From Halomonas chromatireducens (GTDB lineage: Bacteria; Pseudomonadota; Gammaproteobacteria; Pseudomonadales; Halomonadaceae): a stretch of DNA of 64,000 nt. The first letter of the stretch is position 1. Every line of letters starts with the position of its first letter. The stretch is from NCBI RefSeq assembly GCF_001545155.1, contig NZ_CP014226.1:2772387-2836386 (forward strand), given 5' to 3'. The notes under the pieces are model-generated. The model searched no databases. It was not told where the DNA came from and saw only the letters and a program-made list of their open reading frames with translations. Below, piece by piece: positions 1 to 64,000 of this stretch. A program made the position numbers and the translations under genes.

Positions 1-1402
1 GCCGCGCCGCCTGTGGCTCAGCGTCCAGCCTGGCCCCCTGCAACTGCCCGTGCAGTCGCGTGTTGTCGTGATTCAGCAACGGATGCTCGGCCGTCAGCAG
101 GACCCGGTCACTCTCCGCCTCATGCCGCGCCGCGATCGCCGGCAGGACATTGACTGCCTGAATCCGCTGCCGCCTGAATCCCTGCCCCTCGGCTCGAATC
201 ACCAGTTGGGCCGTTCCGGTCAACGCCGGTGCCGGCAAGGTCCCGGTGAAGCGATCGGCCGCCTGCTCGAGCACCACCGCCGACTGGGTCGAACCCTTGT
301 CGTCATGCAGTATCGCGGTCATCTCCAGATGCGCCGGCAAGGCGTCCTGGCCCAGCACCTCCCCGTCATGAGTCAGCCAGGCTTCCAGTGGCACGTCGAA
401 ACCCAAGTATAGCGTGCCGGGTATGCCGCCGGTCTGCAGGCTCAATGGTGAGACGATGGTGATCCGGCTATCCTTGTTCACCCCCCCTTCCAGGCGCCAC
501 TGCCCCGGCATGGGGTCAGGGACCTGGATCAGGTCGTAGCGCGATTCGCTTCGCCAGGTGGCGCCATCAGGGGGAGCCTCCACCGTGAATCGTCTGCCAT
601 CCGGTGCGATCAGAACCGCCGGCGACCGCTCGCGGCCTTCGGCCTCATCCGGCGCTTTGCGAAACAGCAAGGCAGTGAAGCCATCGAGGCCGGGCTCGAC
701 GAGAAATTGATCGTCGGTCAAAGGCAGGCGATCGCTAGGGAAGATACGGTCGAAGATATTGAGGAAAGCGCCCAGCAGCGCATCGGGGCTCTCGACCGGT
801 GCCGACAGGCCGCCGGTCTGCTGGGACAGGCGCTCCACCAGGTCCAGGTCGGCCTCGTCGGAGAAGGCAATGGCATGAATCGCGACGTCACCGGCGGTCA
901 GACGAGGACCAAGGGATTCCAGCAGTGTCCGACGGGAGACATCGTCGATGCCCGGCTTGGCACCGAGCCTCGGGGACAGGTCGATCACTCCATCGGTCAG
1001 CAGCACCAGATGGCGATGACCGTCGGTTTCGGGAGCCGCCGCCTCACGAATGGCGGACTCGATGTCGGTGAACTGCTGATACTCCACCAGCCGGGGCGAC
1101 AGCGACATCGCCTGTTCTCGCCAGGCGGAAGTCACCGGCCCCAGGGGGAGTGGATTCTCCACACGCTCACCGAAGGTCCAGACGCCGGCTCTCGCCCCGC
1201 TGGGTAGCAAGGCCACCAGCAATTCCAGCGCTTCCGCCGCCAGCTGCTCCGGATCGTTATGGCGCATGCTGCCGGAAACGTCGATGATCACCCTGACGTC
1301 CGGCCGCTCCTCCAGAGGGGCCGCAGGAAGGCTACCCGACAGCAACGCTGGACCCAGCAGCACTGCCAGCCAAAGCCAGCTCTTATGCAACACCCTCCCC
1401 AT
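1..1402 (-). CDS. von Willebrand factor A domain protein, exported (3' end beyond window)
   Basis: I translated the minus strand directly; the frame is open from an ATG at 1402 to the window edge, so about 467 residues are visible and the C-terminus is missing. Residues 1-28 form a signal peptide (basic start, Leu-rich core, ending SLPAAP). A VWA domain follows, with the metal-site motif DVSGS near residue 41, RHNDPEQ just after it, and LLTDG later. The part after about residue 230 looks like beta-sandwich repeats, which could bind ligands or span an envelope layer. The start lies 10 bp after the stop of an upstream membrane-protein gene on the same strand, so they are probably co-transcribed. 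The substrate is unknown. Such proteins usually mediate protein contacts or act in secretion or surface attachment. Confidence 0.8.
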   Translation of the reverse strand, partial: MGRVLHKSWLWLAVLLGPALLSGSLPAAPLEERPDVRVIIDVSGSMRHNDPEQLAAEALELLVALLPSGARAGVWTFGERVENPLPLGPVTSAWREQAMSLSPRLVEYQQFTDIESAIREAAAPETDGHRHLVLLTDGVIDLSPRLGAKPGIDDVSRRTLLESLGPRLTAGDVAIHAIAFSDEADLDLVERLSQQTGGLSAPVESPDALLGAFLNIFDRIFPSDRLPLTDDQFLVEPGLDGFTALLFRKAPDEAEGRERSPAVLIAPDGRRFTVEAPPDGATWRSESRYDLIQVPDPMPGQWRLEGGVNKDSRITIVSPLSLQTGGIPGTLYLGFDVPLEAWLTHDGEVLGQDALPAHLEMTAILHDDKGSTQSAVVLEQAADRFTGTLPAPALTGTAQLVIRAEGQGFRRQRIQAVNVLPAIAARHEAESDRVLLTAEHPLLNHDNTRLHGQLQGARLDAEPQAAR

Positions 1403-1412
1403 CGGGGGCTCC

Positions 1413-1862
1413 CTAGCCGATCATCGGCTCACGGCGCTCGCGCGGCTCACGGGATTGTCTTCCGTCGCGGCCATCACGCCCATTGTTATCGTCATCGTCG
1501 ATTTGTGCATACTCATCGGCCGGCCGCAACATCCACCATTGCAGTAACCCAACGGCGATGCCCAGGCCGGCGCCGGCCGCCACCAGTAGCGCGGATGACA
1601 TCATGGCCGCGCTATTGCGTTCAAGAAAGGCAACGGCTGCCACCACCACGGCCGGCGCCATCCCGGTATAGAATTCACCTTCCTCCACCAGCGGCAAGCG
1701 GAAGCGAGTAGGCACCCAGAGTATGCCCGCCACCGCCCAGGTGATCGGCAGGCGTAAAATGCGCGGCAGGAAGGCCAACCCCAGATAGCCGGTGACGAGT
1801 ATCACCAGCGACAAACCCAGATAGGTCAGCCATAGTAGGGACATCGAATCGGTCGTCAGCAT
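1413..1862 (-). CDS. small multi-spanning membrane protein of unknown function
   Basis: About 149 residues. The chosen start is the ATG at 1862 (reading MLTTDSM), preceded by GAGG at good spacing; the open frame runs further upstream only from a TTG. There are three hydrophobic stretches, near residues 8-30, 35-52 and 65-105, followed by a charged tail rich in D, N and R (DDDDNNGRDGRDGR) that probably lies in the cytoplasm. I do not recognise a family. It sits directly upstream of the VWA-domain gene on the same strand with a 10 bp gap, so the two probably work together, for example as a membrane partner of the exported VWA protein. It diverges from oligopeptidase B, with 50 bp between the two starts. 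Confidence 0.6.
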   Translation of the reverse strand: MLTTDSMSLLWLTYLGLSLVILVTGYLGLAFLPRILRLPITWAVAGILWVPTRFRLPLVEEGEFYTGMAPAVVVAAVAFLERNSAAMMSSALLVAAGAGLGIAVGLLQWWMLRPADEYAQIDDDDNNGRDGRDGRQSREPRERREPMIG

Positions 1863-1912
1863 CGATACCTCATTTTCAGCGCCACGGCCCGCCAAGAGAC
1901 GGACCGCACAGG

Positions 1913-4063
1913 ATGGAATTCGTTATAGAGTATGGTACACGCGACCCAATGAAAGCACAGCTACCCCGTAACACCAGCGATGCGTTGTCAGCCGATGGAC
2001 ACCCCCCTTCCCCCGTCAGCCGTTTTCGTCGAACCGACGATCCAGAATGGCACTGGCTGGAGAATCGTGACGACCCTGACGTCAGCGCCTTCCTCGAGGC
2101 GGCCAACCGGGAATCCCGCGCCTGGCTGATGCCACTCGACGGCCTGGTGGAGCGCCTCTACCACGGCCACCTTGCGCGCCGGGAGCTGGCGGTCCATGGC
2201 CTGCGAACGGCACTGGACCATCACACCTACTGGAGCGAGACTGCGGCCGATGCCGACTACCCGGTCTGGTGGCGCCACCCCAACGGCCGCGAGCAGGACG
2301 CCGTCCCCTTTCTCGACCTGCATGCCCGGGCGGAGCAGCAGCGGTTCCTCGAACTCGGCGATATGGCACTGTCGCCGGACGAGTGCTGGCTTGCCTGGAC
2401 CGAGGATATCAGCGGAGATGAGCGCTACACACTCTATATCAAGCACCTGCCACACGGCGAGCCGGTTGCCCTGCTCGATGACATCGCCTCGGAACTGAGC
2501 TGGGCGGAGGATAATCGTACGCTGCTCTTCACCCGGTTCGATGCGACCCAGCGCCCGGACAGCATCTGGCGGCTGCCCCTACGCCTGGATGCCGGCGTCG
2601 CCCCCCGGGCGGATGAGCCGATATGCATGCTGCAGGAAGCGGATCCAGAGTTCTGGGTCGGCCTGGGCAAGACACGCTCACGGGAGTGGCTGGTGCTGGA
2701 CAGCGCCTCCAAGGACACCAGCGAATGCCATCTGGTCCCCGCCAGGGACCCCACCGCCGCTCCTCGCTGCTTCCGGCCACGAGAAAAAGGCGTGGAGTAC
2801 GGCGTTGAACACCGCCCCGGCCACTTCTACGTCCTGCATAACCGTGACGCCCCGCACTTCCGCCTGGACAGGCTGGACGAAGCCCAGCCCGATGGTGCCT
2901 GGCAGCCACTGGTAGCACACCGCGACGAGGCCACGCTTGAGGGCGTCGATGCCTTTGCCTGGGGTCTGGTAGTCACCGAACGCGACCACAATGAAGCGCA
3001 GGTCCATGTGCGTATCATCGAACTCGATCAACATCATGTCGCAACACGTGATGAACGGCTGCCACTGCCCGAGTCCCCTTGCAGCCTGATGCTGGGGGAT
3101 GTGCCTCACTTCGCCAGCCGCCGCCTGCGCTTGCGTGAAGAATCCTTCGTCATGCCGGTTCGCTGGCTCGAGCACGAACTGGACAGTGGCGAACGCCGGG
3201 TAGTGAAGACCCAGGCGATCCATGGCGACCTGCAGCCCAACGATCTCGCTTGTCAGCGAATCTGGGCCACGGCCCACGATGGCGAACGCATCCCCGTCTC
3301 GGTGGTGATGCGTGCCGACCTGGCCGGGCGGCCGCTTCCCACGCTGCTCTACGGCTATGGGGCCTATGGCGAGGTGCTCGACCCCTGGTTCTCGGTGGCC
3401 CGCCTCGAGCTGCTCAGCCGCGGCATGGCATTTGCCGTTGCCCATGTTCGCGGCGGCGGCGACCGCGGTGAGCCCTGGTATCTCGCCGGCAAGATGGAGC
3501 ACAAGGAGAACAGCTTCCGTGACTTCCTGGCCGCCCGAAATGCCCTGGTCGATCAGGGCTTCAGCGATGGGGAGCGCATCGCGGCATACGGCGCCAGTGC
3601 AGGAGGCCTACTGGTGGGCGCCAGCCTAAACCTGGCCCCCGAAGCCTTCTGCGCCGCAGTTCTGGACGTGCCCTTCGTCGATGTCCTGCGCACCATGGAA
3701 AACCCTGACCTGCCGCTGACAACAGCCGAGTACACGGAGTGGGGCAACCCCGATATCCCGGACATGCGTCGACATATCCGCAGCTACTCCCCCCTCGACA
3801 ACCTTTCTGCCCAGCCCTACCCGGCCCTGTTCCTTCAGGGCAGCTGGCACGACTCCCGGGTGCCCTACTGGGAGCCCGCCAAGCTCTACGCTCGCGTCAC
3901 CGAGCTGGGTTCGGCCCGCGGGCCCGTGCTGCTTCGCACCGACATGGATGCCGGCCATGGCGGCGCCTCTGGCCGGTTCAAGGCATGGCACGACAATGCC
4001 CGCCAGGATGCCTTCATTCTCTGGGCGCTGGGGCTGGCTGCCAGGAATACGCAGGGGGGTTGA
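1913..4063 (+). CDS. ptrB: oligopeptidase B-type prolyl oligopeptidase (family S9)
   Basis: A cytosolic serine peptidase that cuts short peptides, in oligopeptidase B after Arg or Lys. The N-terminal half is a seven-bladed beta-propeller (for example DISGDERYTLYIKHL). The C-terminal half is an alpha/beta hydrolase. The nucleophile elbow GASAGG places Ser at residue 562, the Asp in WHDSRVPYWEP is about 647 and the His in GHGG about 682. The spacing equals that of E. coli PtrB with an N-terminal extension of about 30 residues. The extension may be artificial: a second ATG at 1949 (MKAQLPRN) is an alternative start, and neither has a strong ribosome-binding site. The gene is monocistronic and ends 45 bp before the convergent ycgN. 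Confidence 0.93.
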   Translation: MEFVIEYGTRDPMKAQLPRNTSDALSADGHPPSPVSRFRRTDDPEWHWLENRDDPDVSAFLEAANRESRAWLMPLDGLVERLYHGHLARRELAVHGLRTALDHHTYWSETAADADYPVWWRHPNGREQDAVPFLDLHARAEQQRFLELGDMALSPDECWLAWTEDISGDERYTLYIKHLPHGEPVALLDDIASELSWAEDNRTLLFTRFDATQRPDSIWRLPLRLDAGVAPRADEPICMLQEADPEFWVGLGKTRSREWLVLDSASKDTSECHLVPARDPTAAPRCFRPREKGVEYGVEHRPGHFYVLHNRDAPHFRLDRLDEAQPDGAWQPLVAHRDEATLEGVDAFAWGLVVTERDHNEAQVHVRIIELDQHHVATRDERLPLPESPCSLMLGDVPHFASRRLRLREESFVMPVRWLEHELDSGERRVVKTQAIHGDLQPNDLACQRIWATAHDGERIPVSVVMRADLAGRPLPTLLYGYGAYGEVLDPWFSVARLELLSRGMAFAVAHVRGGGDRGEPWYLAGKMEHKENSFRDFLAARNALVDQGFSDGERIAAYGASAGGLLVGASLNLAPEAFCAAVLDVPFVDVLRTMENPDLPLTTAEYTEWGNPDIPDMRRHIRSYSPLDNLSAQPYPALFLQGSWHDSRVPYWEPAKLYARVTELGSARGPVLLRTDMDAGHGGASGRFKAWHDNARQDAFILWALGLAARNTQGG

Positions 4064-4108
4064 AAGGCTTGCAGAACCAACGACTTCCAGGCGGGACTGG
4101 AGGGGCGA

Positions 4109-4558
4109 TCAGCCGTCAATCGGAAGGATAGCGATGATATGATCTTCCAGCTGTTCTTCCGGCACATCCCGATGGGAGATGGCAAAGCTGCGCACGCTGA
4201 CTCCCTTGCGGTGGACCCGCTCCGGGTCTCCGGAAATCAGCGGATGCCAGCCTGCCAGCTTGCGCCCCTCCGCCACACGGCGATAGGCACAGGACCTGGG
4301 CAACCAGCGAAATTCGTCGATGCGCTGCGGCGTCAGCCGCTCACAGTCCGGCACCCGGGCTTGGCGATTGGCATAGTCGCTGCAGCGGCAGCTATGGATA
4401 TCGAGCAACTCACAGGCCACGCCCAGGACGGCCAGGTCACCGGTGTCGTCGTCCTGGAACTTGAGCAGGCAGCACTGGCCGCAGCCGTCGCACAGGGCCT
4501 CCCACTCTTCAGCGGTGAGCTCCTCGAGCGGGTAGTGCTCCCAGAATCGTTCACGCAT
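4109..4558 (-). CDS. ycgN: YcgN family cysteine-cluster protein (UPF0260)
   Basis: 149 residues, close to the ~150 of E. coli YcgN. The start is the ATG at 4558 (MRERFW); the frame runs further upstream only through a repeat element and is not credible there. The diagnostic CDGCGQCC cluster is near residue 25. Further Cys residues follow in HSCRCSDY, PDCERL and RSCAYR, the pattern of the CxxCxxCC zinc/iron-chelating family. The biochemical role is not established. It is the last gene of the minus-strand set that includes ycgL and rnd, separated from ycgL by a 123 bp repeat element, so expression from the upstream promoter may be modulated there. Confidence 0.9.
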   Translation of the reverse strand: MRERFWEHYPLEELTAEEWEALCDGCGQCCLLKFQDDDTGDLAVLGVACELLDIHSCRCSDYANRQARVPDCERLTPQRIDEFRWLPRSCAYRRVAEGRKLAGWHPLISGDPERVHRKGVSVRSFAISHRDVPEEQLEDHIIAILPIDG

Positions 4559-4567
4559 ATCAATACC

Positions 4568-4690
4568 AACAAATTGGCGAACGGGATGAAGCGCAAGGCG
4601 CCCGAAACGCAGGATCCGGAGCATATGGGGTATATGTGAGGATTCCGAGGATTCGGGCAACATAGCGATTCGCCCGTGCAGCCATTTGTT
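4568..4690. repeat. dispersed intergenic repeat, copy 1 (MITE-like, 123 bp)
   Basis: It begins AACAAATTGG and ends with the inverse, CCATTTGTT, giving imperfect terminal inverted repeats that extend into GCGAACGGG and CGATTCGCCCG. The core GATGAAGCGCAAGGCGCC and the block around GGAGCATATGGGGTATATG recur at 35441-35642 in the same orientation. CATAT/ATATG can form a small hairpin. It separates ycgN from ycgL. No coding capacity is apparent. Mobility by a transposase acting in trans is inference only. Confidence 0.75.
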
Positions 4691-4693
4691 CCA

Positions 4694-5005
4694 TCAATAG
4701 CGTGCCTCGGTGGGAGTCCGATACAGATCCATCAGATACTCCTCCTTGGCCGGCGGCATCTGGAAGTAATACCCCTTCTCGCGAATGGCCGCGATGACAT
4801 CGCTCGCCTTGGCGCGTGCCATCGGCTTGTCCACCGTCAGGATAAGCGTCATGGTCGAAACCGGCTTGCCGAAGCGTTCGAGCAATGCCTCGGGTACCTC
4901 CTTCAAGCCCTGGCGCTTGTCCACGTAGAGATACATCTCCTCCTTGCGAGAACTCTTGAAGATCTCGCACAGCAGCTTGTCGCCTTTCATACGATCATCG
5001 GTCAT
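4694..5005 (-). CDS. ycgL: YcgL domain protein (UPF0745)
   Basis: 103 residues. Recognised by the core around KLLCEIFKSSRKEEMYLYV followed by LKEVPEALLERFGKP and the C-terminal GYYFQMPP, the conserved pattern of the YcgL family, a small alpha/beta fold of unknown function. Its ATG at 5005 overlaps the last 4 bp of rnd, so the two are translationally coupled, an arrangement known in gammaproteobacteria. Coupling to RNase D suggests a role near RNA metabolism, but that is inference from position. A repeat element lies immediately downstream. Confidence 0.92.
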   Translation of the reverse strand: MTDDRMKGDKLLCEIFKSSRKEEMYLYVDKRQGLKEVPEALLERFGKPVSTMTLILTVDKPMARAKASDVIAAIREKGYYFQMPPAKEEYLMDLYRTPTEARY

Positions 5006-6132
5006 GACGCATTCACCTCGGAGAGCACACTTTCAAGGGCCTCGGCAAGGCACTCGCCCCGCCACCCACCCGGCAAGGGCAGTACCTCCCCCTTCAGGTC
5101 CGCGGTCACCATGGCCTCGAGCTCGCGGCGGCGCAGCAACACCTCCGGCGCCAGGCCCAGCCGCTCAGCCTCACCGTTGACCACCCGCTTTAGCGCCTTG
5201 AGACGTCGCTTGAAGGCCGGATCCATGGGGGAAGGCAACTCGGGGGGGAGGGTTTCACCCTCTGCCTCCCGAGCCTGTTTCACCAGCGAAAGGAAGGTGT
5301 CACCGTCGCGCTTGATCAGCCCCGGCTTGATATCTTCGACTTCGGCCAACTGGTAACGGTTCTCGGGCATGCGCTCGGCGATGCCATGGAGGACTCGGTC
5401 ATTGACCAGCCACCCCCGCGGCAGGTTGCGACGCCGTGCCTCGCCTTCCCGCCATATCGTCAACAGACGGTAGGCCTCTATCTGACGAGGCGAGAGCCGC
5501 CACAGCTGGCGATTTCGGAGATACCACTGCCCATCCGCCCCTTCACTGCGTAACGCCTGGGCCACCAGCTCGCTGCAGTCGGCCTGCAGCCATTCCATGC
5601 GCCCCAACCGATCGAGAGCCTCTCGCTGGTGCTCCCAGACCTTGAGCAGAAAGACCACGTCCAGGGCCGCATAGAGGCACTGGGATTCGCTCAGCGGACG
5701 TACCAGCCAGTCGGAGCGCGTCTCATCCTTGGGCAGCACTTCACCGGTCCAGTGCTCGACCAGACGCTGATAGCCCATGGCAGCATTTTCTCCCAGCAGG
5801 GATTGGGCGATCTGGGTATCGACCAGTGGCGCCACCGCCCCGCCTGCCCAATGAGCCAGCACTTCCAGATCCTCGCTGCTGGCGTGCAACAGCTTGAGCG
5901 GCCCTTCGCTCAGCAGGCGGCGGAAGGGGTCGGTGCAGTCCACGGCAAGGGGGTCGATCAACCAGGCCGGACCGCCGGCGGAGAACTGGATGAGCGCCGG
6001 CACTGGATGAAAGGTCTTCTCGCGGAAGAACTCGGTATCCAGTGCAATGACCGAGGCATCCGCGACTAGGGCACAGGCGGCGTCGAGCGCCTCGGGCGTA
6101 TCGATCCAGTGTATCTCGGGGGTCAGGGACAT
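5002..6132 (-). CDS. rnd: ribonuclease D
   Basis: 376 residues; trims 3' ends of tRNA and other stable RNA precursors. The DEDD exonuclease domain occupies about residues 1-200: Exo I in ALDTEFFREKTF, Exo II around HASSEDLEVL, and Exo III in YAALDVVFLLKVW, where a Tyr precedes the last acidic residue (DEDDy type). An HRDC-type domain follows (SPRQIEAYRLLTIWREGEA) and then a second helical domain to the end. The length matches E. coli RNase D (375). ycgL overlaps its 3' end, and recR lies 29 bp upstream on the same strand, so the gene probably belongs to the dnaX-recR transcript. Confidence 0.95.
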   Translation of the reverse strand: MSLTPEIHWIDTPEALDAACALVADASVIALDTEFFREKTFHPVPALIQFSAGGPAWLIDPLAVDCTDPFRRLLSEGPLKLLHASSEDLEVLAHWAGGAVAPLVDTQIAQSLLGENAAMGYQRLVEHWTGEVLPKDETRSDWLVRPLSESQCLYAALDVVFLLKVWEHQREALDRLGRMEWLQADCSELVAQALRSEGADGQWYLRNRQLWRLSPRQIEAYRLLTIWREGEARRRNLPRGWLVNDRVLHGIAERMPENRYQLAEVEDIKPGLIKRDGDTFLSLVKQAREAEGETLPPELPSPMDPAFKRRLKALKRVVNGEAERLGLAPEVLLRRRELEAMVTADLKGEVLPLPGGWRGECLAEALESVLSEVNAS

Positions 6133-6161
6133 GCAGTCATCCGGCAGTTTAGGGAAGTGAA

Positions 6162-6770
6162 TCAGTCGCCGCGAAACGGCAGGCGACCATTGAACGCGCG
6201 GCTGAGCGTACCACCATCGACGTATTCCAGCTCGCCACCCATGGGCATGCCATAGGCAAGCCGTGACAGCGACACCCCATATCGCTCGGTCAGTTGAGCG
6301 GCGATGTAGTGAGCCGTCGCTTCGCCCTCCACGGTTGGATTGGTTGCCAGGATAACCTCCACTACCCCGCCCTCGGCCACACGCGCTTCGAGCTGTTCCA
6401 GGCCGATATCTTCCGGGCCGATGCCATCCAACGGCGACAGATGGCCATGGAGCACAAAATAGCGCCCGCGGTAGCCACCGGCCTCCTCGATGGCCAGCTG
6501 GTCGGCGGGAGACTCCACCACACAGAGCAATGAGTCATCTCGCCGTCCGCTGGAACAGATGGAGCAGATCTCTTCTTCCGTGAGCGTGCGGCAGCGCCGG
6601 CAGTAGCCGACCTCTTCCAGCGCCTGATCCAGCACCGCTGCCAGGCGACGGCCGCCGTCACGGTCACGCTCGAGCAGATGCATGGCCATGCGCTGCGCGG
6701 TCTTGGGGCCGACGCCGGGCAGGACGCGCAGCGACTCCATCAGTCTCTCGACAAGGGGAGAAAAGCTCAT
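6162..6770 (-). CDS. recR: recombination mediator protein RecR
   Basis: 202 residues, the usual size. Acts with RecF and RecO to load RecA on gapped single-stranded DNA. In order: a helix-hairpin-helix near the N-terminus ([17 protein letters not shown]), a zinc finger CRRC...CSIC at about residues 57-72, a Toprim domain ([18 protein letters not shown], then [20 protein letters not shown]), and a C-terminal [19 protein letters not shown]. The ATG at 6770 follows the ybaB stop by 3 bp. The order dnaX-ybaB-recR is the widely conserved bacterial operon and supports all three calls. Confidence 0.97.
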
Positions 6771-6773
6771 CGC

Positions 6774-7100
6774 TTAGAAGGGCATCTTGAAGCCCGGCGG
6801 CAGATTAAGCCCCGCCGTCGCCTCCTCCATCTTCGCACGGGAGCTGACTTCCACCTTGCGCACGGCATCGTTCACCGCAGCCGCCAGCAGGTCCTCGAGC
6901 AGCTCCTTGTCCTCCTCCATGACGCTCTGGTCGATATCGACCTTGCTCACGTCATGGCGACCATTCATGGTCACCTTGACCATGCCAGCACCCGCTTCAC
7001 CGGTCACCTCGGCCTTGGCAACCTCTTCCTGAGCGCGCTGCATCTTTTCCTGCATCTCCTGGGCCTGCTTCATCAGGTTGCCCATTCCACCTTTCATCAT
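6774..7100 (-). CDS. ybaB: nucleoid-associated protein YbaB/EbfC
   Basis: 108 residues; a small dimeric DNA-binding protein of the nucleoid. Family features are the Gly/Met-rich start [20 protein letters not shown], a long helix, the strand segment [20 protein letters not shown], and the final helix with [10 protein letters not shown] ending in [12 protein letters not shown]. The length matches E. coli YbaB (109). It lies between dnaX (37 bp upstream) and recR (3 bp downstream) on the same strand, the conserved arrangement. Confidence 0.97.
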
Positions 7101-7137
7101 GGTCGTTCCTCTCGTTGGCTAAAGCGACTGGTCGGGC

Positions 7138-9237
7138 TCAGGCCCGCTGCGATGCATCTACCGGCTTGACGCTGGAAGTGATGAGGCGTGCACCGAACGT
7201 CTCCTGCAACTGGCGCACGTGCGGATCCCGCTCGAGCGCCTCCACCGCCACGGCATGCCGCTCGGCGGCAATGCGATCGGCACGCTGTCGAGGCGTCTCG
7301 ACCGCCTCCGGCAAGGGCCCCGCCTCGATGATCAACTGTCGCGTCACACCGATACCAGCCAGGGCTTCCCGCACACGCCGAACATGAATCTCGGCATTCA
7401 TGGCGTCCTGGGAGGGGGCCAGCCGAAGTACCAAACGGCTGCCATCGTCGGATTCGACCACACAATGTGCCGCCAGGTTGCGTGTCAGGCCGCCCAGGCC
7501 CAGGGAATCGAAACGCTCAAGCCAGACCGCATGGGTGAAACATGCCGAATCGTCGCCGGTTGCATGCCCCGCCTTCAGCATTTCGGCCGGGGCAGAAGAC
7601 GGCGACGCCGACGGCGAATCCAGGTCCTCGACGCCAGCCGGCTCGGGAATCACAGCGGGCCTGGAAACGGCCGACTCTGGACCGGCAACGACAGACGCCT
7701 CGGCAGTCGAAAGCGGAGCCGGAGCGGCGGCGATGGCCACCTCGCCCTCCTTCTCGCTTTCCTTTTCCCTTTCCCTTTCCTTCTCATTCTCCGCCGGTCT
7801 CGGCGCCGCCTCCCGGCCCTGGTTCAGACCGTCAGCCACGGTGGGAGGTGCCGTGGAGGCCTCCGGTAACGCTTCCTCCCAGGGCGGCGGCGCTTCGAAC
7901 CGATCCTGCGCCATCGGCGGCTCGGGAGTCGGCGCGAGATTCGCATGGTCCCCGGCATCCGGCAGGCCGTCCTCGCCTCTTGCAGCATCGGGGAGGCCTG
8001 CGCCCTCCCTCCCTGCCGCGGCGGGCGCCTCGTCAGGCGGAGGGCTGCCCGAAGGCCCGGCTCCGGCAGCCGATGGAGTGACGGGGCCGGGCTCCCCCCG
8101 CAGCGGCAGCGGCGTTTTCGCCGGCTGAGGCACGCCCTGGGGACGAAAGGCCAGCATGCGCAGCAAGGTCATCTCCAGGGCGGTGCGCAGGTCTGGGGCA
8201 TGCGCCATGTCGCCGCGACCCTGGATACCGATCTGGTAGTAGAGCTGGATGTCCTCGGGGGTGAAGCGTGCGGCCAGTGCCAGCAGCAGATCCCGGTCGC
8301 CATGGCCATTGTCCAGCGCGCCGGGCACCATCTGGGCCACCGCCAGGCGGTGCAGGACACCGGTGACATCGTCGAGCACCGCTGCGAAGTCCGGCCCCTG
8401 TTCCGCCAGTTGGGACACCTCATTGAGCACACGGGCCGCATCGACCTCAGCCAGCGCCTCGACCAGCGCCACCACATGACGGTGGTCCAGGGTACCCAGC
8501 ATGGCGGCCACATCGGCGTGGCAAATCTGTCCCTGGCCAAAGGCGATGGCCTGGTCGGTCAGGCTCATGGCATCGCGCATGGAGCCATCGGCCGCCTTGC
8601 CCAGCAGCCACAGCGCACTCTCCTCGAAGCCAACCTGTTCCGCCTCGAGCACCTTGGCCAGGTGTTCGACGATGCGCTCGGGCGGCATGTTCTTGAGCGT
8701 GAACTGAAGGCAGCGCGACAACACCGTCGGCGGCAACTTCTGAGGGTCGGTGGTGGCAAGCAGGAACTTGACGTGGGGCGGCGGCTCTTCGAGGGTCTTG
8801 AGCAGGGCATTGAAGCTGCTGGTGGAGAGCATGTGTACCTCATCGATGAGATACACCTTGTAGCGCCCCTGGGTCGGCGCATACTGCACGTTGTCGAGCA
8901 GTTCGCGGGTGTCCTCCACCTTGGTACGCGAGGCGGCATCGACCTCGATCAGGTCGACGAAGCGCCCCTCGTCGATGGCCCGGCAGCTATCACACTCGCC
9001 ACAGGGGGTCGATGTCACGCCCTCCTCGCCATGGCCCTTTGCCGTACAGTTGAGGCACTTGGCAAGTATTCTTGCCAGTGTTGTCTTGCCGACCCCCCGG
9101 GTGCCGGTGAAAAGGTAGGCGTGGTGCAGGCGACCCTGATCGAGTGCATTGACCAGCGCTCGCTGGACATGCTCCTGCCCGACCAGTTCATGGAAAGTGC
9201 GAGGCCGCCACTTGCGGGCCAGAACCTGATAGCTCAT
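7138..9237 (-). CDS. dnaX: DNA polymerase III subunit gamma/tau
   Basis: 699 residues from the ATG at 9237 (MSYQVLARKWRPRTF); the open frame extends upstream to 9552 without plausible protein. It is the clamp-loader ATPase and polymerase organiser. Walker A is GTRGVGKT at 45-52. The zinc module uses Cys 64, 79, 82 and 85, with a short insertion compared with E. coli. DEVHMLS is Walker B, followed by the sensor region PPHVKFLLATTDPQKLPPT. After about residue 370 comes a long Pro/Ala/Glu-rich linker with a charged run EKEREREKESEKEGE, then a conserved tau C-terminal domain. I saw no A-rich slippery heptamer like the E. coli gamma frameshift site, so a short gamma form is not supported. Confidence 0.96.
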   Translation of the reverse strand: MSYQVLARKWRPRTFHELVGQEHVQRALVNALDQGRLHHAYLFTGTRGVGKTTLARILAKCLNCTAKGHGEEGVTSTPCGECDSCRAIDEGRFVDLIEVDAASRTKVEDTRELLDNVQYAPTQGRYKVYLIDEVHMLSTSSFNALLKTLEEPPPHVKFLLATTDPQKLPPTVLSRCLQFTLKNMPPERIVEHLAKVLEAEQVGFEESALWLLGKAADGSMRDAMSLTDQAIAFGQGQICHADVAAMLGTLDHRHVVALVEALAEVDAARVLNEVSQLAEQGPDFAAVLDDVTGVLHRLAVAQMVPGALDNGHGDRDLLLALAARFTPEDIQLYYQIGIQGRGDMAHAPDLRTALEMTLLRMLAFRPQGVPQPAKTPLPLRGEPGPVTPSAAGAGPSGSPPPDEAPAAAGREGAGLPDAARGEDGLPDAGDHANLAPTPEPPMAQDRFEAPPPWEEALPEASTAPPTVADGLNQGREAAPRPAENEKEREREKESEKEGEVAIAAAPAPLSTAEASVVAGPESAVSRPAVIPEPAGVEDLDSPSASPSSAPAEMLKAGHATGDDSACFTHAVWLERFDSLGLGGLTRNLAAHCVVESDDGSRLVLRLAPSQDAMNAEIHVRRVREALAGIGVTRQLIIEAGPLPEAVETPRQRADRIAAERHAVAVEALERDPHVRQLQETFGARLITSSVKPVDASQRA

Positions 9238-9435
9238 GCAGCGCGGAATCCTTGCAGCTGGGCTGGCTGGCAGCCGGTCTGAAAGTGCCTGCACGTCGCG
9301 AGACCCCTCCCCGGACGTGCCGACCACGAAAGCAAACCGCCATTCTACCGGCTGTGGCCTGGGGCGCAAAGCACAGCCCGAAACGCCTCCGGCTGAATGC
9401 CTCGATAGCCGCTCACATGTCGCGAGGCGAATCGA

Positions 9436-9477
9436 TTGACGCAGGGAGCGCTTGCAATCTATTTTTCGTATACGAAA
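9436..9477 (+). promoter_or_regulatory. putative promoter and GntR-family operator upstream of the GntR gene
   Basis: TTTCGTATACGAAA at 9464-9477 is a perfect 14 bp palindrome, followed at once by the near-palindrome AATACGGTATT. Short GTATAC-centred palindromes are typical targets of FCD-type GntR regulators. A possible -35 TTGACG (9436-9441) and a -10-like TATTTT (9460-9465) are 18 bp apart, so a repressor bound at the palindrome would block the start. Autoregulation is inferred. Confidence 0.55.
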
Positions 9478-9504
9478 TACGGTATTCATTGATAGGAAAC
9501 TCGC

Positions 9505-10212
9505 ATGGAAGCCCTTCCGACTCCCACCCAGCTGGTGCAGCGCGTACACCACTCCCTGCTGGATGCTATCTGCAGCGGCGAACTGCCGGCCGATACCCGC
9601 CTCAACCAGGACTCACTCGCCAAGCGGCTGGGGGTATCGCGCCAGCCCATCGTCCAGGCCATCCAACTGCTCAAGAACGAGGGCTTCGTCTGCGCCATGG
9701 GCCGTCGCGGCGTCAAGGTGGCGCCGCTCAGCGCCGCTCACGTCCGTCACCTCTATCAGGTACGCGCCTCGCTGGATGCCCTCGCCGCCAGAGAAGCGGC
9801 CCTGCACGCCCCCGACGAAGCACAGCGACATGGTCAGACCCTGCTCGAGGCAGGTCGCCAGGCCTGTGCCAGCGGACAACCGCTGGCCATGATCGCGGCG
9901 GACATGGCCTTCCATCGCCTGATCTACCGGCTGTCAGGGAATCCCTTGATCGAAGAGTCCGTTGCGACCCACTGGCACCACCTTCGCCGTGCCATGGGTG
10001 CCGTTATCGATGCCTCGTCGCCCCCCAGGCGCGTCTGGGAAGAGCACAGCGACATACTCGACGCGGTGGTTGACGGCGATGCCAGCCGGGCGGAGCGGCT
10101 GGCACGTCAGCACGCCGAGCAGGCCGGCGACGCGCTGGCCCAACGGCTGACCCGCTACCTGGCCGACTTCTCCCTCACTGCGGAGGCGCAGAAAAGCCAG
10201 CCCGATCCCTGA
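9505..10212 (+). CDS. GntR family regulator, FCD (FadR-like) subfamily
   Basis: 235 residues. The N-terminal winged helix-turn-helix has the expected signature (AICSGELPADTRLNQDSLAKRLGVSRQ, here at about residues 21-47, then a recognition wing with GRRGVKV). The C-terminal all-helical FCD domain has the metal/ligand pattern DMAFHRLIYRLSGN, EEHSDILDAV and a late RQHAEQAG. It starts 28 bp after a perfect palindrome that probably is its own operator. It precedes the PuuB-like oxidase and alcohol dehydrogenase genes on the same strand by 91 bp and is likely their local repressor, responding to an amine or a carboxylate product. The inducer cannot be read from sequence. Confidence 0.88.
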   Translation: MEALPTPTQLVQRVHHSLLDAICSGELPADTRLNQDSLAKRLGVSRQPIVQAIQLLKNEGFVCAMGRRGVKVAPLSAAHVRHLYQVRASLDALAAREAALHAPDEAQRHGQTLLEAGRQACASGQPLAMIAADMAFHRLIYRLSGNPLIEESVATHWHHLRRAMGAVIDASSPPRRVWEEHSDILDAVVDGDASRAERLARQHAEQAGDALAQRLTRYLADFSLTAEAQKSQPDP

Positions 10213-10303
10213 CGCCGGGCTCGCGGGCTGGCGTTACTAGCCCCAGCCTGTGCTAGCATGATGTTGAGTATTTTCGACACTTGCTACTGCTACTGGAGCC
10301 CTC

Positions 10304-11590
10304 ATGCCCAGCCCTCGCTGCGACTCCTACTACACTGCAACGATTCACGAAGAGTCGAACTATCCGCAGCTCGCAGGTGATGTGACGGTCGACGTCGTCA
10401 TCGTCGGCGGCGGCTTCACCGGCGTGGCCACGGCAGTGGAGCTGGCCGAGCGGGGCTACCGGGTGGCCATCGTCGAGGCCAACAGGATCGGCTGGGGCGC
10501 CAGCGGTCGCAACGGCGGTCAGGTGACCGGCAGCCTCTCCGGCGAAGCGGCCATGCGCAAGCAGATGCGCCGCACCCTGGGCGAGGCCGCCGAGGACTTC
10601 GTCTGGGACCTGAGATGGCGCGGTCAGCGCATCATTCGCGAACGGGTCGATAAATATGCCATCCCATGCGATCTCAAGCAGGGGCATCTTCAGGCAGCCT
10701 GGAAGCCCTCTCACATGGCGGCGCTGCAGGCCGACTTCGAGGCCTGCCAGATCCGCGGCATGGGCGAGCACGTCGAGCTGCTGGATGCGAGTCAGGTCCG
10801 TGACGTGGTGCGCACCGAGTGCTACCACGGCGGCCTGCTCAACCGCTACAACCTGCACCTGCATCCGCTCAATCTGTGCCTGGGCGAAGCGCGGGTCGCC
10901 GAGAAGCTGGGTGCGAAGCTCTTCGAGCACTCACCCGTAACACGCATCGACCACGGCCCCTCTCCTGCGGTGGTAACCGAACATGGACCCGTGCGTGCCG
11001 ACCGGGTGCTGCTGGCGGGCAACGCCTATCACCGCCTGGAGCGACGCAGGCTGGGCGGCCGGCTGTTCCCGGCATCGCTTGGCATCGTCACCACCGCCCC
11101 GCTGGGTGGACTGGCCGACGCCATCAACCCCCAGGACCTGGCCGTCTACGACTGCCGCTTCGTGCTCGACTATTACCGTCTTACCGCCGACGGCCGGCTG
11201 CTGTTCGGCGGTGGCGCCAACTATTCAGGCAAAGACTCCCCCGACATCGCCGCCGAGCTGCGCCCGCGTCTGGAGGCCACCTTTCCCCAGCTCAAGGGCA
11301 CGCCGATCGACTACGCCTGGCAGGGCATGGCCGGCATCGTGGTCAATCGCATCCCCATGCTGGGCCGACTGTCCGACAACGTCTATTACGCCCAGGGCTA
11401 CTCGGGGCATGGTGTGGCCACCTCGCACATCGTCGGCGAGATCATGGCCAAGGCGATGGCGGGGCATATGGAGGAATTCGATACTTTCGCGGCCTGTCGC
11501 CACCTCAAGGTGCCGTTCGGGGATGCCCTTGGCAATCCGTTGCTGGCCGCGGGGATGTGGTATTACCAACTGCTGGAACGCTGGCGTTAA
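10304..11590 (+). CDS. FAD-dependent amine oxidase, PuuB-like (gamma-glutamylputrescine oxidase family)
   Basis: 428 residues, similar in size and order to E. coli PuuB (426). The Rossmann motif VVIVGGGFTG is at 31-40, then GWGASGRNGGQ, typical of the DAO family. HPLNLCLGEA, VLDYYRLTADGRLLFGGG and QGYSGHGV correspond closely to PuuB segments as I remember them. It would oxidise a secondary or gamma-glutamylated amine to an aldehyde, with release of the amine and H2O2. GGAG precedes the ATG at 10304. It is followed 40 bp later by an iron-type alcohol dehydrogenase that could reduce the aldehyde. No glutamylpolyamine synthetase or aldehyde dehydrogenase is present here, so the real substrate may differ. 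Confidence 0.85.
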   Translation: MPSPRCDSYYTATIHEESNYPQLAGDVTVDVVIVGGGFTGVATAVELAERGYRVAIVEANRIGWGASGRNGGQVTGSLSGEAAMRKQMRRTLGEAAEDFVWDLRWRGQRIIRERVDKYAIPCDLKQGHLQAAWKPSHMAALQADFEACQIRGMGEHVELLDASQVRDVVRTECYHGGLLNRYNLHLHPLNLCLGEARVAEKLGAKLFEHSPVTRIDHGPSPAVVTEHGPVRADRVLLAGNAYHRLERRRLGGRLFPASLGIVTTAPLGGLADAINPQDLAVYDCRFVLDYYRLTADGRLLFGGGANYSGKDSPDIAAELRPRLEATFPQLKGTPIDYAWQGMAGIVVNRIPMLGRLSDNVYYAQGYSGHGVATSHIVGEIMAKAMAGHMEEFDTFAACRHLKVPFGDALGNPLLAAGMWYYQLLERWR

Positions 11591-11630
11591 GCTATGCCTG
11601 AAACCCAATAACGAGAATCGTGAGCCTGCC

Positions 11631-12842
11631 ATGTCCGCATCCTTTCCCGAGCGCATCGACGACTTCCGTATCGCCCGCCTGCCGGATATCCAGTTCGGTG
11701 CAGGTAGCATCACGCGCCTGCCGGGGCTGATCGCCGAACATGGCAATCGCGTGCTGGTGGTAACCGGCAAGCGCTCCTTTGTCACTTCGCGCCACTGGAG
11801 CGAGCTGGTCGCTGCCCTCGTGAAGCAGGGCGCCGCCTGGCATCACGTCACCATCGAGGGTGAGCCCTCGCCGCAGCGAGTGGATGCCATCGTCAGCGAG
11901 CACCAAGAGAACGACATCGACGTGGTGGTCGCAATCGGCGGCGGCAGCGTGCTGGATGCCGCCAAGGCCGTCGCCGGCCTGCTACGCACCGGCGATTCGG
12001 TAATGGATCATCTCGAGGGCGTGGGCCGTGGTCTCCCCTACCGTGGCCCGGCGGTGCCGCTGATCGCCCTACCGACCACCGCCGGCACCGGCAGCGAAGC
12101 CACCAAGAACGCCGTGCTCAGCGTGCAGGGTGCAGATGGCTTCAAGAAATCGTTTCGCGATGAGCGTCTGGTCGCCGCCGTGGCGCTGGTCGACCCCGAA
12201 CTGCTGGCAGGCTGCCCCAAGGCGCAGATTGCCGCCAACGGCATGGATGCCTTTACCCAGTTGCTGGAATCCTACGTCTCGCTCAATGCCAGCCCCGCCA
12301 CCGACGCCCTGGCCTGGTCCGGCATGCAGGCGTTCTGTCGCGGCTTCTGGCCTGCCTGGGAAGAAGGCCACCCGGAGGCAAGCCGCGGCTACGGCCAGCT
12401 CGCCTACGCCTCGCTGATGTCCGGGGTGACCCTGGCCCAGGCGGGCCTGGGCTCGGTGCATGGACTGGCCTCCCCCCTGGGCGCCTTCTTCCCGATTCCC
12501 CACGGCACGGTGTGCGGCACCCTGGTCGCCGAGGCCACCGCGGCCAACGTCGCGGCGCTGCGCCTGCGCGAGCCGGGCAATCCGGCACTGGCCAGGTACG
12601 CCGAGGTCGGCCGCCTGCTCACAGGCAAGCACGAACTGAGCGATGGCGAAGCCTGCGATGCACTGGCCGCAACGCTACTCGATTGGACCCATCGCCTGGC
12701 GATGCCGAGACTGGGCGCCTACGGCATGACAAACGCGGATATCGAACGGGTGGTCGCCGGTGCCCGGGGCGGCAGCATGAAGACCAACCCGCTGGTACTC
12801 ACCGACGCCGAGCTGGGTGCCCTGCTGGAAACCCGCCTGTAG
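11631..12842 (+). CDS. iron-containing alcohol dehydrogenase family protein
   Basis: 403 residues, starting MSASFPERIDDF at 11631. The NAD-binding GGGSVLDAAKAV is near residue 105 and PTTAGTGSEAT is present, both family signatures. The usual metal site is Asp-His-His-His. Here the Asp is seen in GMDAFTQLLES, but the first His of the usual DAxTHxxE pattern is replaced by Gln. The later His residues are present in GLGSVHGLASP and PIPHGTVCG. Loss of one ligand may change metal choice or mean a different reaction. The gene follows the PuuB-like oxidase and is convergent with the acetylpolyamine amidohydrolase gene (6 bp apart). A role in handling the aldehyde made by the oxidase is inferred. Confidence 0.85.
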   Translation: MSASFPERIDDFRIARLPDIQFGAGSITRLPGLIAEHGNRVLVVTGKRSFVTSRHWSELVAALVKQGAAWHHVTIEGEPSPQRVDAIVSEHQENDIDVVVAIGGGSVLDAAKAVAGLLRTGDSVMDHLEGVGRGLPYRGPAVPLIALPTTAGTGSEATKNAVLSVQGADGFKKSFRDERLVAAVALVDPELLAGCPKAQIAANGMDAFTQLLESYVSLNASPATDALAWSGMQAFCRGFWPAWEEGHPEASRGYGQLAYASLMSGVTLAQAGLGSVHGLASPLGAFFPIPHGTVCGTLVAEATAANVAALRLREPGNPALARYAEVGRLLTGKHELSDGEACDALAATLLDWTHRLAMPRLGAYGMTNADIERVVAGARGGSMKTNPLVLTDAELGALLETRL

Positions 12843-12848
12843 CCAGGC

Positions 12849-13880
12849 TCAGGCGGTTTCGAAGCCGCTCAGCACATTGACCACGTTGATGCCGATCTCT
12901 TCCACCGCGTAGCCCCCTTCGAGCAGGAAGACGGTGGGCAGCCCAAGCTCGGCCAGGCGCCGGCCGATATCCGGGTAGTCCTCGCTTTTCAGTGTGAAGC
13001 TGCTGATCGGGTCGTGCTCGAAGGTGTCCACTCCCAGCGACACGACAAGCAGCTCGGCGCCGGACTGACCAATGCGCGCCAGACCTTCATCGAGGGCGGC
13101 CGACCAGCGGGCATAGCCGGTACCGGGCGGCATAGGGTAGTTGATATTGAAGCCCTCGCCCCGGCCGCTGCCGGTCTCATCGGCGTGCCCCAGGTAGTAG
13201 GGAAAGCAGTGCAGGGGATCGCCGTGCAGCGAAACGACGATCACGTCGTCACGGGAATAGAAGATTTCCTGGGTGCCGTTTCCATGGTGGAAGTCGATAT
13301 CCAGCACCGCTACCCGCGAGAGGCCATGCTTCAGGGCCTGATCGGCGGCAATGGCCGCGTTGTTGAAGAAGCAGTAGCCGCCGAACTGATCCGACGACGC
13401 ATGATGCCCCGGCGGGCGACACAGACCGAAGCTCGGCTCGCCGGTCTTGAGGGTATGGCCCAGCGCCGACAGGGCAATGTCCTTGCTGATATCGGCGGCT
13501 TCGAAGGTATTGGCACAGATCGAGGTCTCACCGGTCTGGGCGTAGTAGCCGAGCCGCCCCTCGATATGCTCGGGGACCCGTGTGCCGGGCATGGAGCGGG
13601 ACGGCCAGATGTTGGGGATCGCCTCGCCCGCCATGCCGATGGCTTTCCACTCCTCCCAGCAGCTGGCCAGGAACTCCACGTAGGCGGCATCATGCACAGC
13701 CAGTACGGGCTCGAGACCATAGCGAGTCGGTGCCTGAACCGCACCAAGCCCGGTCGCCCGCACCCGCTCTAGCACCAGGTCGACCCGCTCGGGGCACTCG
13801 AAGGGGGCGACCAGCAGCCCTTCGTTGAGCTCGGTCTTGGCACGACGCAGCTTGGTTGCCTCGCTGTGGAACGTGATCAT
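12849..13880 (-). CDS. acetylpolyamine amidohydrolase (class II histone deacetylase fold)
   Basis: 343 residues from the ATG at 13880 (MITFHSEATK), with GAGGAG 8 bp upstream; longer starts lack this. A zinc-dependent deacetylase fold: the His pair GHH at 159-160, zinc ligands Asp196 and His198 (DIDFHHG) and Asp285 (GVDTFEHD), and Tyr324 in EGGY. As I recall, these numbers are each one higher than those of the structurally known Mycoplana ramosa acetylpolyamine amidohydrolase (H158/H159, D195, H197, D284, Y323; 341 residues), which supports the subfamily. It would release acetate from acetylputrescine, acetylcadaverine or acetylspermidine. It is convergent with the alcohol dehydrogenase and upstream, on the same strand, of nothing obvious. 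It sits beside the LysR gene (109 bp) in an amine-catabolism island. Confidence 0.88.
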   Translation of the reverse strand: MITFHSEATKLRRAKTELNEGLLVAPFECPERVDLVLERVRATGLGAVQAPTRYGLEPVLAVHDAAYVEFLASCWEEWKAIGMAGEAIPNIWPSRSMPGTRVPEHIEGRLGYYAQTGETSICANTFEAADISKDIALSALGHTLKTGEPSFGLCRPPGHHASSDQFGGYCFFNNAAIAADQALKHGLSRVAVLDIDFHHGNGTQEIFYSRDDVIVVSLHGDPLHCFPYYLGHADETGSGRGEGFNINYPMPPGTGYARWSAALDEGLARIGQSGAELLVVSLGVDTFEHDPISSFTLKSEDYPDIGRRLAELGLPTVFLLEGGYAVEEIGINVVNVLSGFETA

Positions 13881-13989
13881 GACGACATCTCCTCGGGATG
13901 GTCCGCTTGACCTTGCCATGCCCATGGCCGGTGTACCAGCCCAGGCCCCTCAACGTCTGGGACGCAGCGGCAGGCGAGGACCAGGAATG

Positions 13990-14910
13990 CTAGGTCATGG
14001 ACTCACCGTAGCTCTCGAGCAGCACCCTGCCCCGCTGGCGAAGGAAGTCGAGCACCCTGGCCTGCTTCCAGTCGTTGCGATAGACCAGCCCGAAGCTGAA
14101 CGCCATGGCCGGCGAGAAAGGCCGCATGACCACCCCATCCCGGGGGGTGAGCTGGTCCTGGGCAGTAATCGGATTCATCACGGTAATGCCGACATGGCTG
14201 GCCACCAGCGCCGTGATGGTGCCGATATTGGCCTCCGTCTTGCCGGCGATCTGCACGCGATGCTGACTGGTCAGCTCCAGCAGTGGGTTGGTACTGATGC
14301 TCGGCTGGTTGCTGATCACCAGGTGCTGGTCGCGCAGATCCTCCACCTCGACACACCCCCTCATCGCCAGGGGATGCCGTTCTGGCACCAGGCAGACCGC
14401 CTCGGTGGTAAACCAGGGGTCCACCTGCAGCACCCGCGAGGTAATGGGCAGTGTAACGAAGCCGATGTCGGCATGGCTCGACTCCACGGCAAGTTGCACC
14501 TCATGGCTCGACATCATGTCTAGGCTGACGCTGAACTGCCGGTTCTCCTCCAGTAGCGCGGCCACCAGCCGGGGCACGAAGCCGAACGACAGCCCGGGAA
14601 TAGCGGCGATGCGCAGCCGCGATGTACCGAACTCCTTGAGCGCCAGCACGCTATGTCGCAGCTCCTCGATATTGCCCATCAGACGCAGGATCTCGTCATA
14701 GACCTCCCGCGCTTCCGGGGTCGCCACCAGGCGATTCTTCTCTCGCAGGAACAGCTGGATTCCCAGGTTTTCCTCAAGTTGCGCCAGTGAGCGACTCACC
14801 CCCGACTGGGTGATCCCAAGCGTGCGTGCCGCCTGGGAAGCGGTACCCGCTTCATACAGTGTCTTGAAGATCGCCAGCGACTTGAGCGAGTGGATGTTGA
14901 CATCAGCCAT
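13990..14910 (-). CDS. LysR family transcriptional regulator of the aminotransferase operon
   Basis: 306 residues. The N-terminal helix-turn-helix is clear (LAIFKTLYEAGTASQAARTL, then ITQSGVSRSLAQLEENLG). The effector domain runs from about residue 93 (RLRIAAIPGLSFGFVPRLV) to the end. It is transcribed divergently from the aminotransferase gene with 110 bp between the starts. That is the classic layout for a LysR activator of the neighbouring operon. ATCGAATTCGAT lies in the gap and is a candidate binding site. By position it probably senses the substrate or an intermediate of the acetyl-beta-lysine-like pathway (inference). Confidence 0.9.
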   Translation of the reverse strand: MADVNIHSLKSLAIFKTLYEAGTASQAARTLGITQSGVSRSLAQLEENLGIQLFLREKNRLVATPEAREVYDEILRLMGNIEELRHSVLALKEFGTSRLRIAAIPGLSFGFVPRLVAALLEENRQFSVSLDMMSSHEVQLAVESSHADIGFVTLPITSRVLQVDPWFTTEAVCLVPERHPLAMRGCVEVEDLRDQHLVISNQPSISTNPLLELTSQHRVQIAGKTEANIGTITALVASHVGITVMNPITAQDQLTPRDGVVMRPFSPAMAFSFGLVYRNDWKQARVLDFLRQRGRVLLESYGESMT

Positions 14911-14921
14911 GACTGCAACTC

Positions 14922-14933
14922 ATCGAATTCGAT
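14922..14933. promoter_or_regulatory. candidate LysR operator between divergent genes
   Basis: ATCGAATTCGAT is a perfect 12 bp palindrome of the T-N11-A kind recognised by LysR regulators. It lies 12 bp upstream of the LysR start and about 88 bp upstream of the aminotransferase start. An AT-rich stretch (TCATATATTGAAATAC) follows and probably holds the promoters. Confidence 0.5.
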
Positions 14934-15020
14934 AAAAAGATCATATATTGAAATACTTGTCGATCGCTACTTAGACTGCAGAGACCCGTTTACAAACACA
15001 TAACGACAACGGACGCTGCA

Positions 15021-16373
15021 ATGGACCCATCTCCCCTTTTCTACCAGGCCGGTCCGGCCCTGCCCGAAGTCAGTCATGCCCGGGGCGTCTATCTGTGGGA
15101 CGAAGCCGGACGGGAATATCTCGACGGCTGCTCCGGCGCCATTTCCTGCAACCTGGGGCATGGTCGCCCTGACATCCGGGATGCCATGCTCGCCCAGCTC
15201 GACCGGGTGGCCTTCACCTATCGCACCCAGTTTGAAAATGCTCCCGCAGTGGCCCTGGCCAAGGCCCTGGTCGGCTTGACGCACGATCAACTGCAAAAAG
15301 TCTTCTTCGTCTCCAGCGGCTCGGAGGCGGTTGAATCGGCGCTCAAGCTGGCACGCCAGTACTTCGTTGCCTCGGGTGAACCAGAGCGGCGCCGCTTCGT
15401 CTCCCTTCGCCCCTCCTATCATGGCAGCACCCTGGGGGCACTGGGCGTAACGGGCTATCAGCCGTTGGAAGCGCCCTTCACCGACATCACCATCGGCTCG
15501 CTCAAGGTGGCCGGCCCCGACTTCTATCGCCATGCCGATGCTGACGACACCCTGCATGTGGAGCGCATCCTCGCCGAGACCCGCGCTGCCATGGAAGCGG
15601 CCGATCCCGACACCATCGCGGCCTTTATCCTTGAGCCCGTGGGCGGCGCCAGCACTGGTGCCCGAATGCTCGGGCAGGCCTATCTCGAGCGCATTCGTGC
15701 CCTGTGTGACGAGTTCGGCTGCCTGCTGATCCTCGATGAAGTACTGACCGGCGTCGGTCGTACCGGCACCTGGTTCGCCTATCAGCACTATGGCGTCACA
15801 CCGGACCTACTGGCCACCGCCAAGGGGCTTGGCGCCGGCTACTACCCGGTGGGGGCGGTACTCGCCCGCGCCGACATCGTCGAAGCCGTCATGGGCTCTG
15901 GCGGCTTCCAGCACGGGCATACCTACGCCGGCAATCCACTCGCCTGTGCCACCGCGCTGGCGGTGGTGGAAGCCATACAGCGCGAAGGCGTACTCAGCAA
16001 CGTGGCCGCACGCGGCTGCGAACTGGAGGCTGGACTCGAGGCACTCAAGGCCCGCTTCGCCTGGGTGGGCGACGTTCGTGGCCTGGGGCTGCTTTGGGGG
16101 GTGGAGCTGGTCGCCGACAGCGATACCAAGGCGCCTTTCCCCGCCGAGCAGAACCGTTTTGCACGGATAACGGCGCTGGCCAAGGAGGAAGGCCTGCTGA
16201 TCTATCCGCGACGCACCCTGGATGGCGTTGCGGGCGACCATTTCCTGGTCACCCCGCCACTGACCATCGACGCCGCTGATACGGCCGAGCTGCTCGCCCG
16301 GCTCGAGCGTGCCATGGTGCGCTTCGACCATGAGTTGAGCGCGGCGGCGCCAGCAAATGCACTGACCCCCTGA
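15021..16373 (+). CDS. class III aminotransferase, candidate N6-acetyl-beta-lysine transaminase (YodT-like)
   Basis: 450 residues, PLP-dependent fold I, class III. SSGSEAVESALKLARQY at about 98-114 binds the cofactor phosphate. Asp239 in LILDEVLTGVGRTG contacts the pyridine ring, and Lys268 in TAKGLGAGYYPVGA forms the Schiff base. HGHTYAGNPLAC completes the family pattern. It is the first gene of an operon with both CoA-transferase subunits, an M20 deacylase and a thiolase. The same set without the thiolase occurs in Bacillus as yodT-yodS-yodR-yodQ beside kamA (lysine 2,3-aminomutase). That context points to removal of the 3-amino group of N6-acetyl-beta-lysine, giving 3-oxo-6-acetamidohexanoate (EC 2.6.1.65). 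Other omega- or beta-amino acids remain possible. Confidence 0.82.
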   Translation: MDPSPLFYQAGPALPEVSHARGVYLWDEAGREYLDGCSGAISCNLGHGRPDIRDAMLAQLDRVAFTYRTQFENAPAVALAKALVGLTHDQLQKVFFVSSGSEAVESALKLARQYFVASGEPERRRFVSLRPSYHGSTLGALGVTGYQPLEAPFTDITIGSLKVAGPDFYRHADADDTLHVERILAETRAAMEAADPDTIAAFILEPVGGASTGARMLGQAYLERIRALCDEFGCLLILDEVLTGVGRTGTWFAYQHYGVTPDLLATAKGLGAGYYPVGAVLARADIVEAVMGSGGFQHGHTYAGNPLACATALAVVEAIQREGVLSNVAARGCELEAGLEALKARFAWVGDVRGLGLLWGVELVADSDTKAPFPAEQNRFARITALAKEEGLLIYPRRTLDGVAGDHFLVTPPLTIDAADTAELLARLERAMVRFDHELSAAAPANALTP

Positions 16374-16397
16374 TCGCCAAATGGAAAAGGCTCTTTC

Positions 16398-17099
16398 ATG
16401 ACGCTACTCAACCAGAAATATTGCCTCATCGAGGAGGCCATAGCCGCTATCCCGGATGGCGCCTCGATCATGATCGGCGGGTTCGGCTCACCGGGCACGC
16501 CCTTCGCCCTGATCGACGAACTGCTGGACCAGGGCCAGCGCGATCTCACCCTGATAAAGAACGATGCCAATGAACCTGGGATCGGCATCAGCAAGCTGAT
16601 CGAGGCCGGCCGCGTCAGCCGCCTGATTACCTCGCACATCGGACTCAATCGAGTGGCCATCGAGGCAATGAACCGGGGCGAGCTCCATGTAGCGATGCAC
16701 CCCCAGGGGCTGCTGGCAGAAAAGATACGCAGCGCCGGGGCCGGTCACCACGGCTTTCTCACCGACATCGGTCAGGGCACAGAGATTGCTGCCGGCCGCC
16801 GTGAAATCGAAATGGACGGCCGCAGATGGGGCATCGAGCCGGCACTCTATGCCGACTTCGCCCTGGTCCACGCCGAGCGCGCCGACCGCTATGGCAACCT
16901 GATCTACCGCGCCACCGCGAGCAATTTCAACCCGCTGATGGCCATGGCCGCCGATATCGTCATCGCCCAGGCCTACCGGGTCGACGAACCCGGCAGCCTG
17001 CCACTCGAAGCGGTCCATACCCCCTGCGCCTTCGTCAGCCAGGTGGTCCAGGTCGCTCCCGCCACCAGCGAACAGGGGAGGCGCGCCCATGTCGGCTGA
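16398..17099 (+). CDS. CoA transferase, alpha subunit (YodS/AtoD type)
   Basis: 233 residues, family I CoA-transferase subunit A. IMIGGFGSPGTPFALIDEL near the N-terminus and TDIGQGTEIAAG in the middle are typical of AtoD/ScoA/PcaI proteins. It would pair with the next gene to move CoA from acetyl-CoA or succinyl-CoA to a 3-oxoacid. In this operon the expected acceptor is 3-oxo-6-acetamidohexanoate, activated for cleavage by the thiolase two genes on. It starts 24 bp after the aminotransferase gene (AAAAGG upstream), and its last 11 bp overlap the beta subunit, so the subunits are coupled. Confidence 0.9.
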   Translation: MTLLNQKYCLIEEAIAAIPDGASIMIGGFGSPGTPFALIDELLDQGQRDLTLIKNDANEPGIGISKLIEAGRVSRLITSHIGLNRVAIEAMNRGELHVAMHPQGLLAEKIRSAGAGHHGFLTDIGQGTEIAAGRREIEMDGRRWGIEPALYADFALVHAERADRYGNLIYRATASNFNPLMAMAADIVIAQAYRVDEPGSLPLEAVHTPCAFVSQVVQVAPATSEQGRRAHVG

Positions 17100-17742
17100 T
17101 CAGCAACGCATACTCGCTCGCGCCGCTCGGGAAGTGATACCGGGCCAGATCGTCAACCTGGGCATTGGCCTGCCCACCCGGCTGTTTCACTACCTGCCGG
17201 ACGAAATGGAAGTGCTGGTGCATTCGGAGAACGGCGTGCTGGGCTCTCGCCCGCGCAAGGACGGCGAGTCACCAGACTACGACATGATCGACTCCGGGGG
17301 CGCCTACATCGCTACCCGCCCCGGCGCCAGCGTATTCGACAGTGCCATTTCCTTCGCCATGATCCGTCGCAGTCGGGTAGACCTCACTTTCATGGGTGCC
17401 TTCGAAGTGGATGAGCTTGGCAACCTGGCCAATTGGAAGATACCCGGCAAGTTCTCGCCGGGCATCGGCGGCGCCATGGAACTGGCACAGAAGGTCAAGC
17501 GCCTGGTGATCCTCTGCTCGCACAACGACAAGCACGGCAAGCCCAAGATCCTGCAGCGTTGTCGTCTCCCGCTCACCGCCGAGCACTGCGTGTCACGCAT
17601 CATCACCGACAAGGCGGTGATGGACGTGACCCCGGAAGGTCTTGCCGTGGTGGATATCGCCGAGGGGCTTGGCATTGATGAGCTGCGTGGGGCCACCGAA
17701 GCCAACTTGATTATCGACGAGCGTCGACTGGGGAGGTTCTGA
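17089..17742 (+). CDS. CoA transferase, beta subunit (YodR/AtoA type)
   Basis: 217 residues, family I CoA-transferase subunit B. The catalytic Glu is Glu47 in HSENGVLG, the conserved S-E-N-G motif that forms the glutamyl-CoA intermediate. NLGIGLPT precedes it and MGAFEVDELGNLANW follows, all typical. Its start lies inside the alpha-subunit gene (11 bp overlap) and its TGA overlaps the ATG of the deacylase by one base. Such tight packing means equimolar expression of the pathway enzymes. The acceptor acid is not visible from sequence; the neighbouring thiolase shows that it is a 3-oxoacid. Confidence 0.92.
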   Translation: MSADQQRILARAAREVIPGQIVNLGIGLPTRLFHYLPDEMEVLVHSENGVLGSRPRKDGESPDYDMIDSGGAYIATRPGASVFDSAISFAMIRRSRVDLTFMGAFEVDELGNLANWKIPGKFSPGIGGAMELAQKVKRLVILCSHNDKHGKPKILQRCRLPLTAEHCVSRIITDKAVMDVTPEGLAVVDIAEGLGIDELRGATEANLIIDERRLGRF

Positions 17743-19025
17743 TGCTGACCACCACCGAGAAGCGCATCGTCGAGCGCTGCGAGGCGCTGATGGACGACAC
17801 CCTGGCGCTGACCCGCGACCTGGTGCGCGGCTACAGCGTACTGGGCGAGGAGCATGGCGCGCTCGCGACCATGGAACGCTGGTTCGAGCGTCTCGAGCTG
17901 CCGGCCACCCGGGTACCGCTTGACGCCCCCGGCTTCGCCGAGCACCCTCACCGCGCTCCAACCGAGTGGTCGTGCGACGGACGCTACAACCTGGTGTCCC
18001 GGCTCAACGCCGGCGCCAGCGGGCCACATCTGGTCTTCAATGGCCACCTGGACGTAGTGCCCGCCGAACCCCTCGACATGTGGACCCGACCGCCCTGGGA
18101 ACCCTGGGAGAAGGACGGCTGGCTCTATGGCCGTGGCGCCGGCGACATGAAGGCCGGCATCGCCGCCATGGTCATGGCCGTGCAGGCGGTACGCCAGGCC
18201 GGCGTTCCCATCGACTTTCCCCTGTCCCTGCAGACAGTGATCGAGGAGGAGTGTACCGGCAACGGCGCACTGGCCTGCCTGCACCAGGGGTATAGCGGTG
18301 ACTTCGTGCTGATTCCGGAACCCTTCGGCAGCCAGATCTATGCTGGCCAGGTGGGCGTACTCTGGTTTCGCATGCGCATCGACGGCGTGCCGGCCCACGT
18401 GCTCGACACCCGCGCCGGCAGCAACGCTATCGAAACGCTGATCGAGTACCTGCCCGCCTTCAAGGCGCTGGAGAACGAGATCAACGCGCTGCCGCGTCAG
18501 GCGCCCTACGACAGCCTGGATAGCCCCTTCAATCTCAGCATCGGCAAGATCGAGGGCGGCAACTGGGCATCCAGCGTGCCGGCCCATGCCGTGCTCGAAG
18601 GCCGCGTAGGGTTTCCGCCCGGCATGACGCCCGATGAAGCCATGAACCGCGTTCGCCGGTGCATCGAGTCTCGCCATACCGAACTCGCCGATGGCAGCCC
18701 CGCCCCCCGGGTGGAATTCCACGGCTTCCGCTCAGAGGGCTTTCTGGTCGACCTCGAAACGCCAGGTATCGAACTCCTCTCCCGCTGCCATCAGGACCTG
18801 CTCGGTGAGCCACCGAGGACCTATCTCTCCACCTGCACCACCGACCTGCGCGCCTTCCACGTCAGCGGCGAAATCAATGGCACCTGCTACGGCCCGGTGG
18901 CCCAGCGGATCCACGGCGTCGACGAGTGCGTGGAGATCGACTCGATTCGACACGTTCTCACCACCTATGCCCTGTTCATTCACCGCTGGGGAGAGCTAGC
19001 CGGTGCCGGAGGAAACACAACATGA
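17742..19025 (+). CDS. M20 family deacylase, candidate 4-acetamidobutyryl-CoA deacetylase (YodQ-like)
   Basis: 427 residues, di-zinc M20 peptidase/ArgE-DapE fold. His102 in NGHLDVVPAE, Asp135 in GRGAGDMKAG, the catalytic Glu pair at 168-169 in VIEEECTGNG, then IPEP and a late His in RIHGVDE supply the metal site. The dimerisation domain lies in between (about 220-320). The gene overlaps both neighbours (1 bp with the CoA transferase, 4 bp with the thiolase). In Pseudomonas B4 an enzyme with deacetylase and thioesterase activity converts 4-acetamidobutyryl-CoA to 4-aminobutyrate (EC 3.5.1.51). This gene is a good candidate for that step. Direct deacetylation of the imported substrate is the alternative. 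Confidence 0.82.
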   Translation: MLTTTEKRIVERCEALMDDTLALTRDLVRGYSVLGEEHGALATMERWFERLELPATRVPLDAPGFAEHPHRAPTEWSCDGRYNLVSRLNAGASGPHLVFNGHLDVVPAEPLDMWTRPPWEPWEKDGWLYGRGAGDMKAGIAAMVMAVQAVRQAGVPIDFPLSLQTVIEEECTGNGALACLHQGYSGDFVLIPEPFGSQIYAGQVGVLWFRMRIDGVPAHVLDTRAGSNAIETLIEYLPAFKALENEINALPRQAPYDSLDSPFNLSIGKIEGGNWASSVPAHAVLEGRVGFPPGMTPDEAMNRVRRCIESRHTELADGSPAPRVEFHGFRSEGFLVDLETPGIELLSRCHQDLLGEPPRTYLSTCTTDLRAFHVSGEINGTCYGPVAQRIHGVDECVEIDSIRHVLTTYALFIHRWGELAGAGGNTT

Positions 19026-20212
19026 AAGAAGTCTACCTGGCCGACTACGCCCGCAGCGCCTTTACCCGCGCCCACCCACGCAAGCCCGAAGTGGACGGCT
19101 GGGCCGGGACTCGCGGCGATGCCCTGCTTGCCTTGGTAATTGATGCCCTGCTCGACCGTAGCGGTATCGACCCGCAGGTCGTGGAAGACCTAAGCGTCGG
19201 CTGCGCGCTGCCGGTCAAGGAGCAGTGGAATTTTGGCGGCCGCTACCCGCTTTGGCTTTCTCAGCGCCTGGGTCCGCATAACCATCAATGCGCCACCCGT
19301 CAGATCGATCAACAGTGTGGCTCGGGGCTTGCTGCCCTGCGCAGCGCCGCCCGCGAGATACAGGCAGGCGCCGTGGACGTGGCTATCACCGGGGGCTTCG
19401 AGAACATGACCCGGGTACCCATGGGCCCCGCCCTGTTCAAGGAAGGGGTACTGACTTCACCCGAGGCGCTGAAGGATGCCGAATGGCTCGAGCTCGAGGT
19501 GGCGCTGAACATGGGCATCACCGCCGAACGCCTGGCCCAGGGGGCCGGTATCGAGCGTGATGAAATGGATGCATTCGCGCTGGAGTCCCACCGCCGTGCT
19601 GCCCGGGCCGAGGCCGACAGCCATCTCGCCGGCGAACGACTTACGCTGACCAACCCAGCCGGGGAGGTCATCGACCGGGACGCCAATATCCGCCCCGATA
19701 CCAACCTGGAAAGGCTCGCCGGACTCGATCCGGTCTTCCTCGAAGGCGGCCGGGTCACCGCCGGCAACAGCTCGCCGCTCACCAGCGGTGCCGCTGCGTC
19801 AGTCGTGATGTCCGCAGCTGCTCTCGAGCGCCATGGTGCCAAGCCGTTGGCCCGTATTGTCGCCATCGCCGACGTGGGTGTGCGCCCCGGACTCATGGGC
19901 GCCGGGGCCGCTGCGGCGGCGGAACAGGTGCTGGCGCGTGCCGGGCTGGTCGCCTCACAGATCGATGCCTGGGAGATCAACGAGGCCTTTGCCGCCGTAC
20001 CGCTACATGCCATGCGCAAGCTCGGACTGGACCCAGGCCGAGTCAACGTCTGGGGCGGCGCCCTCGCCCTGGGGCACCCCCTTGGGGCGACCGGCATACG
20101 CCTGGCCGGCACTCTGGCACGGATACTCGCCCATCGCGGCGGCCGCTACGGCTGTGCCACCGCTTGTGTGGGCGGAGGACAAGGGATTGCGGTGATTCTC
20201 GAGCGGCTATAA
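19022..20212 (+). CDS. thiolase (acetyl-CoA C-acyltransferase)
   Basis: 396 residues, degradative thiolase. The nucleophile is Cys99 in DQQCGSGLAAL, the NEAF motif is in EINEAFAAV, His352 is in LGHPLGATG, and the second catalytic Cys is Cys382 in CATACVGGG. The N-terminal part is about 10 residues longer than usual before Cys99, so the substrate may be atypical. The ATG overlaps the deacylase stop (ATGA). It ends the operon; the importer genes follow after 170 bp. In the proposed route it splits 3-oxo-6-acetamidohexanoyl-CoA into acetyl-CoA and 4-acetamidobutyryl-CoA. The Bacillus yod cluster lacks this gene as far as I recall, so its presence here completes the pathway. Confidence 0.9.
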   Translation: MKEVYLADYARSAFTRAHPRKPEVDGWAGTRGDALLALVIDALLDRSGIDPQVVEDLSVGCALPVKEQWNFGGRYPLWLSQRLGPHNHQCATRQIDQQCGSGLAALRSAAREIQAGAVDVAITGGFENMTRVPMGPALFKEGVLTSPEALKDAEWLELEVALNMGITAERLAQGAGIERDEMDAFALESHRRAARAEADSHLAGERLTLTNPAGEVIDRDANIRPDTNLERLAGLDPVFLEGGRVTAGNSSPLTSGAAASVVMSAAALERHGAKPLARIVAIADVGVRPGLMGAGAAAAAEQVLARAGLVASQIDAWEINEAFAAVPLHAMRKLGLDPGRVNVWGGALALGHPLGATGIRLAGTLARILAHRGGRYGCATACVGGGQGIAVILERL

Positions 20213-20382
20213 GCCGTCGGCAATGCTCGCAAATGGCCACATCGATCAAGCACAGATAACAGGAGGTGAGAGTCCAGCAAGGCCCGCATCTACTGCCTTT
20301 GCGTGAGGAAACATCGAAGCATGTCGCGACACGATGGTGTTGCAAATCCACAGAAATAAACCAACATTGAAAAGGAATCGAC

Positions 20383-21186
20383 ATGACAATTCACAAGAAG
20401 TCCTTCCATCGTCCTCTTATTGGCGCCTTGACGCTACTTGGGGTTATTTCCTTTGCCAGCATGAGCGCCCAGGCGCGAGATTTTTCCGAGATTCAGGCCG
20501 ACGTCTTTCAGGTGGCCAACTCTGGCGCCTACCCCCCCTTCAGCTATGTCGATACCGCCGGGAACCTTGTCGGCTTCGACGTGGATATCGCCGAAGCGCT
20601 GGCAGACAGGATGGGAGTCGACGTCAATATCCAGACATCGCCGTGGAACGGCATCGTCGCCGCTCTGGCAGGCGGCCGCTTCGACGCTTGCATCTGCAGC
20701 ATGAGCGTCACGGAAGAGCGTGAGCGCGCCGTCGACTTCACCGACAGCTATTACAGCTCGGGGCTCTCCATCTGGGTCAGGCAAGAGACCGATGACGTCA
20801 ACAGCATCGAAGACTTCGCCGGCAAGCGGGTGGGTTCAACCCTGGGTGAAACGGGCAACCAATGGGCCACCGAAAACAGCAACGGAAACTGGCGCAACCA
20901 GACATTCCAGGGCTTGCCCGACATGCTTAACGGGCTCACCACCGGACGAATCGACGTCATGATCGCCGATGACATCCCCGTTTACGTGGCGCTCAATGAT
21001 CAGGAACTCCCCATCAAGCAGGTCGAAGTCGGGGAGCTACCCAGTTGGCCTGCCGCCATTGCCATTCAGAAGAACAAGCCTGAGCTGAAAGAGGCCCTGA
21101 ACACGGCACTGGCCGAGATCAGGGAAGATGGTACCTACCAGGCAATCGTCGACAAATGGATCGGCGAAGGCGTCGAGTTCGACTAG
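20383..21186 (+). CDS. ABC transporter substrate-binding protein, polar amino acid family
   Basis: 267 residues, family 3 periplasmic binding protein. The signal peptide ends at about residue 30 (ASMSAQA). GAYPPFSYVDTAGNLVGFDVDIAEAL is the family signature (about residues 45-70). SVTEERERAVDFTDSYY carries the Arg that usually binds a substrate carboxylate. DVMIADDIPVYVAL has the Asp that usually binds the amino group. A good ribosome-binding site (AAAAGGAA) precedes the ATG. It is the first gene of a four-gene importer directly after the thiolase operon. The substrate is probably the amino acid that operon degrades. A perfect hairpin follows its stop. Confidence 0.9.
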   Translation: MTIHKKSFHRPLIGALTLLGVISFASMSAQARDFSEIQADVFQVANSGAYPPFSYVDTAGNLVGFDVDIAEALADRMGVDVNIQTSPWNGIVAALAGGRFDACICSMSVTEERERAVDFTDSYYSSGLSIWVRQETDDVNSIEDFAGKRVGSTLGETGNQWATENSNGNWRNQTFQGLPDMLNGLTTGRIDVMIADDIPVYVALNDQELPIKQVEVGELPSWPAAIAIQKNKPELKEALNTALAEIREDGTYQAIVDKWIGEGVEFD

Positions 21187-21196
21187 ACAGCCCTGG

Positions 21197-21224
21197 GGCC
21201 AGCAGGGCGAAAGCCCTGCTGGCC
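21197..21224 (+). promoter_or_regulatory. strong intercistronic hairpin (12 bp stem, GAAA loop)
   Basis: GGCCAGCAGGGC, the tetraloop GAAA and the exact complement form a perfect stem 10 bp after the stop of the binding-protein gene. It is followed by TTAAAC rather than a clear U-run. It probably acts as a partial terminator or an mRNA stabiliser, giving more binding protein than permease, as known in other ABC importer operons. Confidence 0.75.
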
Positions 21225-21264
21225 TTAAACAACGTCGCTACACAACAATTGAGTAAAGGGGCTC

Positions 21265-21921
21265 ATGGACATCAACTTGATGATCGAAATATCGCCGCTG
21301 TTGGTAAAAGCGGCCTGGGTGACCATCGACATATCGGTTCGCGCCCTGTTCTTCGGCTTCTTTATCGCCTCCACGCTGGTGGCATTGCGAAGCTCACGAA
21401 TTTCCCCCGTCCGCTGGCTGGCACGCGCTTATATCAGTGTCGTTCGCGGTACACCCTATTTCGTCCAGCTGCTGCTGGTCTTCTACGGCGGACCCGCAAT
21501 AGGTCTTCACCTGGACCCATTCACCTGCGGCGTGGTCGTCGGCGCCTTCAACATCGGCGCCTATATGAGCGAGGCCATTCGCGGTGCCCTCGAATCGGTC
21601 GAAAGCGGGCAGAACGAGGCATCACGATCGCTGGGATTTGGACGCTTTGCGACGCTTCAACACATTATCCTGCCCCAGGCAGCCAGCCTCATGATTCGCT
21701 CCATCGGCGTCCTGGCCATCATTTTGGTAAAGAACTCATCGCTGGTATCCATCATTTCGGTGGTCGAGCTGACCTATCAGGCTCAGCGCCTGATCGGCTC
21801 AACCTACAGGCCCTTGGAAGTCTTTTTACTGAGTGCCCTGATGTATATCGTCATCATCTATGCGGTCATGGGCATTGTTGAGTTCTTATATCGTCGCGCC
21901 ACGCGATATACCTATCTATAG
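21265..21921 (+). CDS. ABC transporter permease, polar amino acid family (HisM/GlnP type)
   Basis: 218 residues with about five membrane helices. The cytoplasmic EAA loop is visible in ALESVESGQNEASRSLGFGRFATLQHIILPQA (within residues 111-142). The N-terminal AWVTIDISVRALFFGF matches the start of His/Glu/Gln-type permeases. It would form a heterodimer with the next gene product and be driven by the ATPase encoded after it. It follows the hairpin by 40 bp. Base composition is somewhat more AT-rich than in the catabolic operon. Confidence 0.9.
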   Translation: MDINLMIEISPLLVKAAWVTIDISVRALFFGFFIASTLVALRSSRISPVRWLARAYISVVRGTPYFVQLLLVFYGGPAIGLHLDPFTCGVVVGAFNIGAYMSEAIRGALESVESGQNEASRSLGFGRFATLQHIILPQAASLMIRSIGVLAIILVKNSSLVSIISVVELTYQAQRLIGSTYRPLEVFLLSALMYIVIIYAVMGIVEFLYRRATRYTYL

Positions 21922-21983
21922 AAAACCAGGCAACAGAAAAACCTATGGAACACCAGGCAACAGAGCAACCAAGGTAAGCCGCC

Positions 21984-22637
21984 ATGGAATTCGATTTCAG
22001 CCCCGTCATCACCTATTTCCCGACCCTCATCAAGGGTATAGGAGCCACACTTCTGATTGGCCTGGTGGTCGCCATCATGTCGATCATCGGCGGACAGATC
22101 GTCGCCGTAATCACCCTGTACACAAGAAAAATTGTTAACTGGCCGCTGCGCCTCCTTATCTGGTTATTCATGACAACGCCGCTGCTGCTTCAACTTTATT
22201 TCCTGTATTTTGGCATCGGGCAATGGATATTGATCCCGGCCATCGCGGTAGGCGTTCTCGGCCTCGGATTTCACTATATGGCCTACAACGCGGACATATT
22301 CATCGCCACCATCAAGTCAGTATCAAGTGGTCAGTATGAAGCGTCGCGTTCATTGGGATTTAGCCATATCGCCACCATATTTTACATCATCCTGCCGCAG
22401 GCGCTCTATCGCGCCACCCCCCAGCTCGGCAATAACATGATCATCATGGTAAAGGATATATCGGTGCTCTCCGCCATCGGTATCGCCGAGCTGGTGTACC
22501 TTTCACAGTATGCCATCAGCGTGACGTTTCGCCCCTTCGAGTTCTATATCACGATCGCTGTCATTTACTACTTGATCAACGTACTGATGGAAATCGGACA
22601 ATCCTGGATAGAGCGCCGCGCCGCCTACCGCCGCTAG
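21984..22637 (+). CDS. ABC transporter permease, polar amino acid family, second subunit
   Basis: 217 residues with about five membrane helices. The EAA loop is SVSSGQYEASRSLGFSHIATIFYIILPQA. It is similar in layout to the preceding permease, as expected for a heterodimeric His/Gln-type importer. It begins 62 bp after the first permease and ends 23 bp before the ATPase gene. The third position of codons is more AT-rich than in nearby genes (for example TTTATTTCCTGTATTTTGGC), which may reflect membrane-protein codon use or a separate origin. Confidence 0.9.
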   Translation: MEFDFSPVITYFPTLIKGIGATLLIGLVVAIMSIIGGQIVAVITLYTRKIVNWPLRLLIWLFMTTPLLLQLYFLYFGIGQWILIPAIAVGVLGLGFHYMAYNADIFIATIKSVSSGQYEASRSLGFSHIATIFYIILPQALYRATPQLGNNMIIMVKDISVLSAIGIAELVYLSQYAISVTFRPFEFYITIAVIYYLINVLMEIGQSWIERRAAYRR

Positions 22638-22660
22638 CCCTTCCCTAACGAGGACCTGAC

Positions 22661-23452
22661 ATGACACACGCGAAAGACACGCCCATGGTGGAGCTAAAGG
22701 GAGTCAAGAAACGATTCGGTGACCTTGAGGTACTCAAGGGGATCGACCTCAAGGTCGAACGCGGCAAGATCATATCCATCATCGGACCATCAGGGTCCGG
22801 AAAAAGCACGCTGCTACGATCCATCAATAACCTGGAAGTGATCGATGAGGGCAGCATCCTGCTGGATGGCATGCAGGTCAACCGGCCAGACTTGAAGGGA
22901 CTGGCCTTCGAGCGCCATATCAACCATATACGCCAGAACATGGGCATGGTATTCCAGCACTTCAATCTGTTCCCTCACCTTTCGACGCTGGAGAACGTGA
23001 CGCTTGCACCGAGAAAGCTGAAAGGCATGGATGCGAAAAGTGCCCGTGAGCTGGGCATGGAGCTACTCGAGCGAGTGGGGCTGGCGGACAAGGCCTCCGT
23101 CTACCCCAGCGCCCTGTCGGGCGGGCAGAAACAGCGCGTCGCCATTGCCCGCGCCCTGGCCATGCGCCCCAAGGTCATGCTCTTCGACGAAGCCACATCG
23201 GCCCTGGATCCGGAGCTTGTGGAGGAAGTAAACCAGGTGATGAAGGGGCTAGCCGAGGAGCACATGACTATGCTCATCGTCACCCATGAGATGGGCTTTG
23301 CACGTGACGTCTCTGATTGGGCAATGTTCATGGACGGCGGCGTCGTAGTGGAATCGAACACCCCCGACCACTTGTTCTCCCACCCTGACGAGGAGCGCAC
23401 CCGCAACTTCTTGCGCAAGCACCTGGGGGCACAGACGCAAGGGCAAGCTTGA
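22661..23452 (+). CDS. ABC transporter ATP-binding protein, polar amino acid family
   Basis: 263 residues. Walker [10 protein letters not shown] at 42-50, signature LSGGQKQR, Walker [14 protein letters not shown], then the switch His in [11 protein letters not shown], all typical of GlnQ/HisP. It powers the importer encoded just upstream. AACGAGGA precedes the ATG. A bidirectional terminator hairpin follows the gene, which closes the catabolic island at about 23.5 kb. Confidence 0.95.
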
Positions 23453-23515
23453 ACCGCAGGTCATCGGAGCCGAGTGGAATATGCTCTTGCCGGTGAGAAG
23501 CGACAAAAGCGAAGA

Positions 23516-23541
23516 AGGAGGCCATAGGCCTCCTCTCTTGT
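23516..23541. terminator. bidirectional terminator between importer and convergent small gene
   Basis: AGGAGGCC-ATA-GGCCTCCT (23516-23534) forms an 8 bp stem. TCTCTTGTAT follows on the plus strand and TCTTCGCTTTT on the minus strand. It lies between two convergent genes. Confidence 0.75.
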
Positions 23542-23560
23542 ATATTCGGCAATGCCTTAT

Positions 23561-23866
23561 TCAGGCACAGTCGGCGGCACCCGAACCGAACATGTCGAAA
23601 AGCAGCTCGCGTCCCAGCGAGGTGAGTATGAACCTGCCGGACTCATTGTAGGAAGCGGCTTCGCTACGCTCCAGCACCTGCTGGCAGGCAGCCCAGTCGT
23701 CAGACGCCTGGGTGAGGTTCTGGATGGCGCCCCGATCCAGGCCTCGGTGAGGAACGGTAACTGTCTCCAGAACGTGTCCATGGCGGTACAGGAGTGCAGC
23801 CATGTGGGAAATACACTGGCGCAAGCTTCTCTGGATACCAGCGGCTGTGGATGTTTCGTCGGTCAT
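23561..23866 (-). CDS. hypothetical protein (101 residues)
   Basis: The start is the ATG at 23866 (MTDETSTAAG) with GAGGAG 11 bp upstream; a longer frame to 23935 exists but lacks a site. The product is soluble. A helical first half (QRSLRQCISHMAALLYRHG) is followed by a helix-rich segment, and the C-terminal ESGRFILTSLGRELLFDMFGSG resembles the wing of a small winged-helix fold, but I do not recognise a family. It is transcribed away from the 4.5S RNA gene, on the same strand and 194 bp downstream of it, and ends at a terminator shared with the ABC importer. Function unknown. Confidence 0.6.
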   Translation of the reverse strand: MTDETSTAAGIQRSLRQCISHMAALLYRHGHVLETVTVPHRGLDRGAIQNLTQASDDWAACQQVLERSEAASYNESGRFILTSLGRELLFDMFGSGAADCA

Positions 23867-24060
23867 GATGCCTTGTGCTCCTCTCGCAAGAGTTTGCTGC
23901 AGCGCATTATACCAATCGAAATGGCTTGCGACCATAGTCTATTGCGACGAAGATCGAGAGCCTGGCACGCAAAGGGCCATGACCGGCCTACAAGGCGCAG
24001 TCAGCCGCTATCGCAAGGGAAAGCGCAAACGAGAGAGAAAACAAGGCACCCAAAAATGGA

Positions 24061-24170
24061 GGCAGCCCCGACAGCCACATCCCGGCACACGCGACCACCA
24101 CTACCGTTGCTCCCTTCCGGGCCTGGCGGGGTTTGCGGCTTAGCGTTGCGGGAGGACCGACGGGGCCACC
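24061..24170 (-). ncRNA. ffs: 4.5S RNA of the signal recognition particle
   Basis: On the minus strand the conserved SRP core is unmistakable: CAGGCCCGGAAGGGAGCA forms the asymmetric loop/GNRA tip that binds Ffh, preceded by TCGGTCCTCCCGCAACGCTA and followed by GCGTGTGCCGGGATG, as in E. coli 4.5S RNA. The two ends, GGTGGCCCCG and CGGGGCTGCC, pair over 10 bp including two G-U pairs, which sets the limits at about 110 nt. The RNA guides membrane-protein synthesis. No protein is encoded here, although several frames are open. Confidence 0.95.
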
Positions 24171-24402
24171 ACTGCACGACATCTACTGCATGAACTAGTC
24201 TAGTAAGACAGCCTGGTGAGCAGTGCCGAACTCGGCGTGGCATCAATGGCTTGCCGAGTGCGGATGCACTATACCAGCGGCCAGGCAGGCCAGCAAGCGC
24301 GGGCTCTCGCTATTGGACCCGACCATGCTAAGCGTTGACGATTCGTGTAGGGTAAATGGGAAAACGACGACGAAAAACACGACATCGCTCAGGAGGCGTA
24401 CT

Positions 24403-25626
24403 ATGAACAAGGACACCAACAAGGGCTATATCGCTCTGCTCGGCTGGAGCCTCAACGCCATCGAGGCCGCTGAGAATTTCGACCGTCGCTACGTGGTGGT
24501 AGCCCCCGACTGGGCGGAGGAGTATTGCACGAAGCACGACATCCCCTATGTTTCCTGGCACTTCGAGCGTCTCAATGACAGCTCACTGGATATCGCCGAA
24601 AAGCTTCAGGGTATGGGCGTCGATGTGGCGATTCCCCTGTTCGAGGAAACCGTCGAATGGGCCGGCGCCATCAACTCGGTACTCATGGACAACCCGCGCC
24701 TCTATGGCCAGTCGCTGCTGCTGCGTGACAAGGCGCTGATGAAGCGCCGTGCCCAGCTGGGCGGCATCCGCGTGGGTATTTTCGAGGAAGCCCACGACAA
24801 GGGCGATGTCATCCGCTTTCTCAAGCGGGTCAACCAGACCCTGCTCAAGCTCGACGGCGACCCCAACGACCCCATCCACCTCAAGGCCTTCGACAAGGCC
24901 GGCTGCCTGGGCCATCGGGTGATCCGCACCCCGGACGAAGTCGATACCATTCCGGACGAAGAATTCCCGGTACTGATGGAGTCGCACCTGGACGGCTGGG
25001 AGTTCGCCGTCGAGGCCTGGATCCACAACGGCAAGATCGCCTTTCTCAACATCTCCGAATACGTGACCCTGGGTTACTCGGTATTCGTGCCGGCCTCTCC
25101 GGAACTCGAGAGTTACCGTCCGCAGATCACCGCTCAGATCGAGAAGCTGATCAAGGCCTTCGATATCGACTTCGGCCTGATTCACCCCGAGTACTTCGTC
25201 ACCAGCGACGGTGAGATGTACTTCGGCGAGGTCGCCTATCGCCCGCCGGGATTCAAGGTGTTCGAGCTGCTGGAGCGGGTCTACGGCTTCAATGCCTACC
25301 AGGCCAGCATGCTGGTCTTCGACCCCAAGACCACGCCGGATGAGGTCAAGGCCTTCTTCCCCAGGGAAGTGGAAGATGCCAAGTGCTACGCCGGTTGCTT
25401 CGGGGTGTATCCACGTCGCCGCGTCGTCAGCCGCCTGGAGATTCCGGAGGAGGTCGAGGACGATCCCTACTTCGAGTCCCATGAACTGACACCGCCCATG
25501 GAGGAGACCGTCACCAAGCGTACCGCCTTCGGCACCCACTGGGGGCTGATCTACTTCAAGGGCGACGAGGCGGCACGCATGAAGGAACTGCTCAAGAACA
25601 TGGAAGAACTTGATTTCTATGTCTGA
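24403..25626 (+). CDS. ATP-grasp carboxylate-amine ligase-like protein, substrate unknown
   Basis: 407 residues from the ATG at 24403, which has a perfect AGGAGG 6 bp upstream; the frame is open further upstream but without support. Residues 1-110 are a pre-ATP-grasp Rossmann-like domain (GYIALLGWSLNAIEAAENF). The ATP-grasp fold follows: LLLRDKALMKRRAQLGGIRV, VLMESHLDGWEFAVEAWI and the metal/ATP site GLIHPEYFVTSDGEMYFGEVAYRPPG with the final E and R of the superfamily. It should activate a carboxylate as acyl phosphate and join it to an amine or thiol. The next gene, 44 bp on, encodes a papain-like protein, so the pair may make and break one amide bond, as glutathionylspermidine synthetase/amidase does. 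Substrate not known. Confidence 0.8.
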   Translation: MNKDTNKGYIALLGWSLNAIEAAENFDRRYVVVAPDWAEEYCTKHDIPYVSWHFERLNDSSLDIAEKLQGMGVDVAIPLFEETVEWAGAINSVLMDNPRLYGQSLLLRDKALMKRRAQLGGIRVGIFEEAHDKGDVIRFLKRVNQTLLKLDGDPNDPIHLKAFDKAGCLGHRVIRTPDEVDTIPDEEFPVLMESHLDGWEFAVEAWIHNGKIAFLNISEYVTLGYSVFVPASPELESYRPQITAQIEKLIKAFDIDFGLIHPEYFVTSDGEMYFGEVAYRPPGFKVFELLERVYGFNAYQASMLVFDPKTTPDEVKAFFPREVEDAKCYAGCFGVYPRRRVVSRLEIPEEVEDDPYFESHELTPPMEETVTKRTAFGTHWGLIYFKGDEAARMKELLKNMEELDFYV

Positions 25627-25670
25627 TCAAGGCGTCATGTGCACAATGACAGCTTGAAAAAGGAGTCGGC

Positions 25671-27719
25671 GTGACCACGCACCGACACACGCAAGAAATG
25701 AGCACCTCGCCAGCAGGCGACGACAAGCTTCAAGGCCTGCTGGCGAAGCTCGACGAGGCGACCACCCTGCTCGCGCAAGCACGTGCGTTCACCAAGCCGA
25801 CGAAGCTACCCCGCGTGCTGGATACCGCACGACGGGTGCTGATGCAGGAGGGTGGCGCCGCCGAAGTCGAGGCCCGCTCCCAGGCACTGGAGGAAGCCGG
25901 CGTCTTCGCCGGCTCAGACTGGGATACACCGCAGTACCTGCTGCCCTCCCTGACCACCCATGCCCTCAAGAGTGCCGATCCCAACATGGTGGTGATCGAG
26001 TCGCTGAGCGAGCTGCGCCTGGTGGCGGTGGCCAAGTGCGACTATCTTCACCCCCTGATATCCGCCGAGCAGGCCCACCACTACCTAACCCAGGTGCTGG
26101 CGCTCAACCTGTGGCTGCTGTTCAGCGCTCCGAGCGAAGCCGAACGCGAAACCCAAGGACGACTGGCCCAGATACCACGCCACCTGTTTCGTCACCTCGC
26201 CGATCGCATCGGCTACGAGCACATCATCGACAAGCTGATCGAGGAGATCTGGCGCATCCTCCAACAGCGCCCGATCCAGGTCGATTCGGTCAAGCAGATG
26301 ATCACCCAGATCGCCATCTGCCAGGCCGATCCGTCGATCGACCTGGGGATCAGTGGTCAGGGCGCTGACCGCCTGGTCAGTTCGCTGTTTGGCCCTACCC
26401 AGGCGTGTCGGGAGGATCCAGGCGTCGAGGTCTACCGCGAGCGGCTCTCCAGCATGGACAACTCGGCCCTGCAAAGCGAAGCCACCGGCTTTGCCCGCGC
26501 CATGCACGATACCGGCCTGGCATCGGCCTACCATCCGGTGCTGATCCGCCACCTGCTAGATCATGGCGATCATCTGGTAGCCGAGGCCCTTGGGCTTTCA
26601 TCGACCGGCAGGGACTGCCTGCTCTGCTATCGCGAGCTGGTACATGCACTGATCCGCGGTGCCGTTCACCCGGCAACGCCCCAGGCTGTCTATGGCCTGG
26701 CGCTGATGCTCGAGCGCGGCATCCTCTACCAGCCTCCCGTGGCGCCGGCCATGTGGCGCCAGCTGGGCCTCTCGCTCTCCGAGTGGTCCAAATCGCGGAT
26801 CGAACTGGCCTATGGCGACGCGGTTTCTCCGCGAGCCAGGTTGCTCGAAGGCGTGCTCTGCATGCTGGGGCTGCCACTGGGTGTCGGCCAGGGCAACAAC
26901 CCCACCTGCCAATCGGCGCGCGCCTTGTCGATGTGGGCCTACAACGACCCGGACTACCTGCTGCAGATGGTCGCCTGGGCCGCCCGTGACGACGAGATCA
27001 TCATGCACTTTGAAGGCATGCCCCTCTCGTCAATGGCCAGCCTGGAAGGGGTCGCCAAGGAGCTGCCGGTGGACCTCGACCCTGTCTCCCTGCTGGTGGT
27101 TCCGCACCTGGATCGCATCTATGCCGAGATGGGGCGGCGCTGCATCGGGCGCGAGGGGGATCCCCACCGTTGGGTCAATCCCGAGTTCCACGGCTGGTGG
27201 TCCGGCCGCGGCTTTCGCATCAACGTCGATGTGGCAACGGGGCAGCTACACGACCTGGACGCCTTCTTGCGCCATTTCTACGCCAGCTACCACCCCTACT
27301 ACAACGGCAACCAGCCCCTGATCCACCCGCAACCTGCCGGCATCGCCGTGACCGACAGCGCCGCGCGATTCATCGGCTGGCATGCCATTACGGTGCTGCG
27401 TGTCACGCTGGACCCCAGCGATGTCATGCGGGCCTATTTCTACAACCCCAACAACGACAGCGGCCAGGACTGGGGCGATGGCATCAAGGTCAGCACCGCC
27501 GGCAATGGCGAACGCTTCGGCGAGGCGTCCCTGCCCTTCGAGCAGTTCGCCTCCCGCCTCTACATCTTCCACTACGACCCGCTCGAGCGCGGCGAACTGA
27601 ACAAGATCACCCAGGAAGAACTCGACCAGGTGATCGGCTACATCCACCGCAGCTGGGGCTCCGACCGTATCCCGCCAACGGAACTCCAGGCCGACGCGGG
27701 GCCACGCCACCCGTCGTAA
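25671..27719 (+). CDS. uncharacterised protein with papain-like cysteine hydrolase signature
   Basis: 682 residues, GTG start at 25671 with AAGGAG upstream. Residues 1-390 are helical with no family I can name. From about 400 a pattern like papain appears: Gln407 and Cys413 in GQGNNPTCQSARALSMWA (six apart, as Gln19/Cys25 in papain), His571 in GWHAITV, and Asn592 in YFYNPNND followed by GQDWGDG. This gives a plausible oxyanion Gln plus Cys-His-Asn triad. It would hydrolyse or transfer an amide (peptidase, amidase or transglutaminase). There is no signal peptide, so it acts in the cytoplasm. It forms an operon with the ATP-grasp gene (44 bp gap). The catalytic reading is mine and untested. Confidence 0.7.
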   Translation: MTTHRHTQEMSTSPAGDDKLQGLLAKLDEATTLLAQARAFTKPTKLPRVLDTARRVLMQEGGAAEVEARSQALEEAGVFAGSDWDTPQYLLPSLTTHALKSADPNMVVIESLSELRLVAVAKCDYLHPLISAEQAHHYLTQVLALNLWLLFSAPSEAERETQGRLAQIPRHLFRHLADRIGYEHIIDKLIEEIWRILQQRPIQVDSVKQMITQIAICQADPSIDLGISGQGADRLVSSLFGPTQACREDPGVEVYRERLSSMDNSALQSEATGFARAMHDTGLASAYHPVLIRHLLDHGDHLVAEALGLSSTGRDCLLCYRELVHALIRGAVHPATPQAVYGLALMLERGILYQPPVAPAMWRQLGLSLSEWSKSRIELAYGDAVSPRARLLEGVLCMLGLPLGVGQGNNPTCQSARALSMWAYNDPDYLLQMVAWAARDDEIIMHFEGMPLSSMASLEGVAKELPVDLDPVSLLVVPHLDRIYAEMGRRCIGREGDPHRWVNPEFHGWWSGRGFRINVDVATGQLHDLDAFLRHFYASYHPYYNGNQPLIHPQPAGIAVTDSAARFIGWHAITVLRVTLDPSDVMRAYFYNPNNDSGQDWGDGIKVSTAGNGERFGEASLPFEQFASRLYIFHYDPLERGELNKITQEELDQVIGYIHRSWGSDRIPPTELQADAGPRHPS

Positions 27720-27737
27720 CGCCCGATTGCGATACGC

Positions 27738-28775
27738 TCAACGGCTTCCAGCCGCCCTCCTGCTGATCAGGTATCGCGCCCAGAAGGGCGCGAACACCAT
27801 AAGAGCGACCATTCGCAGCAGGTGATGGAAGGCGACGAAGACAGGATCGATGTCCAGCGCCACGGCGAGTATCGCCATCTCACCGATGCCGCCTGGCGCC
27901 AGCGCTAGCAGGGCGACATCGCGAGGCACGCCGATCAGCCGGTGAATCGTCTCGGCGAACAGCGCCAGCACCGCCAGCGCCAGCAGCGTTGCGACACCGG
28001 CTTCGAGCAGGTAGCGACCCAGGCGCGCCCGGGACAAACCCTGGAAACGCGAACCGATGGCGCTGCCCAGCACCCAGAGCATCACGTTCAGCCCCCAGTC
28101 GGGGAGCTGCAGGCTGGCAATATCGAAGCCGGACAGCACCGCGGCAAACAGCAGGGGAGCCATCAGCGACGCGCTGGGCAGCCTGAGCCGGTTACCCAGC
28201 ATGATCAGCAGCGGCAGCATCAATAGCATCCAGAGGTGAGCCGATGCCACCGCCGCCGCTTCGACCTGGCCGGCGGCACCGCCCTCCCAGAGCCAGAACA
28301 GGGGCGGCAACCACAGCACCACCAGGATGATGCGCAGCGACTGGGCAATGGCGATGCGCTGGGGGTCGCCGCCGCACTTCTCGCCCATCAGGATCATCGC
28401 GGTCATGGCCCCGGGCGCAGAGGCGAACCAGGCGCTCACCGGGTCGAAGCCGCAGCGACGATACCAGGCCGCCGCCCCCGCCGTGGAACCCGCCACGCCG
28501 ACGAGCAGCAGCGCCGCCGACAGCGGCCAGTCCAGCACCCGATCGGCCAGCTGCGGCGTGACCTGGCTACCCAGCACCAGGCCCAGCACGCCGAGAAAGG
28601 CCTCACGCAGGCCTTCGGGGACGCGGACATCGACGCCCCGCGCCGAGAGCAGCAGGTTGGCCACCAATGGCCCCAGCATCCAGGCCAACGGCAGGCCGGT
28701 GAGCTGGAAAAGCAGCCCGCCCAGCGCTCCGATGCCCAATGACCTCGCCAATGCCCAACCTGCAGCGCGCCCCAT
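27738..28775 (-). CDS. AbrB family membrane permease/regulator
   Basis: 345 residues with about ten membrane helices. It has the internal duplication typical of AbrB (formerly annotated ammonia monooxygenase-like): first repeat GALGGLLFQLTGLPLAWMLGPLVANLL, second repeat beginning near FDIASLQLPDWGLNVMLWVLGSAIGSRF and ending ALAPGGIGEMAILAVALDIDPVFVAFHHLLR. SAPGAMTAMILMGE is also conserved. Members are linked to transport or export of small acids, but the substrate is uncertain. GGGAGAG precedes the ATG. It is convergent with the papain-like gene (18 bp) and divergent from tlyA. Confidence 0.85.
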   Translation of the reverse strand: MGRAAGWALARSLGIGALGGLLFQLTGLPLAWMLGPLVANLLLSARGVDVRVPEGLREAFLGVLGLVLGSQVTPQLADRVLDWPLSAALLLVGVAGSTAGAAAWYRRCGFDPVSAWFASAPGAMTAMILMGEKCGGDPQRIAIAQSLRIILVVLWLPPLFWLWEGGAAGQVEAAAVASAHLWMLLMLPLLIMLGNRLRLPSASLMAPLLFAAVLSGFDIASLQLPDWGLNVMLWVLGSAIGSRFQGLSRARLGRYLLEAGVATLLALAVLALFAETIHRLIGVPRDVALLALAPGGIGEMAILAVALDIDPVFVAFHHLLRMVALMVFAPFWARYLISRRAAGSR

Positions 28776-28889
28776 TACTCTCCCTTATGTTAACCGGCTA
28801 ACGAAATGAGTATGCCATAATGCCGGCCCAGCTTCTTGACACCCATACTTGCCATCTCATCCTTGCAAACCTGCTTGCCGGAGACGCCC

Positions 28890-29663
28890 ATGCCCCGCCT
28901 CGATCAGCTAGTCGTCAGCCAGGGCCTCGCCCGTTCGCGCACACGGGCCCAGCGACTGATCCGCAACGGCCGCGTCAGCGTTGCCAGCAGCGGACGGGTG
29001 CTCGACAAGCCGAGCGAGAAACTCGCCGAGGATTGCCGCCTCACGGTCACGGAGGATCCTGAGGAGCGCTATGTATCGCGGGCAGGACTCAAGCTCGAGG
29101 CATTGATCGAGGCGCTGGGGCTCGATCTCGAGGGCAAGTTGATACTGGACGTGGGCCAGTCCACCGGCGGCTTTACCGATTGCGCGCTGCGCTACGGAGC
29201 CCGCCATGTGGTCGGCGTGGAGGTAGGCCACGGTCAGCTGGATGCCGAACTGCGTGGCGAGCCGCGGGTCACCTGCCTGGAGGGGCTCAACGCCCGGGCC
29301 ATGGCCGACGAACCGCGACTCCATGCGGCCCTGGCCGCCCAGGGCGCCGAGGGACCCGACATCGCGGTAATGGACGTCTCCTTCATCTCACAGACGCTGA
29401 TACTGCCCCAGCTCGCCGCCCTGTTGCCCCTCGGTGGCGAGCTGCTCAGCCTGGTCAAACCGCAGTTCGAACTCGGCCCGGGGGGCGTCGACGGCCGCGG
29501 CATCGTGAAGGACCCGGCAAGCTACCTCGCCGTGGAAACCCGGCTTCGCAGCGGCTGCGCTGACGCCGGTTTCCGTATCCTTCACTGGCAGGAGAGCCCT
29601 CTGCTCGGCGGCGACGGGAACCGGGAGTTCCTGTTACACGCCGTGCGGGTTGAGAAGGACTAG
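28890..29663 (+). CDS. TlyA family rRNA (cytidine-2'-O)-methyltransferase
   Basis: 257 residues from the ATG at 28890 (MPRLDQLVVSQGLARSRTRA), preceded by GGAG; an upstream ATG at 28836 lacks homology. An S4 RNA-binding domain covers residues 1-60 (AQRLIRNGRVSV). An FtsJ-like methyltransferase follows, with the SAM motif LDVGQSTGGFTDCAL, the DVSFISQTLILP block and KPQFELGPGGVDGRGIV. TlyA proteins 2'-O-methylate cytidines in rRNA; several are annotated as haemolysins for historical reasons. The gene is convergent with the large mechanosensitive channel gene, 10 bp apart. Confidence 0.92.
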   Translation: MPRLDQLVVSQGLARSRTRAQRLIRNGRVSVASSGRVLDKPSEKLAEDCRLTVTEDPEERYVSRAGLKLEALIEALGLDLEGKLILDVGQSTGGFTDCALRYGARHVVGVEVGHGQLDAELRGEPRVTCLEGLNARAMADEPRLHAALAAQGAEGPDIAVMDVSFISQTLILPQLAALLPLGGELLSLVKPQFELGPGGVDGRGIVKDPASYLAVETRLRSGCADAGFRILHWQESPLLGGDGNREFLLHAVRVEKD

Positions 29664-29673
29664 CCAGGCACAC

Positions 29674-32600
29674 CTACCGCCCGCCATCACCGCCACCGTC
29701 GCTGTCCCCTGCACTGATATCGCCGGGGTCGCCATGGGCCCCGGGAGCGGGGTGGGCGGGATCGACTCGCTGGCCGGCCGGCCCGCTCACCACCTTCCTG
29801 CTGGCACCATCGGGGCGATGCAGCCATACCTCGAGCTGGTTGAAGGCAATGTCCACCTCGTGCTCGGCAAACAGCTCCCCGACACGACAGTTGATCTCGT
29901 CGGTGGCGTAAAGCCGATCCCCCAGGGCGTTGACGAAGACACGAAGTTCGAAATTCAGCGTGCTATCGCCATAGTCCATGAAGAACACCTGCGGTTCGGG
30001 CTCAGCCAGTACCCGCGGATTCTCGTCGGCCGCCTGGCGCAACAGCTGATGGACCAGACGATGATCCGAGCCGTAGGCCACGCCGAAATTGAGCACCACC
30101 CGGGTGATCGTATCCGACAGCGACCAGTTGATCAGCTGGTCGGTGACGAAGGTCTTGTTGGGTATGATGATCTCCTTGCGATCGAAGTCGGTCACCGTGG
30201 TGGCCCGTATACGGATCTTGCTCACCGTACCGGAGAGATTGCCAAGCGTGATGGTGTCGCCAATGCGCACCGGGCGCTCGAAGAGGATGATCAGGCCCGA
30301 GACGAAGTTGGCGAATATCTCCTGCAGGCCGAAGCCGAGCCCCACGCCCAGTGCTGCCACCAGCCACTGTAGTTGGCTCCAGGCCACCCCCAGGGTCGCC
30401 AGCGCCACGATGAGGCCGGTACCGACGATGGTGTAGGAGAGCAGCGAGGTGATCGCATAGGCGCTGCCCTGCTTCAACTCCAGCCGCGACAGCACCATTA
30501 CCTCCAGCAGGCCGGGCAAGTTGCGCGCCATTATCAGCGTGAAGCCGAACACCAGCAGCGCGGTGAAGATATCGGCCACCGAGAGGGCGCTGGTGACCAG
30601 GTCCGCCCCCACGCCGTCGGAGGCCTCCCAGATGGCAACGCGCTCCAGGTAGCCCAGGACCGTGAGCAGGTCCGACCAGACCAGATAGAGCAGCAGCGCA
30701 AAACCGATCAACAGAATCAGTTTGGATAGGCGCAGCGACTGCTGGTTGATCTGCTCCATGTCCAGCGGCGGCTCTTCAACCACTTCCACCCCACCTTCGG
30801 CCCCCTCCTGCACCTGAGACCGACGACGAGCCAGCGCTCGCTTGAAGGCCAGCCGGCGGGCCGCCACCGCCAGCCCGCGCACCACCGTGGCCTCGACCAG
30901 GATCCACATGGCCAGCAGGTAGAGCGTAATGACGAAGCGCCCCACCAGGCTCAGTGCCGTGTATTCGTAGCCGGAAACGATCAGGCCGACGAGCGCCAGC
31001 GGGACCGCCGCCAAGACCAGCCCCAGGACCAGGCGGAACAGCTTGACCCCGAAGAACGGCGTATGGGCCATGATAAGGCGTGCCAGCAGTACGCTCATGG
31101 CCAGCAGGCCGCCGAGCAGCAGCGTCATGGCCAGGGGGCGCGTGGTGAGGCTGATCTCGCCATCCCGCACAAGGGTGGAGATCAGCAGTGTCGGCACCAG
31201 TGCCAGGCCCAGCCATCGCAGCAGCTCACGCAGCCGGGCGACATACCCCGCCGGCCAATAGAAATGCTTGGTCGCCACACCGTCACGCACCAGCAGTCGC
31301 CGCGACCAGGCAATGAAGGCCCAGGCCAGGGCCAGGTGCCAGAAGGCCAGCCCCAGCCCCGAGGCAATACCCTGGCCATCGGCCACCAGCGCAGTGCCGA
31401 GGCCACCCAGGGCCAGGGGGCCCGGGAGCGCCAGCAATGCGTTCAGCGCGACCGCCTGGGGCGTATGGCCCTGGGAGTCGCTGCGCAGCCGACCTATCTG
31501 ATCGTGCAGTGCCACCAGCATGGCCTGGATGCGTCGGCGTGACCAGAGCAGCGCCAGCGACAGCAAAAGAAAAGGCAACCCGAGCAGCGCCTTGGCATCC
31601 GGGATCCGCCAGTGATGTGGCAGCGCCTCGCGCCACTCCCCCACCTGCCACTCCAGCACCAGGTTCGCCGGCAGTTGCCGGAACCAGGCCAGGTCCAGCG
31701 GACGGGTATTGGCGATCCAGAAGAGCTGCTCGTCAATAGTGCTGCGCAGCTCTCTCGACGTTTCCAGCAGCTGCTGCTGGTTGAGCTGGAACTCGATAGC
31801 CGAGCTCAACAGGTTGCCATAGCTCTGTTCAAGCTGATCCACCAGCTCACGCCGCGACTGGTAGAGGTGCTGCAGCGACTCGATCAGTGCCGGCGTCACC
31901 TCCACTCCCGCCTCCTCCAGGCGCTGGTTGGCCAGGCGCTCGCCCTGGCGCAGCATATCGCGCTGTCGCACCAGGTCGAACTGCCGCAAGCGCAGGTCAG
32001 CGATCTCATCCTGAAGGTCGCCCCGGGCATCCACCTGGGGCAGTGAGCGACGCTGTTCACGCAGAATACGCGACAGCAGCAGGCTGCCGCGGATCGCATC
32101 GATCTGCTCATTGAGGCTGCGCTGCAGCTGGCGCACATGGTCGAGCTGGCTGCGCAGTGCCAGGCTTTCCCGCACCAGGCCATTGATACGATCATTGGCC
32201 CGAAGCAGCTCCAGGCTGAGTTCACGATTGACCTGCTGTGCCCGCTCCAGCACCGGGTGACCCGCCTCGAGCAGCGGGTCGTCCCGGGCGGCATCGGCAA
32301 TGGCCTGCTCCGATGCAAGCCGCCGCTGCCGATCGATGACGCTCTGCAATATGGCGAGCTCGGTCTCCTGTCGGGTCACCTGCTGCGTCAACAGGTCGCG
32401 CCGCTGCTGTGCCAGCTCACGCAGTCGGGTATTGCTGCCCAACTGGCGCTGGTGCAGCCTCAGGGATCGCTCGGCCAGACGCCGCTCGACCAGGCGTTGC
32501 CACAGCTGCGGCGCATCTTCGGTCAACCCCTGCCCCTCCAACGCATCCAGGGCGCGTCGGGATCGCTCAGCCGCTTGCATCGCATCGGAAATGGCCTGCT

Positions 32601-33099
32601 GCGCCCGCTCGGGAAGCGTCTGGGCAGAAAGCAACTGGGTGTTGACCTCGGCCAGACGGTCCTGGAGCTGCTGCAGCTCGAAAACCGCCTCCTGCTGACG
32701 ATACTCGAGCTCCTCGAGGGGCTGGTCATCCAGCTCGGTGGCCGACCGCTCGCGCGCGGCCTCCTCTTCCTGCAACAGCTCCCGCTCGAGCCGCATCAGT
32801 TCCCCGGGGGCCTCGTCGAGTCGCTGCTCGAGAGCGGTTAGACGCTCTTCGACCCCCGCCAACTGCTCCAGCGCTTCAAGCGTCGCCTCCAATGCCTCGA
32901 TGGCACGCTGATCGGCTTCACTTACGCCTTCCCCTTCGGCAGGACGCAGTTCATCCAGGCGCGCCTCCACCGCTGCTCTATCGGGCAAGTCTTCATCGGC
33001 TACTGCCGCTGCACCCGGCAGCAACAGCAAACCGACCAGCAGACAGAGCCCCAGAAGCGTGGACCGGATGGCACCGGCAGAAACAAAAATGGCGTACAC
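29674..33099 (-). CDS. large MscS-type mechanosensitive channel (MscK/KefA-like)
   Basis: 1141 residues, GTG start at 33099 with AGAGG upstream. A signal peptide (about 1-35, LLLLPGAAAVADE) leads into a long periplasmic coiled-coil region (about 40-470) rich in Q, E, R and L. Then come about eight membrane helices (from about 505) and the C-terminal MscS core: the pore helix around GLGFGLQEIFANFVSGLIILFERP, then the beta domain with VRIGDTITLGNLSGTVSKI. It opens under membrane tension and releases solutes after osmotic downshock, a useful trait in a halophile. The tail after about residue 1105 is low-complexity (GDPGDISAGDSDGGGDGGR). It is divergent from pldA with 142 bp between starts. Confidence 0.92.
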   Translation of the reverse strand: MYAIFVSAGAIRSTLLGLCLLVGLLLLPGAAAVADEDLPDRAAVEARLDELRPAEGEGVSEADQRAIEALEATLEALEQLAGVEERLTALEQRLDEAPGELMRLERELLQEEEAARERSATELDDQPLEELEYRQQEAVFELQQLQDRLAEVNTQLLSAQTLPERAQQAISDAMQAAERSRRALDALEGQGLTEDAPQLWQRLVERRLAERSLRLHQRQLGSNTRLRELAQQRRDLLTQQVTRQETELAILQSVIDRQRRLASEQAIADAARDDPLLEAGHPVLERAQQVNRELSLELLRANDRINGLVRESLALRSQLDHVRQLQRSLNEQIDAIRGSLLLSRILREQRRSLPQVDARGDLQDEIADLRLRQFDLVRQRDMLRQGERLANQRLEEAGVEVTPALIESLQHLYQSRRELVDQLEQSYGNLLSSAIEFQLNQQQLLETSRELRSTIDEQLFWIANTRPLDLAWFRQLPANLVLEWQVGEWREALPHHWRIPDAKALLGLPFLLLSLALLWSRRRIQAMLVALHDQIGRLRSDSQGHTPQAVALNALLALPGPLALGGLGTALVADGQGIASGLGLAFWHLALAWAFIAWSRRLLVRDGVATKHFYWPAGYVARLRELLRWLGLALVPTLLISTLVRDGEISLTTRPLAMTLLLGGLLAMSVLLARLIMAHTPFFGVKLFRLVLGLVLAAVPLALVGLIVSGYEYTALSLVGRFVITLYLLAMWILVEATVVRGLAVAARRLAFKRALARRRSQVQEGAEGGVEVVEEPPLDMEQINQQSLRLSKLILLIGFALLLYLVWSDLLTVLGYLERVAIWEASDGVGADLVTSALSVADIFTALLVFGFTLIMARNLPGLLEVMVLSRLELKQGSAYAITSLLSYTIVGTGLIVALATLGVAWSQLQWLVAALGVGLGFGLQEIFANFVSGLIILFERPVRIGDTITLGNLSGTVSKIRIRATTVTDFDRKEIIIPNKTFVTDQLINWSLSDTITRVVLNFGVAYGSDHRLVHQLLRQAADENPRVLAEPEPQVFFMDYGDSTLNFELRVFVNALGDRLYATDEINCRVGELFAEHEVDIAFNQLEVWLHRPDGASRKVVSGPAGQRVDPAHPAPGAHGDPGDISAGDSDGGGDGGR

Positions 33100-33241
33100 G
33101 ATATCCTCTTTGACAAGAGCCCCTTGCCCGGCCCGATTCTCGGCCTACCGAACGAACTTGGCAATGATTGTCGTCAGCAGTTGACTTGCGTCGGCGTCAT
33201 GGTAGAAACGGAACTCAAATGCCTCGCTTCGAGTTGCCCTA

Positions 33242-34267
33242 ATGACCATTCGTTCCATCCTGTTCGTCGGTGCCAGTCTGCTGGGAGTGCTGCCGCTCGT
33301 TGCCCTGGCCCAAGCCACCCCCCAGAGAGATATTGAACGAGAGGCCCTGGAAAGCCGCATCGAGGCCCTGTCCAGCGAACTGGATACCCTTCAGCGCCAG
33401 TTGGAAACGCTCCCCGAGGACCCCGAGATGGCGGCCGACCCGGATGACGTGGTACAGGAAGAGATGGCTCAGCGTCGCCAGCTGGAGCGCGAGTCGACCC
33501 GCAATCCTTTCGCAATCACGACCCATCGGCGCAACTACCTCTTTCCGCTGAGCTACACCACCAACCCCAATCATCCGGCCTTTCGTGACATCTCGGCCGA
33601 TAACGGCCCCAACGACCTCGAGGTCAAGTTCCAGTTCAGCGCCAAGGTCAACATCGCCGAAGACCTGTTCGGTGACACCGGCGACCTCTACTTTGCCTTC
33701 ACCCAGCGCAGCTGGTGGCAGGCCTATAATACCGATGCCTCCTCCCCCTTCCGGGAAACCAACTATGAGCCGGAAATCTTCCTGGACCTGGACACCAACT
33801 GGCGCATGTTCGGCTGGACCAATACCCGCAACCGCGTTGCCCTCAACCATCTCTCCAATGGACGCTCCGAGCCCTTGTCACGCAGCTGGAACCGCGCGTA
33901 CCTGGAGAGCGTCTTTCAGCGCGGAGACTGGGCGGTTGCCGTCGCACCGCACTGGCGCTTCCCGGAATCGCAGACCAGTGATGACAACCCCGACATCGAC
34001 CGCTACATGGGCTATGGCGATGTCACCGTTGCACGGCGCATCAACGGCGACCAGGAGGCCAGCCTGATGGTGCGCGGCAATCCCAGCGCGGGCAACCTGG
34101 GCTCACAGATCGACTACTCCTGGCCCTTTTTCGGGAATATCCGCGGGCATGTCCAATATTACTACGGCTACGGGGAGAGCATGATCGATTACGATCATCG
34201 CAACCACCGCCTGAGCGTTGGCTTCAGCCTCAATCCTATGTTTTCCGGCAGCGGCAGTGTCCGTTGA
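33242..34267 (+). CDS. pldA: outer membrane phospholipase A
   Basis: 341 residues. Signal peptide 1-23 (SLLGVLPLVALA), a predicted coiled coil at 30-85, then a 12-strand beta-barrel. The catalytic triad is His203, Ser205 and Asn217 in NHLSNGRSEPLSRSWNR, with the same 2- and 12-residue spacing as E. coli OMPLA (H142, S144, N156). Calcium-dependent dimeric hydrolysis of phospholipids in the outer leaflet is expected when the membrane is disturbed. The N-terminal coiled coil is an addition compared with E. coli. It ends in a beta strand as barrels do (VGFSLNPMFSGSGSVR, slightly extended). Confidence 0.95.
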   Translation: MTIRSILFVGASLLGVLPLVALAQATPQRDIEREALESRIEALSSELDTLQRQLETLPEDPEMAADPDDVVQEEMAQRRQLERESTRNPFAITTHRRNYLFPLSYTTNPNHPAFRDISADNGPNDLEVKFQFSAKVNIAEDLFGDTGDLYFAFTQRSWWQAYNTDASSPFRETNYEPEIFLDLDTNWRMFGWTNTRNRVALNHLSNGRSEPLSRSWNRAYLESVFQRGDWAVAVAPHWRFPESQTSDDNPDIDRYMGYGDVTVARRINGDQEASLMVRGNPSAGNLGSQIDYSWPFFGNIRGHVQYYYGYGESMIDYDHRNHRLSVGFSLNPMFSGSGSVR

Positions 34268-34364
34268 GGCTATCCTTGAACGCCTGCAACACAATGACGT
34301 GCATTGAAGTCACACCAACGAATGCTATGCTGAGCCTGTCATTCATCGTCAAAGGAAGACCGTC

Positions 34365-34697
34365 ATGGCATCTCGCAAACCCAGTACCGACGACACCACG
34401 CATAAACTCAAGGAAGACCTGCACCATCTCACTCAGACGATCGAGGATCTGGTCAGCGCTACCGCCGACGACTCCCGGAGCAACATCAAGGAGCTACGAG
34501 CGCGCGCCGAGAAACGACTGAAAGAGACCCGCGACCGACTCGAGTCACGTGGCGAGCGCCTCTATGACGAAGCGCGTGATTCAGTGACCCATCAGGTGGA
34601 TGCCTGTGACCGCTACGTTCACGACAACCCCTGGACCAGCGTTGGCCTGGGTGCCGCCGCCGGTATCGTCATCGGCATGCTTATCGGGCGTCGCTGA
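34365..34697 (+). CDS. DUF883 family protein (ElaB/YqjD-like)
   Basis: 110 residues: a long amphipathic, highly charged helix (residues 1-85) followed by a single C-terminal membrane segment DNPWTSVGLGAAAGIVIGMLIGRR, the signature of the ElaB/YqjD/YgaM family. In E. coli these inner-membrane proteins bind ribosomes in stationary phase. AAAGGAAG is upstream of the ATG. Its TGA overlaps the ATG of the yqjE-like gene by one base, and a yqjK-like gene follows, reproducing the E. coli yqjD-yqjE-yqjK order. Confidence 0.92.
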   Translation: MASRKPSTDDTTHKLKEDLHHLTQTIEDLVSATADDSRSNIKELRARAEKRLKETRDRLESRGERLYDEARDSVTHQVDACDRYVHDNPWTSVGLGAAAGIVIGMLIGRR

Positions 34698-35113
34698 TGG
34701 AGTCGAGCCAGGGACCGGTTCAACGGCTGTTCAGCGCCGGCAAGCGGCTGCTCAACAGCCTGCTTGCCGTCGGCGAGACGCGCCTGCGTCTCGTCGTGCT
34801 CGAGCTCGAAGAAGAAAAAGCACGACTGTTTACCCTGCTGCTGCTATCCGGCCTGAGCCTGCTGCTGATGCTGCTGGGCCTTGGCATGCTGATGCTGCTG
34901 GTGGTGGTGTTCTTCTGGGACACACACCGCCTGGCTGCCATTACGATCAGTGCCGCCGTGCTGCTCGGAGGAGGTCTCTTGCTTGCCCTGCTGGTGATAC
35001 GCCAGGCACGGCGCCATACCCTGCTGAAGGATACGCTGGCTCAACTGGCCACCGACCGTAACCTGATGAACCGTGATCTGGTGGAGAGTACCCGTGACGA
35101 GCCGCGCCGCTGA
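34697..35113 (+). CDS. phage holin family protein (YqjE-like)
   Basis: 138 residues with two long hydrophobic helices (about 45-70 and 76-100) after an N-terminal charged helix (LRLVVLELEEEKARL), typical of the YqjE/actinobacterial holin superfamily III. Although named after holins it is not phage-linked here; it belongs to the DUF883 operon. The start overlaps the upstream stop by one base. Its 3' end overlaps the following gene by 20 bp. It is probably a membrane partner of the DUF883 protein in stress or stationary phase. Confidence 0.9.
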   Translation: MESSQGPVQRLFSAGKRLLNSLLAVGETRLRLVVLELEEEKARLFTLLLLSGLSLLLMLLGLGMLMLLVVVFFWDTHRLAAITISAAVLLGGGLLLALLVIRQARRHTLLKDTLAQLATDRNLMNRDLVESTRDEPRR

Positions 35114-35411
35114 GCGACAGCAGGACCAGCCCCCCAGCAGGGCCGAACGCAAGGTCCAACTGCTTGCAACCATAGAACAGCAGCGCATCGATATCCTGGT
35201 GGAATCCAGCCGCTGGCGCGAAGCCAGCCGGCCCCTCGACGATGGCTGGCGCTCCCTGATGCGGTTCAGGAGTGTCATACTCGCTGCGGGCGGCCTTGCT
35301 GTATTGCAGAGCGCCCGACACCCCTCCTCGCTGGTTCGTGTCGGCAAGCGTGTCGCTGCCGGCGCCCTGCTGCTCAATCGCGCACGCCGGCTGTTCAATC
35401 AGTTCCGCTGA
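35094..35411 (+). CDS. YqjK-like small protein
   Basis: 105 residues from a GTG at 35094, with GGAG 7 bp before it and 20 bp of overlap with the yqjE-like gene. The product is basic and helical (RAERKVQLLATIEQQRIDILVE), has a weak hydrophobic segment (SVILAAGGLAVLQSA) and a basic end (RARRLFNQFR). The family name rests mainly on its position as third gene of the DUF883-YqjE set, as in enterobacteria. Function unknown. A dispersed repeat begins 30 bp after the stop. Confidence 0.75.
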   Translation: MTSRAAERQQDQPPSRAERKVQLLATIEQQRIDILVESSRWREASRPLDDGWRSLMRFRSVILAAGGLAVLQSARHPSSLVRVGKRVAAGALLLNRARRLFNQFR

Positions 35412-35440
35412 GATAGGCGGGACACGTCAGGGAATCGCTG

Positions 35441-35642
35441 AACAAATCGCCGAGCGAGATGAAGCGCAAGGCGCCCGGAGCACAGAACCGAGCGAAGCGA
35501 CAAACAGCCGTAGGCTGGCCCCGAAGGGGCGAGAAGCCGAAGGCTGTGAGTCAACCGGAGCATATGGGGTATATGTGAGGATTCCGACGGTCCGACGCTT
35601 CGGCACCGCGTAACGCAGCGATTCGCTCGTGTAGGCATTTGT
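35441..35642. repeat. dispersed intergenic repeat, copy 2 (202 bp)
   Basis: It starts AACAAATCGCCGAGCGAGAT and ends CGATTCGCTCGTGTAGGCAT plus TTGT, giving the same imperfect terminal inverted repeats as the copy at 4568-4690. It shares the core GATGAAGCGCAAGGCGCCCG and the block GGAGCATATGGGGTATATG. Between them is an extra ~70 bp with its own hairpins (around CCCCGAAGGGG and CAGCC/GGCTG), absent from copy 1. It lies between the yqjK-like gene and the CopD-like gene. Confidence 0.75.
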
Positions 35643-35668
35643 GCAGTGTTTCCCAGGAGAGTACGACC

Positions 35669-36121
35669 ATGGCACTTGCTATTACCCTGCACATGCTTGC
35701 CGCGGTCATCTGGGTCGGCGGCATGTTCTTCGCCTGGATGATCCTGCGCCCGATAGCGGCGAGTCAACTGGAACCGCCGCAGCGGCTGCCGCTCTGGGTT
35801 GGCGTATTCAAGCGCTTCTTTCCCTGGGTCTGGTTGACCGTTATCGTGCTGCTCGGCACGGGGCTATGGATGCTCTTAGCCGTATTCGGCATGGCCGGCG
35901 CCCGTTGGCACATCCATCTGATGCTGCTCACCGGTCTGGTGATGATGGGCATCTTCGGGTACATCTATTTCGCCCCCTACCCACGCCTCAAGGCGGCAGT
36001 GGAAGGTCATGCCTGGCTCGAAGGAGGCAAGCTGCTGGCGGAAATACGCCGCTGGATCGGGATCAACCTGATTATCGGCCTTGTCACCGTGGCGATAGCC
36101 TCCGGTGGTCGCTTTCTGTAA
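35669..36121 (+). CDS. CopD family membrane protein
   Basis: 150 residues from the ATG at 35669 (MALAITLHMLAAVIWVGGMFF), with AGGAGAG upstream; the open frame begins slightly earlier inside the repeat. Four membrane helices. LHMLAAVIWVGGMFFAWMILRP in helix 1 has the His and W-V-G-G pattern of the CopD/YajE group of copper resistance or haem-linked membrane proteins. A further His is in ARWHIHLMLL. The role is uncertain: a haem or copper site in the membrane is possible. It stands alone and is followed by repeat DNA. Confidence 0.85.
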   Translation: MALAITLHMLAAVIWVGGMFFAWMILRPIAASQLEPPQRLPLWVGVFKRFFPWVWLTVIVLLGTGLWMLLAVFGMAGARWHIHLMLLTGLVMMGIFGYIYFAPYPRLKAAVEGHAWLEGGKLLAEIRRWIGINLIIGLVTVAIASGGRFL

Positions 36122-36155
36122 GGCACCGATATAACCGCTGGCGTTTCAGCCTCCT

Positions 36156-36367
36156 CCAAGGCGCCTGGCGGCGCCAGTCGCGATGGAAACCAGCGCTCCA
36201 ACAGCGTTTTTTCTAATGTTGGAGCAGCTTCAGCTCGCGACTGGAGGCCGAAGGACTCCCGGCGGTGTTACCAATGCTGGAGATTGCCGCCAGGCGTTGG
36301 CAGCTTCCGCCAAGGCGCCTACCGGTGCCGGCCTCGATGGGAACGGCGCTCCAACAGCTGCTTTCTT
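36156..36367. repeat. REP-like region: imperfect direct repeat with hairpin
   Basis: The block starting CCAAGGCGCC and ending GCGCTCCAACAGC occurs twice, at 36156-36212 and 36310-36367, with about three quarters of bases shared. Between them GCTCCAACA (36195-36203) pairs with TGTTGGAGC (36217-36225). GGAGCAGCTTCAGCTCGCGA is like palindromic REP units of pseudomonads. It lies between the convergent CopD-like and TetR-like genes, where it may act as terminator. No ORF is credible. Confidence 0.65.
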
Positions 36368-36386
36368 CACCGATGGTAACTACCCG

Positions 36387-37040
36387 CTATAGGGAAGCCG
36401 AAGCCGGGCTGGCAGCCTTTCGCTTCATCCCCGGGACCCATTTCATGCAGCTTTCCCCGCGTTTTAGCCGGCGCTCGACGAACTGTCGGGTACGGCGCTG
36501 GCCAGCGCTGCTGTCGCAGGACCAGACGGCTAGGGTGGCGACAAACAGGCTGGTCAGTGCCACCTCCTCCACCTGAGCCCGCCGGGTACCATAGCGCGCT
36601 TCCAGCCGGGCGGCCTCGCGCAGCCACTGCACGGTGCGCGACAGGTCGAAGGCCATGGGTACCCAGGTATGCAGATGCGGCAGGTGGGCCTTGGTCCGCA
36701 GCATCTGCACGGTGACCCGGCGATGGGCGGCGAAGGCGTCGAACCACGCCAGCAGGCAGTGCTCGATGCGGATCCGCTCAGGCCAATCCTCGAAGGTGTT
36801 CGGTTTCTCCGCAAGCATGGCCCGCCAGCCACGCTGGAACCAGGCGTTGGCCACGTCATCCATGTCGCGAAAGCGCTCCAATACCACGGACATCGGCAAC
36901 TCGAGACTGTGTGCGACCTCGGAGAGACGCACTGCCTGCCAGCCCCGCTCTTCTGCCTGGCGCACGGCTTCATCGACGATATGGTCGGCGAACGGAGACG
37001 CCTTGGAATCGGAGGAGTCCTGAATCGCTATCATGGTCAT
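36387..37040 (-). CDS. TetR-like transcriptional regulator
   Basis: 217 residues. The N-terminal domain is a TetR-type three-helix unit (IVDEAVRQAEERGWQAVRLSEVAHSL, then LPMSVVLERFRDMDDVANAW), in which the second helix of the helix-turn-helix is less canonical than usual. The C-terminal ligand domain contains RRVTVQMLRTKAHLPHLHTWVP, a pattern also seen in the COQ9/YbiH-related group. It starts 29 bp after the egtD stop on the same strand and so may be co-transcribed with egtD, perhaps as its regulator. The repeat region lies downstream. Confidence 0.8.
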   Translation of the reverse strand: MTMIAIQDSSDSKASPFADHIVDEAVRQAEERGWQAVRLSEVAHSLELPMSVVLERFRDMDDVANAWFQRGWRAMLAEKPNTFEDWPERIRIEHCLLAWFDAFAAHRRVTVQMLRTKAHLPHLHTWVPMAFDLSRTVQWLREAARLEARYGTRRAQVEEVALTSLFVATLAVWSCDSSAGQRRTRQFVERRLKRGESCMKWVPGMKRKAASPASASL

Positions 37041-37069
37041 GGCGGCCCTCTGCTTACAGCGTGGTTCTG

Positions 37070-38068
37070 TTATGCAGCATAGACCGGATTTCCGGCGAAG
37101 CCATCAGGCCGCACCTCCAGATAATGGATGCAAAACAGCGCGTGGCGATCCGTCCAGTACGCCCGCGGTACGAAGCCAGCTCCTCCGGCAAGCTTACGAA
37201 AGCCGGGAATGCTGTACTTGTACGAGCTTTCGGTATGCAGGGTCTCGCCCTCCTCGAAGTCGACCCGCTCCCCCGCCACGCGGATGGCCTGGTTGCGCAA
37301 GCTCACCAAATGCATCTCGATGCGCGAATCGGCCTCGTTGTAGAAGGCGCTGTGGCGAAACTCCTGCGGCTCCACCTCGGCCTCGAACTCATGTCGCAGT
37401 CGTTCCAGCAGGTTGAGGTTGAAGGCCGCGGTCACACCGGCGGCATCGTTATAGGCAGCATCGAGAATCGCGCGGTCCTTGATAAGGTCGACGCCGATCA
37501 GCAGTCCACCGCCGGCGGGCAGTAGCGTCGCCAGCCCCTCAAGGAAGCCTTTTGCCTCCTCGGGAGTGAAATTCCCTATGCTCGAACCGGGAAAAAAGGC
37601 CACCGGACGTTCTCCCGCCAGCCCCTCCGGCCAGGCCATGGGGCGCGTGAAGTCGGCGCAAGCGGCGTGTACCTCAAGCCAGGGGTAGTCCTTTGCCAGG
37701 CGATGGGTGCTCGCCAGCAGAAAGTCGCGAGAGATATCCACGCCCAGGTAGCAGACTGGATGCAGCGCTTCTAGCAACAGGCGCACTTTGCGGCTGGCGC
37801 CACTACCCAGCTCGATGAGGGTCGCGTCACGGCCCACCATCTCGGCAATATCAGCGGCAGCCGCGCGCAGGATCGCCTCCTCGGTGCGGGTCAGGTAGTA
37901 CTCCGGCTGCTCGCAGATGGCAGCGAACAGCTCGGAGCCGCGTCGGTCGTAGAAGAACTTGGGGGAGGTATGCTTGGGCGTAGCGGCAAGCCCGGCAAGC
38001 AGTTCCTCGAAAAGCGAACCCGCTGCCTCCGGCGGATGCTGGTTGTGAAAGCGTACGAGCGGGTCCAT
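37070..38068 (-). CDS. egtD: L-histidine N(alpha)-methyltransferase, EgtD family
   Basis: 332 residues (family about 320). It makes hercynine from histidine with three S-adenosylmethionines, the first step of ergothioneine synthesis. Signatures: TPKHTSPKFFYDRRGSELF and EYYLTRTEEAIL near the N-terminus, the SAM site LIELGSGASRKVRLLLEA, YLGVDISRDFLL, FFPGSSIGNFTPEEA, and VDLIKDRAILDAAYND, then MHLVSLRNQAIRV near the end. The partner EgtB sulfoxide synthase usually lies beside it but is absent from this window. The enzyme may therefore serve a hercynine-only route, or egtB lies elsewhere. A TetR-like gene follows on the same strand. Confidence 0.93.
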   Translation of the reverse strand: MDPLVRFHNQHPPEAAGSLFEELLAGLAATPKHTSPKFFYDRRGSELFAAICEQPEYYLTRTEEAILRAAAADIAEMVGRDATLIELGSGASRKVRLLLEALHPVCYLGVDISRDFLLASTHRLAKDYPWLEVHAACADFTRPMAWPEGLAGERPVAFFPGSSIGNFTPEEAKGFLEGLATLLPAGGGLLIGVDLIKDRAILDAAYNDAAGVTAAFNLNLLERLRHEFEAEVEPQEFRHSAFYNEADSRIEMHLVSLRNQAIRVAGERVDFEEGETLHTESSYKYSIPGFRKLAGGAGFVPRAYWTDRHALFCIHYLEVRPDGFAGNPVYAA

Positions 38069-38281
38069 GTCATACCTCTCTGGCTAGCCGAAAACCGGAA
38101 AATGCCCAGCGTGCCTGGGTTGGGTAGAAGTGGGTACCCGGCAGGGAACGAAAGCCCGGATAGGGCCGGTAGGCACACTCCTGATGACTAGCCACATCCG
38201 GGACGAACCGATTTTTCCAGCTTAGCAATGCCCCAGAGAATATCCGGTTATGTTGGGTAAGGTTTTTCGTGTGCTTCTCGT

Positions 38282-38560
38282 TTACAGTGAAAGCCCACAC
38301 GCCACCCCCGAGGCCCAGGCCCACTGGAAGTTATATCCACCCAGCTCACCGGTCACGTCGAGCACCTCGCCGATAAAGCGCAGCTGCGGCAAGCCCTCGA
38401 CACTGAAGTCCTTCGAGGAAATCGGCGCAGTGTCGACGGCACTGATGATCGACCGGCTCGGGGAACGCTCGCTGGGCAGCTGGCTGTTTCGACAGCCGGG
38501 CCTGGAGCGCAGCCCCATTGAAGTGACAGCCTCCCCGCCCCCGTTCCATTGCCAGAGCGG
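38282..38560 (-). pseudogene. remnant of HI0933/YhiN-type flavoprotein (C-terminal fragment)
   Basis: The minus-strand frame ending in a TAA at 38282 reads LRFIGEVLDVTGELGGYNFQ then WAWASGVACG. This is the conserved FAD-binding C-terminus of the HI0933 (YhiN) oxidoreductase family, which normally has about 400 residues. Upstream in the same frame, weak family likeness continues (GEAVTSMGL) until an in-frame stop near 38580, and no N-terminal two-thirds exists. The remains lie in a 776 bp stretch (38069-38844) with no intact gene. The right part of that stretch, 38680-38720, is very AT-rich. Confidence 0.8.
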
Positions 38561-38844
38561 CCCCTGGGGCGGCCATCATGGCACGGTTCAGCCGAGGCAG
38601 CTTGCCATCCTTGTCCAGCAGGCCACCGCGATGCGCTTCCAGAGAATGCTCGCATTGGCACAAAAAGCACGAAAAATCAGAATATTTATATATTTATAGA
38701 TCATTAACGAATAGACGCGTTTGACCATGGTCAAGTATCTCGCACATGGCTTGCCCCCTGCTTGCTGCACTACTGATGCTTGATATAGGTTACCTTTGAT
38801 GATCAGTGGCACTGACTTTTATGATGGATCAGTAGGGGAAAAAA

Positions 38845-39870
38845 ATGAAAAAACAAGTACTGATCATGGCCGTGACTGGCGCGATGTTTGCGGGCGGCGC
38901 ATGGGCCATGGATTATGATGAACTGCGGGATCGAGCCAATCGAGTGATGGGAAGCGTCCAGGCGACGCCGGAAGAGGACATTGTTAACCCTATCGCCGAA
39001 CTGGGACAGGCCCTGTTCTGGGATATGCGCCTCTCCTCCAACGGTGAGGTGGCCTGCGCGAGCTGCCATTTCCAGGAAAACTGGGGCTCGGACAGTCGCG
39101 ACCGTTCTATCAACGCACGCGGTGGCCGTACCATGCAGTCCCAGACCGTATTCCACTCAATGGAAACCCCCGGGCTGCGCTGGTTGGCGGACCGTGAAAG
39201 CGGTGCGGCCCAGGCCATGGGCTCGATTACCGGGTCGATGGGCTTCGACGACCGTTCCGATATCCTGCCAGTGCTCAAGGAGCATGGTTACGAAGAGCTT
39301 TTCCAGGCCGCCTTCCCCAACGACCCCGACCCCGTATCGGCGGAGAACTACGGCGCGGCACTGGAATTCTATCAGACTACGCTGCGCACACCCGCGCCCT
39401 TCGATGCCTGGCTCGAAGGTGACGACGACGCCATGAGTGAGCTGGAAGTGAAGGGGCTGGATCGTTTCATGAATACCGGCTGTTCCGGCTGTCACAGTGG
39501 CGAACTGATCGGGGGCACCATGCTGCAGCGCTTCGGCGTGATGGAGAACTACTGGGAGCATACCGGCTCTCCCGAGATCATGTCCGGCTTGATGGACGCG
39601 ACCGGAGAAGAGGATGATCGTTTCTTCTTCCGCGTCCCTCTGCTGCGCAATGTGGCCAAGACCGGTCCCTACTTCCATGACGGCTCAGTCGACAACTTGC
39701 GTCGCGCTACCGCTGTCATGGCTCGGGTTCAGCTTGGCCAGGACCTCGACAGTGAAGCGCTGGACGAACTGGTGGCCTTTCAGGAAGCACTGACCGGTGA
39801 GATACCGGTGAACTTCCGTCCCCCCGAAGGCATTCCGTTCGAACTGCCCGAAGGCGTTGAAGCGGATTAA
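38845..39870 (+). CDS. di-haem cytochrome c peroxidase family protein
   Basis: 341 residues. Signal peptide 1-21 (AVTGAMFAGGAWA). Two c-type haem sites: CASCH near residue 72 and CSGCH near residue 212. LGQALFWDMRLSSNGEVACASCHF and a late FFRVPLLRNVAKTGPYFHDGSVDNL are the family landmarks (MauG/CcpA). The product acts in the periplasm, either reducing H2O2 with electrons from cytochrome c or oxidising a partner. The ATG at 38845 has AGGGGA before it. A perfect hairpin terminator follows the stop, so it is a single-gene unit. Confidence 0.92.
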   Translation: MKKQVLIMAVTGAMFAGGAWAMDYDELRDRANRVMGSVQATPEEDIVNPIAELGQALFWDMRLSSNGEVACASCHFQENWGSDSRDRSINARGGRTMQSQTVFHSMETPGLRWLADRESGAAQAMGSITGSMGFDDRSDILPVLKEHGYEELFQAAFPNDPDPVSAENYGAALEFYQTTLRTPAPFDAWLEGDDDAMSELEVKGLDRFMNTGCSGCHSGELIGGTMLQRFGVMENYWEHTGSPEIMSGLMDATGEEDDRFFFRVPLLRNVAKTGPYFHDGSVDNLRRATAVMARVQLGQDLDSEALDELVAFQEALTGEIPVNFRPPEGIPFELPEGVEAD

Positions 39871-39893
39871 TCAAGCTCGGCTCCTTCAGCACG

Positions 39894-39933
39894 CACCATA
39901 TGACCAGGGACGGCCATATGGTGTTTCTTCCTT
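39894..39933 (+). terminator. Rho-independent terminator after the di-haem peroxidase gene
   Basis: CACCATATG (39894-39902) and CATATGGTG (39915-39923) form a 9 bp stem with a 12-base loop, followed by TTTCTTCCTT. It starts 24 bp after the stop codon. Confidence 0.85.
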
Positions 39934-39969
39934 ACCGACCAGCCGACCAGCTCCCGAGAGAACAGGCCG

Positions 39970-40077
39970 ATGGCCCCGCGCTGGCTTCGCTGGTTGGCAA
40001 CGCTCAAGGCCACTGCCGGGATCACGCTATTGGGATTGCTGGGCTTTTGCCTGGGTAATCGTTTGCGTAGCGCGTGA
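39970..40077 (+). CDS. possible 35-residue membrane micropeptide
   Basis: ATG at 39970 to TGA at 40077. A basic start (MAPRWLRWLATLK), one hydrophobic segment (AGITLLGLLGFCLG) and a basic end (NRLRSA), like a small single-span membrane protein. The upstream GAGAGAACAGG is only a weak ribosome-binding site. It lies in the 280 bp between the peroxidase terminator and the convergent pirin gene. It could equally be chance; conservation would decide. Confidence 0.25.
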   Translation: MAPRWLRWLATLKATAGITLLGLLGFCLGNRLRSA

Positions 40078-40152
40078 CGAGATCAGGCAGTGTGTCGATT
40101 CGCAAATTGATCGCCCCTTTCGCTGCAGGTGTTTCATGGCAGTTATAAAGGC

Positions 40153-41016
40153 TCACAGCGAAAGCCCCGAGCCGAATTTTCCGTCCTGGTAGTCACGCAC
40201 CGCCTGGACAATCTCTTCCTGCGTGTTCATGACGAAGGGGCCATGGGTAACGACCGGCTCACCGATGGGGTCGGCATGCCCGAAGAGATAGCAACACTGA
40301 GTCTCGGCCTCGATGACAAGAATATCACCATCGTGGTTAATCTCGACCAGATGCCAGGGTTCCACTTGTTCGCCTGCCACACGCGCCTGCCCGGAAACCG
40401 CATAGAGAAACACGTTACGCCCTGACGGCGCCGGCAGTTCAGCCCGCCCTCCGGCAGCCAGGCGAACCACCGACATGAACACCCCCGTCAGCGATTCGAC
40501 CGGCCCGGTTTCACCAGCGTGCTCCCCCGCGATAAGTTCGAGCGTCACCCGCCCCTCGTCGAGGGATACGTCGGGTATATCTTCCTGCTGCAGCCCCACA
40601 TAGTGCGGCGCCACCATCTTCAGGCGCGAAGGCAGGTTAACCCACAGCTGAAGGATTTCGAGCGCACCGCCATGCTGCTTGAACTCCGGCGGCGAGATTT
40701 CGGCATGCACGAGGCCCGAGCCAGCGGTCATCCACTGCACGCCGCCGGCCTCGATCACACTCGCATGGCCGCCGGAATCATGGTGCGCCAGACTGCCATC
40801 GAGAATGAAGGTCACCGTCTCGAAGCCACGGTGCGGATGCGGACCGAACGGCAGCCCGCCATTGTTAGGCGGGTAGACCTGCGGACCGTGGTGGTTGAGA
40901 AACAGGAATGGGTCGACCTGCTGCACACCCGGCCCCGGCAAGGGCCGGCGAGTCTGCAGGTCGCCGATATCGTCGCGATAGGCGGGACGAACCGAGGCTA
41001 CGGAACGGCGTTTCAT
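40153..41016 (-). CDS. pirin family protein
   Basis: 287 residues, bicupin. The N-terminal metal site is visible in FGPHPHRGFETVTFILDG and HHDSGG, with later GSGLVHAEISP, matching the His-His-His-Glu iron site of pirins at about residues 59-105. Some bacterial pirins have quercetin 2,3-dioxygenase activity; others act as cofactors or regulators, so the exact role is open. It is monocistronic. The tRNA-Ser terminator lies 130 bp upstream. Confidence 0.92.
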   Translation of the reverse strand: MKRRSVASVRPAYRDDIGDLQTRRPLPGPGVQQVDPFLFLNHHGPQVYPPNNGGLPFGPHPHRGFETVTFILDGSLAHHDSGGHASVIEAGGVQWMTAGSGLVHAEISPPEFKQHGGALEILQLWVNLPSRLKMVAPHYVGLQQEDIPDVSLDEGRVTLELIAGEHAGETGPVESLTGVFMSVVRLAAGGRAELPAPSGRNVFLYAVSGQARVAGEQVEPWHLVEINHDGDILVIEAETQCCYLFGHADPIGEPVVTHGPFVMNTQEEIVQAVRDYQDGKFGSGLSL

Positions 41017-41145
41017 CTGATCTCCCTGATGGCGGCATGTTCGCTCCAGTGTGGTAGCTCACGAAGCGCATGGCCAGGACCGGAGAGCATCACCAACCCA
41101 GGGCGATACGAGGGTGGATGTCACCCTTGCTGTTTGACCAGCGAC

Positions 41146-41175
41146 AAAAAAACCGGCTCGTTAAGCCGGTTTTCT
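41146..41175 (-). terminator. Rho-independent terminator of tRNA-Ser
   Basis: On the minus strand, AAAACCGGCT, a short loop with TTAACG, and AGCCGGTTTTTTT form a stem of about 8 bp with a U-run. It begins 10 bp after the CCA end of tRNA-Ser. Confidence 0.9.
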
Positions 41176-41184
41176 CGGAATTAG

Positions 41185-41272
41185 TGGCGGAGGGGGAGGG
41201 ATTCGAACCCTCGAAGCCTTTCGACTTACACACTTTCCAGGCGTGCTCCTTCGACCACTCGGACACCCCTCC
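41185..41272 (-). tRNA. tRNA-Ser (anticodon GGA)
   Basis: 88 nt including an encoded CCA. It folds as a class II tRNA: acceptor GGAGGGG/CCCCTCC, D arm GTCCGAGTGGTCGAAGGAGC, anticodon loop CTGGAAA, a long variable arm (GTCGAAAGGCTTCGA) and T loop GGTTCGAATCC. It reads UCC and UCU codons. It is followed by its own terminator. Confidence 0.97.
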
Positions 41273-41377
41273 ACATTGTGGTCCTCACGCCCTTGGGCTG
41301 TGCCTTGCACGTCAGAACGGCGCAAAGTCTAACGGCTTAAGTGCGCGTTTGCAAGCCGGTTTTTGGTTCTGACGCCT

Positions 41378-41881
41378 TCAGGCAGCGGGCAGCACGGCGT
41401 AATTGCCATGCGCTTCCAGGCATAACGTGTCATCGCACCAGAGCTGCTGAACCAGGCCGATCCGCCCTCGTCCACGGCTCGCCAAACGCTCATCGAGCCT
41501 CTCGGGACCCTGCACACTCTCGGGAGCACAGGTGAGTCGGTAGTCACCGGTGACCGGCGCCAGGAAGCGCTGTGTGGCTTCGGCCACTACGACGTCGCGC
41601 GCATAGCCGCGCTCTCGCAGCCACAGAGTGGTCCAGCACCAGCCCAGCAACGTGGTCTGGGCAGTGAGTCCACCGCCGAAGCCGGTGCCCTTGTCGTTGA
41701 GGTTGGGCACCAGAGAAAGCTCCAACACAAGGCTTTCCCCTTCCCAACGCATCTCATGAATGCCCAGGTGTTCGACCATGGGGATCGCATCACTGAGCCA
41801 GGCCAGGAAGGCCTGCGGGACGTCCCGTTGCCCAGGTTCGGGCAGCGACAGGCGTGGATGGGGTATGCCGACTTCGCGCAT
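41378..41881 (-). CDS. YiiD C-terminal domain-type thioesterase
   Basis: 167 residues, hot-dog fold. The motif LVPNLNDKGTGFGGGLTAQT, followed by LLGWCWTTLWLRERGY, is the signature of the yiiD C-terminal thioesterase domain, here as a free-standing protein without the acetyltransferase half found in E. coli YiiD. It would hydrolyse a CoA or ACP thioester. It follows the nitroreductase gene by 2 bp on the same strand, so the two are likely co-transcribed with queF. The substrate is unknown. Confidence 0.85.
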   Translation of the reverse strand: MREVGIPHPRLSLPEPGQRDVPQAFLAWLSDAIPMVEHLGIHEMRWEGESLVLELSLVPNLNDKGTGFGGGLTAQTTLLGWCWTTLWLRERGYARDVVVAEATQRFLAPVTGDYRLTCAPESVQGPERLDERLASRGRGRIGLVQQLWCDDTLCLEAHGNYAVLPAA

Positions 41882-41883
41882 TG

Positions 41884-42444
41884 TCAGGTCCAGCGTTCGA
41901 CAAAGTCGCTGAGGCGGTGCTCGGGAACAGGACGGTGACGCCCCCCGAGCTGCCCCAGGTAGATGAAGGCAATCAGCTCGTCGTCTTCATCCAGGCCGAG
42001 CCCCTTACGTACGGTTGGATCGAAGGCGTACTTTCCGCTGCGCCACATGGCACCCAGCCCCAGGGCGTGGGCCGCCAGCAGGATGGCGTGGCCGGCACAG
42101 CCGGCCGAGACCACCTGCTCGATCTTCGGCACCTTGGGTATATCCGGTGTCACCTTCGCGACCACGGCAATGATCATGGGGGCCCGATGCGGCTTCTTGC
42201 GCACGGCATCCAGAGCCGCATCGCTGACTTCCGGGTCCTCGCGGAACTCGGCCTCGGCGAACAGCTCGCCCAGACGCGCCAACCCCTCCCCCGAAAACTC
42301 GATGAAGCGCCAGGGCCGCAGCTCCTTGTGATCGGGTGCCCTCAGCGCGGCCCGGTAGATCGCATCGAGTTGCTCGGGGCCAGGCGGCGGCCCCATGAGC
42401 TTGCCCATGGAGCTGCGTTCATGCAGCAGCGTCATCGCATCCAT
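41884..42444 (-). CDS. nitroreductase family protein, YdjA type
   Basis: 186 residues, a small FMN enzyme. RAPDHKELRPWRFIEF near residue 35, the central DAVRKKPHRAPMIIAVVAKV and GCAGHAILLAAHALGLGAMWRSG match E. coli YdjA (183 residues). It would reduce nitro or quinone-like compounds with NAD(P)H. The ATG at 42444 has AGGAGAG just upstream. It lies within the extended 3' end of queF (26 bp overlap), and the thioesterase gene follows by 2 bp. Confidence 0.9.
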   Translation of the reverse strand: MDAMTLLHERSSMGKLMGPPPGPEQLDAIYRAALRAPDHKELRPWRFIEFSGEGLARLGELFAEAEFREDPEVSDAALDAVRKKPHRAPMIIAVVAKVTPDIPKVPKIEQVVSAGCAGHAILLAAHALGLGAMWRSGKYAFDPTVRKGLGLDEDDELIAFIYLGQLGGRHRPVPEHRLSDFVERWT

Positions 42445-43363
42445 GTCGCTCTCCTATTGAGGTATTGTCGCACTCTAACGAAGGCGGCCGACTCGCTGAG
42501 GCTTGCCTGCTGCTCCAGGTAGTGTACCGGGCGCAGCCCGCCGGGATCGCGATCTGCCACGGCGGCCTTGAGCATATCGATCTGCGCCAGGGAGAGATAT
42601 CCAGCCCGCCGCGACGCACGTAGCGCGCCAGCACCAGCAGCCGTTCCGGGCGCGCCCGGGCCATCAGGTCGGTAAAGATGTGCTCAACACAGTGTTCGTG
42701 GAAATCCTGATGCTGACGATAGCCGATCAGGTAGCGCAAAAGGCCTTCACGGTCGAGCTTCGGTCCACGATAGCGAATCAGCACGCTGCCCCAGTCGGGC
42801 TGGCCGGTCACCGGGCAGTTTGACTTGAGCAAATGCGAGTATAGCGTCTCCTCGACGACCTCCTCTGTTACCCGCAGATGCTCGGCGCTGGGCGTGTAAT
42901 CGGCTATCTCGATATCCAGCTCGTCCAGGCACTCGCCCGGCAGGCGCTGTACGGCAAGGGCGTCGTCGTCGACACCGAACAGCTCAACGGAGACCGGGGC
43001 ACCCGCGGCGGCGGAAAGGTCCGCCACCAGGGTGTCGATCACCTGCTCGCGGCTGTCGAAGCGGGTCTGGTTGAAGCCGTTGAGATAGAGCTTCCAGGAC
43101 TTGGACTCGATCAGTTTCGGCGAGTCTGCCGGCAGGCGGAAGCGCGCCACGGTGACAATCGGCTTGCCACGCCCGTTGAGCCAGCTCACCTCGAAGGCAT
43201 GCCATTCGTCCTCGCCGACGAAGGGCAGGCTGCCCTCCTCGATGCCAAGTGGAGCCCGATTGGCGGCACGGGGAATGGGATAGAGCAGCCCGGCGTCGTA
43301 GCGCTCCGGGTAGGCGGACTCGCGCCCCAGCGGGGCGTGCTCGAGGGTGTCAGGGCGATCCAT
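42419..43363 (-). CDS. queF: NADPH-dependent 7-cyano-7-deazaguanine reductase, abnormal C-terminus
   Basis: 314 residues from the ATG at 43363 (MDRPDTLEHAPLG), with AGGAG 8 bp before it. QueF reduces preQ0 to preQ1 in queuosine synthesis. Long-type QueF features: the QueF motif ESKSWKLYLNGFNQTRF, the nucleophile Cys in LKSNCPVTGQPDWGS and HEHCVEHIFTDL. E. coli QueF has 282 residues and ends soon after RRGGLDINPWR. Here RRGGLDISPWR is followed by about 50 residues rich in R, S, W and C that do not look like a natural protein. Another frame over the same DNA does. The 3' end therefore seems rearranged or frameshifted; the catalytic part is intact. Confidence 0.9.
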   Translation of the reverse strand: MDRPDTLEHAPLGRESAYPERYDAGLLYPIPRAANRAPLGIEEGSLPFVGEDEWHAFEVSWLNGRGKPIVTVARFRLPADSPKLIESKSWKLYLNGFNQTRFDSREQVIDTLVADLSAAAGAPVSVELFGVDDDALAVQRLPGECLDELDIEIADYTPSAEHLRVTEEVVEETLYSHLLKSNCPVTGQPDWGSVLIRYRGPKLDREGLLRYLIGYRQHQDFHEHCVEHIFTDLMARARPERLLVLARYVRRGGLDISPWRRSICSRPPWQIAIPAGCARYTTWSSRQASASRPPSLECDNTSIGERHGCDDAAA

Positions 43364-43367
43364 ATTC

Positions 43368-44141
43368 TTAACTCCTGATGCCTTTGCCATTCTCCAGCAT
43401 CCATAGGGCGATGCCGAACAGCACCACGATGAAGGTGACGATCGCGACCAGCGCCCAGCCCACCGGGATGTCGGAGACACCCAGGAAGCCGTAGCGGAAC
43501 ACGTTGACCATATAGAGGATCGGGTTGAGCATCGATACCCCCTGCCAGAAGGTCGGCAGCAGCGAGATCGAGTAGAAGACCCCGCCCAGGTAGGTCAGCG
43601 GCGTCAGGATGAAGGTCGGCACGATCGAGATGTCATCGAATTTCTTGCCCAGCAGTGCGTTGATGAAGCCGCCGATGGAGAACAGTGCTGCGGTCAGCAC
43701 CACCACGCCGATGGTCAGGAATGGATGTGCCACGCTGATGCGGGTAAAGAAGAGCGACACGATGGTGACGATAAGCCCCACCCCCAATCCGCGGGCCATG
43801 CCACCGAGCACAAAGCCGGCCAGGATTACCCAGTTGGGCATGGGCGAGACCATCATTTCCTCGATGGAGCGCTGGAACTTGTTGGAGAAGAAGCTCGAAG
43901 CCACGTTGGAGTAGCTGTTGGTAATCACCGCCATCATGATCAGCCCGGGGACGATGAAATCCATGTAGCTGAAGCCATCCATCTCGCCAATGCGCGCCCC
44001 GATCAGGTTGCCGAAGATGATGAAGTACATGGTCATGGTGATCGAAGGCGGCAGGAGTGTCTGCGGCCAGATCCGCGTGAAGCGCTTGATCTCCTTGTGT
44101 ACCAGGGTCCACAGGGCGATGGCGGTCTGGATCGGATTCAT
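43368..44141 (-). CDS. ABC-2 type transporter permease (YadH-like)
   Basis: 257 residues with six membrane helices. TRIWPQTLLPPSITMTMYFIIFGNLIG at the N-terminus and MVSPMPNWVILAGFVLGGMARG match YadH-type ABC-2 permeases. It forms an exporter with the ATPase gene just upstream (4 bp overlap). The substrate is unknown; YadG/YadH homologues are linked to export of lipids, polysaccharides or drugs. queF starts 4 bp after its stop, so the queF-nitroreductase-thioesterase set may share its transcript. Confidence 0.92.
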   Translation of the reverse strand: MNPIQTAIALWTLVHKEIKRFTRIWPQTLLPPSITMTMYFIIFGNLIGARIGEMDGFSYMDFIVPGLIMMAVITNSYSNVASSFFSNKFQRSIEEMMVSPMPNWVILAGFVLGGMARGLGVGLIVTIVSLFFTRISVAHPFLTIGVVVLTAALFSIGGFINALLGKKFDDISIVPTFILTPLTYLGGVFYSISLLPTFWQGVSMLNPILYMVNVFRYGFLGVSDIPVGWALVAIVTFIVVLFGIALWMLENGKGIRS

Positions 44142-45100
44142 GAACGGGCCTCCGTGCGTTCGGCCTCTGCCTTTGCCTCGTTGCCCTGCTCGACCATGGT
44201 AACGAACATTTCTTCCAGCCGATTGGCTCGGTTGCGCATGGAAACCACCTGAATATCCTGCTCACTCAGCGCGGTGAAGATATCGTTCACACGCTGTCCG
44301 CGATGCACCACTACCGCCAGCTGAGCGGCGTCCACCTGGCGAACGTCGAAGCCCTCGATGGCCGGCGCCTCGCTCACCGGATGGGTCAGGTCGAGCAGGA
44401 AGGTCTCGGTATCGAGTTCGGCGAGCAGACCTCGCACGCTGGTGTTACGAATGATCTCACCGTGGTTGATGATCGCCACGTTGCGGCAGAGGCTCTCCGC
44501 CTCCTCGAGATAGTGGGTGGTCAGGATAATGGTGGTTCCCTGCTCGCGATTGATGCGGCGCAGGTACTCCCACATGCTGCGCCGCAGCTCGATATCGACC
44601 CCGGCAGTGGGCTCGTCGAGGATCAGCAATTGGGGGCGATGCATCAGCGCCCGGGCGATCATCAGGCGGCGCTTCATGCCGCCGGAGAGCATGCGGGCGT
44701 TACCGTTGCGCTTATCCCAAAGCCCCAGGTCCCTCAGCAACCGCTCGGCCCGGGGCAGTGCCTCGCGGCGAGTCATGCCAAAGTAGCCCGCCTGGGCCAG
44801 CACGATATCGATCACCTTTTCGAACTGGTTGAAGTTGAATTCCTGTGGCACCACGCCCATGAGGTACTTGGCCTTGGCGAAGTTACTGTCGATGTCGATG
44901 CCAAAGATCGAAACCTTGCCGGCACTCTTCTGCACCAGCGAGCATACGATGCCGAGGGTCGTGGACTTGCCGGCACCGTTAGGGCCCAGCATGGCAAAGA
45001 AGTCGCCCTGCTCGACGTCGAGATCGATACCCTTGAGGGCGTGAAAGCCATTGCCGTAGACCTTGGTCAGGCCACGGATCGACAGCGCCGGTTCGGCCAT
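44138..45100 (-). CDS. ABC transporter ATP-binding protein (YadG-like)
   Basis: 320 residues from the ATG at 45100 (MAEPALSIRGLTKVYG), with AAGGAT upstream; a longer frame to 45151 lacks support. Walker A GPNGAGKSTT near residue 39, signature LSGGMKRRL, Walker B LLILDEPTAGVD, then the switch His in LTTHYLEEAE. The C-terminal extension (about 235-320) contains GEIIRNTSVRGLLAELDTE and is typical of the group. It is coupled to the permease gene by a 4 bp overlap. It begins about 150 bp downstream of the end of the tRNA-linked repeat array. Confidence 0.93.
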   Translation of the reverse strand: MAEPALSIRGLTKVYGNGFHALKGIDLDVEQGDFFAMLGPNGAGKSTTLGIVCSLVQKSAGKVSIFGIDIDSNFAKAKYLMGVVPQEFNFNQFEKVIDIVLAQAGYFGMTRREALPRAERLLRDLGLWDKRNGNARMLSGGMKRRLMIARALMHRPQLLILDEPTAGVDIELRRSMWEYLRRINREQGTTIILTTHYLEEAESLCRNVAIINHGEIIRNTSVRGLLAELDTETFLLDLTHPVSEAPAIEGFDVRQVDAAQLAVVVHRGQRVNDIFTALSEQDIQVVSMRNRANRLEEMFVTMVEQGNEAKAEAERTEARS

Positions 45101-45249
45101 GAAACATCCTTGGGTTGGGGTAGCTTGCGTTGGGACAGAATGCGAGTTCAAGAGATTAGGGCGCGAAGCATTTTTTCAAGTCGTGACCGGGAAAAACGCA
45201 GAAGCCCTCGCCCATGGGCAAGGTAATCAAATTCTATAGGGGGAGAAAC

Positions 45250-45567
45250 TGGAGCGGGAAGGAGATTCGACGGTCCGGCGCCCCGGCTCCTGGGCCGAGC
45301 CTTGGCATCTTGGAGATTGAGAAGAAAACTGGAGCGGGAAAGGAGATTCGACGGTCCGGCGCCCCGGCTCTCGGGCCGAGCCTTGGCACGTTCGAATTTG
45401 GAAAAAGAAACTGGAGCGGGAAAGGAGATTCGACGGTCCGGCTCTCGGGCCGAGCCTTGGCACATTCGAATTTGGAAAAAGAAACTGGAGCGGGAAAGGA
45501 GATTCGACGGTCCGGCGCCCCGGCTCTCGGGCCGAGCCTTGGCACATTCGAATTTGGAAAAAGAAAC
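45250..45567 (-). repeat. tandem repeats carrying the tRNA-Gly 3' end (four degenerate units)
   Basis: Units start at 45250, 45330, 45412 and 45486; the real tRNA-Gly starts at 45568 (spacings 80, 82, 74 and 82 bp). Each begins with the last 22 bases of tRNA-Gly (3' half of the T arm, acceptor strand and CCA; unit 1 lacks one base). It then diverges into a spacer with GGCTCGGCCCGAGAGCC and TTCCAAATTCGAATGTGCC on the minus strand. The unit at 45412 lacks 8 bp (CGCCCCGG). The spacer can form a hairpin. This resembles the tyrT-linked rtT repeats of E. coli, where each repeat also carries a tRNA 3' end. The array lies downstream of the tRNAs on their transcript. Confidence 0.85.
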
Positions 45568-45642
45568 TGGAGCGGGAAAGGAGATTCGAACTCCCGACCC
45601 TCGCCTTGGCAAGGCGATGCTCTACCACTGAGCTATTCCCGC
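45568..45642 (-). tRNA. tRNA-Gly (GCC), copy 1
   Basis: 75 nt with CCA: acceptor GCGGGAA/TTCCCGC, anticodon loop TTGCCAA, T loop GAGTTCGAATCTC. It is the last tRNA of the cluster in transcript order and runs directly into the repeat array. All three copies are identical. Confidence 0.97.
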
Positions 45643-45674
45643 TTATCGGTATTGCCTGGATACATCAGACTGTA

Positions 45675-45750
45675 TGGCGTCCCATAGGGGGTTCGAACCC
45701 CTGTTCCCGCCGTGAAAGGGCGGTGTCCTAGGCCACTAGACGAATGGGAC
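45675..45750 (-). tRNA. tRNA-Glu (TTC), copy 1
   Basis: 76 nt with CCA: acceptor GTCCCAT/ATGGGAC, anticodon loop CTTTCAC, T loop GGTTCGAACCC. Its D-arm region reads GTGGCCTAGGAC, whereas the other two copies read GTGGTCCAGGAC, a compensated double change. Confidence 0.97.
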
Positions 45751-45754
45751 GAAC

Positions 45755-45829
45755 TGGAGCGGGAAAGGAGATTCGAACTCCCGACCCTCGCCTTGGCAAG
45801 GCGATGCTCTACCACTGAGCTATTCCCGC
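45755..45829 (-). tRNA. tRNA-Gly (GCC), copy 2
   Basis: 75 nt with CCA, identical to copy 1. Only 4 bp separate it from tRNA-Glu copy 1 downstream, so the pair is cut from one precursor. Confidence 0.97.
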
Positions 45830-45871
45830 TTGTCTGACAGTCTAAGCTATCGGTAACGCATACTGGAAGAG

Positions 45872-45947
45872 TGGCGTCCCATAGGGGGTTCGAACCCCTG
45901 TTCCCGCCGTGAAAGGGCGGTGTCCTGGACCACTAGACGAATGGGAC
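45872..45947 (-). tRNA. tRNA-Glu (TTC), copy 2
   Basis: 76 nt with CCA, same fold as copy 1 but with GTGGTCCAGGAC in the D-arm region. The spacer to tRNA-Gly copy 2 is 42 bp. Confidence 0.97.
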
Positions 45948-46050
45948 GCAATGACTTCCGTAACCGCTTGAGCAGTAGTGGAGATCGGCCAGCTGGCTTA
46001 CCAGCTCACGACCTTCACCTAGACTTGCTCATACCTGCCGAAGCAGGATT

Positions 46051-46125
46051 TGGAGCGGGAAAGGAGATTCGAACTCCCGACCCTCGCCTTGGCAAGGCGA
46101 TGCTCTACCACTGAGCTATTCCCGC
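46051..46125 (-). tRNA. tRNA-Gly (GCC), copy 3
   Basis: 75 nt with CCA, identical to copies 1 and 2. The 103 bp spacer before tRNA-Glu copy 2 is the longest in the cluster and could hold an internal promoter, though I see no clear one. Confidence 0.97.
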
Positions 46126-46148
46126 ACTCCGCAACCTGACAAAACGAG

Positions 46149-46224
46149 TGGCGTCCCATAGGGGGTTCGAACCCCTGTTCCCGCCGTGAAAGGGCGGTGT
46201 CCTGGACCACTAGACGAATGGGAC
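46149..46224 (-). tRNA. tRNA-Glu (TTC), copy 3
   Basis: 76 nt with CCA, identical to copy 2. It is the first tRNA of the minus-strand cluster, so the cluster promoter should lie at about 46225-46300, between it and msrB. Confidence 0.97.
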
Positions 46225-46409
46225 GCAGCCGTCTCGCTTCAACGAGGTGGCGCGAATCTTACTCAAGCGCCCCGGAGCTGTCAACCGTCGACCTTGAACG
46301 CCGCGGGGCTGGAAATCCCAGGCACATCCGTTGTCTCATGGGAGACATGAAGGCCAGTTCCGACATGGATGGCACGATGGAAAGCACCGCCCCCAGGAGG
46401 AGAGATGCC

Positions 46410-46811
46410 ATGCGCAAGAAGATCGAGAAAAGCGATGCCGAATGGCGCGCTCAGCTCAGCCCGGAGCAGTATCGCGTGACCCGGGAGAAAGGCACGGAGC
46501 CGCCCTTTTCCGGCGACCACCAGGTCAGCGACGAGCACGGCATCTACCACTGTGTCTGCTGTCACGCACCGCTGTTCGAGAATGAACACAAGTTCGACGC
46601 CGGCTGCGGCTGGCCGAGTTTCGACCGGCCGCTGGGCAAGGCCGCCGTTGAGGAGAAGCCGGACGGTACCCATGGCATGCAGCGCACCGAAGTGGTCTGC
46701 TCCCACTGCGATGCCCATCTTGGCCATGTCTTCCCCGATGGCCCGCCGGAGTCCACCGGGCTGCGCTACTGCATCAACTCCGTGGCGATCAGCTTCCACC
46801 CGGGGGAGTAA
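46410..46811 (+). CDS. msrB: peptide-methionine (R)-S-oxide reductase
   Basis: 133 residues from the ATG at 46410, which has AGGAGGAGAG upstream; an ATG five bases earlier is out of frame. MsrB repairs methionine-R-sulfoxide in proteins. The structural zinc site is Cys48/Cys51 (CVCC) and Cys97/Cys100 (CSHC). GCGWPSF precedes it, and the catalytic Cys121 is in [11 protein letters not shown]. The length matches E. coli MsrB (137). A strong terminator follows. It is divergent from the tRNA cluster. Confidence 0.96.
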
Positions 46812-46828
46812 GTCTCGCCAACTGCCTG

Positions 46829-46861
46829 GGCCGCCCTTCTGCTATGATGGGCGGCCTTTTT
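46829..46861 (+). terminator. Rho-independent terminator after msrB
   Basis: GGCCGCCC (46829-46836) pairs with GGGCGGCC (46849-46856), followed by TTTTT. The loop holds CTATGATG, which might double as a -10 for the next gene. Confidence 0.88.
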
Positions 46862-46885
46862 CTATCGGTTTGCGGGAGTGGTGCA

Positions 46886-47869
46886 ATGCTCGGCTGGTAT
46901 CCGGGACACATGAACAAGGCGCGCCGCCAGATCCAGGAGGCACTGCCAGAGATTGACGTGGCGATCGAGGTACTCGACGCACGCCTGCCCTACTCCAGTG
47001 CCAACCCCATGCTGGCCGGCCTGACCCGCCACACGCCGGTGCTGAAGATCCTGTCGCGAGCCGACCTCGCCGACCCGGAGCGCACCCGCGAATGGGTCGC
47101 CTACTTCGATGCCCAGCCCGATACACGTGCCCTGGCCGTGACCACCACCAATGCCCGGGAGCTCAAGCGCATTCCCAAGCTGTGCCATGAGCTGGCCGGC
47201 CATATCCGAGCCGACCGCGACGTTCGGGTCATGGTCATGGGCATACCCAACGTGGGTAAATCGACCCTGATCAATGGCCTGGCCGGGCGCAGCATTGCCA
47301 AGACCGGCAACGAACCCGCCGTGACCAAGCGCCAGCAAAAGGTGCGCATCACCGGCCGGGTGGCGCTGATCGATACGCCCGGGGTGCTGTGGCCGAAGAT
47401 CGAGGACCAGGCCAGCGCCTACCGGCTGGCCGCCACTGGCGCCATTCGCGACACCGCCATCGACTATGTCGATGTCGCCGTGGTTACCGCCGCCGAACTG
47501 GCCAGGCGCTATCCCGAGGCGCTCAGGAGCCGCTACAAGCTCAACGACCTGCCCGACTACGCGCCCAACCCCGATGCCGACCGGGTCGAGGCCGACGGTC
47601 CTCAGCGGATCGACCTGCTGGCCCTGGCCGGCTTCGACGGCCATGCCATCCTGCGTGACATCGCCAGCCGCCGAGGCGGCCTGCGTGCCGGCGGCGAGGT
47701 CGACCTGCATCGGGGTGCCGGGGTGCTGCTCCACGAACTACGCGACGGCAAGCGGGGGCGACTGCCCCTGGAGACCCCGGACGACATCCCACCGCCGCTT
47801 CCCACGGAAGCGGAGGCAGAAGCGGCCGCGCAGGATAACGATAGCGGCGATGACAGCGAGCCCGCATAA
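46886..47869 (+). CDS. ylqF: YlqF-type ribosome biogenesis GTPase
   Basis: 327 residues from the ATG at 46886 (MLGWYPGHMNKARRQI), with GGGAG upstream. A circularly permuted GTPase: the G4-like SRADLAD comes first (about residue 60), then DARLPYSSANP nearby, G1 GIPNVGKSTLIN (about 120) and G3 DTPGVLWP (about 170). The C-terminal domain ends in an acidic, low-complexity tail. YlqF/RbgA acts in late 50S assembly in Bacillus; many gammaproteobacteria carry this relative, whose role is less clear. It is followed after 68 bp by alaA. Confidence 0.93.
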   Translation: MLGWYPGHMNKARRQIQEALPEIDVAIEVLDARLPYSSANPMLAGLTRHTPVLKILSRADLADPERTREWVAYFDAQPDTRALAVTTTNARELKRIPKLCHELAGHIRADRDVRVMVMGIPNVGKSTLINGLAGRSIAKTGNEPAVTKRQQKVRITGRVALIDTPGVLWPKIEDQASAYRLAATGAIRDTAIDYVDVAVVTAAELARRYPEALRSRYKLNDLPDYAPNPDADRVEADGPQRIDLLALAGFDGHAILRDIASRRGGLRAGGEVDLHRGAGVLLHELRDGKRGRLPLETPDDIPPPLPTEAEAEAAAQDNDSGDDSEPA

Positions 47870-47937
47870 TCAACAGCGCTGACCGACGGCCAAACTGATC
47901 GGGCAGCCACTGGACACCACTGGAATTCGGACACCTC

Positions 47938-49170
47938 ATGGACACGCCCTCCCTTTTCAGGAAATCGCATAAGCTCGACAACGTCTGCTACGACATCCGC
48001 GGCCCCGTGCTCGAACACGCCAAGCGGCTGGAGGACGAAGGCCAGCGCATCCTCAAGTTGAACATCGGCAACCCGGCGCCGTTCGGCTTCGAGGCGCCGG
48101 AGGAAATCCTCCAGGATGTGATGCGCAACCTGCCGACTGCCCAGGGCTACTGCGACTCCAAGGGTCTCTATTCGGCGCGCAAGGCAATCATGCAGGAGTG
48201 TCAGCGCAAGGAGATTCCCGGCGTCGGGATAGAGGACATCTTCATCGGCAACGGCGTTTCCGAGCTGATCGTGATGGCCCTTCAGGCGCTGCTGAACGAC
48301 GGCGACGAAGTGCTGATCCCGGCCCCCGACTATCCCCTCTGGACCGCCGCCGCCAATCTGTCCGGCGGACATGCCGTGCACTATCGCTGCGACGAGCAGG
48401 CCGACTGGGCACCGGACATCGCCGATGTGCGTGCCAAGGTGACAAGCCATACTCGCGCCATCGTGATCATCAATCCCAACAACCCCACCGGGGCGGTCTA
48501 TCCTCCCGAGGTGGTGCGCGAACTGCTGGCCATCGCCCGGGAGCACGACCTGGTGGTGTTTTCCGACGAGATCTACGACAAGATCCTCTACGACGGTACC
48601 GAGCACATCTCCACCGGTGCATTGGCCGATGAAGATCAACTGGTGGTGACCATGAACGGCCTGTCGAAGAGCTACCGCTGCGCCGGCTTCCGTTCCGGCT
48701 GGATGACCCTCTCTGGCAGCGTGGCGATGCAGCGTGCCCGGGATTACATCCAGGGCATCAACATGCTGGCTTCCATGCGCCTGTGCGCCAACGTGCCGGC
48801 CCAGCACGCGATCCAGACGGCATTGGGCGGCTATCAGTCGATCAACGACCTGATCCTGCCCGGCGGGCGCCTGCTGGCCCAGCGCGATATCACCCATGAA
48901 AAGCTGAATGCCATCCCCGGCGTCTCCTGCACCAAGGCCAAGGGCGCGCTCTACGCCTTCCCGCGGCTCGACCCCAAGGTCTACCCCATCCAGGACGACC
49001 AGAAGCTGGTGCTGGACCTGCTGCTGCAGGAGAAGATCCTGCTGGTACAGGGCACCGCCTTCAACTGGCCCGAACCGGATCATGTGCGCATCGTCACGCT
49101 GCCCTGGGCCGACCAGCTGGGGGATGCCCTGGATCGCTTCGGCCGCTTCCTGTCGCGCTACCGTCAGTAA
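47938..49170 (+). CDS. alaA: alanine aminotransferase AlaA-like (class I/II)
   Basis: 410 residues, closely like E. coli AlaA/YfbQ (405). LKLNIGNPAPFGFEAP near the N-terminus, PTAQGYCDSKGLYSAR, IGNGVSELIVMALQALL, NPNNPTGAVY, DEIYDKILYDG and the PLP Lys in MNGLSKSYRCAGFRSGWM are all present. It transaminates glutamate and pyruvate to make alanine. It is probably independently transcribed; the htpX gene begins 156 bp later. Confidence 0.95.
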   Translation: MDTPSLFRKSHKLDNVCYDIRGPVLEHAKRLEDEGQRILKLNIGNPAPFGFEAPEEILQDVMRNLPTAQGYCDSKGLYSARKAIMQECQRKEIPGVGIEDIFIGNGVSELIVMALQALLNDGDEVLIPAPDYPLWTAAANLSGGHAVHYRCDEQADWAPDIADVRAKVTSHTRAIVIINPNNPTGAVYPPEVVRELLAIAREHDLVVFSDEIYDKILYDGTEHISTGALADEDQLVVTMNGLSKSYRCAGFRSGWMTLSGSVAMQRARDYIQGINMLASMRLCANVPAQHAIQTALGGYQSINDLILPGGRLLAQRDITHEKLNAIPGVSCTKAKGALYAFPRLDPKVYPIQDDQKLVLDLLLQEKILLVQGTAFNWPEPDHVRIVTLPWADQLGDALDRFGRFLSRYRQ

Positions 49171-49326
49171 CCAACGTCGGCTCGCGCTGCCTGACGCCAC
49201 CCCGAGGGTCATTATTTCGGGTGCGACTTGAAACCCGGAGTAACCGGCCGTATCTAAACATCAATCTATTTCAGCCGCGGCCAACGCGGCCCACCTTTCC
49301 TGGATAATGACCGGAGTTTCCGAACG

Positions 49327-50226
49327 ATGATGAGAATACTGCTCTTCCTGGGCACCAACCTGGCGGTTATCGTGGTTGCCAGCATCACGTTGCGCCTGCT
49401 GGGAGTTGAAGGCTACCTGCGTGGCCAGGGCATCAACTTCAATGCCCTGCTGATTTTCTGCTTCATCGTCGGCATGGCCGGCTCGATGATCTCGCTGTTC
49501 ATTTCCAAATGGATGGCCAAGCGCTCCACCGGCACCGTGGTGATCGAGACGCCGAGCAATGCCACCGAGAAGTGGCTGCTCGATACCGTCGCCGAACTGT
49601 CACGGGATGCCGGCATCAAGACGCCAGAGGTGGGCATCTTTCCCGCTCAGCAGTCGAACGCCTTCGCCACGGGCTGGAACAAGAACGACGCCCTGGTCGC
49701 GGTATCCGCCGGCCTGCTCAATCGCATGCGCCCCGAAGAGGTGCGCGCGGTGCTGGCCCACGAGATCGGCCACGTGGCTAACGGCGACATGGTCACCCTG
49801 GCGCTGATCCAGGGCGTCGTGAACACCTTCGTGATGTTCTTCGCCCGTGTGGTGGCCCACCTGGTGGACAGCTTCCTGAAGAGCCGCACCGATGGCGCGG
49901 GGCTGGGCTTCATGGGCTACTTCGCGGTGGTGATCGTCGCCGAGATCGTCTTCGGCATCATCGCCTCGGCCATCGTCGCCTGGTTCTCGCGCTTCCGCGA
50001 ATACCGCGCCGACGCCGCCGGTGCGCAACTCGCCGGCTCCGGTGCCATGATCAATGCCCTGGCCCGGCTCAAGGCCGAAACCCAGATGCCCGACCAGATG
50101 CCGGACACCCTGCGCGCCATGGCTATCACCAAGGGCCAGACCAAGTCGCTGATGGAACGGCTGTTCGCCAGCCACCCCCCGCTGGATGATCGCATTCGCG
50201 CGCTGAAGGAAGCGGCCTACCGCTAA
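49327..50226 (+). CDS. htpX: membrane-bound zinc metalloprotease HtpX
   Basis: 299 residues, M48 family. Two N-terminal helices ([18 protein letters not shown] and [21 protein letters not shown]), the zinc motif HEIGH at 145-149, two further helices and the third-ligand region with [13 protein letters not shown]. It degrades damaged inner-membrane proteins with FtsH and is usually induced by envelope stress. The size fits E. coli HtpX (293). A bidirectional terminator and one end of a dispersed repeat follow. Confidence 0.97.
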
Positions 50227-50237
50227 GGAACTACTGG

Positions 50238-50263
50238 ACAAGTGCCTGCGCGAGCGAATCGCT
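50238..50263. repeat. solo terminus of the dispersed repeat (partial copy 3)
   Basis: ACAAGTGCCTGCGCGAGCGA and the following ATCGCTT match, with about three changes, the inverted right end of the copy at 35441-35642. Core and left end are missing. It lies 12 bp after the htpX stop. Confidence 0.5.
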
Positions 50264-50294
50264 TCCCTAACCGACCTCTCCTGGCCAATAAGCA

Positions 50295-50326
50295 AGAAAG
50301 CCCGCCATGGCGGGCTTTCTGCGTTT
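50295..50326. terminator. bidirectional terminator between htpX and pdxB
   Basis: A perfect 26-base palindrome, 50295-50320 (half-site AGAAAGCCCGCC), followed on the plus strand by GCGTTTT. On the minus strand it is followed by TGCTTATT. It serves both convergent genes. Confidence 0.9.
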
Positions 50327-50354
50327 TATCGAACCACGTTGTCAAACCATGTTA

Positions 50355-51521
50355 TCAATCCACGCGACAGCCCATGCCCTCGAGCAGCGGGGCCAGCTCC
50401 CTGGCTCCTTCGCGCAACTCGACCTCGAGGGTGGCTAATTCACGCCGCGGCGGATAATCGGCCCGGCAGGCATCGAAACCGGCGGCCATACCGCGCTGGC
50501 GCGATTCGCGATACAGCGAATCGTGATCGCGGCGCACGTCATAGACCGCACGCAGGCAGCGCCTCAACGCGTCCTCAGGCTCCAGGCCACCATCCAGCAC
50601 CAGCCTGGGCACAGGCGGTGCCGGCAGCAGTGAATCCAGCGTCAGCCGTGCCGGCAGCCCCAGGTAACGACAGAGCGCCGCATAGACCTGATGGGAGCCG
50701 CGCAGCTTGCCGTCCATGCTGTACCCGGCAATATGGGGGGTGGCGATCTCGACCAGATCACGCAGCGCGGCATCGATTTTCGGCTCCGATTCCCAGACGT
50801 CCAGCACCGCACTGATGTCCCCCAGCCCGGTCAGGCGCTGGCGCAGGGCCAACCCATCGACACAGTCGCCACGCCCGGCGTTAAGCAGTACCGTGCCCGG
50901 TTCTAGCCGCGCAATCCGCTGGGCATCGAACAGATGACGGGTGGCGTGGGGTCCCTCGCGCACCAGCGGCGTATGCAGGCACAGCACGTCGCACTCGTCG
51001 ATCAGGGTATCGAGGTCGACAAAATGCGGCACGCCCGCCTCGGCACCCTCCGCCTCGGCCCGGGGCGGGTCGCAGGCCAGGCACTCGATACCCATGGCCG
51101 CCAGACGCTTGCGCAGCCGCTCGCCCACGTTGCCGACCCCGACGATACCCACGCGGCGCTCGGACAGCTGCCAGCCCTGTCGCTCGGCCAGGGTCAGCAG
51201 GCTGCTCAGCACGTAGTCCACCACTGCTTCGGCATTGCATCCGGGCGCGCTGGCAAAGCTGACTCCGTGGCGAGCCAAGGCCCGCGTATCCACAGGGTCG
51301 GTGCCGATGGTACAGGTGCCGACGAAGCGGAGCCGTGACTTGCCGCTCATGGCCGCATCCACCACCGCCTCATCGATACGGGTGATCGAGCGCACCACCA
51401 CGACATCGGCATCACGCAGTGCCGCAGCGTCGATCTCGCGCCCCGGCAGGCGAATCAACTCGCCCAGTTCGCCGAAACAGGCGTCGGCGGCGGGCACGTT
51501 GGCATCGACCACAATTCTCAC
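50355..51521 (-). CDS. pdxB: 4-phosphoerythronate dehydrogenase
   Basis: 388 residues from a GTG at 51521 (MRIVVDANVPAA), with AAGGAGAG upstream; an ATG-led longer frame to 51638 lacks homology. It oxidises 4-phospho-D-erythronate with NAD in pyridoxal 5'-phosphate synthesis. Motifs: RSITRID, GTCTIGTDPVD, APGCNAEAVVDYVLS, the Rossmann motif GIVGVGNVGERL, LHTPLVREGPHAT, LLNAGRGDCVD, VLDVWESEP and TPHIAGYSMDGKLRG with the catalytic His. The C-terminal PdxB-specific dimer domain is complete. The length fits E. coli PdxB (378). Confidence 0.95.
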   Translation of the reverse strand: MRIVVDANVPAADACFGELGELIRLPGREIDAAALRDADVVVVRSITRIDEAVVDAAMSGKSRLRFVGTCTIGTDPVDTRALARHGVSFASAPGCNAEAVVDYVLSSLLTLAERQGWQLSERRVGIVGVGNVGERLRKRLAAMGIECLACDPPRAEAEGAEAGVPHFVDLDTLIDECDVLCLHTPLVREGPHATRHLFDAQRIARLEPGTVLLNAGRGDCVDGLALRQRLTGLGDISAVLDVWESEPKIDAALRDLVEIATPHIAGYSMDGKLRGSHQVYAALCRYLGLPARLTLDSLLPAPPVPRLVLDGGLEPEDALRRCLRAVYDVRRDHDSLYRESRQRGMAAGFDACRADYPPRRELATLEVELREGARELAPLLEGMGCRVD

Positions 51522-51630
51522 GAAAACTCTCCTTGATACGGTACTTGTCCAGTCTGCTCGAACCCTTACAATACCGCCACCTGACATTGGCACGCCGCTA
51601 CCCGGCGGCGCCCGACTTGCTGGAGCCTTC

Positions 51631-51912
51631 GTGATCATTCGCTGGGAAAGTGACCATGACTATGTACTGGTGCATATCCACCAGGACATGTTCGGCGACT
51701 GGATCTTCAGCCGCGCCTGGGGACAGATCGGCACCCAGTTCGGTGGCTTGAAACATATACTCGCCGAGGATCATGGCCAGGCCATGATGTGGCTGGGTGA
51801 TGAGACCACCATTCAGGCCTCACGCGGCCTACGCAAGGTGCTGGAAGTAGAGGCCGAGAGCGCCGAGGGGCAAGCAGCGGTCCGGCAGCTCTCACTGCTG
51901 GATTCTCTATAG
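51631..51912 (+). CDS. small WGR-like domain protein
   Basis: 93 residues from a GTG at 51631, with GGAG upstream. The sequence YVLVHIHQDMFGDWIFSRAW and GQIGTQFGG fits a WGR domain (Trp-Gly-Arg module, here WGQ) with the usual strand pattern and a C-terminal helix where Lys/Gly follow (RGLRKVLEV). WGR domains occur in PARPs and in small proteins that bind DNA or nucleotides. It diverges from pdxB (109 bp apart) and overlaps the convergent GGDEF-EAL gene by 6 bp. Function unknown. Confidence 0.7.
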   Translation: MIIRWESDHDYVLVHIHQDMFGDWIFSRAWGQIGTQFGGLKHILAEDHGQAMMWLGDETTIQASRGLRKVLEVEAESAEGQAAVRQLSLLDSL

Positions 51913-54906
51913 TTTTCCTTGGGCAAGGTTGCTTTCATTTATCCAGAATTGAAGAACGTCCTGCAACTCCTCGCTGACCTGCGCCACCTGACTCGCATGC
52001 TGGTGCAGGTCTTCACTGCTTCCGCCTGGCTTGAGCAGCAGCGCCTCCTGAGCAAGCTGGCCATAGCTGGCGTGAAGGCTGGCGATCCGCTTCATCTTCG
52101 GTGTTAATCCAGCCTGGCCTCGCTCCCGGCAGGACAGCCACACTCCCAGGCGACATTGGTTGCAGTTTGCCTCTGGGGGTTCGGATTGTGCGCCTCTCAG
52201 ATAGTTCAGCACGCCTGCGGCACAGGCGCGATGATCGACCATGGCATAAATGGCCTGTCGTTCCTCAGGCAGGGCACATTGTCGTTGCCGCCAGGATTCA
52301 TCGGGACGCCAGGTCTGTAGCCAATCCGGAATCGCGTCTGCGGGCATGGGGCGGGCTATGGCATAGCCCTGGCCCAACTCATAGCCCATCGCCAGCAGCA
52401 TGCGCCCGTGCAGCAGTGTCTCCACGCCTTCGGCAATGATGCCCCGACGGAAGGCAACGGCCAACCCAAGCACGGCCTCTAGCATCGTCAGATCCGCAGG
52501 GTTATCGAGCATATCGCGAACGAAGCTGCGGTCTATCTTCAACACGCTGGCGGGAAAGTGCCGTAGATACGATAGCGAGGAATATCCGGTGCCGAAGTCA
52601 TCCAGCGCGAATGCAACGCCAAATGCGCGGCATGAGCTCATTACGCTTGCCACATGGGGAATATCTTCCAACGCATTGGTTTCGAGCACCTCCAGCTCCA
52701 GATCGCCGGGCCCAAGACTGGGGTGGCACTCGACTTCGGCACGCAGGCGCTCGACGAAATCGCCCTGCTGGATCTGAATGGCATCGATATTGATGCTGAC
52801 CGGTAGCCTGATGCCCGCGTCGACCCAAGCATCGAATTGACTCAGCGCCTCGGCCAGCACCCACTCACCCAGGACGATGGCGAGAGGATGTTGCTGGATG
52901 GCCGGCAGGAAGGAGGCTGGAGCCAGGAGGCCACGCTCCGGGTGCTGCCAGCGAATCAGCGCTTCGACACCGAGGACCTCGCCGGTGGCCATGTTGACCT
53001 TGGGTTGGTAGTAGAGCACGAACTCGTCATCGGCCAGGGCCTGGCGCATGCGTTCGACACTTTCATGATGTCCGCGCACCGCGCGGTCGTGTTCGGCATC
53101 GAAAATATGAAAGCGATTCTTGCCCGCCTGCTTGGCCTGATACATGGCCTGGTCCGCCTGGCGAATCAACTGCTCGGGCTCGATTTCGTCTTCGGGAGAG
53201 AAATGAACCACGCCGATGCTGCCCGAGACCTGCAGCAAGGTCTCTTCGATGTCGATGGGTTCGGCGATATGGCGCAAGAGCCGAACGATCAGGCCACTCA
53301 CAGTCACCACATCCCTCTGCTCCGGGAATACGATGATGAACTCGTCGCCTCCCAGGCGGGCCACCGTATCAGCCTCACGGAGGGCCGACGTCAGGCGCTC
53401 GGCAATGGTCACCAGCACCCTGTCGCCAACGTCGTGACCGAGCCGGTCGTTGATCTCCTTGAAGCCGTCCAGGTCGATGTACGCCAATGACACCTTGCAT
53501 CCGCTGCGCCGCGCCGCCAGCATCGCCTGGCGCAGCCTGTCGGCCAGCAGGATTCGGTTCGGCAGTCCGGTCAGGCCGTCGAAGAACGCCATGCTCTCGA
53601 GCTGACGCTCATGCTCCTTCTGGCGGCTGATGTCGGTGAACACGGCCACGAAGTGAGAAGTCTGGCCTTGCTTGTCGCAGACCTTCGATATGGTGAGCAG
53701 TTCGGGGTAGTTTTCGCCGTTCTTGCGCCGGTTCCAGAGCTCTCCTTCCCAGGCGCCCTTCTCCAGCAGCTCCTTCCACAGCGCCCGATAGAAGCCCACT
53801 TCCTGATGGCCCGACTGCAGGAGACGCGGGTTCTTGCCCATGACCTCATCGCGCTGGTAACCGGTGATACGCGTGAAGGCCTCGTTGACTTCGATGATAT
53901 CGCCCTTGGCATCGGTAATGACGATGCCCTCCCGCGCATGCCGAAATACGCTGGCGGCCAACTCCAGTTCCGCTGTCTTGCGCGATACCAGCTGGCGAAG
54001 CCTGACGTTCCAGGCCACGACCATGGCAACCAGCAGTGCCAGGCCCGCCGCGTAAGGCCAGTACGCCTGCCAGGCAAAGGACCTGCCCGGCAGCTCGGCC
54101 CCCACCCACTTCTCGTGCAACCGGTCGAGCGTGCCACTGGCGCGGGCATGGTCGACCCCCTTGTCCAGGATCGACTGGAGCAGATGATTCCCTTCTGCCA
54201 CCGCCATGGCGTTGAGTCCGACATACAGCGGCTCGCCCACCCGCTTCATGAGTTCGTGCAGACCGTTGCTGTAGAGGTAATAGAGCACGATCTGCTCGTC
54301 GCCGACCATGGCATCGGCGCTGCCCTCTATCACCGCCTGTGCCGCACTGGCGAAGTCGTCTGTCTCGACCAGCTCGAAATCGAGATCGAGCGTGGCGAGA
54401 AACTCCTTGGCGTAGTCACTGCGCTGCGTAGCCACGCGCTTGCCATCGAGGTCCGACACCATAGCGATATCGGGCCGCTGCGTGGCGACGAAGATTGAGG
54501 CTGGAACCTCGAAAACGGTCTGAGTGAAGTCGAACTGCTGGTCTCGGGCTTCGCTGTAGAAAAAGCTGGTAAGGACATGGGCATCCCCACTCAGTACACG
54601 CTGCTGCGCCTGCTGGAAGACGGTGTCGGTGAATTCGGCATGAAAGCCGGCCTCGGTAGCTATCCACTGAGCCAGTTCCACCATCATGCCGCGACGCTGC
54701 TGGTTGGCGTCGATGAATTCGAAGGGGGGGTAGCGGGTCTGACTGACGAAGACGATGGGTTCGTTCTGCTCCAGGAAGAGCCGCTCTTCCTCGGTTAGCA
54801 ATATCCCGCCGGGTTCCGCAGCGCTCGGCACCGTGTACACAAGCGACAGTAGCAAAATAGAGCCCAGAGCAATGTACTGCCACCGCCTTGGTTGCGGTGC
54901 ATCCAT
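51907..54906 (-). CDS. sensor diguanylate cyclase/phosphodiesterase: SBP-TM-PAS-GGDEF-EAL-CZB-like
   Basis: 999 residues from the ATG at 54906 (MDAPQPRRWQ); the longer frame upstream is not credible. Signal peptide, then a periplasmic amino-acid-binding-protein-like sensor (about 45-275, YPPFEFIDANQQRRG), one membrane helix (about 282-303), PAS (EGIVITDAKGDIIEVNEAF, about 330-440), GGDEF with intact LGGDEF and an upstream I-site RxxD (READ), and EAL with EALIRW, NIDA, DDFGTGYSS, LKID and GQGY intact. Both enzymatic parts look active. The last ~120 residues (DHRACAAGVLNYL, CNQCRLGVWL, SLHASYGQLA) look like a CZB zinc-sensing domain, although one of the usual His ligands seems missing. It probably switches c-di-GMP by an external ligand and by zinc. 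Confidence 0.88.
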   Translation of the reverse strand: MDAPQPRRWQYIALGSILLLSLVYTVPSAAEPGGILLTEEERLFLEQNEPIVFVSQTRYPPFEFIDANQQRRGMMVELAQWIATEAGFHAEFTDTVFQQAQQRVLSGDAHVLTSFFYSEARDQQFDFTQTVFEVPASIFVATQRPDIAMVSDLDGKRVATQRSDYAKEFLATLDLDFELVETDDFASAAQAVIEGSADAMVGDEQIVLYYLYSNGLHELMKRVGEPLYVGLNAMAVAEGNHLLQSILDKGVDHARASGTLDRLHEKWVGAELPGRSFAWQAYWPYAAGLALLVAMVVAWNVRLRQLVSRKTAELELAASVFRHAREGIVITDAKGDIIEVNEAFTRITGYQRDEVMGKNPRLLQSGHQEVGFYRALWKELLEKGAWEGELWNRRKNGENYPELLTISKVCDKQGQTSHFVAVFTDISRQKEHERQLESMAFFDGLTGLPNRILLADRLRQAMLAARRSGCKVSLAYIDLDGFKEINDRLGHDVGDRVLVTIAERLTSALREADTVARLGGDEFIIVFPEQRDVVTVSGLIVRLLRHIAEPIDIEETLLQVSGSIGVVHFSPEDEIEPEQLIRQADQAMYQAKQAGKNRFHIFDAEHDRAVRGHHESVERMRQALADDEFVLYYQPKVNMATGEVLGVEALIRWQHPERGLLAPASFLPAIQQHPLAIVLGEWVLAEALSQFDAWVDAGIRLPVSINIDAIQIQQGDFVERLRAEVECHPSLGPGDLELEVLETNALEDIPHVASVMSSCRAFGVAFALDDFGTGYSSLSYLRHFPASVLKIDRSFVRDMLDNPADLTMLEAVLGLAVAFRRGIIAEGVETLLHGRMLLAMGYELGQGYAIARPMPADAIPDWLQTWRPDESWRQRQCALPEERQAIYAMVDHRACAAGVLNYLRGAQSEPPEANCNQCRLGVWLSCRERGQAGLTPKMKRIASLHASYGQLAQEALLLKPGGSSEDLHQHASQVAQVSEELQDVLQFWINESNLAQGKL

Positions 54907-55024
54907 TTCAAGCCCCCCTGAGCGTTCGAACCCATCCTTCGCAACTGTTGATATAACAATAACGTTATAGAAGTGATACCACCGAGAAACAGTACCGTGA
55001 TTACGCTGCGTCAACGTAGCCGAC

Positions 55025-55372
55025 TCAGAGGAGATAGCGCCGCCCCGCGGGCCGCGGGCCAGACGGCTTTCGCTCCTCCTCCCGTGGCTCGGACTCGCCC
55101 GCATTCAGACGCTGCCAGGCGGCCTCATCCAGCCAGTGCCGCTCGGCCAGCCACGCCGCCAGGCGCGGCGGCTCGAAGCCGCGGTCGAGTTCCTCCCCCG
55201 CCTCGTCCGCCAGCACCGGTATGCGCACCCCGTAGCGTTCGATGAGGGCCTCATCGTCGCTGATCTCGATCTTCTCGAGGTTGTAATCACTTTGCAACAG
55301 CAGGGCCAGCAGAGACTCCTGCCGCTCGCAGAGATGGCAGCCCAGGGTGGTGTAGAGCCTAAGTCGAATCAT
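55025..55372 (-). CDS. glutaredoxin-like protein (DUF836)
   Basis: 115 residues from the ATG at 55372 (MIRLRLYTTLGCHLCERQES). The redox pair is CHLC near residue 12, followed by the thioredoxin-fold cis-Pro region GVRIPVLAD. The C-terminal part is a longer charged tail than in the family. Its ATG overlaps the rlmKL stop by 4 bp (ATGA), so the two genes are coupled. Substrates are unknown; it may reduce a disulfide in an RNA-modifying partner, but that is only a guess from position. Confidence 0.85.
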   Translation of the reverse strand: MIRLRLYTTLGCHLCERQESLLALLLQSDYNLEKIEISDDEALIERYGVRIPVLADEAGEELDRGFEPPRLAAWLAERHWLDEAAWQRLNAGESEPREEERKPSGPRPAGRRYLL

Positions 55373-57564
55373 GCATCCTCCCGGTGGCGAATCAGGTAGC
55401 AATGATGCAGGTCGGGACGCCGCTGGAAATCCGGGTCGAAGGTCTTTGCCGAAATCTCCTGCACCGCATAGCGCTCGGCCATTTCCGGGTCTAGCTGGAA
55501 GCGACGCTGATTGTTGGAGAACACCAGGGTACCGCCAGGGGCCAGGCGCGCCATGGCCAGCTCCAATAGCCGACCATGGTCACGCTGCACGTCCAGGGTA
55601 CCGCCCATCTTCTTGGAGTTGGAGAAGGTGGGCGGGTCGAGGAAGATCAGGTCGAACTGCGCCCTGGCGGTCTCCAGCCAGCGCAGGCAGTCGTCGCGTA
55701 CCACCCGGTGCCTCGCCGGATCAAGCCCGTTCAAGGCAAAGTTGTCCCGCGCCCACTCCAGGTAGGTATTGGAGAGGTCGACGCTGATGCTGTCCGAAGC
55801 GCCGCCCGCCTCCTCGGTGCCCAGAGCCGCCTGAACCGTGGCCACGGCGGTATAGCAGAACAGGTTGAGAAAGCGCGTGCCGGGCGCCATCTCGGCCAGC
55901 ATGCGCCGCACCGGACGGTGGTCGAGAAACAGGCCGGTATCGAGATAGTCACGCAGATTGACCCACAGCCGGGCACGCCCCTCGCGCACCTGGAAGCGCT
56001 CCCCGGTGCTGGCCTGCTTGCGATACTGCTCCTTGCCACTCTGCTTCTCGCGGCGCTTGATCACCACCCGACTCGAGTCGATGCCCAGCACCTCGGGAAT
56101 CACCTGCAGGGCATCGAAGAGACGCTTCTGGGCCTGGTCGGCATTCACCGAGCGGGGTGGCGCATATTCCTGTACGTGGGCCCGGTCGTCATAGACATCG
56201 ATGGCCAGGGCATACTCCGGCATGTCGGCGTCATAGAGCCGGTAACAGGTCTCTCCGGACTGCTTGAGCCACTTTTTCAACCGCTTGCGGTTCTTCTCCA
56301 GACGGTTGGCGAACATCTGCGCCCCTTCGCTGCGCGCCGGCCCTTCCGCTTTCACCGGACTTTCCGCGCCGGCAGCCGGCGTCACGTTCATCAACAGCAG
56401 CTTGGCATCGAGCGGCCCGTTCTTCAGCGAGTACTGCTTGTCGGCCCTCAGCCCGATGCGATGGCCAAGATCGGGGTTGCCGGTAAAGACGGCCAGCCGC
56501 CAGCCGGGGAATGCGCGGCGCACCCCCTCGCCCAGTTCGGCATAGAGCGCCACCAGCTCGGGCAGTTCCCCCAGGCGCTCCCCATAGGGAGGGTTGGCGA
56601 TCACCAGCCCCCGCGCCGCCTCATCGAGCTCGTCGGGCCGCTGGAGCTGTTCCAGCGAGGCGCCCTTGAAGGTGACAAGGGCCGGAATACCGGCTCGCAT
56701 GGCATTGGCCTTGGCCGCGGCCAGCGCCGGTGGGCTCTGGTCAAACCCGAACAAGCGATTGCGACAGCGCTTGCGGCCGATGCTGGCACGCGCTTCCGCC
56801 TCGCGCTTGAGCTCTGCCCACAGAATCTCGTCGTGCTGCGCCCAGCCGTGAAAGCCAAAGCGTACCCGGCTCAGGCTGGGGGCCATGTCGGCGGCCATCA
56901 GCGCCGCTTCGATCAGCAGGGTGCCGGCACCGCAGAGGGGATCCACCAGGTGTTCACCGGCACGCAGGCGCTCCTGCCATCCTGCCCGCAGCAGCAGGGC
57001 AGCGGCGAGGTTCTCCTTCAGCGGCGCATGGCCCACGTCACGACGGTAGCCACGACGATGCAGGCTCTCTCCGGAGAGATCCACGCCAAGCGTCAATCGA
57101 CCGCGATGAAGGTTGGCATAGAGGCGAAGGTCCGGGTCCTTCAGGTCGATGTCGGGCCGCGGCCTTCCCGCCGTCTGCAGGGCATCGACCAGACCGTCCT
57201 TGACGGTCTGGGCACCGAAGCGGGTATGGCGGACCTGCTCGGAGCGGCCATGGAAATCCACCGCCAGCGAGGCACCGGCTCGCAGGTGGCGGGTCCAGTC
57301 CACGGTGGTGACCGCCTGGCGCAACGAATCGGGGCTCTCGATCCCCTCCTCGCGTACCAGGCAGAGCACGATGCGATTGGCCAGGCGCGACCAGAGGCAG
57401 GCACGATAGGCGGCTGCCAGGTCGCCCTGGAAGTGGACGCCTGCCACGGTGGTCTTGATCGGCTCGGCCCCCAGGGCACGCAGCTCGTCGGCCAGCAGCT
57501 CTTCGAGCCCCTTGGGGCAAGTGGCCAGGAAGGCATGGAGTTCAGTTTGGAGTGACTCGCTCAT
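55369..57564 (-). CDS. rlmKL: bifunctional 23S rRNA methyltransferase RlmKL
   Basis: 731 residues from the ATG at 57564 (MSESLQTELHAFLATCPKGLE); E. coli has 702. In order: THUMP domain (about 45-155), RlmL domain for m2G2445 with the SAM site DPLCGAGTLLIEAAL and NPPYGERLG (about 220-345), a linker, then the RlmK domain for m7G2069 with FLNLFCYTAVATVQAA and LDPPTFSNSKK (about 590-680). The fused form is typical of gammaproteobacteria. It is coupled to the glutaredoxin-like gene. A 267 bp gap without genes separates it from rmf, apart from promoters. Confidence 0.97.
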   Translation of the reverse strand: MSESLQTELHAFLATCPKGLEELLADELRALGAEPIKTTVAGVHFQGDLAAAYRACLWSRLANRIVLCLVREEGIESPDSLRQAVTTVDWTRHLRAGASLAVDFHGRSEQVRHTRFGAQTVKDGLVDALQTAGRPRPDIDLKDPDLRLYANLHRGRLTLGVDLSGESLHRRGYRRDVGHAPLKENLAAALLLRAGWQERLRAGEHLVDPLCGAGTLLIEAALMAADMAPSLSRVRFGFHGWAQHDEILWAELKREAEARASIGRKRCRNRLFGFDQSPPALAAAKANAMRAGIPALVTFKGASLEQLQRPDELDEAARGLVIANPPYGERLGELPELVALYAELGEGVRRAFPGWRLAVFTGNPDLGHRIGLRADKQYSLKNGPLDAKLLLMNVTPAAGAESPVKAEGPARSEGAQMFANRLEKNRKRLKKWLKQSGETCYRLYDADMPEYALAIDVYDDRAHVQEYAPPRSVNADQAQKRLFDALQVIPEVLGIDSSRVVIKRREKQSGKEQYRKQASTGERFQVREGRARLWVNLRDYLDTGLFLDHRPVRRMLAEMAPGTRFLNLFCYTAVATVQAALGTEEAGGASDSISVDLSNTYLEWARDNFALNGLDPARHRVVRDDCLRWLETARAQFDLIFLDPPTFSNSKKMGGTLDVQRDHGRLLELAMARLAPGGTLVFSNNQRRFQLDPEMAERYAVQEISAKTFDPDFQRRPDLHHCYLIRHREDA

Positions 57565-57831
57565 GGTGTCGTTCCCGCCCCTCGGGTCGGGCATGTTCCT
57601 TTTGTTACAAAATTGAGTCCGGCTTTTGACGAAAGATAGGTCGACAATGACACCCGAAATGCGCTAAGACTAGTCCTAGTAGCTACTGTAAGGATGCATG
57701 CGTTCTCTTGGCGAGTCCTGTTTGGACTTGCACCCATTCGCTCTGCCGTTTCACACGGTTATGCGGGCGGTGGAACGTCGGGTCGTACATGTCGTGCGCC
57801 CCAAATTGGTACCTTTACGAGAGGTCATCCG

Positions 57832-58038
57832 ATGAAAAGACAGAAACGTGATCGCTTCCAGCGCGCCTACCTCCATGGCTACAAGGCAGGCATTTCCGGG
57901 CGCTCCCGCGACGACTGTCCCAGTCAGGATGTCAATATACGTGAATACTGGATGAGTGGTTGGCGTGAAGGACGTGGGGATCAATGGGCCGGTATGACCG
58001 GCGTCTCCGGCATTCACAAGAACCCCATGGTGTTGTAA
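57832..58038 (+). CDS. rmf: ribosome modulation factor
   Basis: 68 residues from the ATG at 57832 (MKRQKRDRFQRAYLHGYKAG), preceded by GAGAGG. RMF pairs ribosomes into inactive 100S dimers in stationary phase. RAYLHGYKAGISGRSRDDCP and YWMSGWREGRGDQW are its conserved core; E. coli RMF has 55 residues, so the tail is longer here. The open frame extends 138 bp upstream but with no similarity. A strong hairpin terminator follows. It is convergent with pyrD. Confidence 0.95.
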   Translation: MKRQKRDRFQRAYLHGYKAGISGRSRDDCPSQDVNIREYWMSGWREGRGDQWAGMTGVSGIHKNPMVL

Positions 58039-58094
58039 CGCATTTCCCACCCAATCAACCGTCCCTTGCCGCCCATCCTAGGCGGTAACGACAC

Positions 58095-58124
58095 AAGCCC
58101 GTGAGTCGCATCACGGGCTTTCTT
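58095..58124. terminator. terminator between rmf and pyrD
   Basis: AAGCCCGTGA (58095-58104) pairs with TCACGGGCTT (58111-58120) over 10 bp, followed by TCTTGT on the plus strand. It lies between convergent genes and may serve both. Confidence 0.85.
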
Positions 58125-58143
58125 GTATCCGCCTCTTGTCTTT

Positions 58144-59163
58144 TCAGCCCCGCGCCGTCTTGAGCGCCTTGGCACACTCCCCGACCAGGGCCGGGCCACG
58201 ATAGATAAAGCCCGAATAGAGCTGGACCAGATCGGCACCGGACGCCACCTTGGCCATGGCCGCCTCACCGCTGTCGATTCCCCCAACGCCGACGATGGGC
58301 ATCTCGGGCAGGTGGCGGCGCAGCTCGCGAATGACGGCGTTGGAGGGCTCGAACACGGGCCGCCCCGATAACCCACCCTGCTCGTCGGCATGCGCCAGCC
58401 CGGCGACGGCGTCCCGCGACACGGTGGTGTTGGTGGCGATCACCGCATCGATGCCATTGGCCGAAATACTGGCGGCGACCATCCCCACTTCCTCTGGCGT
58501 CATGTCCGGCGCGATCTTGACCGCCAGAGGTACCCGACGTCCCGCCTGCTGATCCAGCCGGCTGCCGGCTTCGCGCAGGGTGCCCAGCAAGGCATCCAGG
58601 TGCTCGCCGAACTGAAGGTTGCGCAGCCCCGGCGTGTTGGGCGACGAAATGTTGACGGTCACGTAGTGGGCGTGGGCATGGGCCTTTTCCAGGCAAACCA
58701 GGTAGTCGTCCACGGCCTGCTCCACCGGGGTAGTCAGGTTCTTGCCGATATTGATGCCGATGACGCCATCGAAGCGGCTCTTCTTCACCTGGGCCACCAG
58801 GTGGTCGATCCCGGCATTGTTGAAGCCCATGCGATTGATGATCGCCGCCTGCTCCGGCAGGCGAAACAGGCGAGGCTTCGGGTTACCCTCCTGGGGTCGC
58901 GGCGTCACGGTGCCCACCTCGACGAAGCCGAACCCCAGTGCGCCCAGAGCATCGAGGTGATCGGCGTTCTTGTCCAGCCCCGCCGCCAACCCCACCCGGT
59001 TGGGAAACCTTAGCCCCATCAGCTCCACCGGATCGTCGACCCGCGCCCCACCCAATCGTGCGGCCAGCTTCAGGCGATGCGCCAGGTCCAGGGCAGAGAG
59101 TGCGTACCCGTGTGCGGTTTCGGCATCGAGTCGAAACAGGATCGAACGGGCAAGCGCATACAT
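58144..59163 (-). CDS. pyrD: dihydroorotate dehydrogenase (quinone), class 2
   Basis: 339 residues from the ATG at 59163 (MYALARSILFRLDAETAHGYAL), with GGAG upstream; an ATG two codons earlier (59169) is possible. The enzyme oxidises dihydroorotate to orotate at the inner membrane, passing electrons to quinone. The N-terminal helices for membrane contact (1-40), GLAAGLDKNADHLDALGALGFGFVE, the INRMGFNN segment, the catalytic Ser in VNISSPNTPGLRNLQ, and VGGIDSGEAAMAKVASGADLVQLYSG are all typical. The size equals E. coli PyrD (336). Confidence 0.97.
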   Translation of the reverse strand: MYALARSILFRLDAETAHGYALSALDLAHRLKLAARLGGARVDDPVELMGLRFPNRVGLAAGLDKNADHLDALGALGFGFVEVGTVTPRPQEGNPKPRLFRLPEQAAIINRMGFNNAGIDHLVAQVKKSRFDGVIGINIGKNLTTPVEQAVDDYLVCLEKAHAHAHYVTVNISSPNTPGLRNLQFGEHLDALLGTLREAGSRLDQQAGRRVPLAVKIAPDMTPEEVGMVAASISANGIDAVIATNTTVSRDAVAGLAHADEQGGLSGRPVFEPSNAVIRELRRHLPEMPIVGVGGIDSGEAAMAKVASGADLVQLYSGFIYRGPALVGECAKALKTARG

Positions 59164-59242
59164 GGGCATCTCCAGGGGTCTAGGACGACAGGTCAAGGAC
59201 AACAGGCGGGCGCGATTATAGCAGCGCTGCCCGCCCATGACG

Positions 59243-59268
59243 ACGAACCCCGCCGTAGCGGGGTTCGT
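59243..59268 (-). terminator. hairpin after the glutamate dehydrogenase gene
   Basis: ACGAACCCCGC-CGTA-GCGGGGTTCGT, an 11 bp perfect stem with a 4-base loop, between gdhB (ending 59321) and pyrD. No U-run follows, so it may be Rho-aided or an RNA stabiliser. Confidence 0.6.
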
Positions 59269-59320
59269 TGCCTTGATGACGAGCCAGGCTTGAAGGTGAC
59301 AGCCTGAGCGGCCGGGCCGG

Positions 59321-62300
59321 TCAGCTCTCGCCGTTGCTCTCCGCCAGGTCGACCAGCTCACGGACCGCCACGGCAAACAGCGGGAAACTGGCCTGGCTGC
59401 CTCCGCTGCGAACTTCGGCGATCAAACGACACCAGCGTTCATGCAGGGAACTGTGCATCTGCAGCCAGTTGTCGACCCGCTCCTCCGGTTCGCGCCCATC
59501 CTCCGATTTCAGCACGCTGACCGTCAGCGCCAGCTGCTGCCGGTCGATATCGTCGCGGAAGGTTTCGCGTGCCTGGGCCTGCCAGCTGTCTCCCACCTCG
59601 AGATTGGTCACCTGCTGGATCATCCATGGAAGCTCCAGCCGGCTGCCAACTTCATAGAACACTTCGGCGACACGCTGCGGCTTCTCATCGCTTTGACGTG
59701 CTGCCTGTATGACGCCCAGTGCCCCGTACAGGCTGCCTGCTGCCGCCACGCTACAGGCCAGTCCTTCCGGCACACCCGCCTCGATCAGCTCGTCACGCTT
59801 GCGCTCCCAGCGCTCATGCTCTTCACCGCGGAGCAGCTCGCCGATGCTTTCCTGAAGCTGTGCCACCCGGGGGGCAAAGTACTCGATGGCATCCCGAGTG
59901 GAGAGCCCCAGCCGCTGGCGAAGGAACCAGCGGGTGGTACGACGGATCAGCCGCATCAGGTCGAGCATCATGGAGTACTGGATGTCGCTCGGTATCTGGT
60001 TGTCCAGGGCCTCGATCTGCTCCCAGGTGTCAGCCAGCTGGAAGCTGTCCCGGGCGACGATATAGGCACGGGCGACATCGGCACGGCTGGCCCCGGTGGA
60101 GTCGATCAGGCGACGCACGAAGACGATGCCCATGTGATCGACCAGGTCGTTGGCCACCTGGGTCGTGACGATCTCGCGCTTCAAGCGGTGATCGTACATC
60201 TCGTCCCGGAAGCGCTCGACCAGGACCGGTGGGAAGATCCGCTCCAGATACTGCTGGATATAGGGGTCGTCGGGCACGTCGGAGGCGAGCACGGCGCCCT
60301 TGAGCACGCTCTTCGAGTAGGAGATCAGTACCGAGAGCTCCGGCAGCGTCATGCCCTGCTCGGTAGTGGCACGCTCCTGGATCGTCTCGTCGACCGGCAG
60401 GAACTCCAGCTCCCGATCCAGATGCCCCTGGGCTTCCAGCTCGCTGATGAAGCGACGATAGGGCCCGATACCGTATTGAGAGAGCATCTGTGATAGGTAG
60501 ATCGCCTGGGTCTGGCGATAGTTGTCGAGAATCACCAGGTCGGCGACCTCCTCGGTCATGTCCGCGAGCAGCTGGTTGCGCTGCTTGTCGGTCATGTCAC
60601 CACGCTTGACCACTTCATCGATGAGGATCTTGATGTTGACCTCATGATCCGAGCAGTTCACCCCGCCGGCATTGTCGATGAAGTCCGTGAAGACCTTCAC
60701 GCCATTTTCGGCGGCTTCCATGCGCCCGCGCTGGGTCAGGCCCAGGTTGCCGCCCTCGCCGACCACGCGACACCTCAGTTCCCGACCATTGATTCGCAGC
60801 GAATCGTTGGCCTTGTCGCCAACCTCGGTATCGGTCTCGCCGCTCGCCTTCACGTAAGTGCCGATCCCGCCGTTCCACAGCAGGTCGACCGGCGATCGCA
60901 GCATGGCGCGAAGCAGGTCGTTGGGCGAGAGCCGGTCCTCGGTGATGCCGAAGACGTCCTTCATCTGTGGCGTTATCGCGATCGACTTGGCGCTGCGCTT
61001 GAAGATCCCGCCGCCTTCGGAAATCAGGCCGGCATCGAAATCCTCCCAGCTCGAACGCGGCATGGCGAAGAGTCGCTGACGCTCGGCGAAGGTGGCCGCG
61101 GCATCCGGATTGGGGTCGACGAAGATATGCAGGTGGTTGAACGCACCCACCAGGCGGATCTTGTCGGACAGCAACATGCCATTGCCGAAGACATCGCCGG
61201 CCATGTCACCGATACCAAGTACGCTGAACTCCTCCCGCTGGGTATCCAGCCCCAGGCTGCGGAAGTGGCGCTTCACCGACTCCCAGGCGCCACGGGCGGT
61301 GATGCCCATCTTCTTGTGGTCGTAGCCGTTGGCACCGCCGGAGGCAAAGGCGTCGCCCAGCCAGTGGCCGTATTCGGCGGAGATCTCGTTGGCGATATCG
61401 GAGAAGGTCGCAGTGCCCTTGTCGGCCGCCACCACCAGGTAGGCGTCGTCGTCGTCGTGACGCACCACGTCCCTGGGCGGCACCACCTCGCTGCCCACCC
61501 GGTTGTCGGTGATATCGAGCAGGGCACGGATGAAGGTCTTGTAGCAGGCGATGCCCTCCTGCTGGAGGGTGTCGCGATCGGCACCCTCGGGCATGCGCTT
61601 GCAGACGAAGCCGCCCTTGGCCCCCACCGGGACGATCACGGCATTCTTGACCTGCTGGGCTTTCACCAGCCCCAGCACCTCGGTGCGATAATCCTCATGT
61701 CGATCGGACCAGCGAAGACCACCCCGGGCCACCTTGCCGCCGCGCAGGTGGACCCCTTCCACCCGCGGCGAGCAGACGAAGATCTCAAAGGCCGGGCATG
61801 GCTTTGGTATGCCGGTAATCTGCCGGGGATCGAGCTTGTAGGCGATGTAATCCTTTTCACGCCCCTCGGTGCTGCGCTGATAATAGTTGGTCCGCAGCGT
61901 TGCCTGGATCAACTCCATGTAGCGCCGCAGCAGCTGGTCGTCGTTGAGACTGGCCACACCGTCGAGATGGCGGACGATACGCTCGATGCACGCATTCACC
62001 TCCTCCTCGTCGGGACGATGAGCCGGATCGAAGCGCAGCGCGAAGAGCCTGACCAGTTCACGGGTAATCTCCGGATGATTGGCCAGGGTCGCCGCGATGT
62101 AGTCCTGGGACATGCCGAAGCGAATCTGCTTCAAATAGCGTGCGTAGGTGCGCAGCATCGCCACCTCGCGCCAATCCAGATTGGCCACGATAATCAGGCG
62201 GTTGAACGAGTCATTCTCTGCTTCACCGACCCAGATTCGCCGAAAAGCCTCGATGAAAGGCTCACGCATCTGCTGCAGGCTGACCTCGGTGCTGGTGTGG

Positions 62301-64000
62301 TGTTCGAGGTCGAAGTCATGCAGTAGGTAGCGCACCTCCGGGGTATCAATTTCATAGGGACGCTCGCCAATCACGCGCAGCCCCAGATTCTCCATCACCG
62401 GCAGCACGTCGGAGAGCGGAATCGGGCGGTCACGCTGGAAAAGCTTGAGATTGACACCGCTGCCCTCCTCCTCGACCAGACGGTAGAGCGAGAGCGCCAG
62501 TGGCTCACCCTCATCCAGCTCGAACAGATGCTGCATATCGAAGACGGCCGTGCGGCAACCAAAATCTTCCCGATAGCTGACGGGAAAGGCATCGCGGAAG
62601 CGCTCCATCAGCTCATTGGCCTGCTCCTCGCCGAAGCCCTCGACCATCGCCTCCTGCAGCTCATCGCGCCAGCTACGCGCCAACTGAGCCACCTTGGACT
62701 CGAGGCGCTTGAGGTTGACCTCCCGGGGCACGTCGCTGTTGAAACGCAGGATGAACTGGATTCGGGCCAGCACCGACTCGGAGAGATAGGTGTTGAAATC
62801 CCCGAAAGTGGCGTCGAGCTCCTCGCAGAGCATCTGCTGGATGCGCAGGCGCAGGTCCGTGGAGAATACATCCCTCGGCACGAAGACCAGACAGGAGTGG
62901 AAGCGGCCCGAGAGGTCGGTACGCACGAAGATGCGCACCCGACGGCGCTCGCGTATGTCGAGGATGCCCAGCGCCGTCCTGGCCAGCTCCTGGGTCTCGA
63001 TCTGGAACAGGTCGTCACGCGGATAGACTTCCAGGATCTGCAGCAGCTGCTTGCCGTTGTGACCCTTGGGGTTGAAACCAGCGATATCCATTACCGCCTT
63101 GAGCTTGCGCCGCAGAAGCGGAATGTTGCGCGGCGACTCATTGTAGACGGTAGAAGTGAACAGCCCCAGGAAGCGATGCTCGCCGATGACCCGGCCCTGG
63201 TCGTCGTAACGATCGACGGAGATATAGTCCGGGTAGGTCGGCCGATGCACACGGGCATGGTGGGCACTCTTGGCGAACGACAGCAGTTGGGGCACCAGCA
63301 CGAAGCGATTGCCCTCGACGCCCAGTTCCGTACGGATGCGCTCCTGGTAGCGCGGCAGGTCGAGACGAAACACACCCAGCTCACTGCCGGAGACCCTGAC
63401 CAGGCGATCTCCACCGGCGCCGGATTCGATGGTGTACTCGTCATAGCCCAGGAAGGTGAAGTTGTCTCGTACCAGCCACTCGAGGAACGCAATGGCTTCT
63501 TCGTGATCGCCGGGATCAACCTGATCGGGACAGCGGTCCTGTAGTTCCGCAATGGCACCACGCGCCCGACCGCTCATCGCCTCGTAATCACCCACGGCGA
63601 TGCGCACGTCGCGCAGTACATCGTGCAGCGCGTTCTCGATATCGGCCAGCATGGCTGGGGTCGAGTGACGGTCGATCTCTATGGCGATCAGGGATTCACG
63701 ATGGTCGGGGGCCTGTTCTTCCCGTGGGGAGCAGACCCGCTTCAACTTGTGTCCGGCGTCCCGCTCCACCGCCATCACGGCATTATGGATGGCATGCACG
63801 GTGAGGCCACGACGGTTGAGTTCGATGCGCACCGAGTCGACAAGAAACGGCATATCCTCATGCAGGACGGCAACGAAGGTGTGTGACGACTGCCAGCCGT
63901 GCTCTTCAAAGTCGGGGTTGAAGACCCGCACCTTGGGCGAAGCAGGGTCATGCTGCTGGATGAAGTGCCAGACCGACAGGGTGGCACCATAGAGATCGTC
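59321..64000 (-). CDS. gdhB: NAD-specific glutamate dehydrogenase, large 180 kDa type (5' end beyond window)
   Basis: About 1559 C-terminal residues are visible; the frame is open to the window edge (DDLYGATLSVWHFIQQHDP at the far end). Pseudomonas GdhB has about 1620, so roughly 60 are missing. The N-terminal half (ACT-like and regulatory regions) is followed by the catalytic domain: GGLRWSDRHEDYRTEVLGL, QQVKNAVIVPVGAKGGFV with the catalytic Lys residues, and GIGDMAGDVFGNGMLLS in the NAD domain. It deaminates glutamate to 2-oxoglutarate, usually in amino-acid catabolism. It could recycle the glutamate formed by the transaminases in the catabolic island. The hairpin at 59243-59268 follows. 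Confidence 0.96.
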   Translation of the reverse strand, partial: DDLYGATLSVWHFIQQHDPASPKVRVFNPDFEEHGWQSSHTFVAVLHEDMPFLVDSVRIELNRRGLTVHAIHNAVMAVERDAGHKLKRVCSPREEQAPDHRESLIAIEIDRHSTPAMLADIENALHDVLRDVRIAVGDYEAMSGRARGAIAELQDRCPDQVDPGDHEEAIAFLEWLVRDNFTFLGYDEYTIESGAGGDRLVRVSGSELGVFRLDLPRYQERIRTELGVEGNRFVLVPQLLSFAKSAHHARVHRPTYPDYISVDRYDDQGRVIGEHRFLGLFTSTVYNESPRNIPLLRRKLKAVMDIAGFNPKGHNGKQLLQILEVYPRDDLFQIETQELARTALGILDIRERRRVRIFVRTDLSGRFHSCLVFVPRDVFSTDLRLRIQQMLCEELDATFGDFNTYLSESVLARIQFILRFNSDVPREVNLKRLESKVAQLARSWRDELQEAMVEGFGEEQANELMERFRDAFPVSYREDFGCRTAVFDMQHLFELDEGEPLALSLYRLVEEEGSGVNLKLFQRDRPIPLSDVLPVMENLGLRVIGERPYEIDTPEVRYLLHDFDLEHHTSTEVSLQQMREPFIEAFRRIWVGEAENDSFNRLIIVANLDWREVAMLRTYARYLKQIRFGMSQDYIAATLANHPEITRELVRLFALRFDPAHRPDEEEVNACIERIVRHLDGVASLNDDQLLRRYMELIQATLRTNYYQRSTEGREKDYIAYKLDPRQITGIPKPCPAFEIFVCSPRVEGVHLRGGKVARGGLRWSDRHEDYRTEVLGLVKAQQVKNAVIVPVGAKGGFVCKRMPEGADRDTLQQEGIACYKTFIRALLDITDNRVGSEVVPPRDVVRHDDDDAYLVVAADKGTATFSDIANEISAEYGHWLGDAFASGGANGYDHKKMGITARGAWESVKRHFRSLGLDTQREEFSVLGIGDMAGDVFGNGMLLSDKIRLVGAFNHLHIFVDPNPDAAATFAERQRLFAMPRSSWEDFDAGLISEGGGIFKRSAKSIAITPQMKDVFGITEDRLSPNDLLRAMLRSPVDLLWNGGIGTYVKASGETDTEVGDKANDSLRINGRELRCRVVGEGGNLGLTQRGRMEAAENGVKVFTDFIDNAGGVNCSDHEVNIKILIDEVVKRGDMTDKQRNQLLADMTEEVADLVILDNYRQTQAIYLSQMLSQYGIGPYRRFISELEAQGHLDRELEFLPVDETIQERATTEQGMTLPELSVLISYSKSVLKGAVLASDVPDDPYIQQYLERIFPPVLVERFRDEMYDHRLKREIVTTQVANDLVDHMGIVFVRRLIDSTGASRADVARAYIVARDSFQLADTWEQIEALDNQIPSDIQYSMMLDLMRLIRRTTRWFLRQRLGLSTRDAIEYFAPRVAQLQESIGELLRGEEHERWERKRDELIEAGVPEGLACSVAAAGSLYGALGVIQAARQSDEKPQRVAEVFYEVGSRLELPWMIQQVTNLEVGDSWQAQARETFRDDIDRQQLALTVSVLKSEDGREPEERVDNWLQMHSSLHERWCRLIAEVRSGGSQASFPLFAVAVRELVDLAESNGES

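What the first reader, a model, noticed from the sequence alone, without database searches (positions are those of the whole stretch)
15021..20212. Five-gene operon that matches the N6-acetyl-beta-lysine degradation route
The gene order aminotransferase, CoA-transferase A, CoA-transferase B, M20 deacylase, thiolase maps one-to-one on reactions described biochemically in Pseudomonas B4: N6-acetyl-beta-lysine transamination (EC 2.6.1.65), CoA activation of 3-oxo-6-acetamidohexanoate, thiolysis, and 4-acetamidobutyryl-CoA deacetylation (EC 3.5.1.51), ending in 4-aminobutyrate. Four of the genes also recall Bacillus yodT-S-R-Q beside kamA. As far as I know, EC 2.6.1.65 and 3.5.1.51 lack firmly assigned genes. 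Here neither a lysine 2,3-aminomutase nor an acetyltransferase is present, so the substrate would be imported ready-made: N-acetyl-beta-lysine is a known osmolyte of methanogens and some salt-stressed bacteria. Overlaps of 11, 1 and 4 bp show tight co-expression. The assignment is inference; the families are clear.
Basis: partly seen in the sequence, partly recalled or inferred. Interest (0 to 1): 0.9.

Follow-up and report, generated by a model that had tools for sequence, protein, structure and literature searches.

The report
Probable acetyl-beta-lysine import-and-breakdown operon
A salt-loving bacterium carries a set of genes that looks built to take up an acetylated beta-amino acid, most likely the salt-protectant N-acetyl-beta-lysine made by other microbes, and break it down for food, which would give genes to steps known so far mainly as chemistry.

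Summary
The five genes are where stated, intact, with the stated overlaps. They belong to a larger unit: a divergent LysR regulator plus an acetylpolyamine-amidohydrolase-type deacetylase upstream, and an amino-acid-type ABC importer (four genes) downstream. Relatives in several proteobacterial families and in Thermodesulfobacteriota keep the unit; in seven loci the importer sits between aminotransferase and CoA-transferase. No lysine 2,3-aminomutase or AblB was found within 8 kb in 88 contexts, and AblB is absent from this genome, so import fits. The strongest evidence on chemistry is gene replacement: in 7 of 88 contexts a beta-keto-acid cleavage enzyme (BKACE) stands in for CoA-transferase plus thiolase, never together with them; five of these have the HDAC-type deacetylase without M20. 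So the aminotransferase most likely makes a beta-keto acid from a beta-amino acid that carries an amide. Bacillus operons with the same order (AT-CoTA-CoTB-M20) joined to ablB-ablA tie this chemistry to N6-acetyl-beta-lysine, but the Bacillus aminotransferase is a cousin, not an ortholog, so the substrate stays inferred (about 0.6). Verdict: observation confirmed, interpretation partly supported; a new importer-coupled variant of a known pathway, with candidate genes and clear tests.

The parts
12849..13925 (-). HDAC-fold deacetylase, acetylpolyamine-amidohydrolase type (358 aa), second gene of the divergent LysR unit
   Evidence: Pfam Hist_deacetyl 1.4e-66; best PDB relatives acetylpolyamine amidohydrolases 6phr 9.6e-118 and 3q9b 1.2e-114; a homologue within 8 kb of AT in 41 of 88 contexts
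13990..14910 (-). LysR-family regulator (306 aa), divergent from the operon
   Evidence: Pfam HTH_1 and LysR_substrate; its cluster covers 71 of the 88 sources compared, second copies of four genomes included
14922..14977 (+). conserved promoter/operator stretch: ATCATATATTGAAATA at 14940-14955, -35-like TTGAAA at 14948, -10-like TAGACT ending at 14977
   Evidence: 16-mer exact in 18 of 22 spacers aligned (window plus 21 of the 80 loci, chosen by me), one mismatch in L050, absent as such in L068, L071, L073; promoter-like site, (number of such sites not above chance)
15021..16373 (+). class-III aminotransferase (AT), proposed N6-acetyl-beta-lysine aminotransferase
   Evidence: Pfam Aminotran_3 7.4e-99; best NCBIfam PRK07483 457 bits, below its cut-off of 485, then PRK06917 398 of 535; K268 and D239 invariant in 24 sequences
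16398..17099 (+). CoA-transferase subunit A
   Evidence: TIGR02429 216.9 bits over cut-off 128.5
17089..17742 (+). CoA-transferase subunit B, with the SENG motif (motif recalled)
   Evidence: TIGR02428 256.8 bits over cut-off 243.55; sequence
17742..19025 (+). M20 deacylase, proposed omega-acetamido-acid (4-acetamidobutyrate or its CoA ester) deacetylase
   Evidence: PRK06837 399 bits over cut-off 376; H102, D104, D135, E169, E170, E193, H391 invariant in 22 sequences (their role as di-zinc site is recalled)
19022..20212 (+). thiolase
   Evidence: TIGR01930 365.9 bits over cut-off 240.55; pcaF model only 256.8 against 597
20383..21186 (+). periplasmic amino-acid-type substrate-binding protein of the importer
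   Evidence: TIGR01096 167 bits, below cut-off 256; R113 in 64 of 64 and D196 in 63 of 64 contexts with this protein, window included
21265..21921 (+). ABC permease 1
   Evidence: EhuC 173.6 bits, below cut-off 197
21984..22637 (+). ABC permease 2
   Evidence: EhuD 128 bits, below cut-off 205
22661..23452 (+). ABC ATPase
   Evidence: EhuA 327.8 bits, below cut-off 345
23516..23534 (+). possible terminator after the importer; none was listed between thiolase and importer
   Evidence: 5 sites found, 5.2 expected in shuffles, so weak

Best explanation
A catabolic unit, probably LysR-controlled, imports a zwitterionic, N-acylated beta-amino acid, most likely N6-acetyl-beta-lysine shed by other salt-stressed microbes, and degrades it. 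Proposed route: (1) the ABC importer brings it in; (2) the aminotransferase turns the 3-amino group into a 3-keto group (3-oxo-6-acetamidohexanoate); (3) the CoA-transferase makes the CoA ester; (4) the thiolase splits it to acetyl-CoA and 4-acetamidobutyryl-CoA; (5) the M20 enzyme, with or beside the divergent HDAC-type deacetylase, removes the acetyl group to give 4-aminobutyrate, which the genome's GABA aminotransferase can use. The acetyl group probably acts as a protecting group: without it 6-amino-3-oxohexanoate would close to a five-membered ring. Shown by sequence: the genes, their families, their linkage, the replacement by BKACE in relatives. Inferred: the substrate, the order of steps, which deacetylase acts when, the CoA donor and the regulation.
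For: Conserved linkage: 66 of 80 genome-contig loci have all five genes within 8 kb. Full importer set near the AT in 63 of 88 contexts; placed between AT and CoTA in L068, L080, L082, L093, L094, L098, L099. BKACE, which acts on beta-keto acids, in 7 of 88 contexts, never with CoTA, CoTB or thiolase; three of these BKACEs were scanned and all three pass an equivalog cut-off of the BKACE family. Two Rhodobacterales plasmids keep the same flanks (ABC importer before, amidohydrolase and alanine racemase after) with CoTA-CoTB-M20-Thl in one and BKACE-HDAC in the other. A deacylase (M20 or HDAC) is near in 83 of 88. Bacillus velezensis and Cytobacillus plasmids: AT-CoTA-CoTB-M20-ablB-ablA; the Bacillus AT has the window AT as by far its best match in this genome, 323 against 194 bits; the Bacillus M20 joins the system M20s apart from other M20s of relatives (SH-aLRT 96, quick method). 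A GABA aminotransferase is present (L113, TIGR00700 516 over 506.65). AblB is absent here and not found in 398 sampled genomes of the phylum, own included. N-acetyl-beta-lysine is a known osmolyte (PMC1224877, passages).
Against: The Bacillus kamA-linked ATs group with three ATs of other contexts (99/95), not with the window's clade, so the substrate cannot be carried over by orthology. CoTA of Bacillus did not join the system CoTAs (it fell with other paralogs, SH-aLRT 87), and its best-match margin in this genome is small (176.7 against 162.6 bits). The BKACEs are curated by NCBIfam as 3,5-dioxohexanoate enzymes. The M20 family also occurs without the AT cluster: L175 has M20 and HDAC with an aldehyde dehydrogenase and a TPP enzyme, L174 an 80% identical M20 alone. 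L084 and L086 have AT, importer and HDAC but neither CoA-transferase nor BKACE within 8 kb (L090 too, with short flanks). Eight contexts with CoTA had no thiolase caught, five of them with full flanks (L065, L077, L078, L081, L095). L017, L090, L091, L092 and L095 have no M20 or HDAC near. 24 of 88 lack the full importer set or its binding protein near. HDAC relatives with structures are named polyamine deacetylases. No ligand or activity data.
Confidence: 0.6

Rival explanations
1. Same chemistry, different substrate: another imported N-acyl beta-amino acid (for instance an acylated beta-ornithine, beta-arginine or a beta-amino acid with an amide side chain such as beta-glutamine).
For: The evidence from BKACE replacement, deacylases and importer fixes only a beta-keto acid and an amide; AT relatives with an annotated BKACE-type gene nearby occur in other contexts too (L126, L129).
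Against: The only linkage found to enzymes of known product is ablA-ablB in Bacillus, which make N6-acetyl-beta-lysine; two unrelated deacetylase families of acetyl-amine type favour an acetyl group on an amine.
Confidence: 0.22
2. The physiological substrate is free beta-lysine, acetylated inside the cell before breakdown.
For: A GNAT acetyltransferase gene lies near the AT in 7 of 88 contexts; the four compared with each other are 29-42% identical. Four of the seven are BKACE loci, three with the order AT-BKACE-GNAT-HDAC.
Against: No such GNAT was found near the window AT or in the Halomonadaceae loci examined, and AblB is absent, so for the window itself an already acetylated substrate fits better.
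Confidence: 0.08
3. Part of ectoine breakdown, given the EhuACD-like importer and a halophile host.
For: Importer permease 1 and ATPase score close to, but below, the ectoine importer cut-offs.
Against: The genome has its own ectoine hydrolase at C1:485651-486838, 2.3 Mb away on the contig (657.5 bits over cut-off 613); CoA-transferase, thiolase or BKACE have no place in that route (recalled); the binding protein scores only 76.7 against 190.9 for EhuB.
Confidence: 0.04
4. Acetylpolyamine breakdown: the HDAC-type enzyme and AT handle acetylated putrescine or cadaverine and the CoA genes serve an unrelated fatty or keto acid.
For: Closest structures to the HDAC-type enzyme are acetylpolyamine amidohydrolases; L018 has an SBP_bac_8 binding protein beside an ABC ATPase instead of the amino-acid type.
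Against: Polyamine routes need an aldehyde dehydrogenase (recalled), none is among the ten genes scanned at 9505-20212; beta-keto-acid enzymes of two unrelated kinds in the same place would be unexplained.
Confidence: 0.06

Closest known systems
N6-acetyl-beta-lysine degradation of Pseudomonas B4 (EC 2.6.1.65, 3.5.1.51; recalled, no paper seen)
   Same: Each proposed step has a gene of the right enzyme class in one operon.
   Different: Known there as biochemistry from lysine; here no AblA-type lysine aminomutase or AblB is present and an importer is added.
Bacillus yodTSRQ-ablB-ablA (kamA) operon
   Same: Identical order AT, CoTA, CoTB, M20 in two plasmid loci; 38-42, 43-47, 42-44 and 30-32% identity to the window proteins.
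   Different: There ablB-ablA follow and no thiolase or importer is annotated in the run; the AT falls in another clade. In B. subtilis yodT is listed under SigE with function unknown (PMC6522883, passages).
BKACE / 3-keto-5-aminohexanoate cleavage route
   Same: Same intermediate class, a beta-keto acid; BKACE replaces CoA-transferase and thiolase in 7 of 88 contexts.
   Different: No BKACE in the window's unit. The seven BKACEs have no acidic residue in the N-terminal stretch TCAVTGS(V/I)(H/Y)TP(T/S)MS, where Kce uses Glu14 to read the free 5-amino group (PMC10470551, passages; my placing of Glu14 is recalled).
Ectoine importer Ehu and Doe pathway
   Same: Importer family resemblance, salt-related substrate.
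   Different: Below all Ehu cut-offs; the genome's ectoine hydrolase is elsewhere.

Membership tests
N6-acetyl-beta-lysine degradation pathway (Pseudomonas B4 type) | Enzyme classes for transamination, CoA activation, thiolysis, amide hydrolysis together | tested here: met
N6-acetyl-beta-lysine degradation pathway (Pseudomonas B4 type) | AT product is a beta-keto acid | tested here: inconclusive
   indirect: BKACE replaces CoA-transferase and thiolase in 7 of 88 contexts, never together
N6-acetyl-beta-lysine degradation pathway (Pseudomonas B4 type) | Activity on N6-acetyl-beta-lysine and on 4-acetamidobutyryl-CoA | not testable with these tools
   needs enzyme assays
Bacillus yodTSRQ-ablBA operon | Order AT-CoTA-CoTB-M20 | tested here: met
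Bacillus yodTSRQ-ablBA operon | ablB and ablA present | tested here: not met
   none caught within 8 kb in 88 contexts, 13 of them with short flanks; AblB absent from the genome; its KamA-family proteins are an EpmB-type one and a 462-aa relative below all cut-offs
Bacillus yodTSRQ-ablBA operon | AT and M20 belong to the same NCBIfam families (PRK06917, PRK06915) | tested here: not met
   AT 398 of 535 bits, M20 226 of 428 bits needed. The window AT is nearest PRK07483 but also under its cut-off (457 of 485); the window M20 passes PRK06837. The Bacillus AT and M20 have PRK07483 and PRK06837 among their next-best models
Ectoine degradation (Ehu/Doe) | Ehu subunits over cut-off, ectoine hydrolase in the cluster | tested here: not met
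3-oxoadipate branch (PcaIJ-PcaF) | Thiolase is PcaF | tested here: not met
   256.8 of 597 bits
Acetylpolyamine amidohydrolase | HDAC fold, closest to solved acetylpolyamine amidohydrolases | tested here: met
Acetylpolyamine amidohydrolase | Activity on acetylated polyamines | not testable with these tools
   needs assays

The most novel reading that the evidence does not exclude
A so far unnamed, importer-coupled 'protect, cleave, deprotect' module feeds on N-acetyl-beta-lysine (or beta-lysine) released by other microbes. It exists in two chemistries, CoA-transferase plus thiolase or BKACE, and with two unrelated deacetylases, M20 or HDAC type, that can replace each other at the same spot; a GNAT-bearing form accepts free beta-lysine by adding the acetyl group itself.
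Probability: 0.4. Interest if true: 0.75.

Novelty: new variant of a known kind. Interest (0 to 1): 0.6.

Why it matters
It offers concrete gene candidates for two enzyme activities described only biochemically (as recalled), a candidate importer for an osmolyte of methanogens, and a reason why halophiles and sulfate-reducer relatives would carry it: eating a salt protectant of their neighbours. It also gives a working hypothesis for the unassigned Bacillus sporulation gene yodT and its neighbours. The swap of two C-C cleaving chemistries and two deacetylases in one locus is a clean test case for reading substrates from gene replacement.

Tried and rejected
Looked for ablB in the same phylum to find a direct proteobacterial link to N-acetyl-beta-lysine synthesis: none at E 1e-30 in 398 genomes, own included; 3 of 14 control genomes ring. 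Tested whether the Bacillus AT, CoTA and M20 share a clade with the window's: AT no (99/95 for another place), CoTA no but weakly, M20 sister. The AT and M20 trees carry warnings on long branches. Paper searches gave no gene assignment for this pathway; the held library is open-access only, so this does not show that nothing is in print. Searches gave papers used for the osmolyte, AblB and Kce facts. Ectoine, PcaIJF and polyamine readings were considered and set low. The label 'ATP-grasp' that I gave by eye to 24310-25626 was not supported by Pfam or NCBIfam. The 12-bp palindrome in the LysR spacer was not found in the 21 relatives looked at; the neighbouring 16-mer was. No structure prediction was run.

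Rows dropped: of 96 contexts, 8 were left out of the counts: the two Bacillus loci and six plasmid ATs (L123, L124, L125, L126, L128, L129) that lie outside the window's AT clade. [quoted passage not shown] The 88 rows include many Halomonadaceae and near-duplicates (for example L066 and L067); 13 of 88 have less than 7.5 kb on one side of the AT. Only 34 of the 88 were in the AT tree. Of the 194 plasmid records with an AT match I opened 11. The 80 genome loci are the best of 417.


Full report
What is there. The window lies in a one-contig 3.97-Mb genome of the Halomonas/Billgrantia group: its same-genus relative G391 has a contig of the same length (96,043) as that of Billgrantia desiderata FB2, and the closest named proteins are from Halomonas and Billgrantia. 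The five genes are at the stated coordinates, with overlaps of 11, 1 and 4 bp. Families: class-III aminotransferase, CoA-transferase A and B, M20 deacylase, thiolase. Residues recalled as catalytic are in place and invariant in the alignments made (AT K268 and D239 in 24 sequences; M20 H102, D104, D135, E169, E170, E193, H391 in 22 sequences).

The unit is bigger than the finding. On the minus strand, LysR (13990-14910) and an HDAC-fold deacetylase (12849-13925) form a divergent pair. The deacetylase is closest to solved acetylpolyamine amidohydrolases. On the plus strand, 170 bp after the thiolase, come a periplasmic binding protein, two permeases and an ATPase (20383-23452). The spacer between LysR and the aminotransferase holds a 16-base element, ATCATATATTGAAATA, exact in 18 of 22 spacers that I aligned, the window and 21 of the 80 loci, overlapping a promoter-like site.

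Relatives. One scan of the genome collection with an aminotransferase alignment kept the best 80 of 417 relatives. Of 88 contexts counted as the system: CoTA and CoTB within 8 kb in 78; these plus thiolase in 70; plus M20 in 68; the full amino-acid-type importer in 63; M20 or HDAC in 83, both in 30; lysine 2,3-aminomutase 0; AblB 0. Thirteen of the 88 have less than 7.5 kb on one side. In Marinobacterium (L068, L080), an Alcaligenaceae bacterium (L082), Desulfosediminicola (L093), Desulfopila (L094) and two MAGs (L098, L099) the importer genes lie between aminotransferase and CoA-transferase. In an ORF cluster of 17 sources, two of them second copies of the same genome (L015 and L040, L016 and L052), another gene family recurs; the one member scanned (L015) is a NhaC-family antiporter after the thiolase, in a locus without the importer. 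The aminotransferase is patchy: 5 of 121 genomes of the family, own genome included, at E 1e-120, and 3 of 274 of the class, own included.

Gene replacement. Seven of the 88 (L017, L018, L089, L107, L121, L122, L127) have a BKACE gene near the aminotransferase and none of the seven has CoTA, CoTB or thiolase. BKACE enzymes act on beta-keto acids. Six of the seven have the HDAC-type deacetylase; one of these six (L018) also has M20; L017 has neither. Two Rhodobacterales plasmids show the swap between the same flanks: L108 is ABC-AT-CoTA-CoTB-M20-Thl-amidohydrolase-alanine racemase; L121 is ABC-LysR-AT-BKACE-HDAC-amidohydrolase-alanine racemase. In Phyllobacterium, Shinella and Pararhizobium a GNAT acetyltransferase sits between BKACE and HDAC. 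In the tree both types lie inside one well-supported group of aminotransferases (34 rows, 100/98), with BKACE rows needing three changes. From this I conclude that the aminotransferase makes a beta-keto acid, hence acts on a beta-amino acid, and that an amide must be removed. Against a too narrow reading: the three BKACEs scanned belong to a family that NCBIfam curates for 3,5-dioxohexanoate (532.6, 478.2 and 523.4 bits against 430). None of the seven has an acidic residue in the N-terminal stretch TCAVTGS(V/I)(H/Y)TP(T/S)MS, where the Kce enzyme has Glu14 for the free 5-amino group (PMC10470551, passages seen); my placing of Glu14 in that stretch is recalled. This fits a neutral, acetylated side chain but does not prove it.

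Link to N6-acetyl-beta-lysine. Plasmids of Bacillus velezensis (L103) and Cytobacillus spongiae (L104) carry AT-CoTA-CoTB-M20-ablB-ablA in one run. AblA and AblB make N-acetyl-beta-lysine in methanogens (passage citing that work in PMC3543383), and ablA clusters with ablB in several bacteria (PMC2821294, passages). The window proteins are 42, 47, 44 and 30% identical to those of L103, and the L103 aminotransferase has the window's as its best match in this genome, 323 against 194 bits; for CoTA the margin is small, 176.7 against 162.6. The trees temper this: the Bacillus aminotransferases group with L123-L125 (99/95), outside the window's clade; the Bacillus CoTA falls with other paralogs, weakly (SH-aLRT 87); the Bacillus M20s are in one branch with the system M20s (SH-aLRT 96, quick method) apart from other M20s of relatives. 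So the Bacillus operon is a cousin of the same design, and substrate identity is an inference from design.

Source of the substrate. AblB is absent here and was not found in 398 sampled genomes of the phylum, own included, while 3 of 14 control genomes ring. The genome's KamA-family proteins are an EpmB-type one, next to a gene that by eye is efp, and a 462-aa protein at C1:2446408-2447445 that scores 105 bits where the lysine aminomutase model needs 525. Import is therefore the simplest reading. The binding protein keeps R113 (64 of 64 contexts with it, window included) and D196 (63 of 64), which I equate from recall with the residues that hold the carboxylate and ammonium in lysine/arginine/ornithine-binding protein. 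N-epsilon-acetyl-beta-lysine as an osmolyte of methanogens is documented in PMC1224877 (passages). A GABA aminotransferase for the end product is present (L113, over the TIGR00700 cut-off, under those of other GABA-aminotransferase models).

Limits. Nothing here measures a substrate. The M20 family also occurs outside the unit (L174, L175); in L175 it sits with HDAC, aldehyde dehydrogenase and a TPP enzyme, which could be another route that ends in an omega-acetamido acid. L084 and L086 (and L090, short flanks) lack both CoA-transferase and BKACE nearby; eight contexts with CoTA had no thiolase caught, five of them with full flanks; L017, L090, L091, L092 and L095 had no M20 or HDAC nearby. 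Whether the deacetylation is on 4-acetamidobutyryl-CoA or on the free acid, and what the second deacetylase does in the window, is open. The idea that the product CoA ester donates its CoA to the next substrate molecule is speculation.

Novelty. Paper searches in the held open-access library found no paper with 4-acetamidobutyryl-CoA or the named enzymes and none with five phrases on beta-lysine degradation, catabolism or utilization; yodT is listed as of unknown function in PMC6522883 (passages). The pathway type is known (recalled), so I file this as a new variant: importer-fed, without synthesis genes, with interchangeable cleavage and deacetylation parts.

Noticed in passing
L005:1228-2616 (G000:C1:2446408-2447445): A 462-aa KamA-family radical-SAM-like protein far below all aminomutase cut-offs (141 bits of 199 for the family model), with no Pfam match at 1e-5, between a protein that looks like a TAXI-type binding protein and a macro-domain-like protein (both by eye).
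   Followed up: partly
window 24310-25626 and 25671-27719: Two reading frames (438 and 682 aa) after the importer with no Pfam match at 1e-5 (the first also none in NCBIfam at 1e-10); matched parts are 77-100% identical in a number of Halomonadaceae loci next to the same unit.
   Followed up: partly
window 45568-46224: Three alternating tRNA-Gly(gcc)/tRNA-Glu(ttc) pairs in a row.
   Followed up: no
L175 8198-10559: HDAC-type deacetylase and an M20 61% identical to the window's, next to an aldehyde dehydrogenase and a TPP-dependent enzyme, no AT cluster: perhaps another route through omega-acetamido acids.
   Followed up: partly
L097 6984-7862 and L099 4678-5529: A creatininase-family gene between the binding protein and the permeases of the importer.
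   Followed up: no
L108 14174-16449 and L121 11355-13641: An M20 amidohydrolase plus alanine racemase follow both the CoA-transferase and the BKACE form of the unit.
   Followed up: no
window 10304-12842: FAD oxidoreductase (DAO) and iron alcohol dehydrogenase genes lie upstream, mainly in close relatives; a DAO gene also occurs beside the HDAC gene in L084, L085 and L086.
   Followed up: partly
L103: The Bacillus ablA-ablB operon with a spore gene (cgeC) sits on an 89-kb plasmid record.
   Followed up: no
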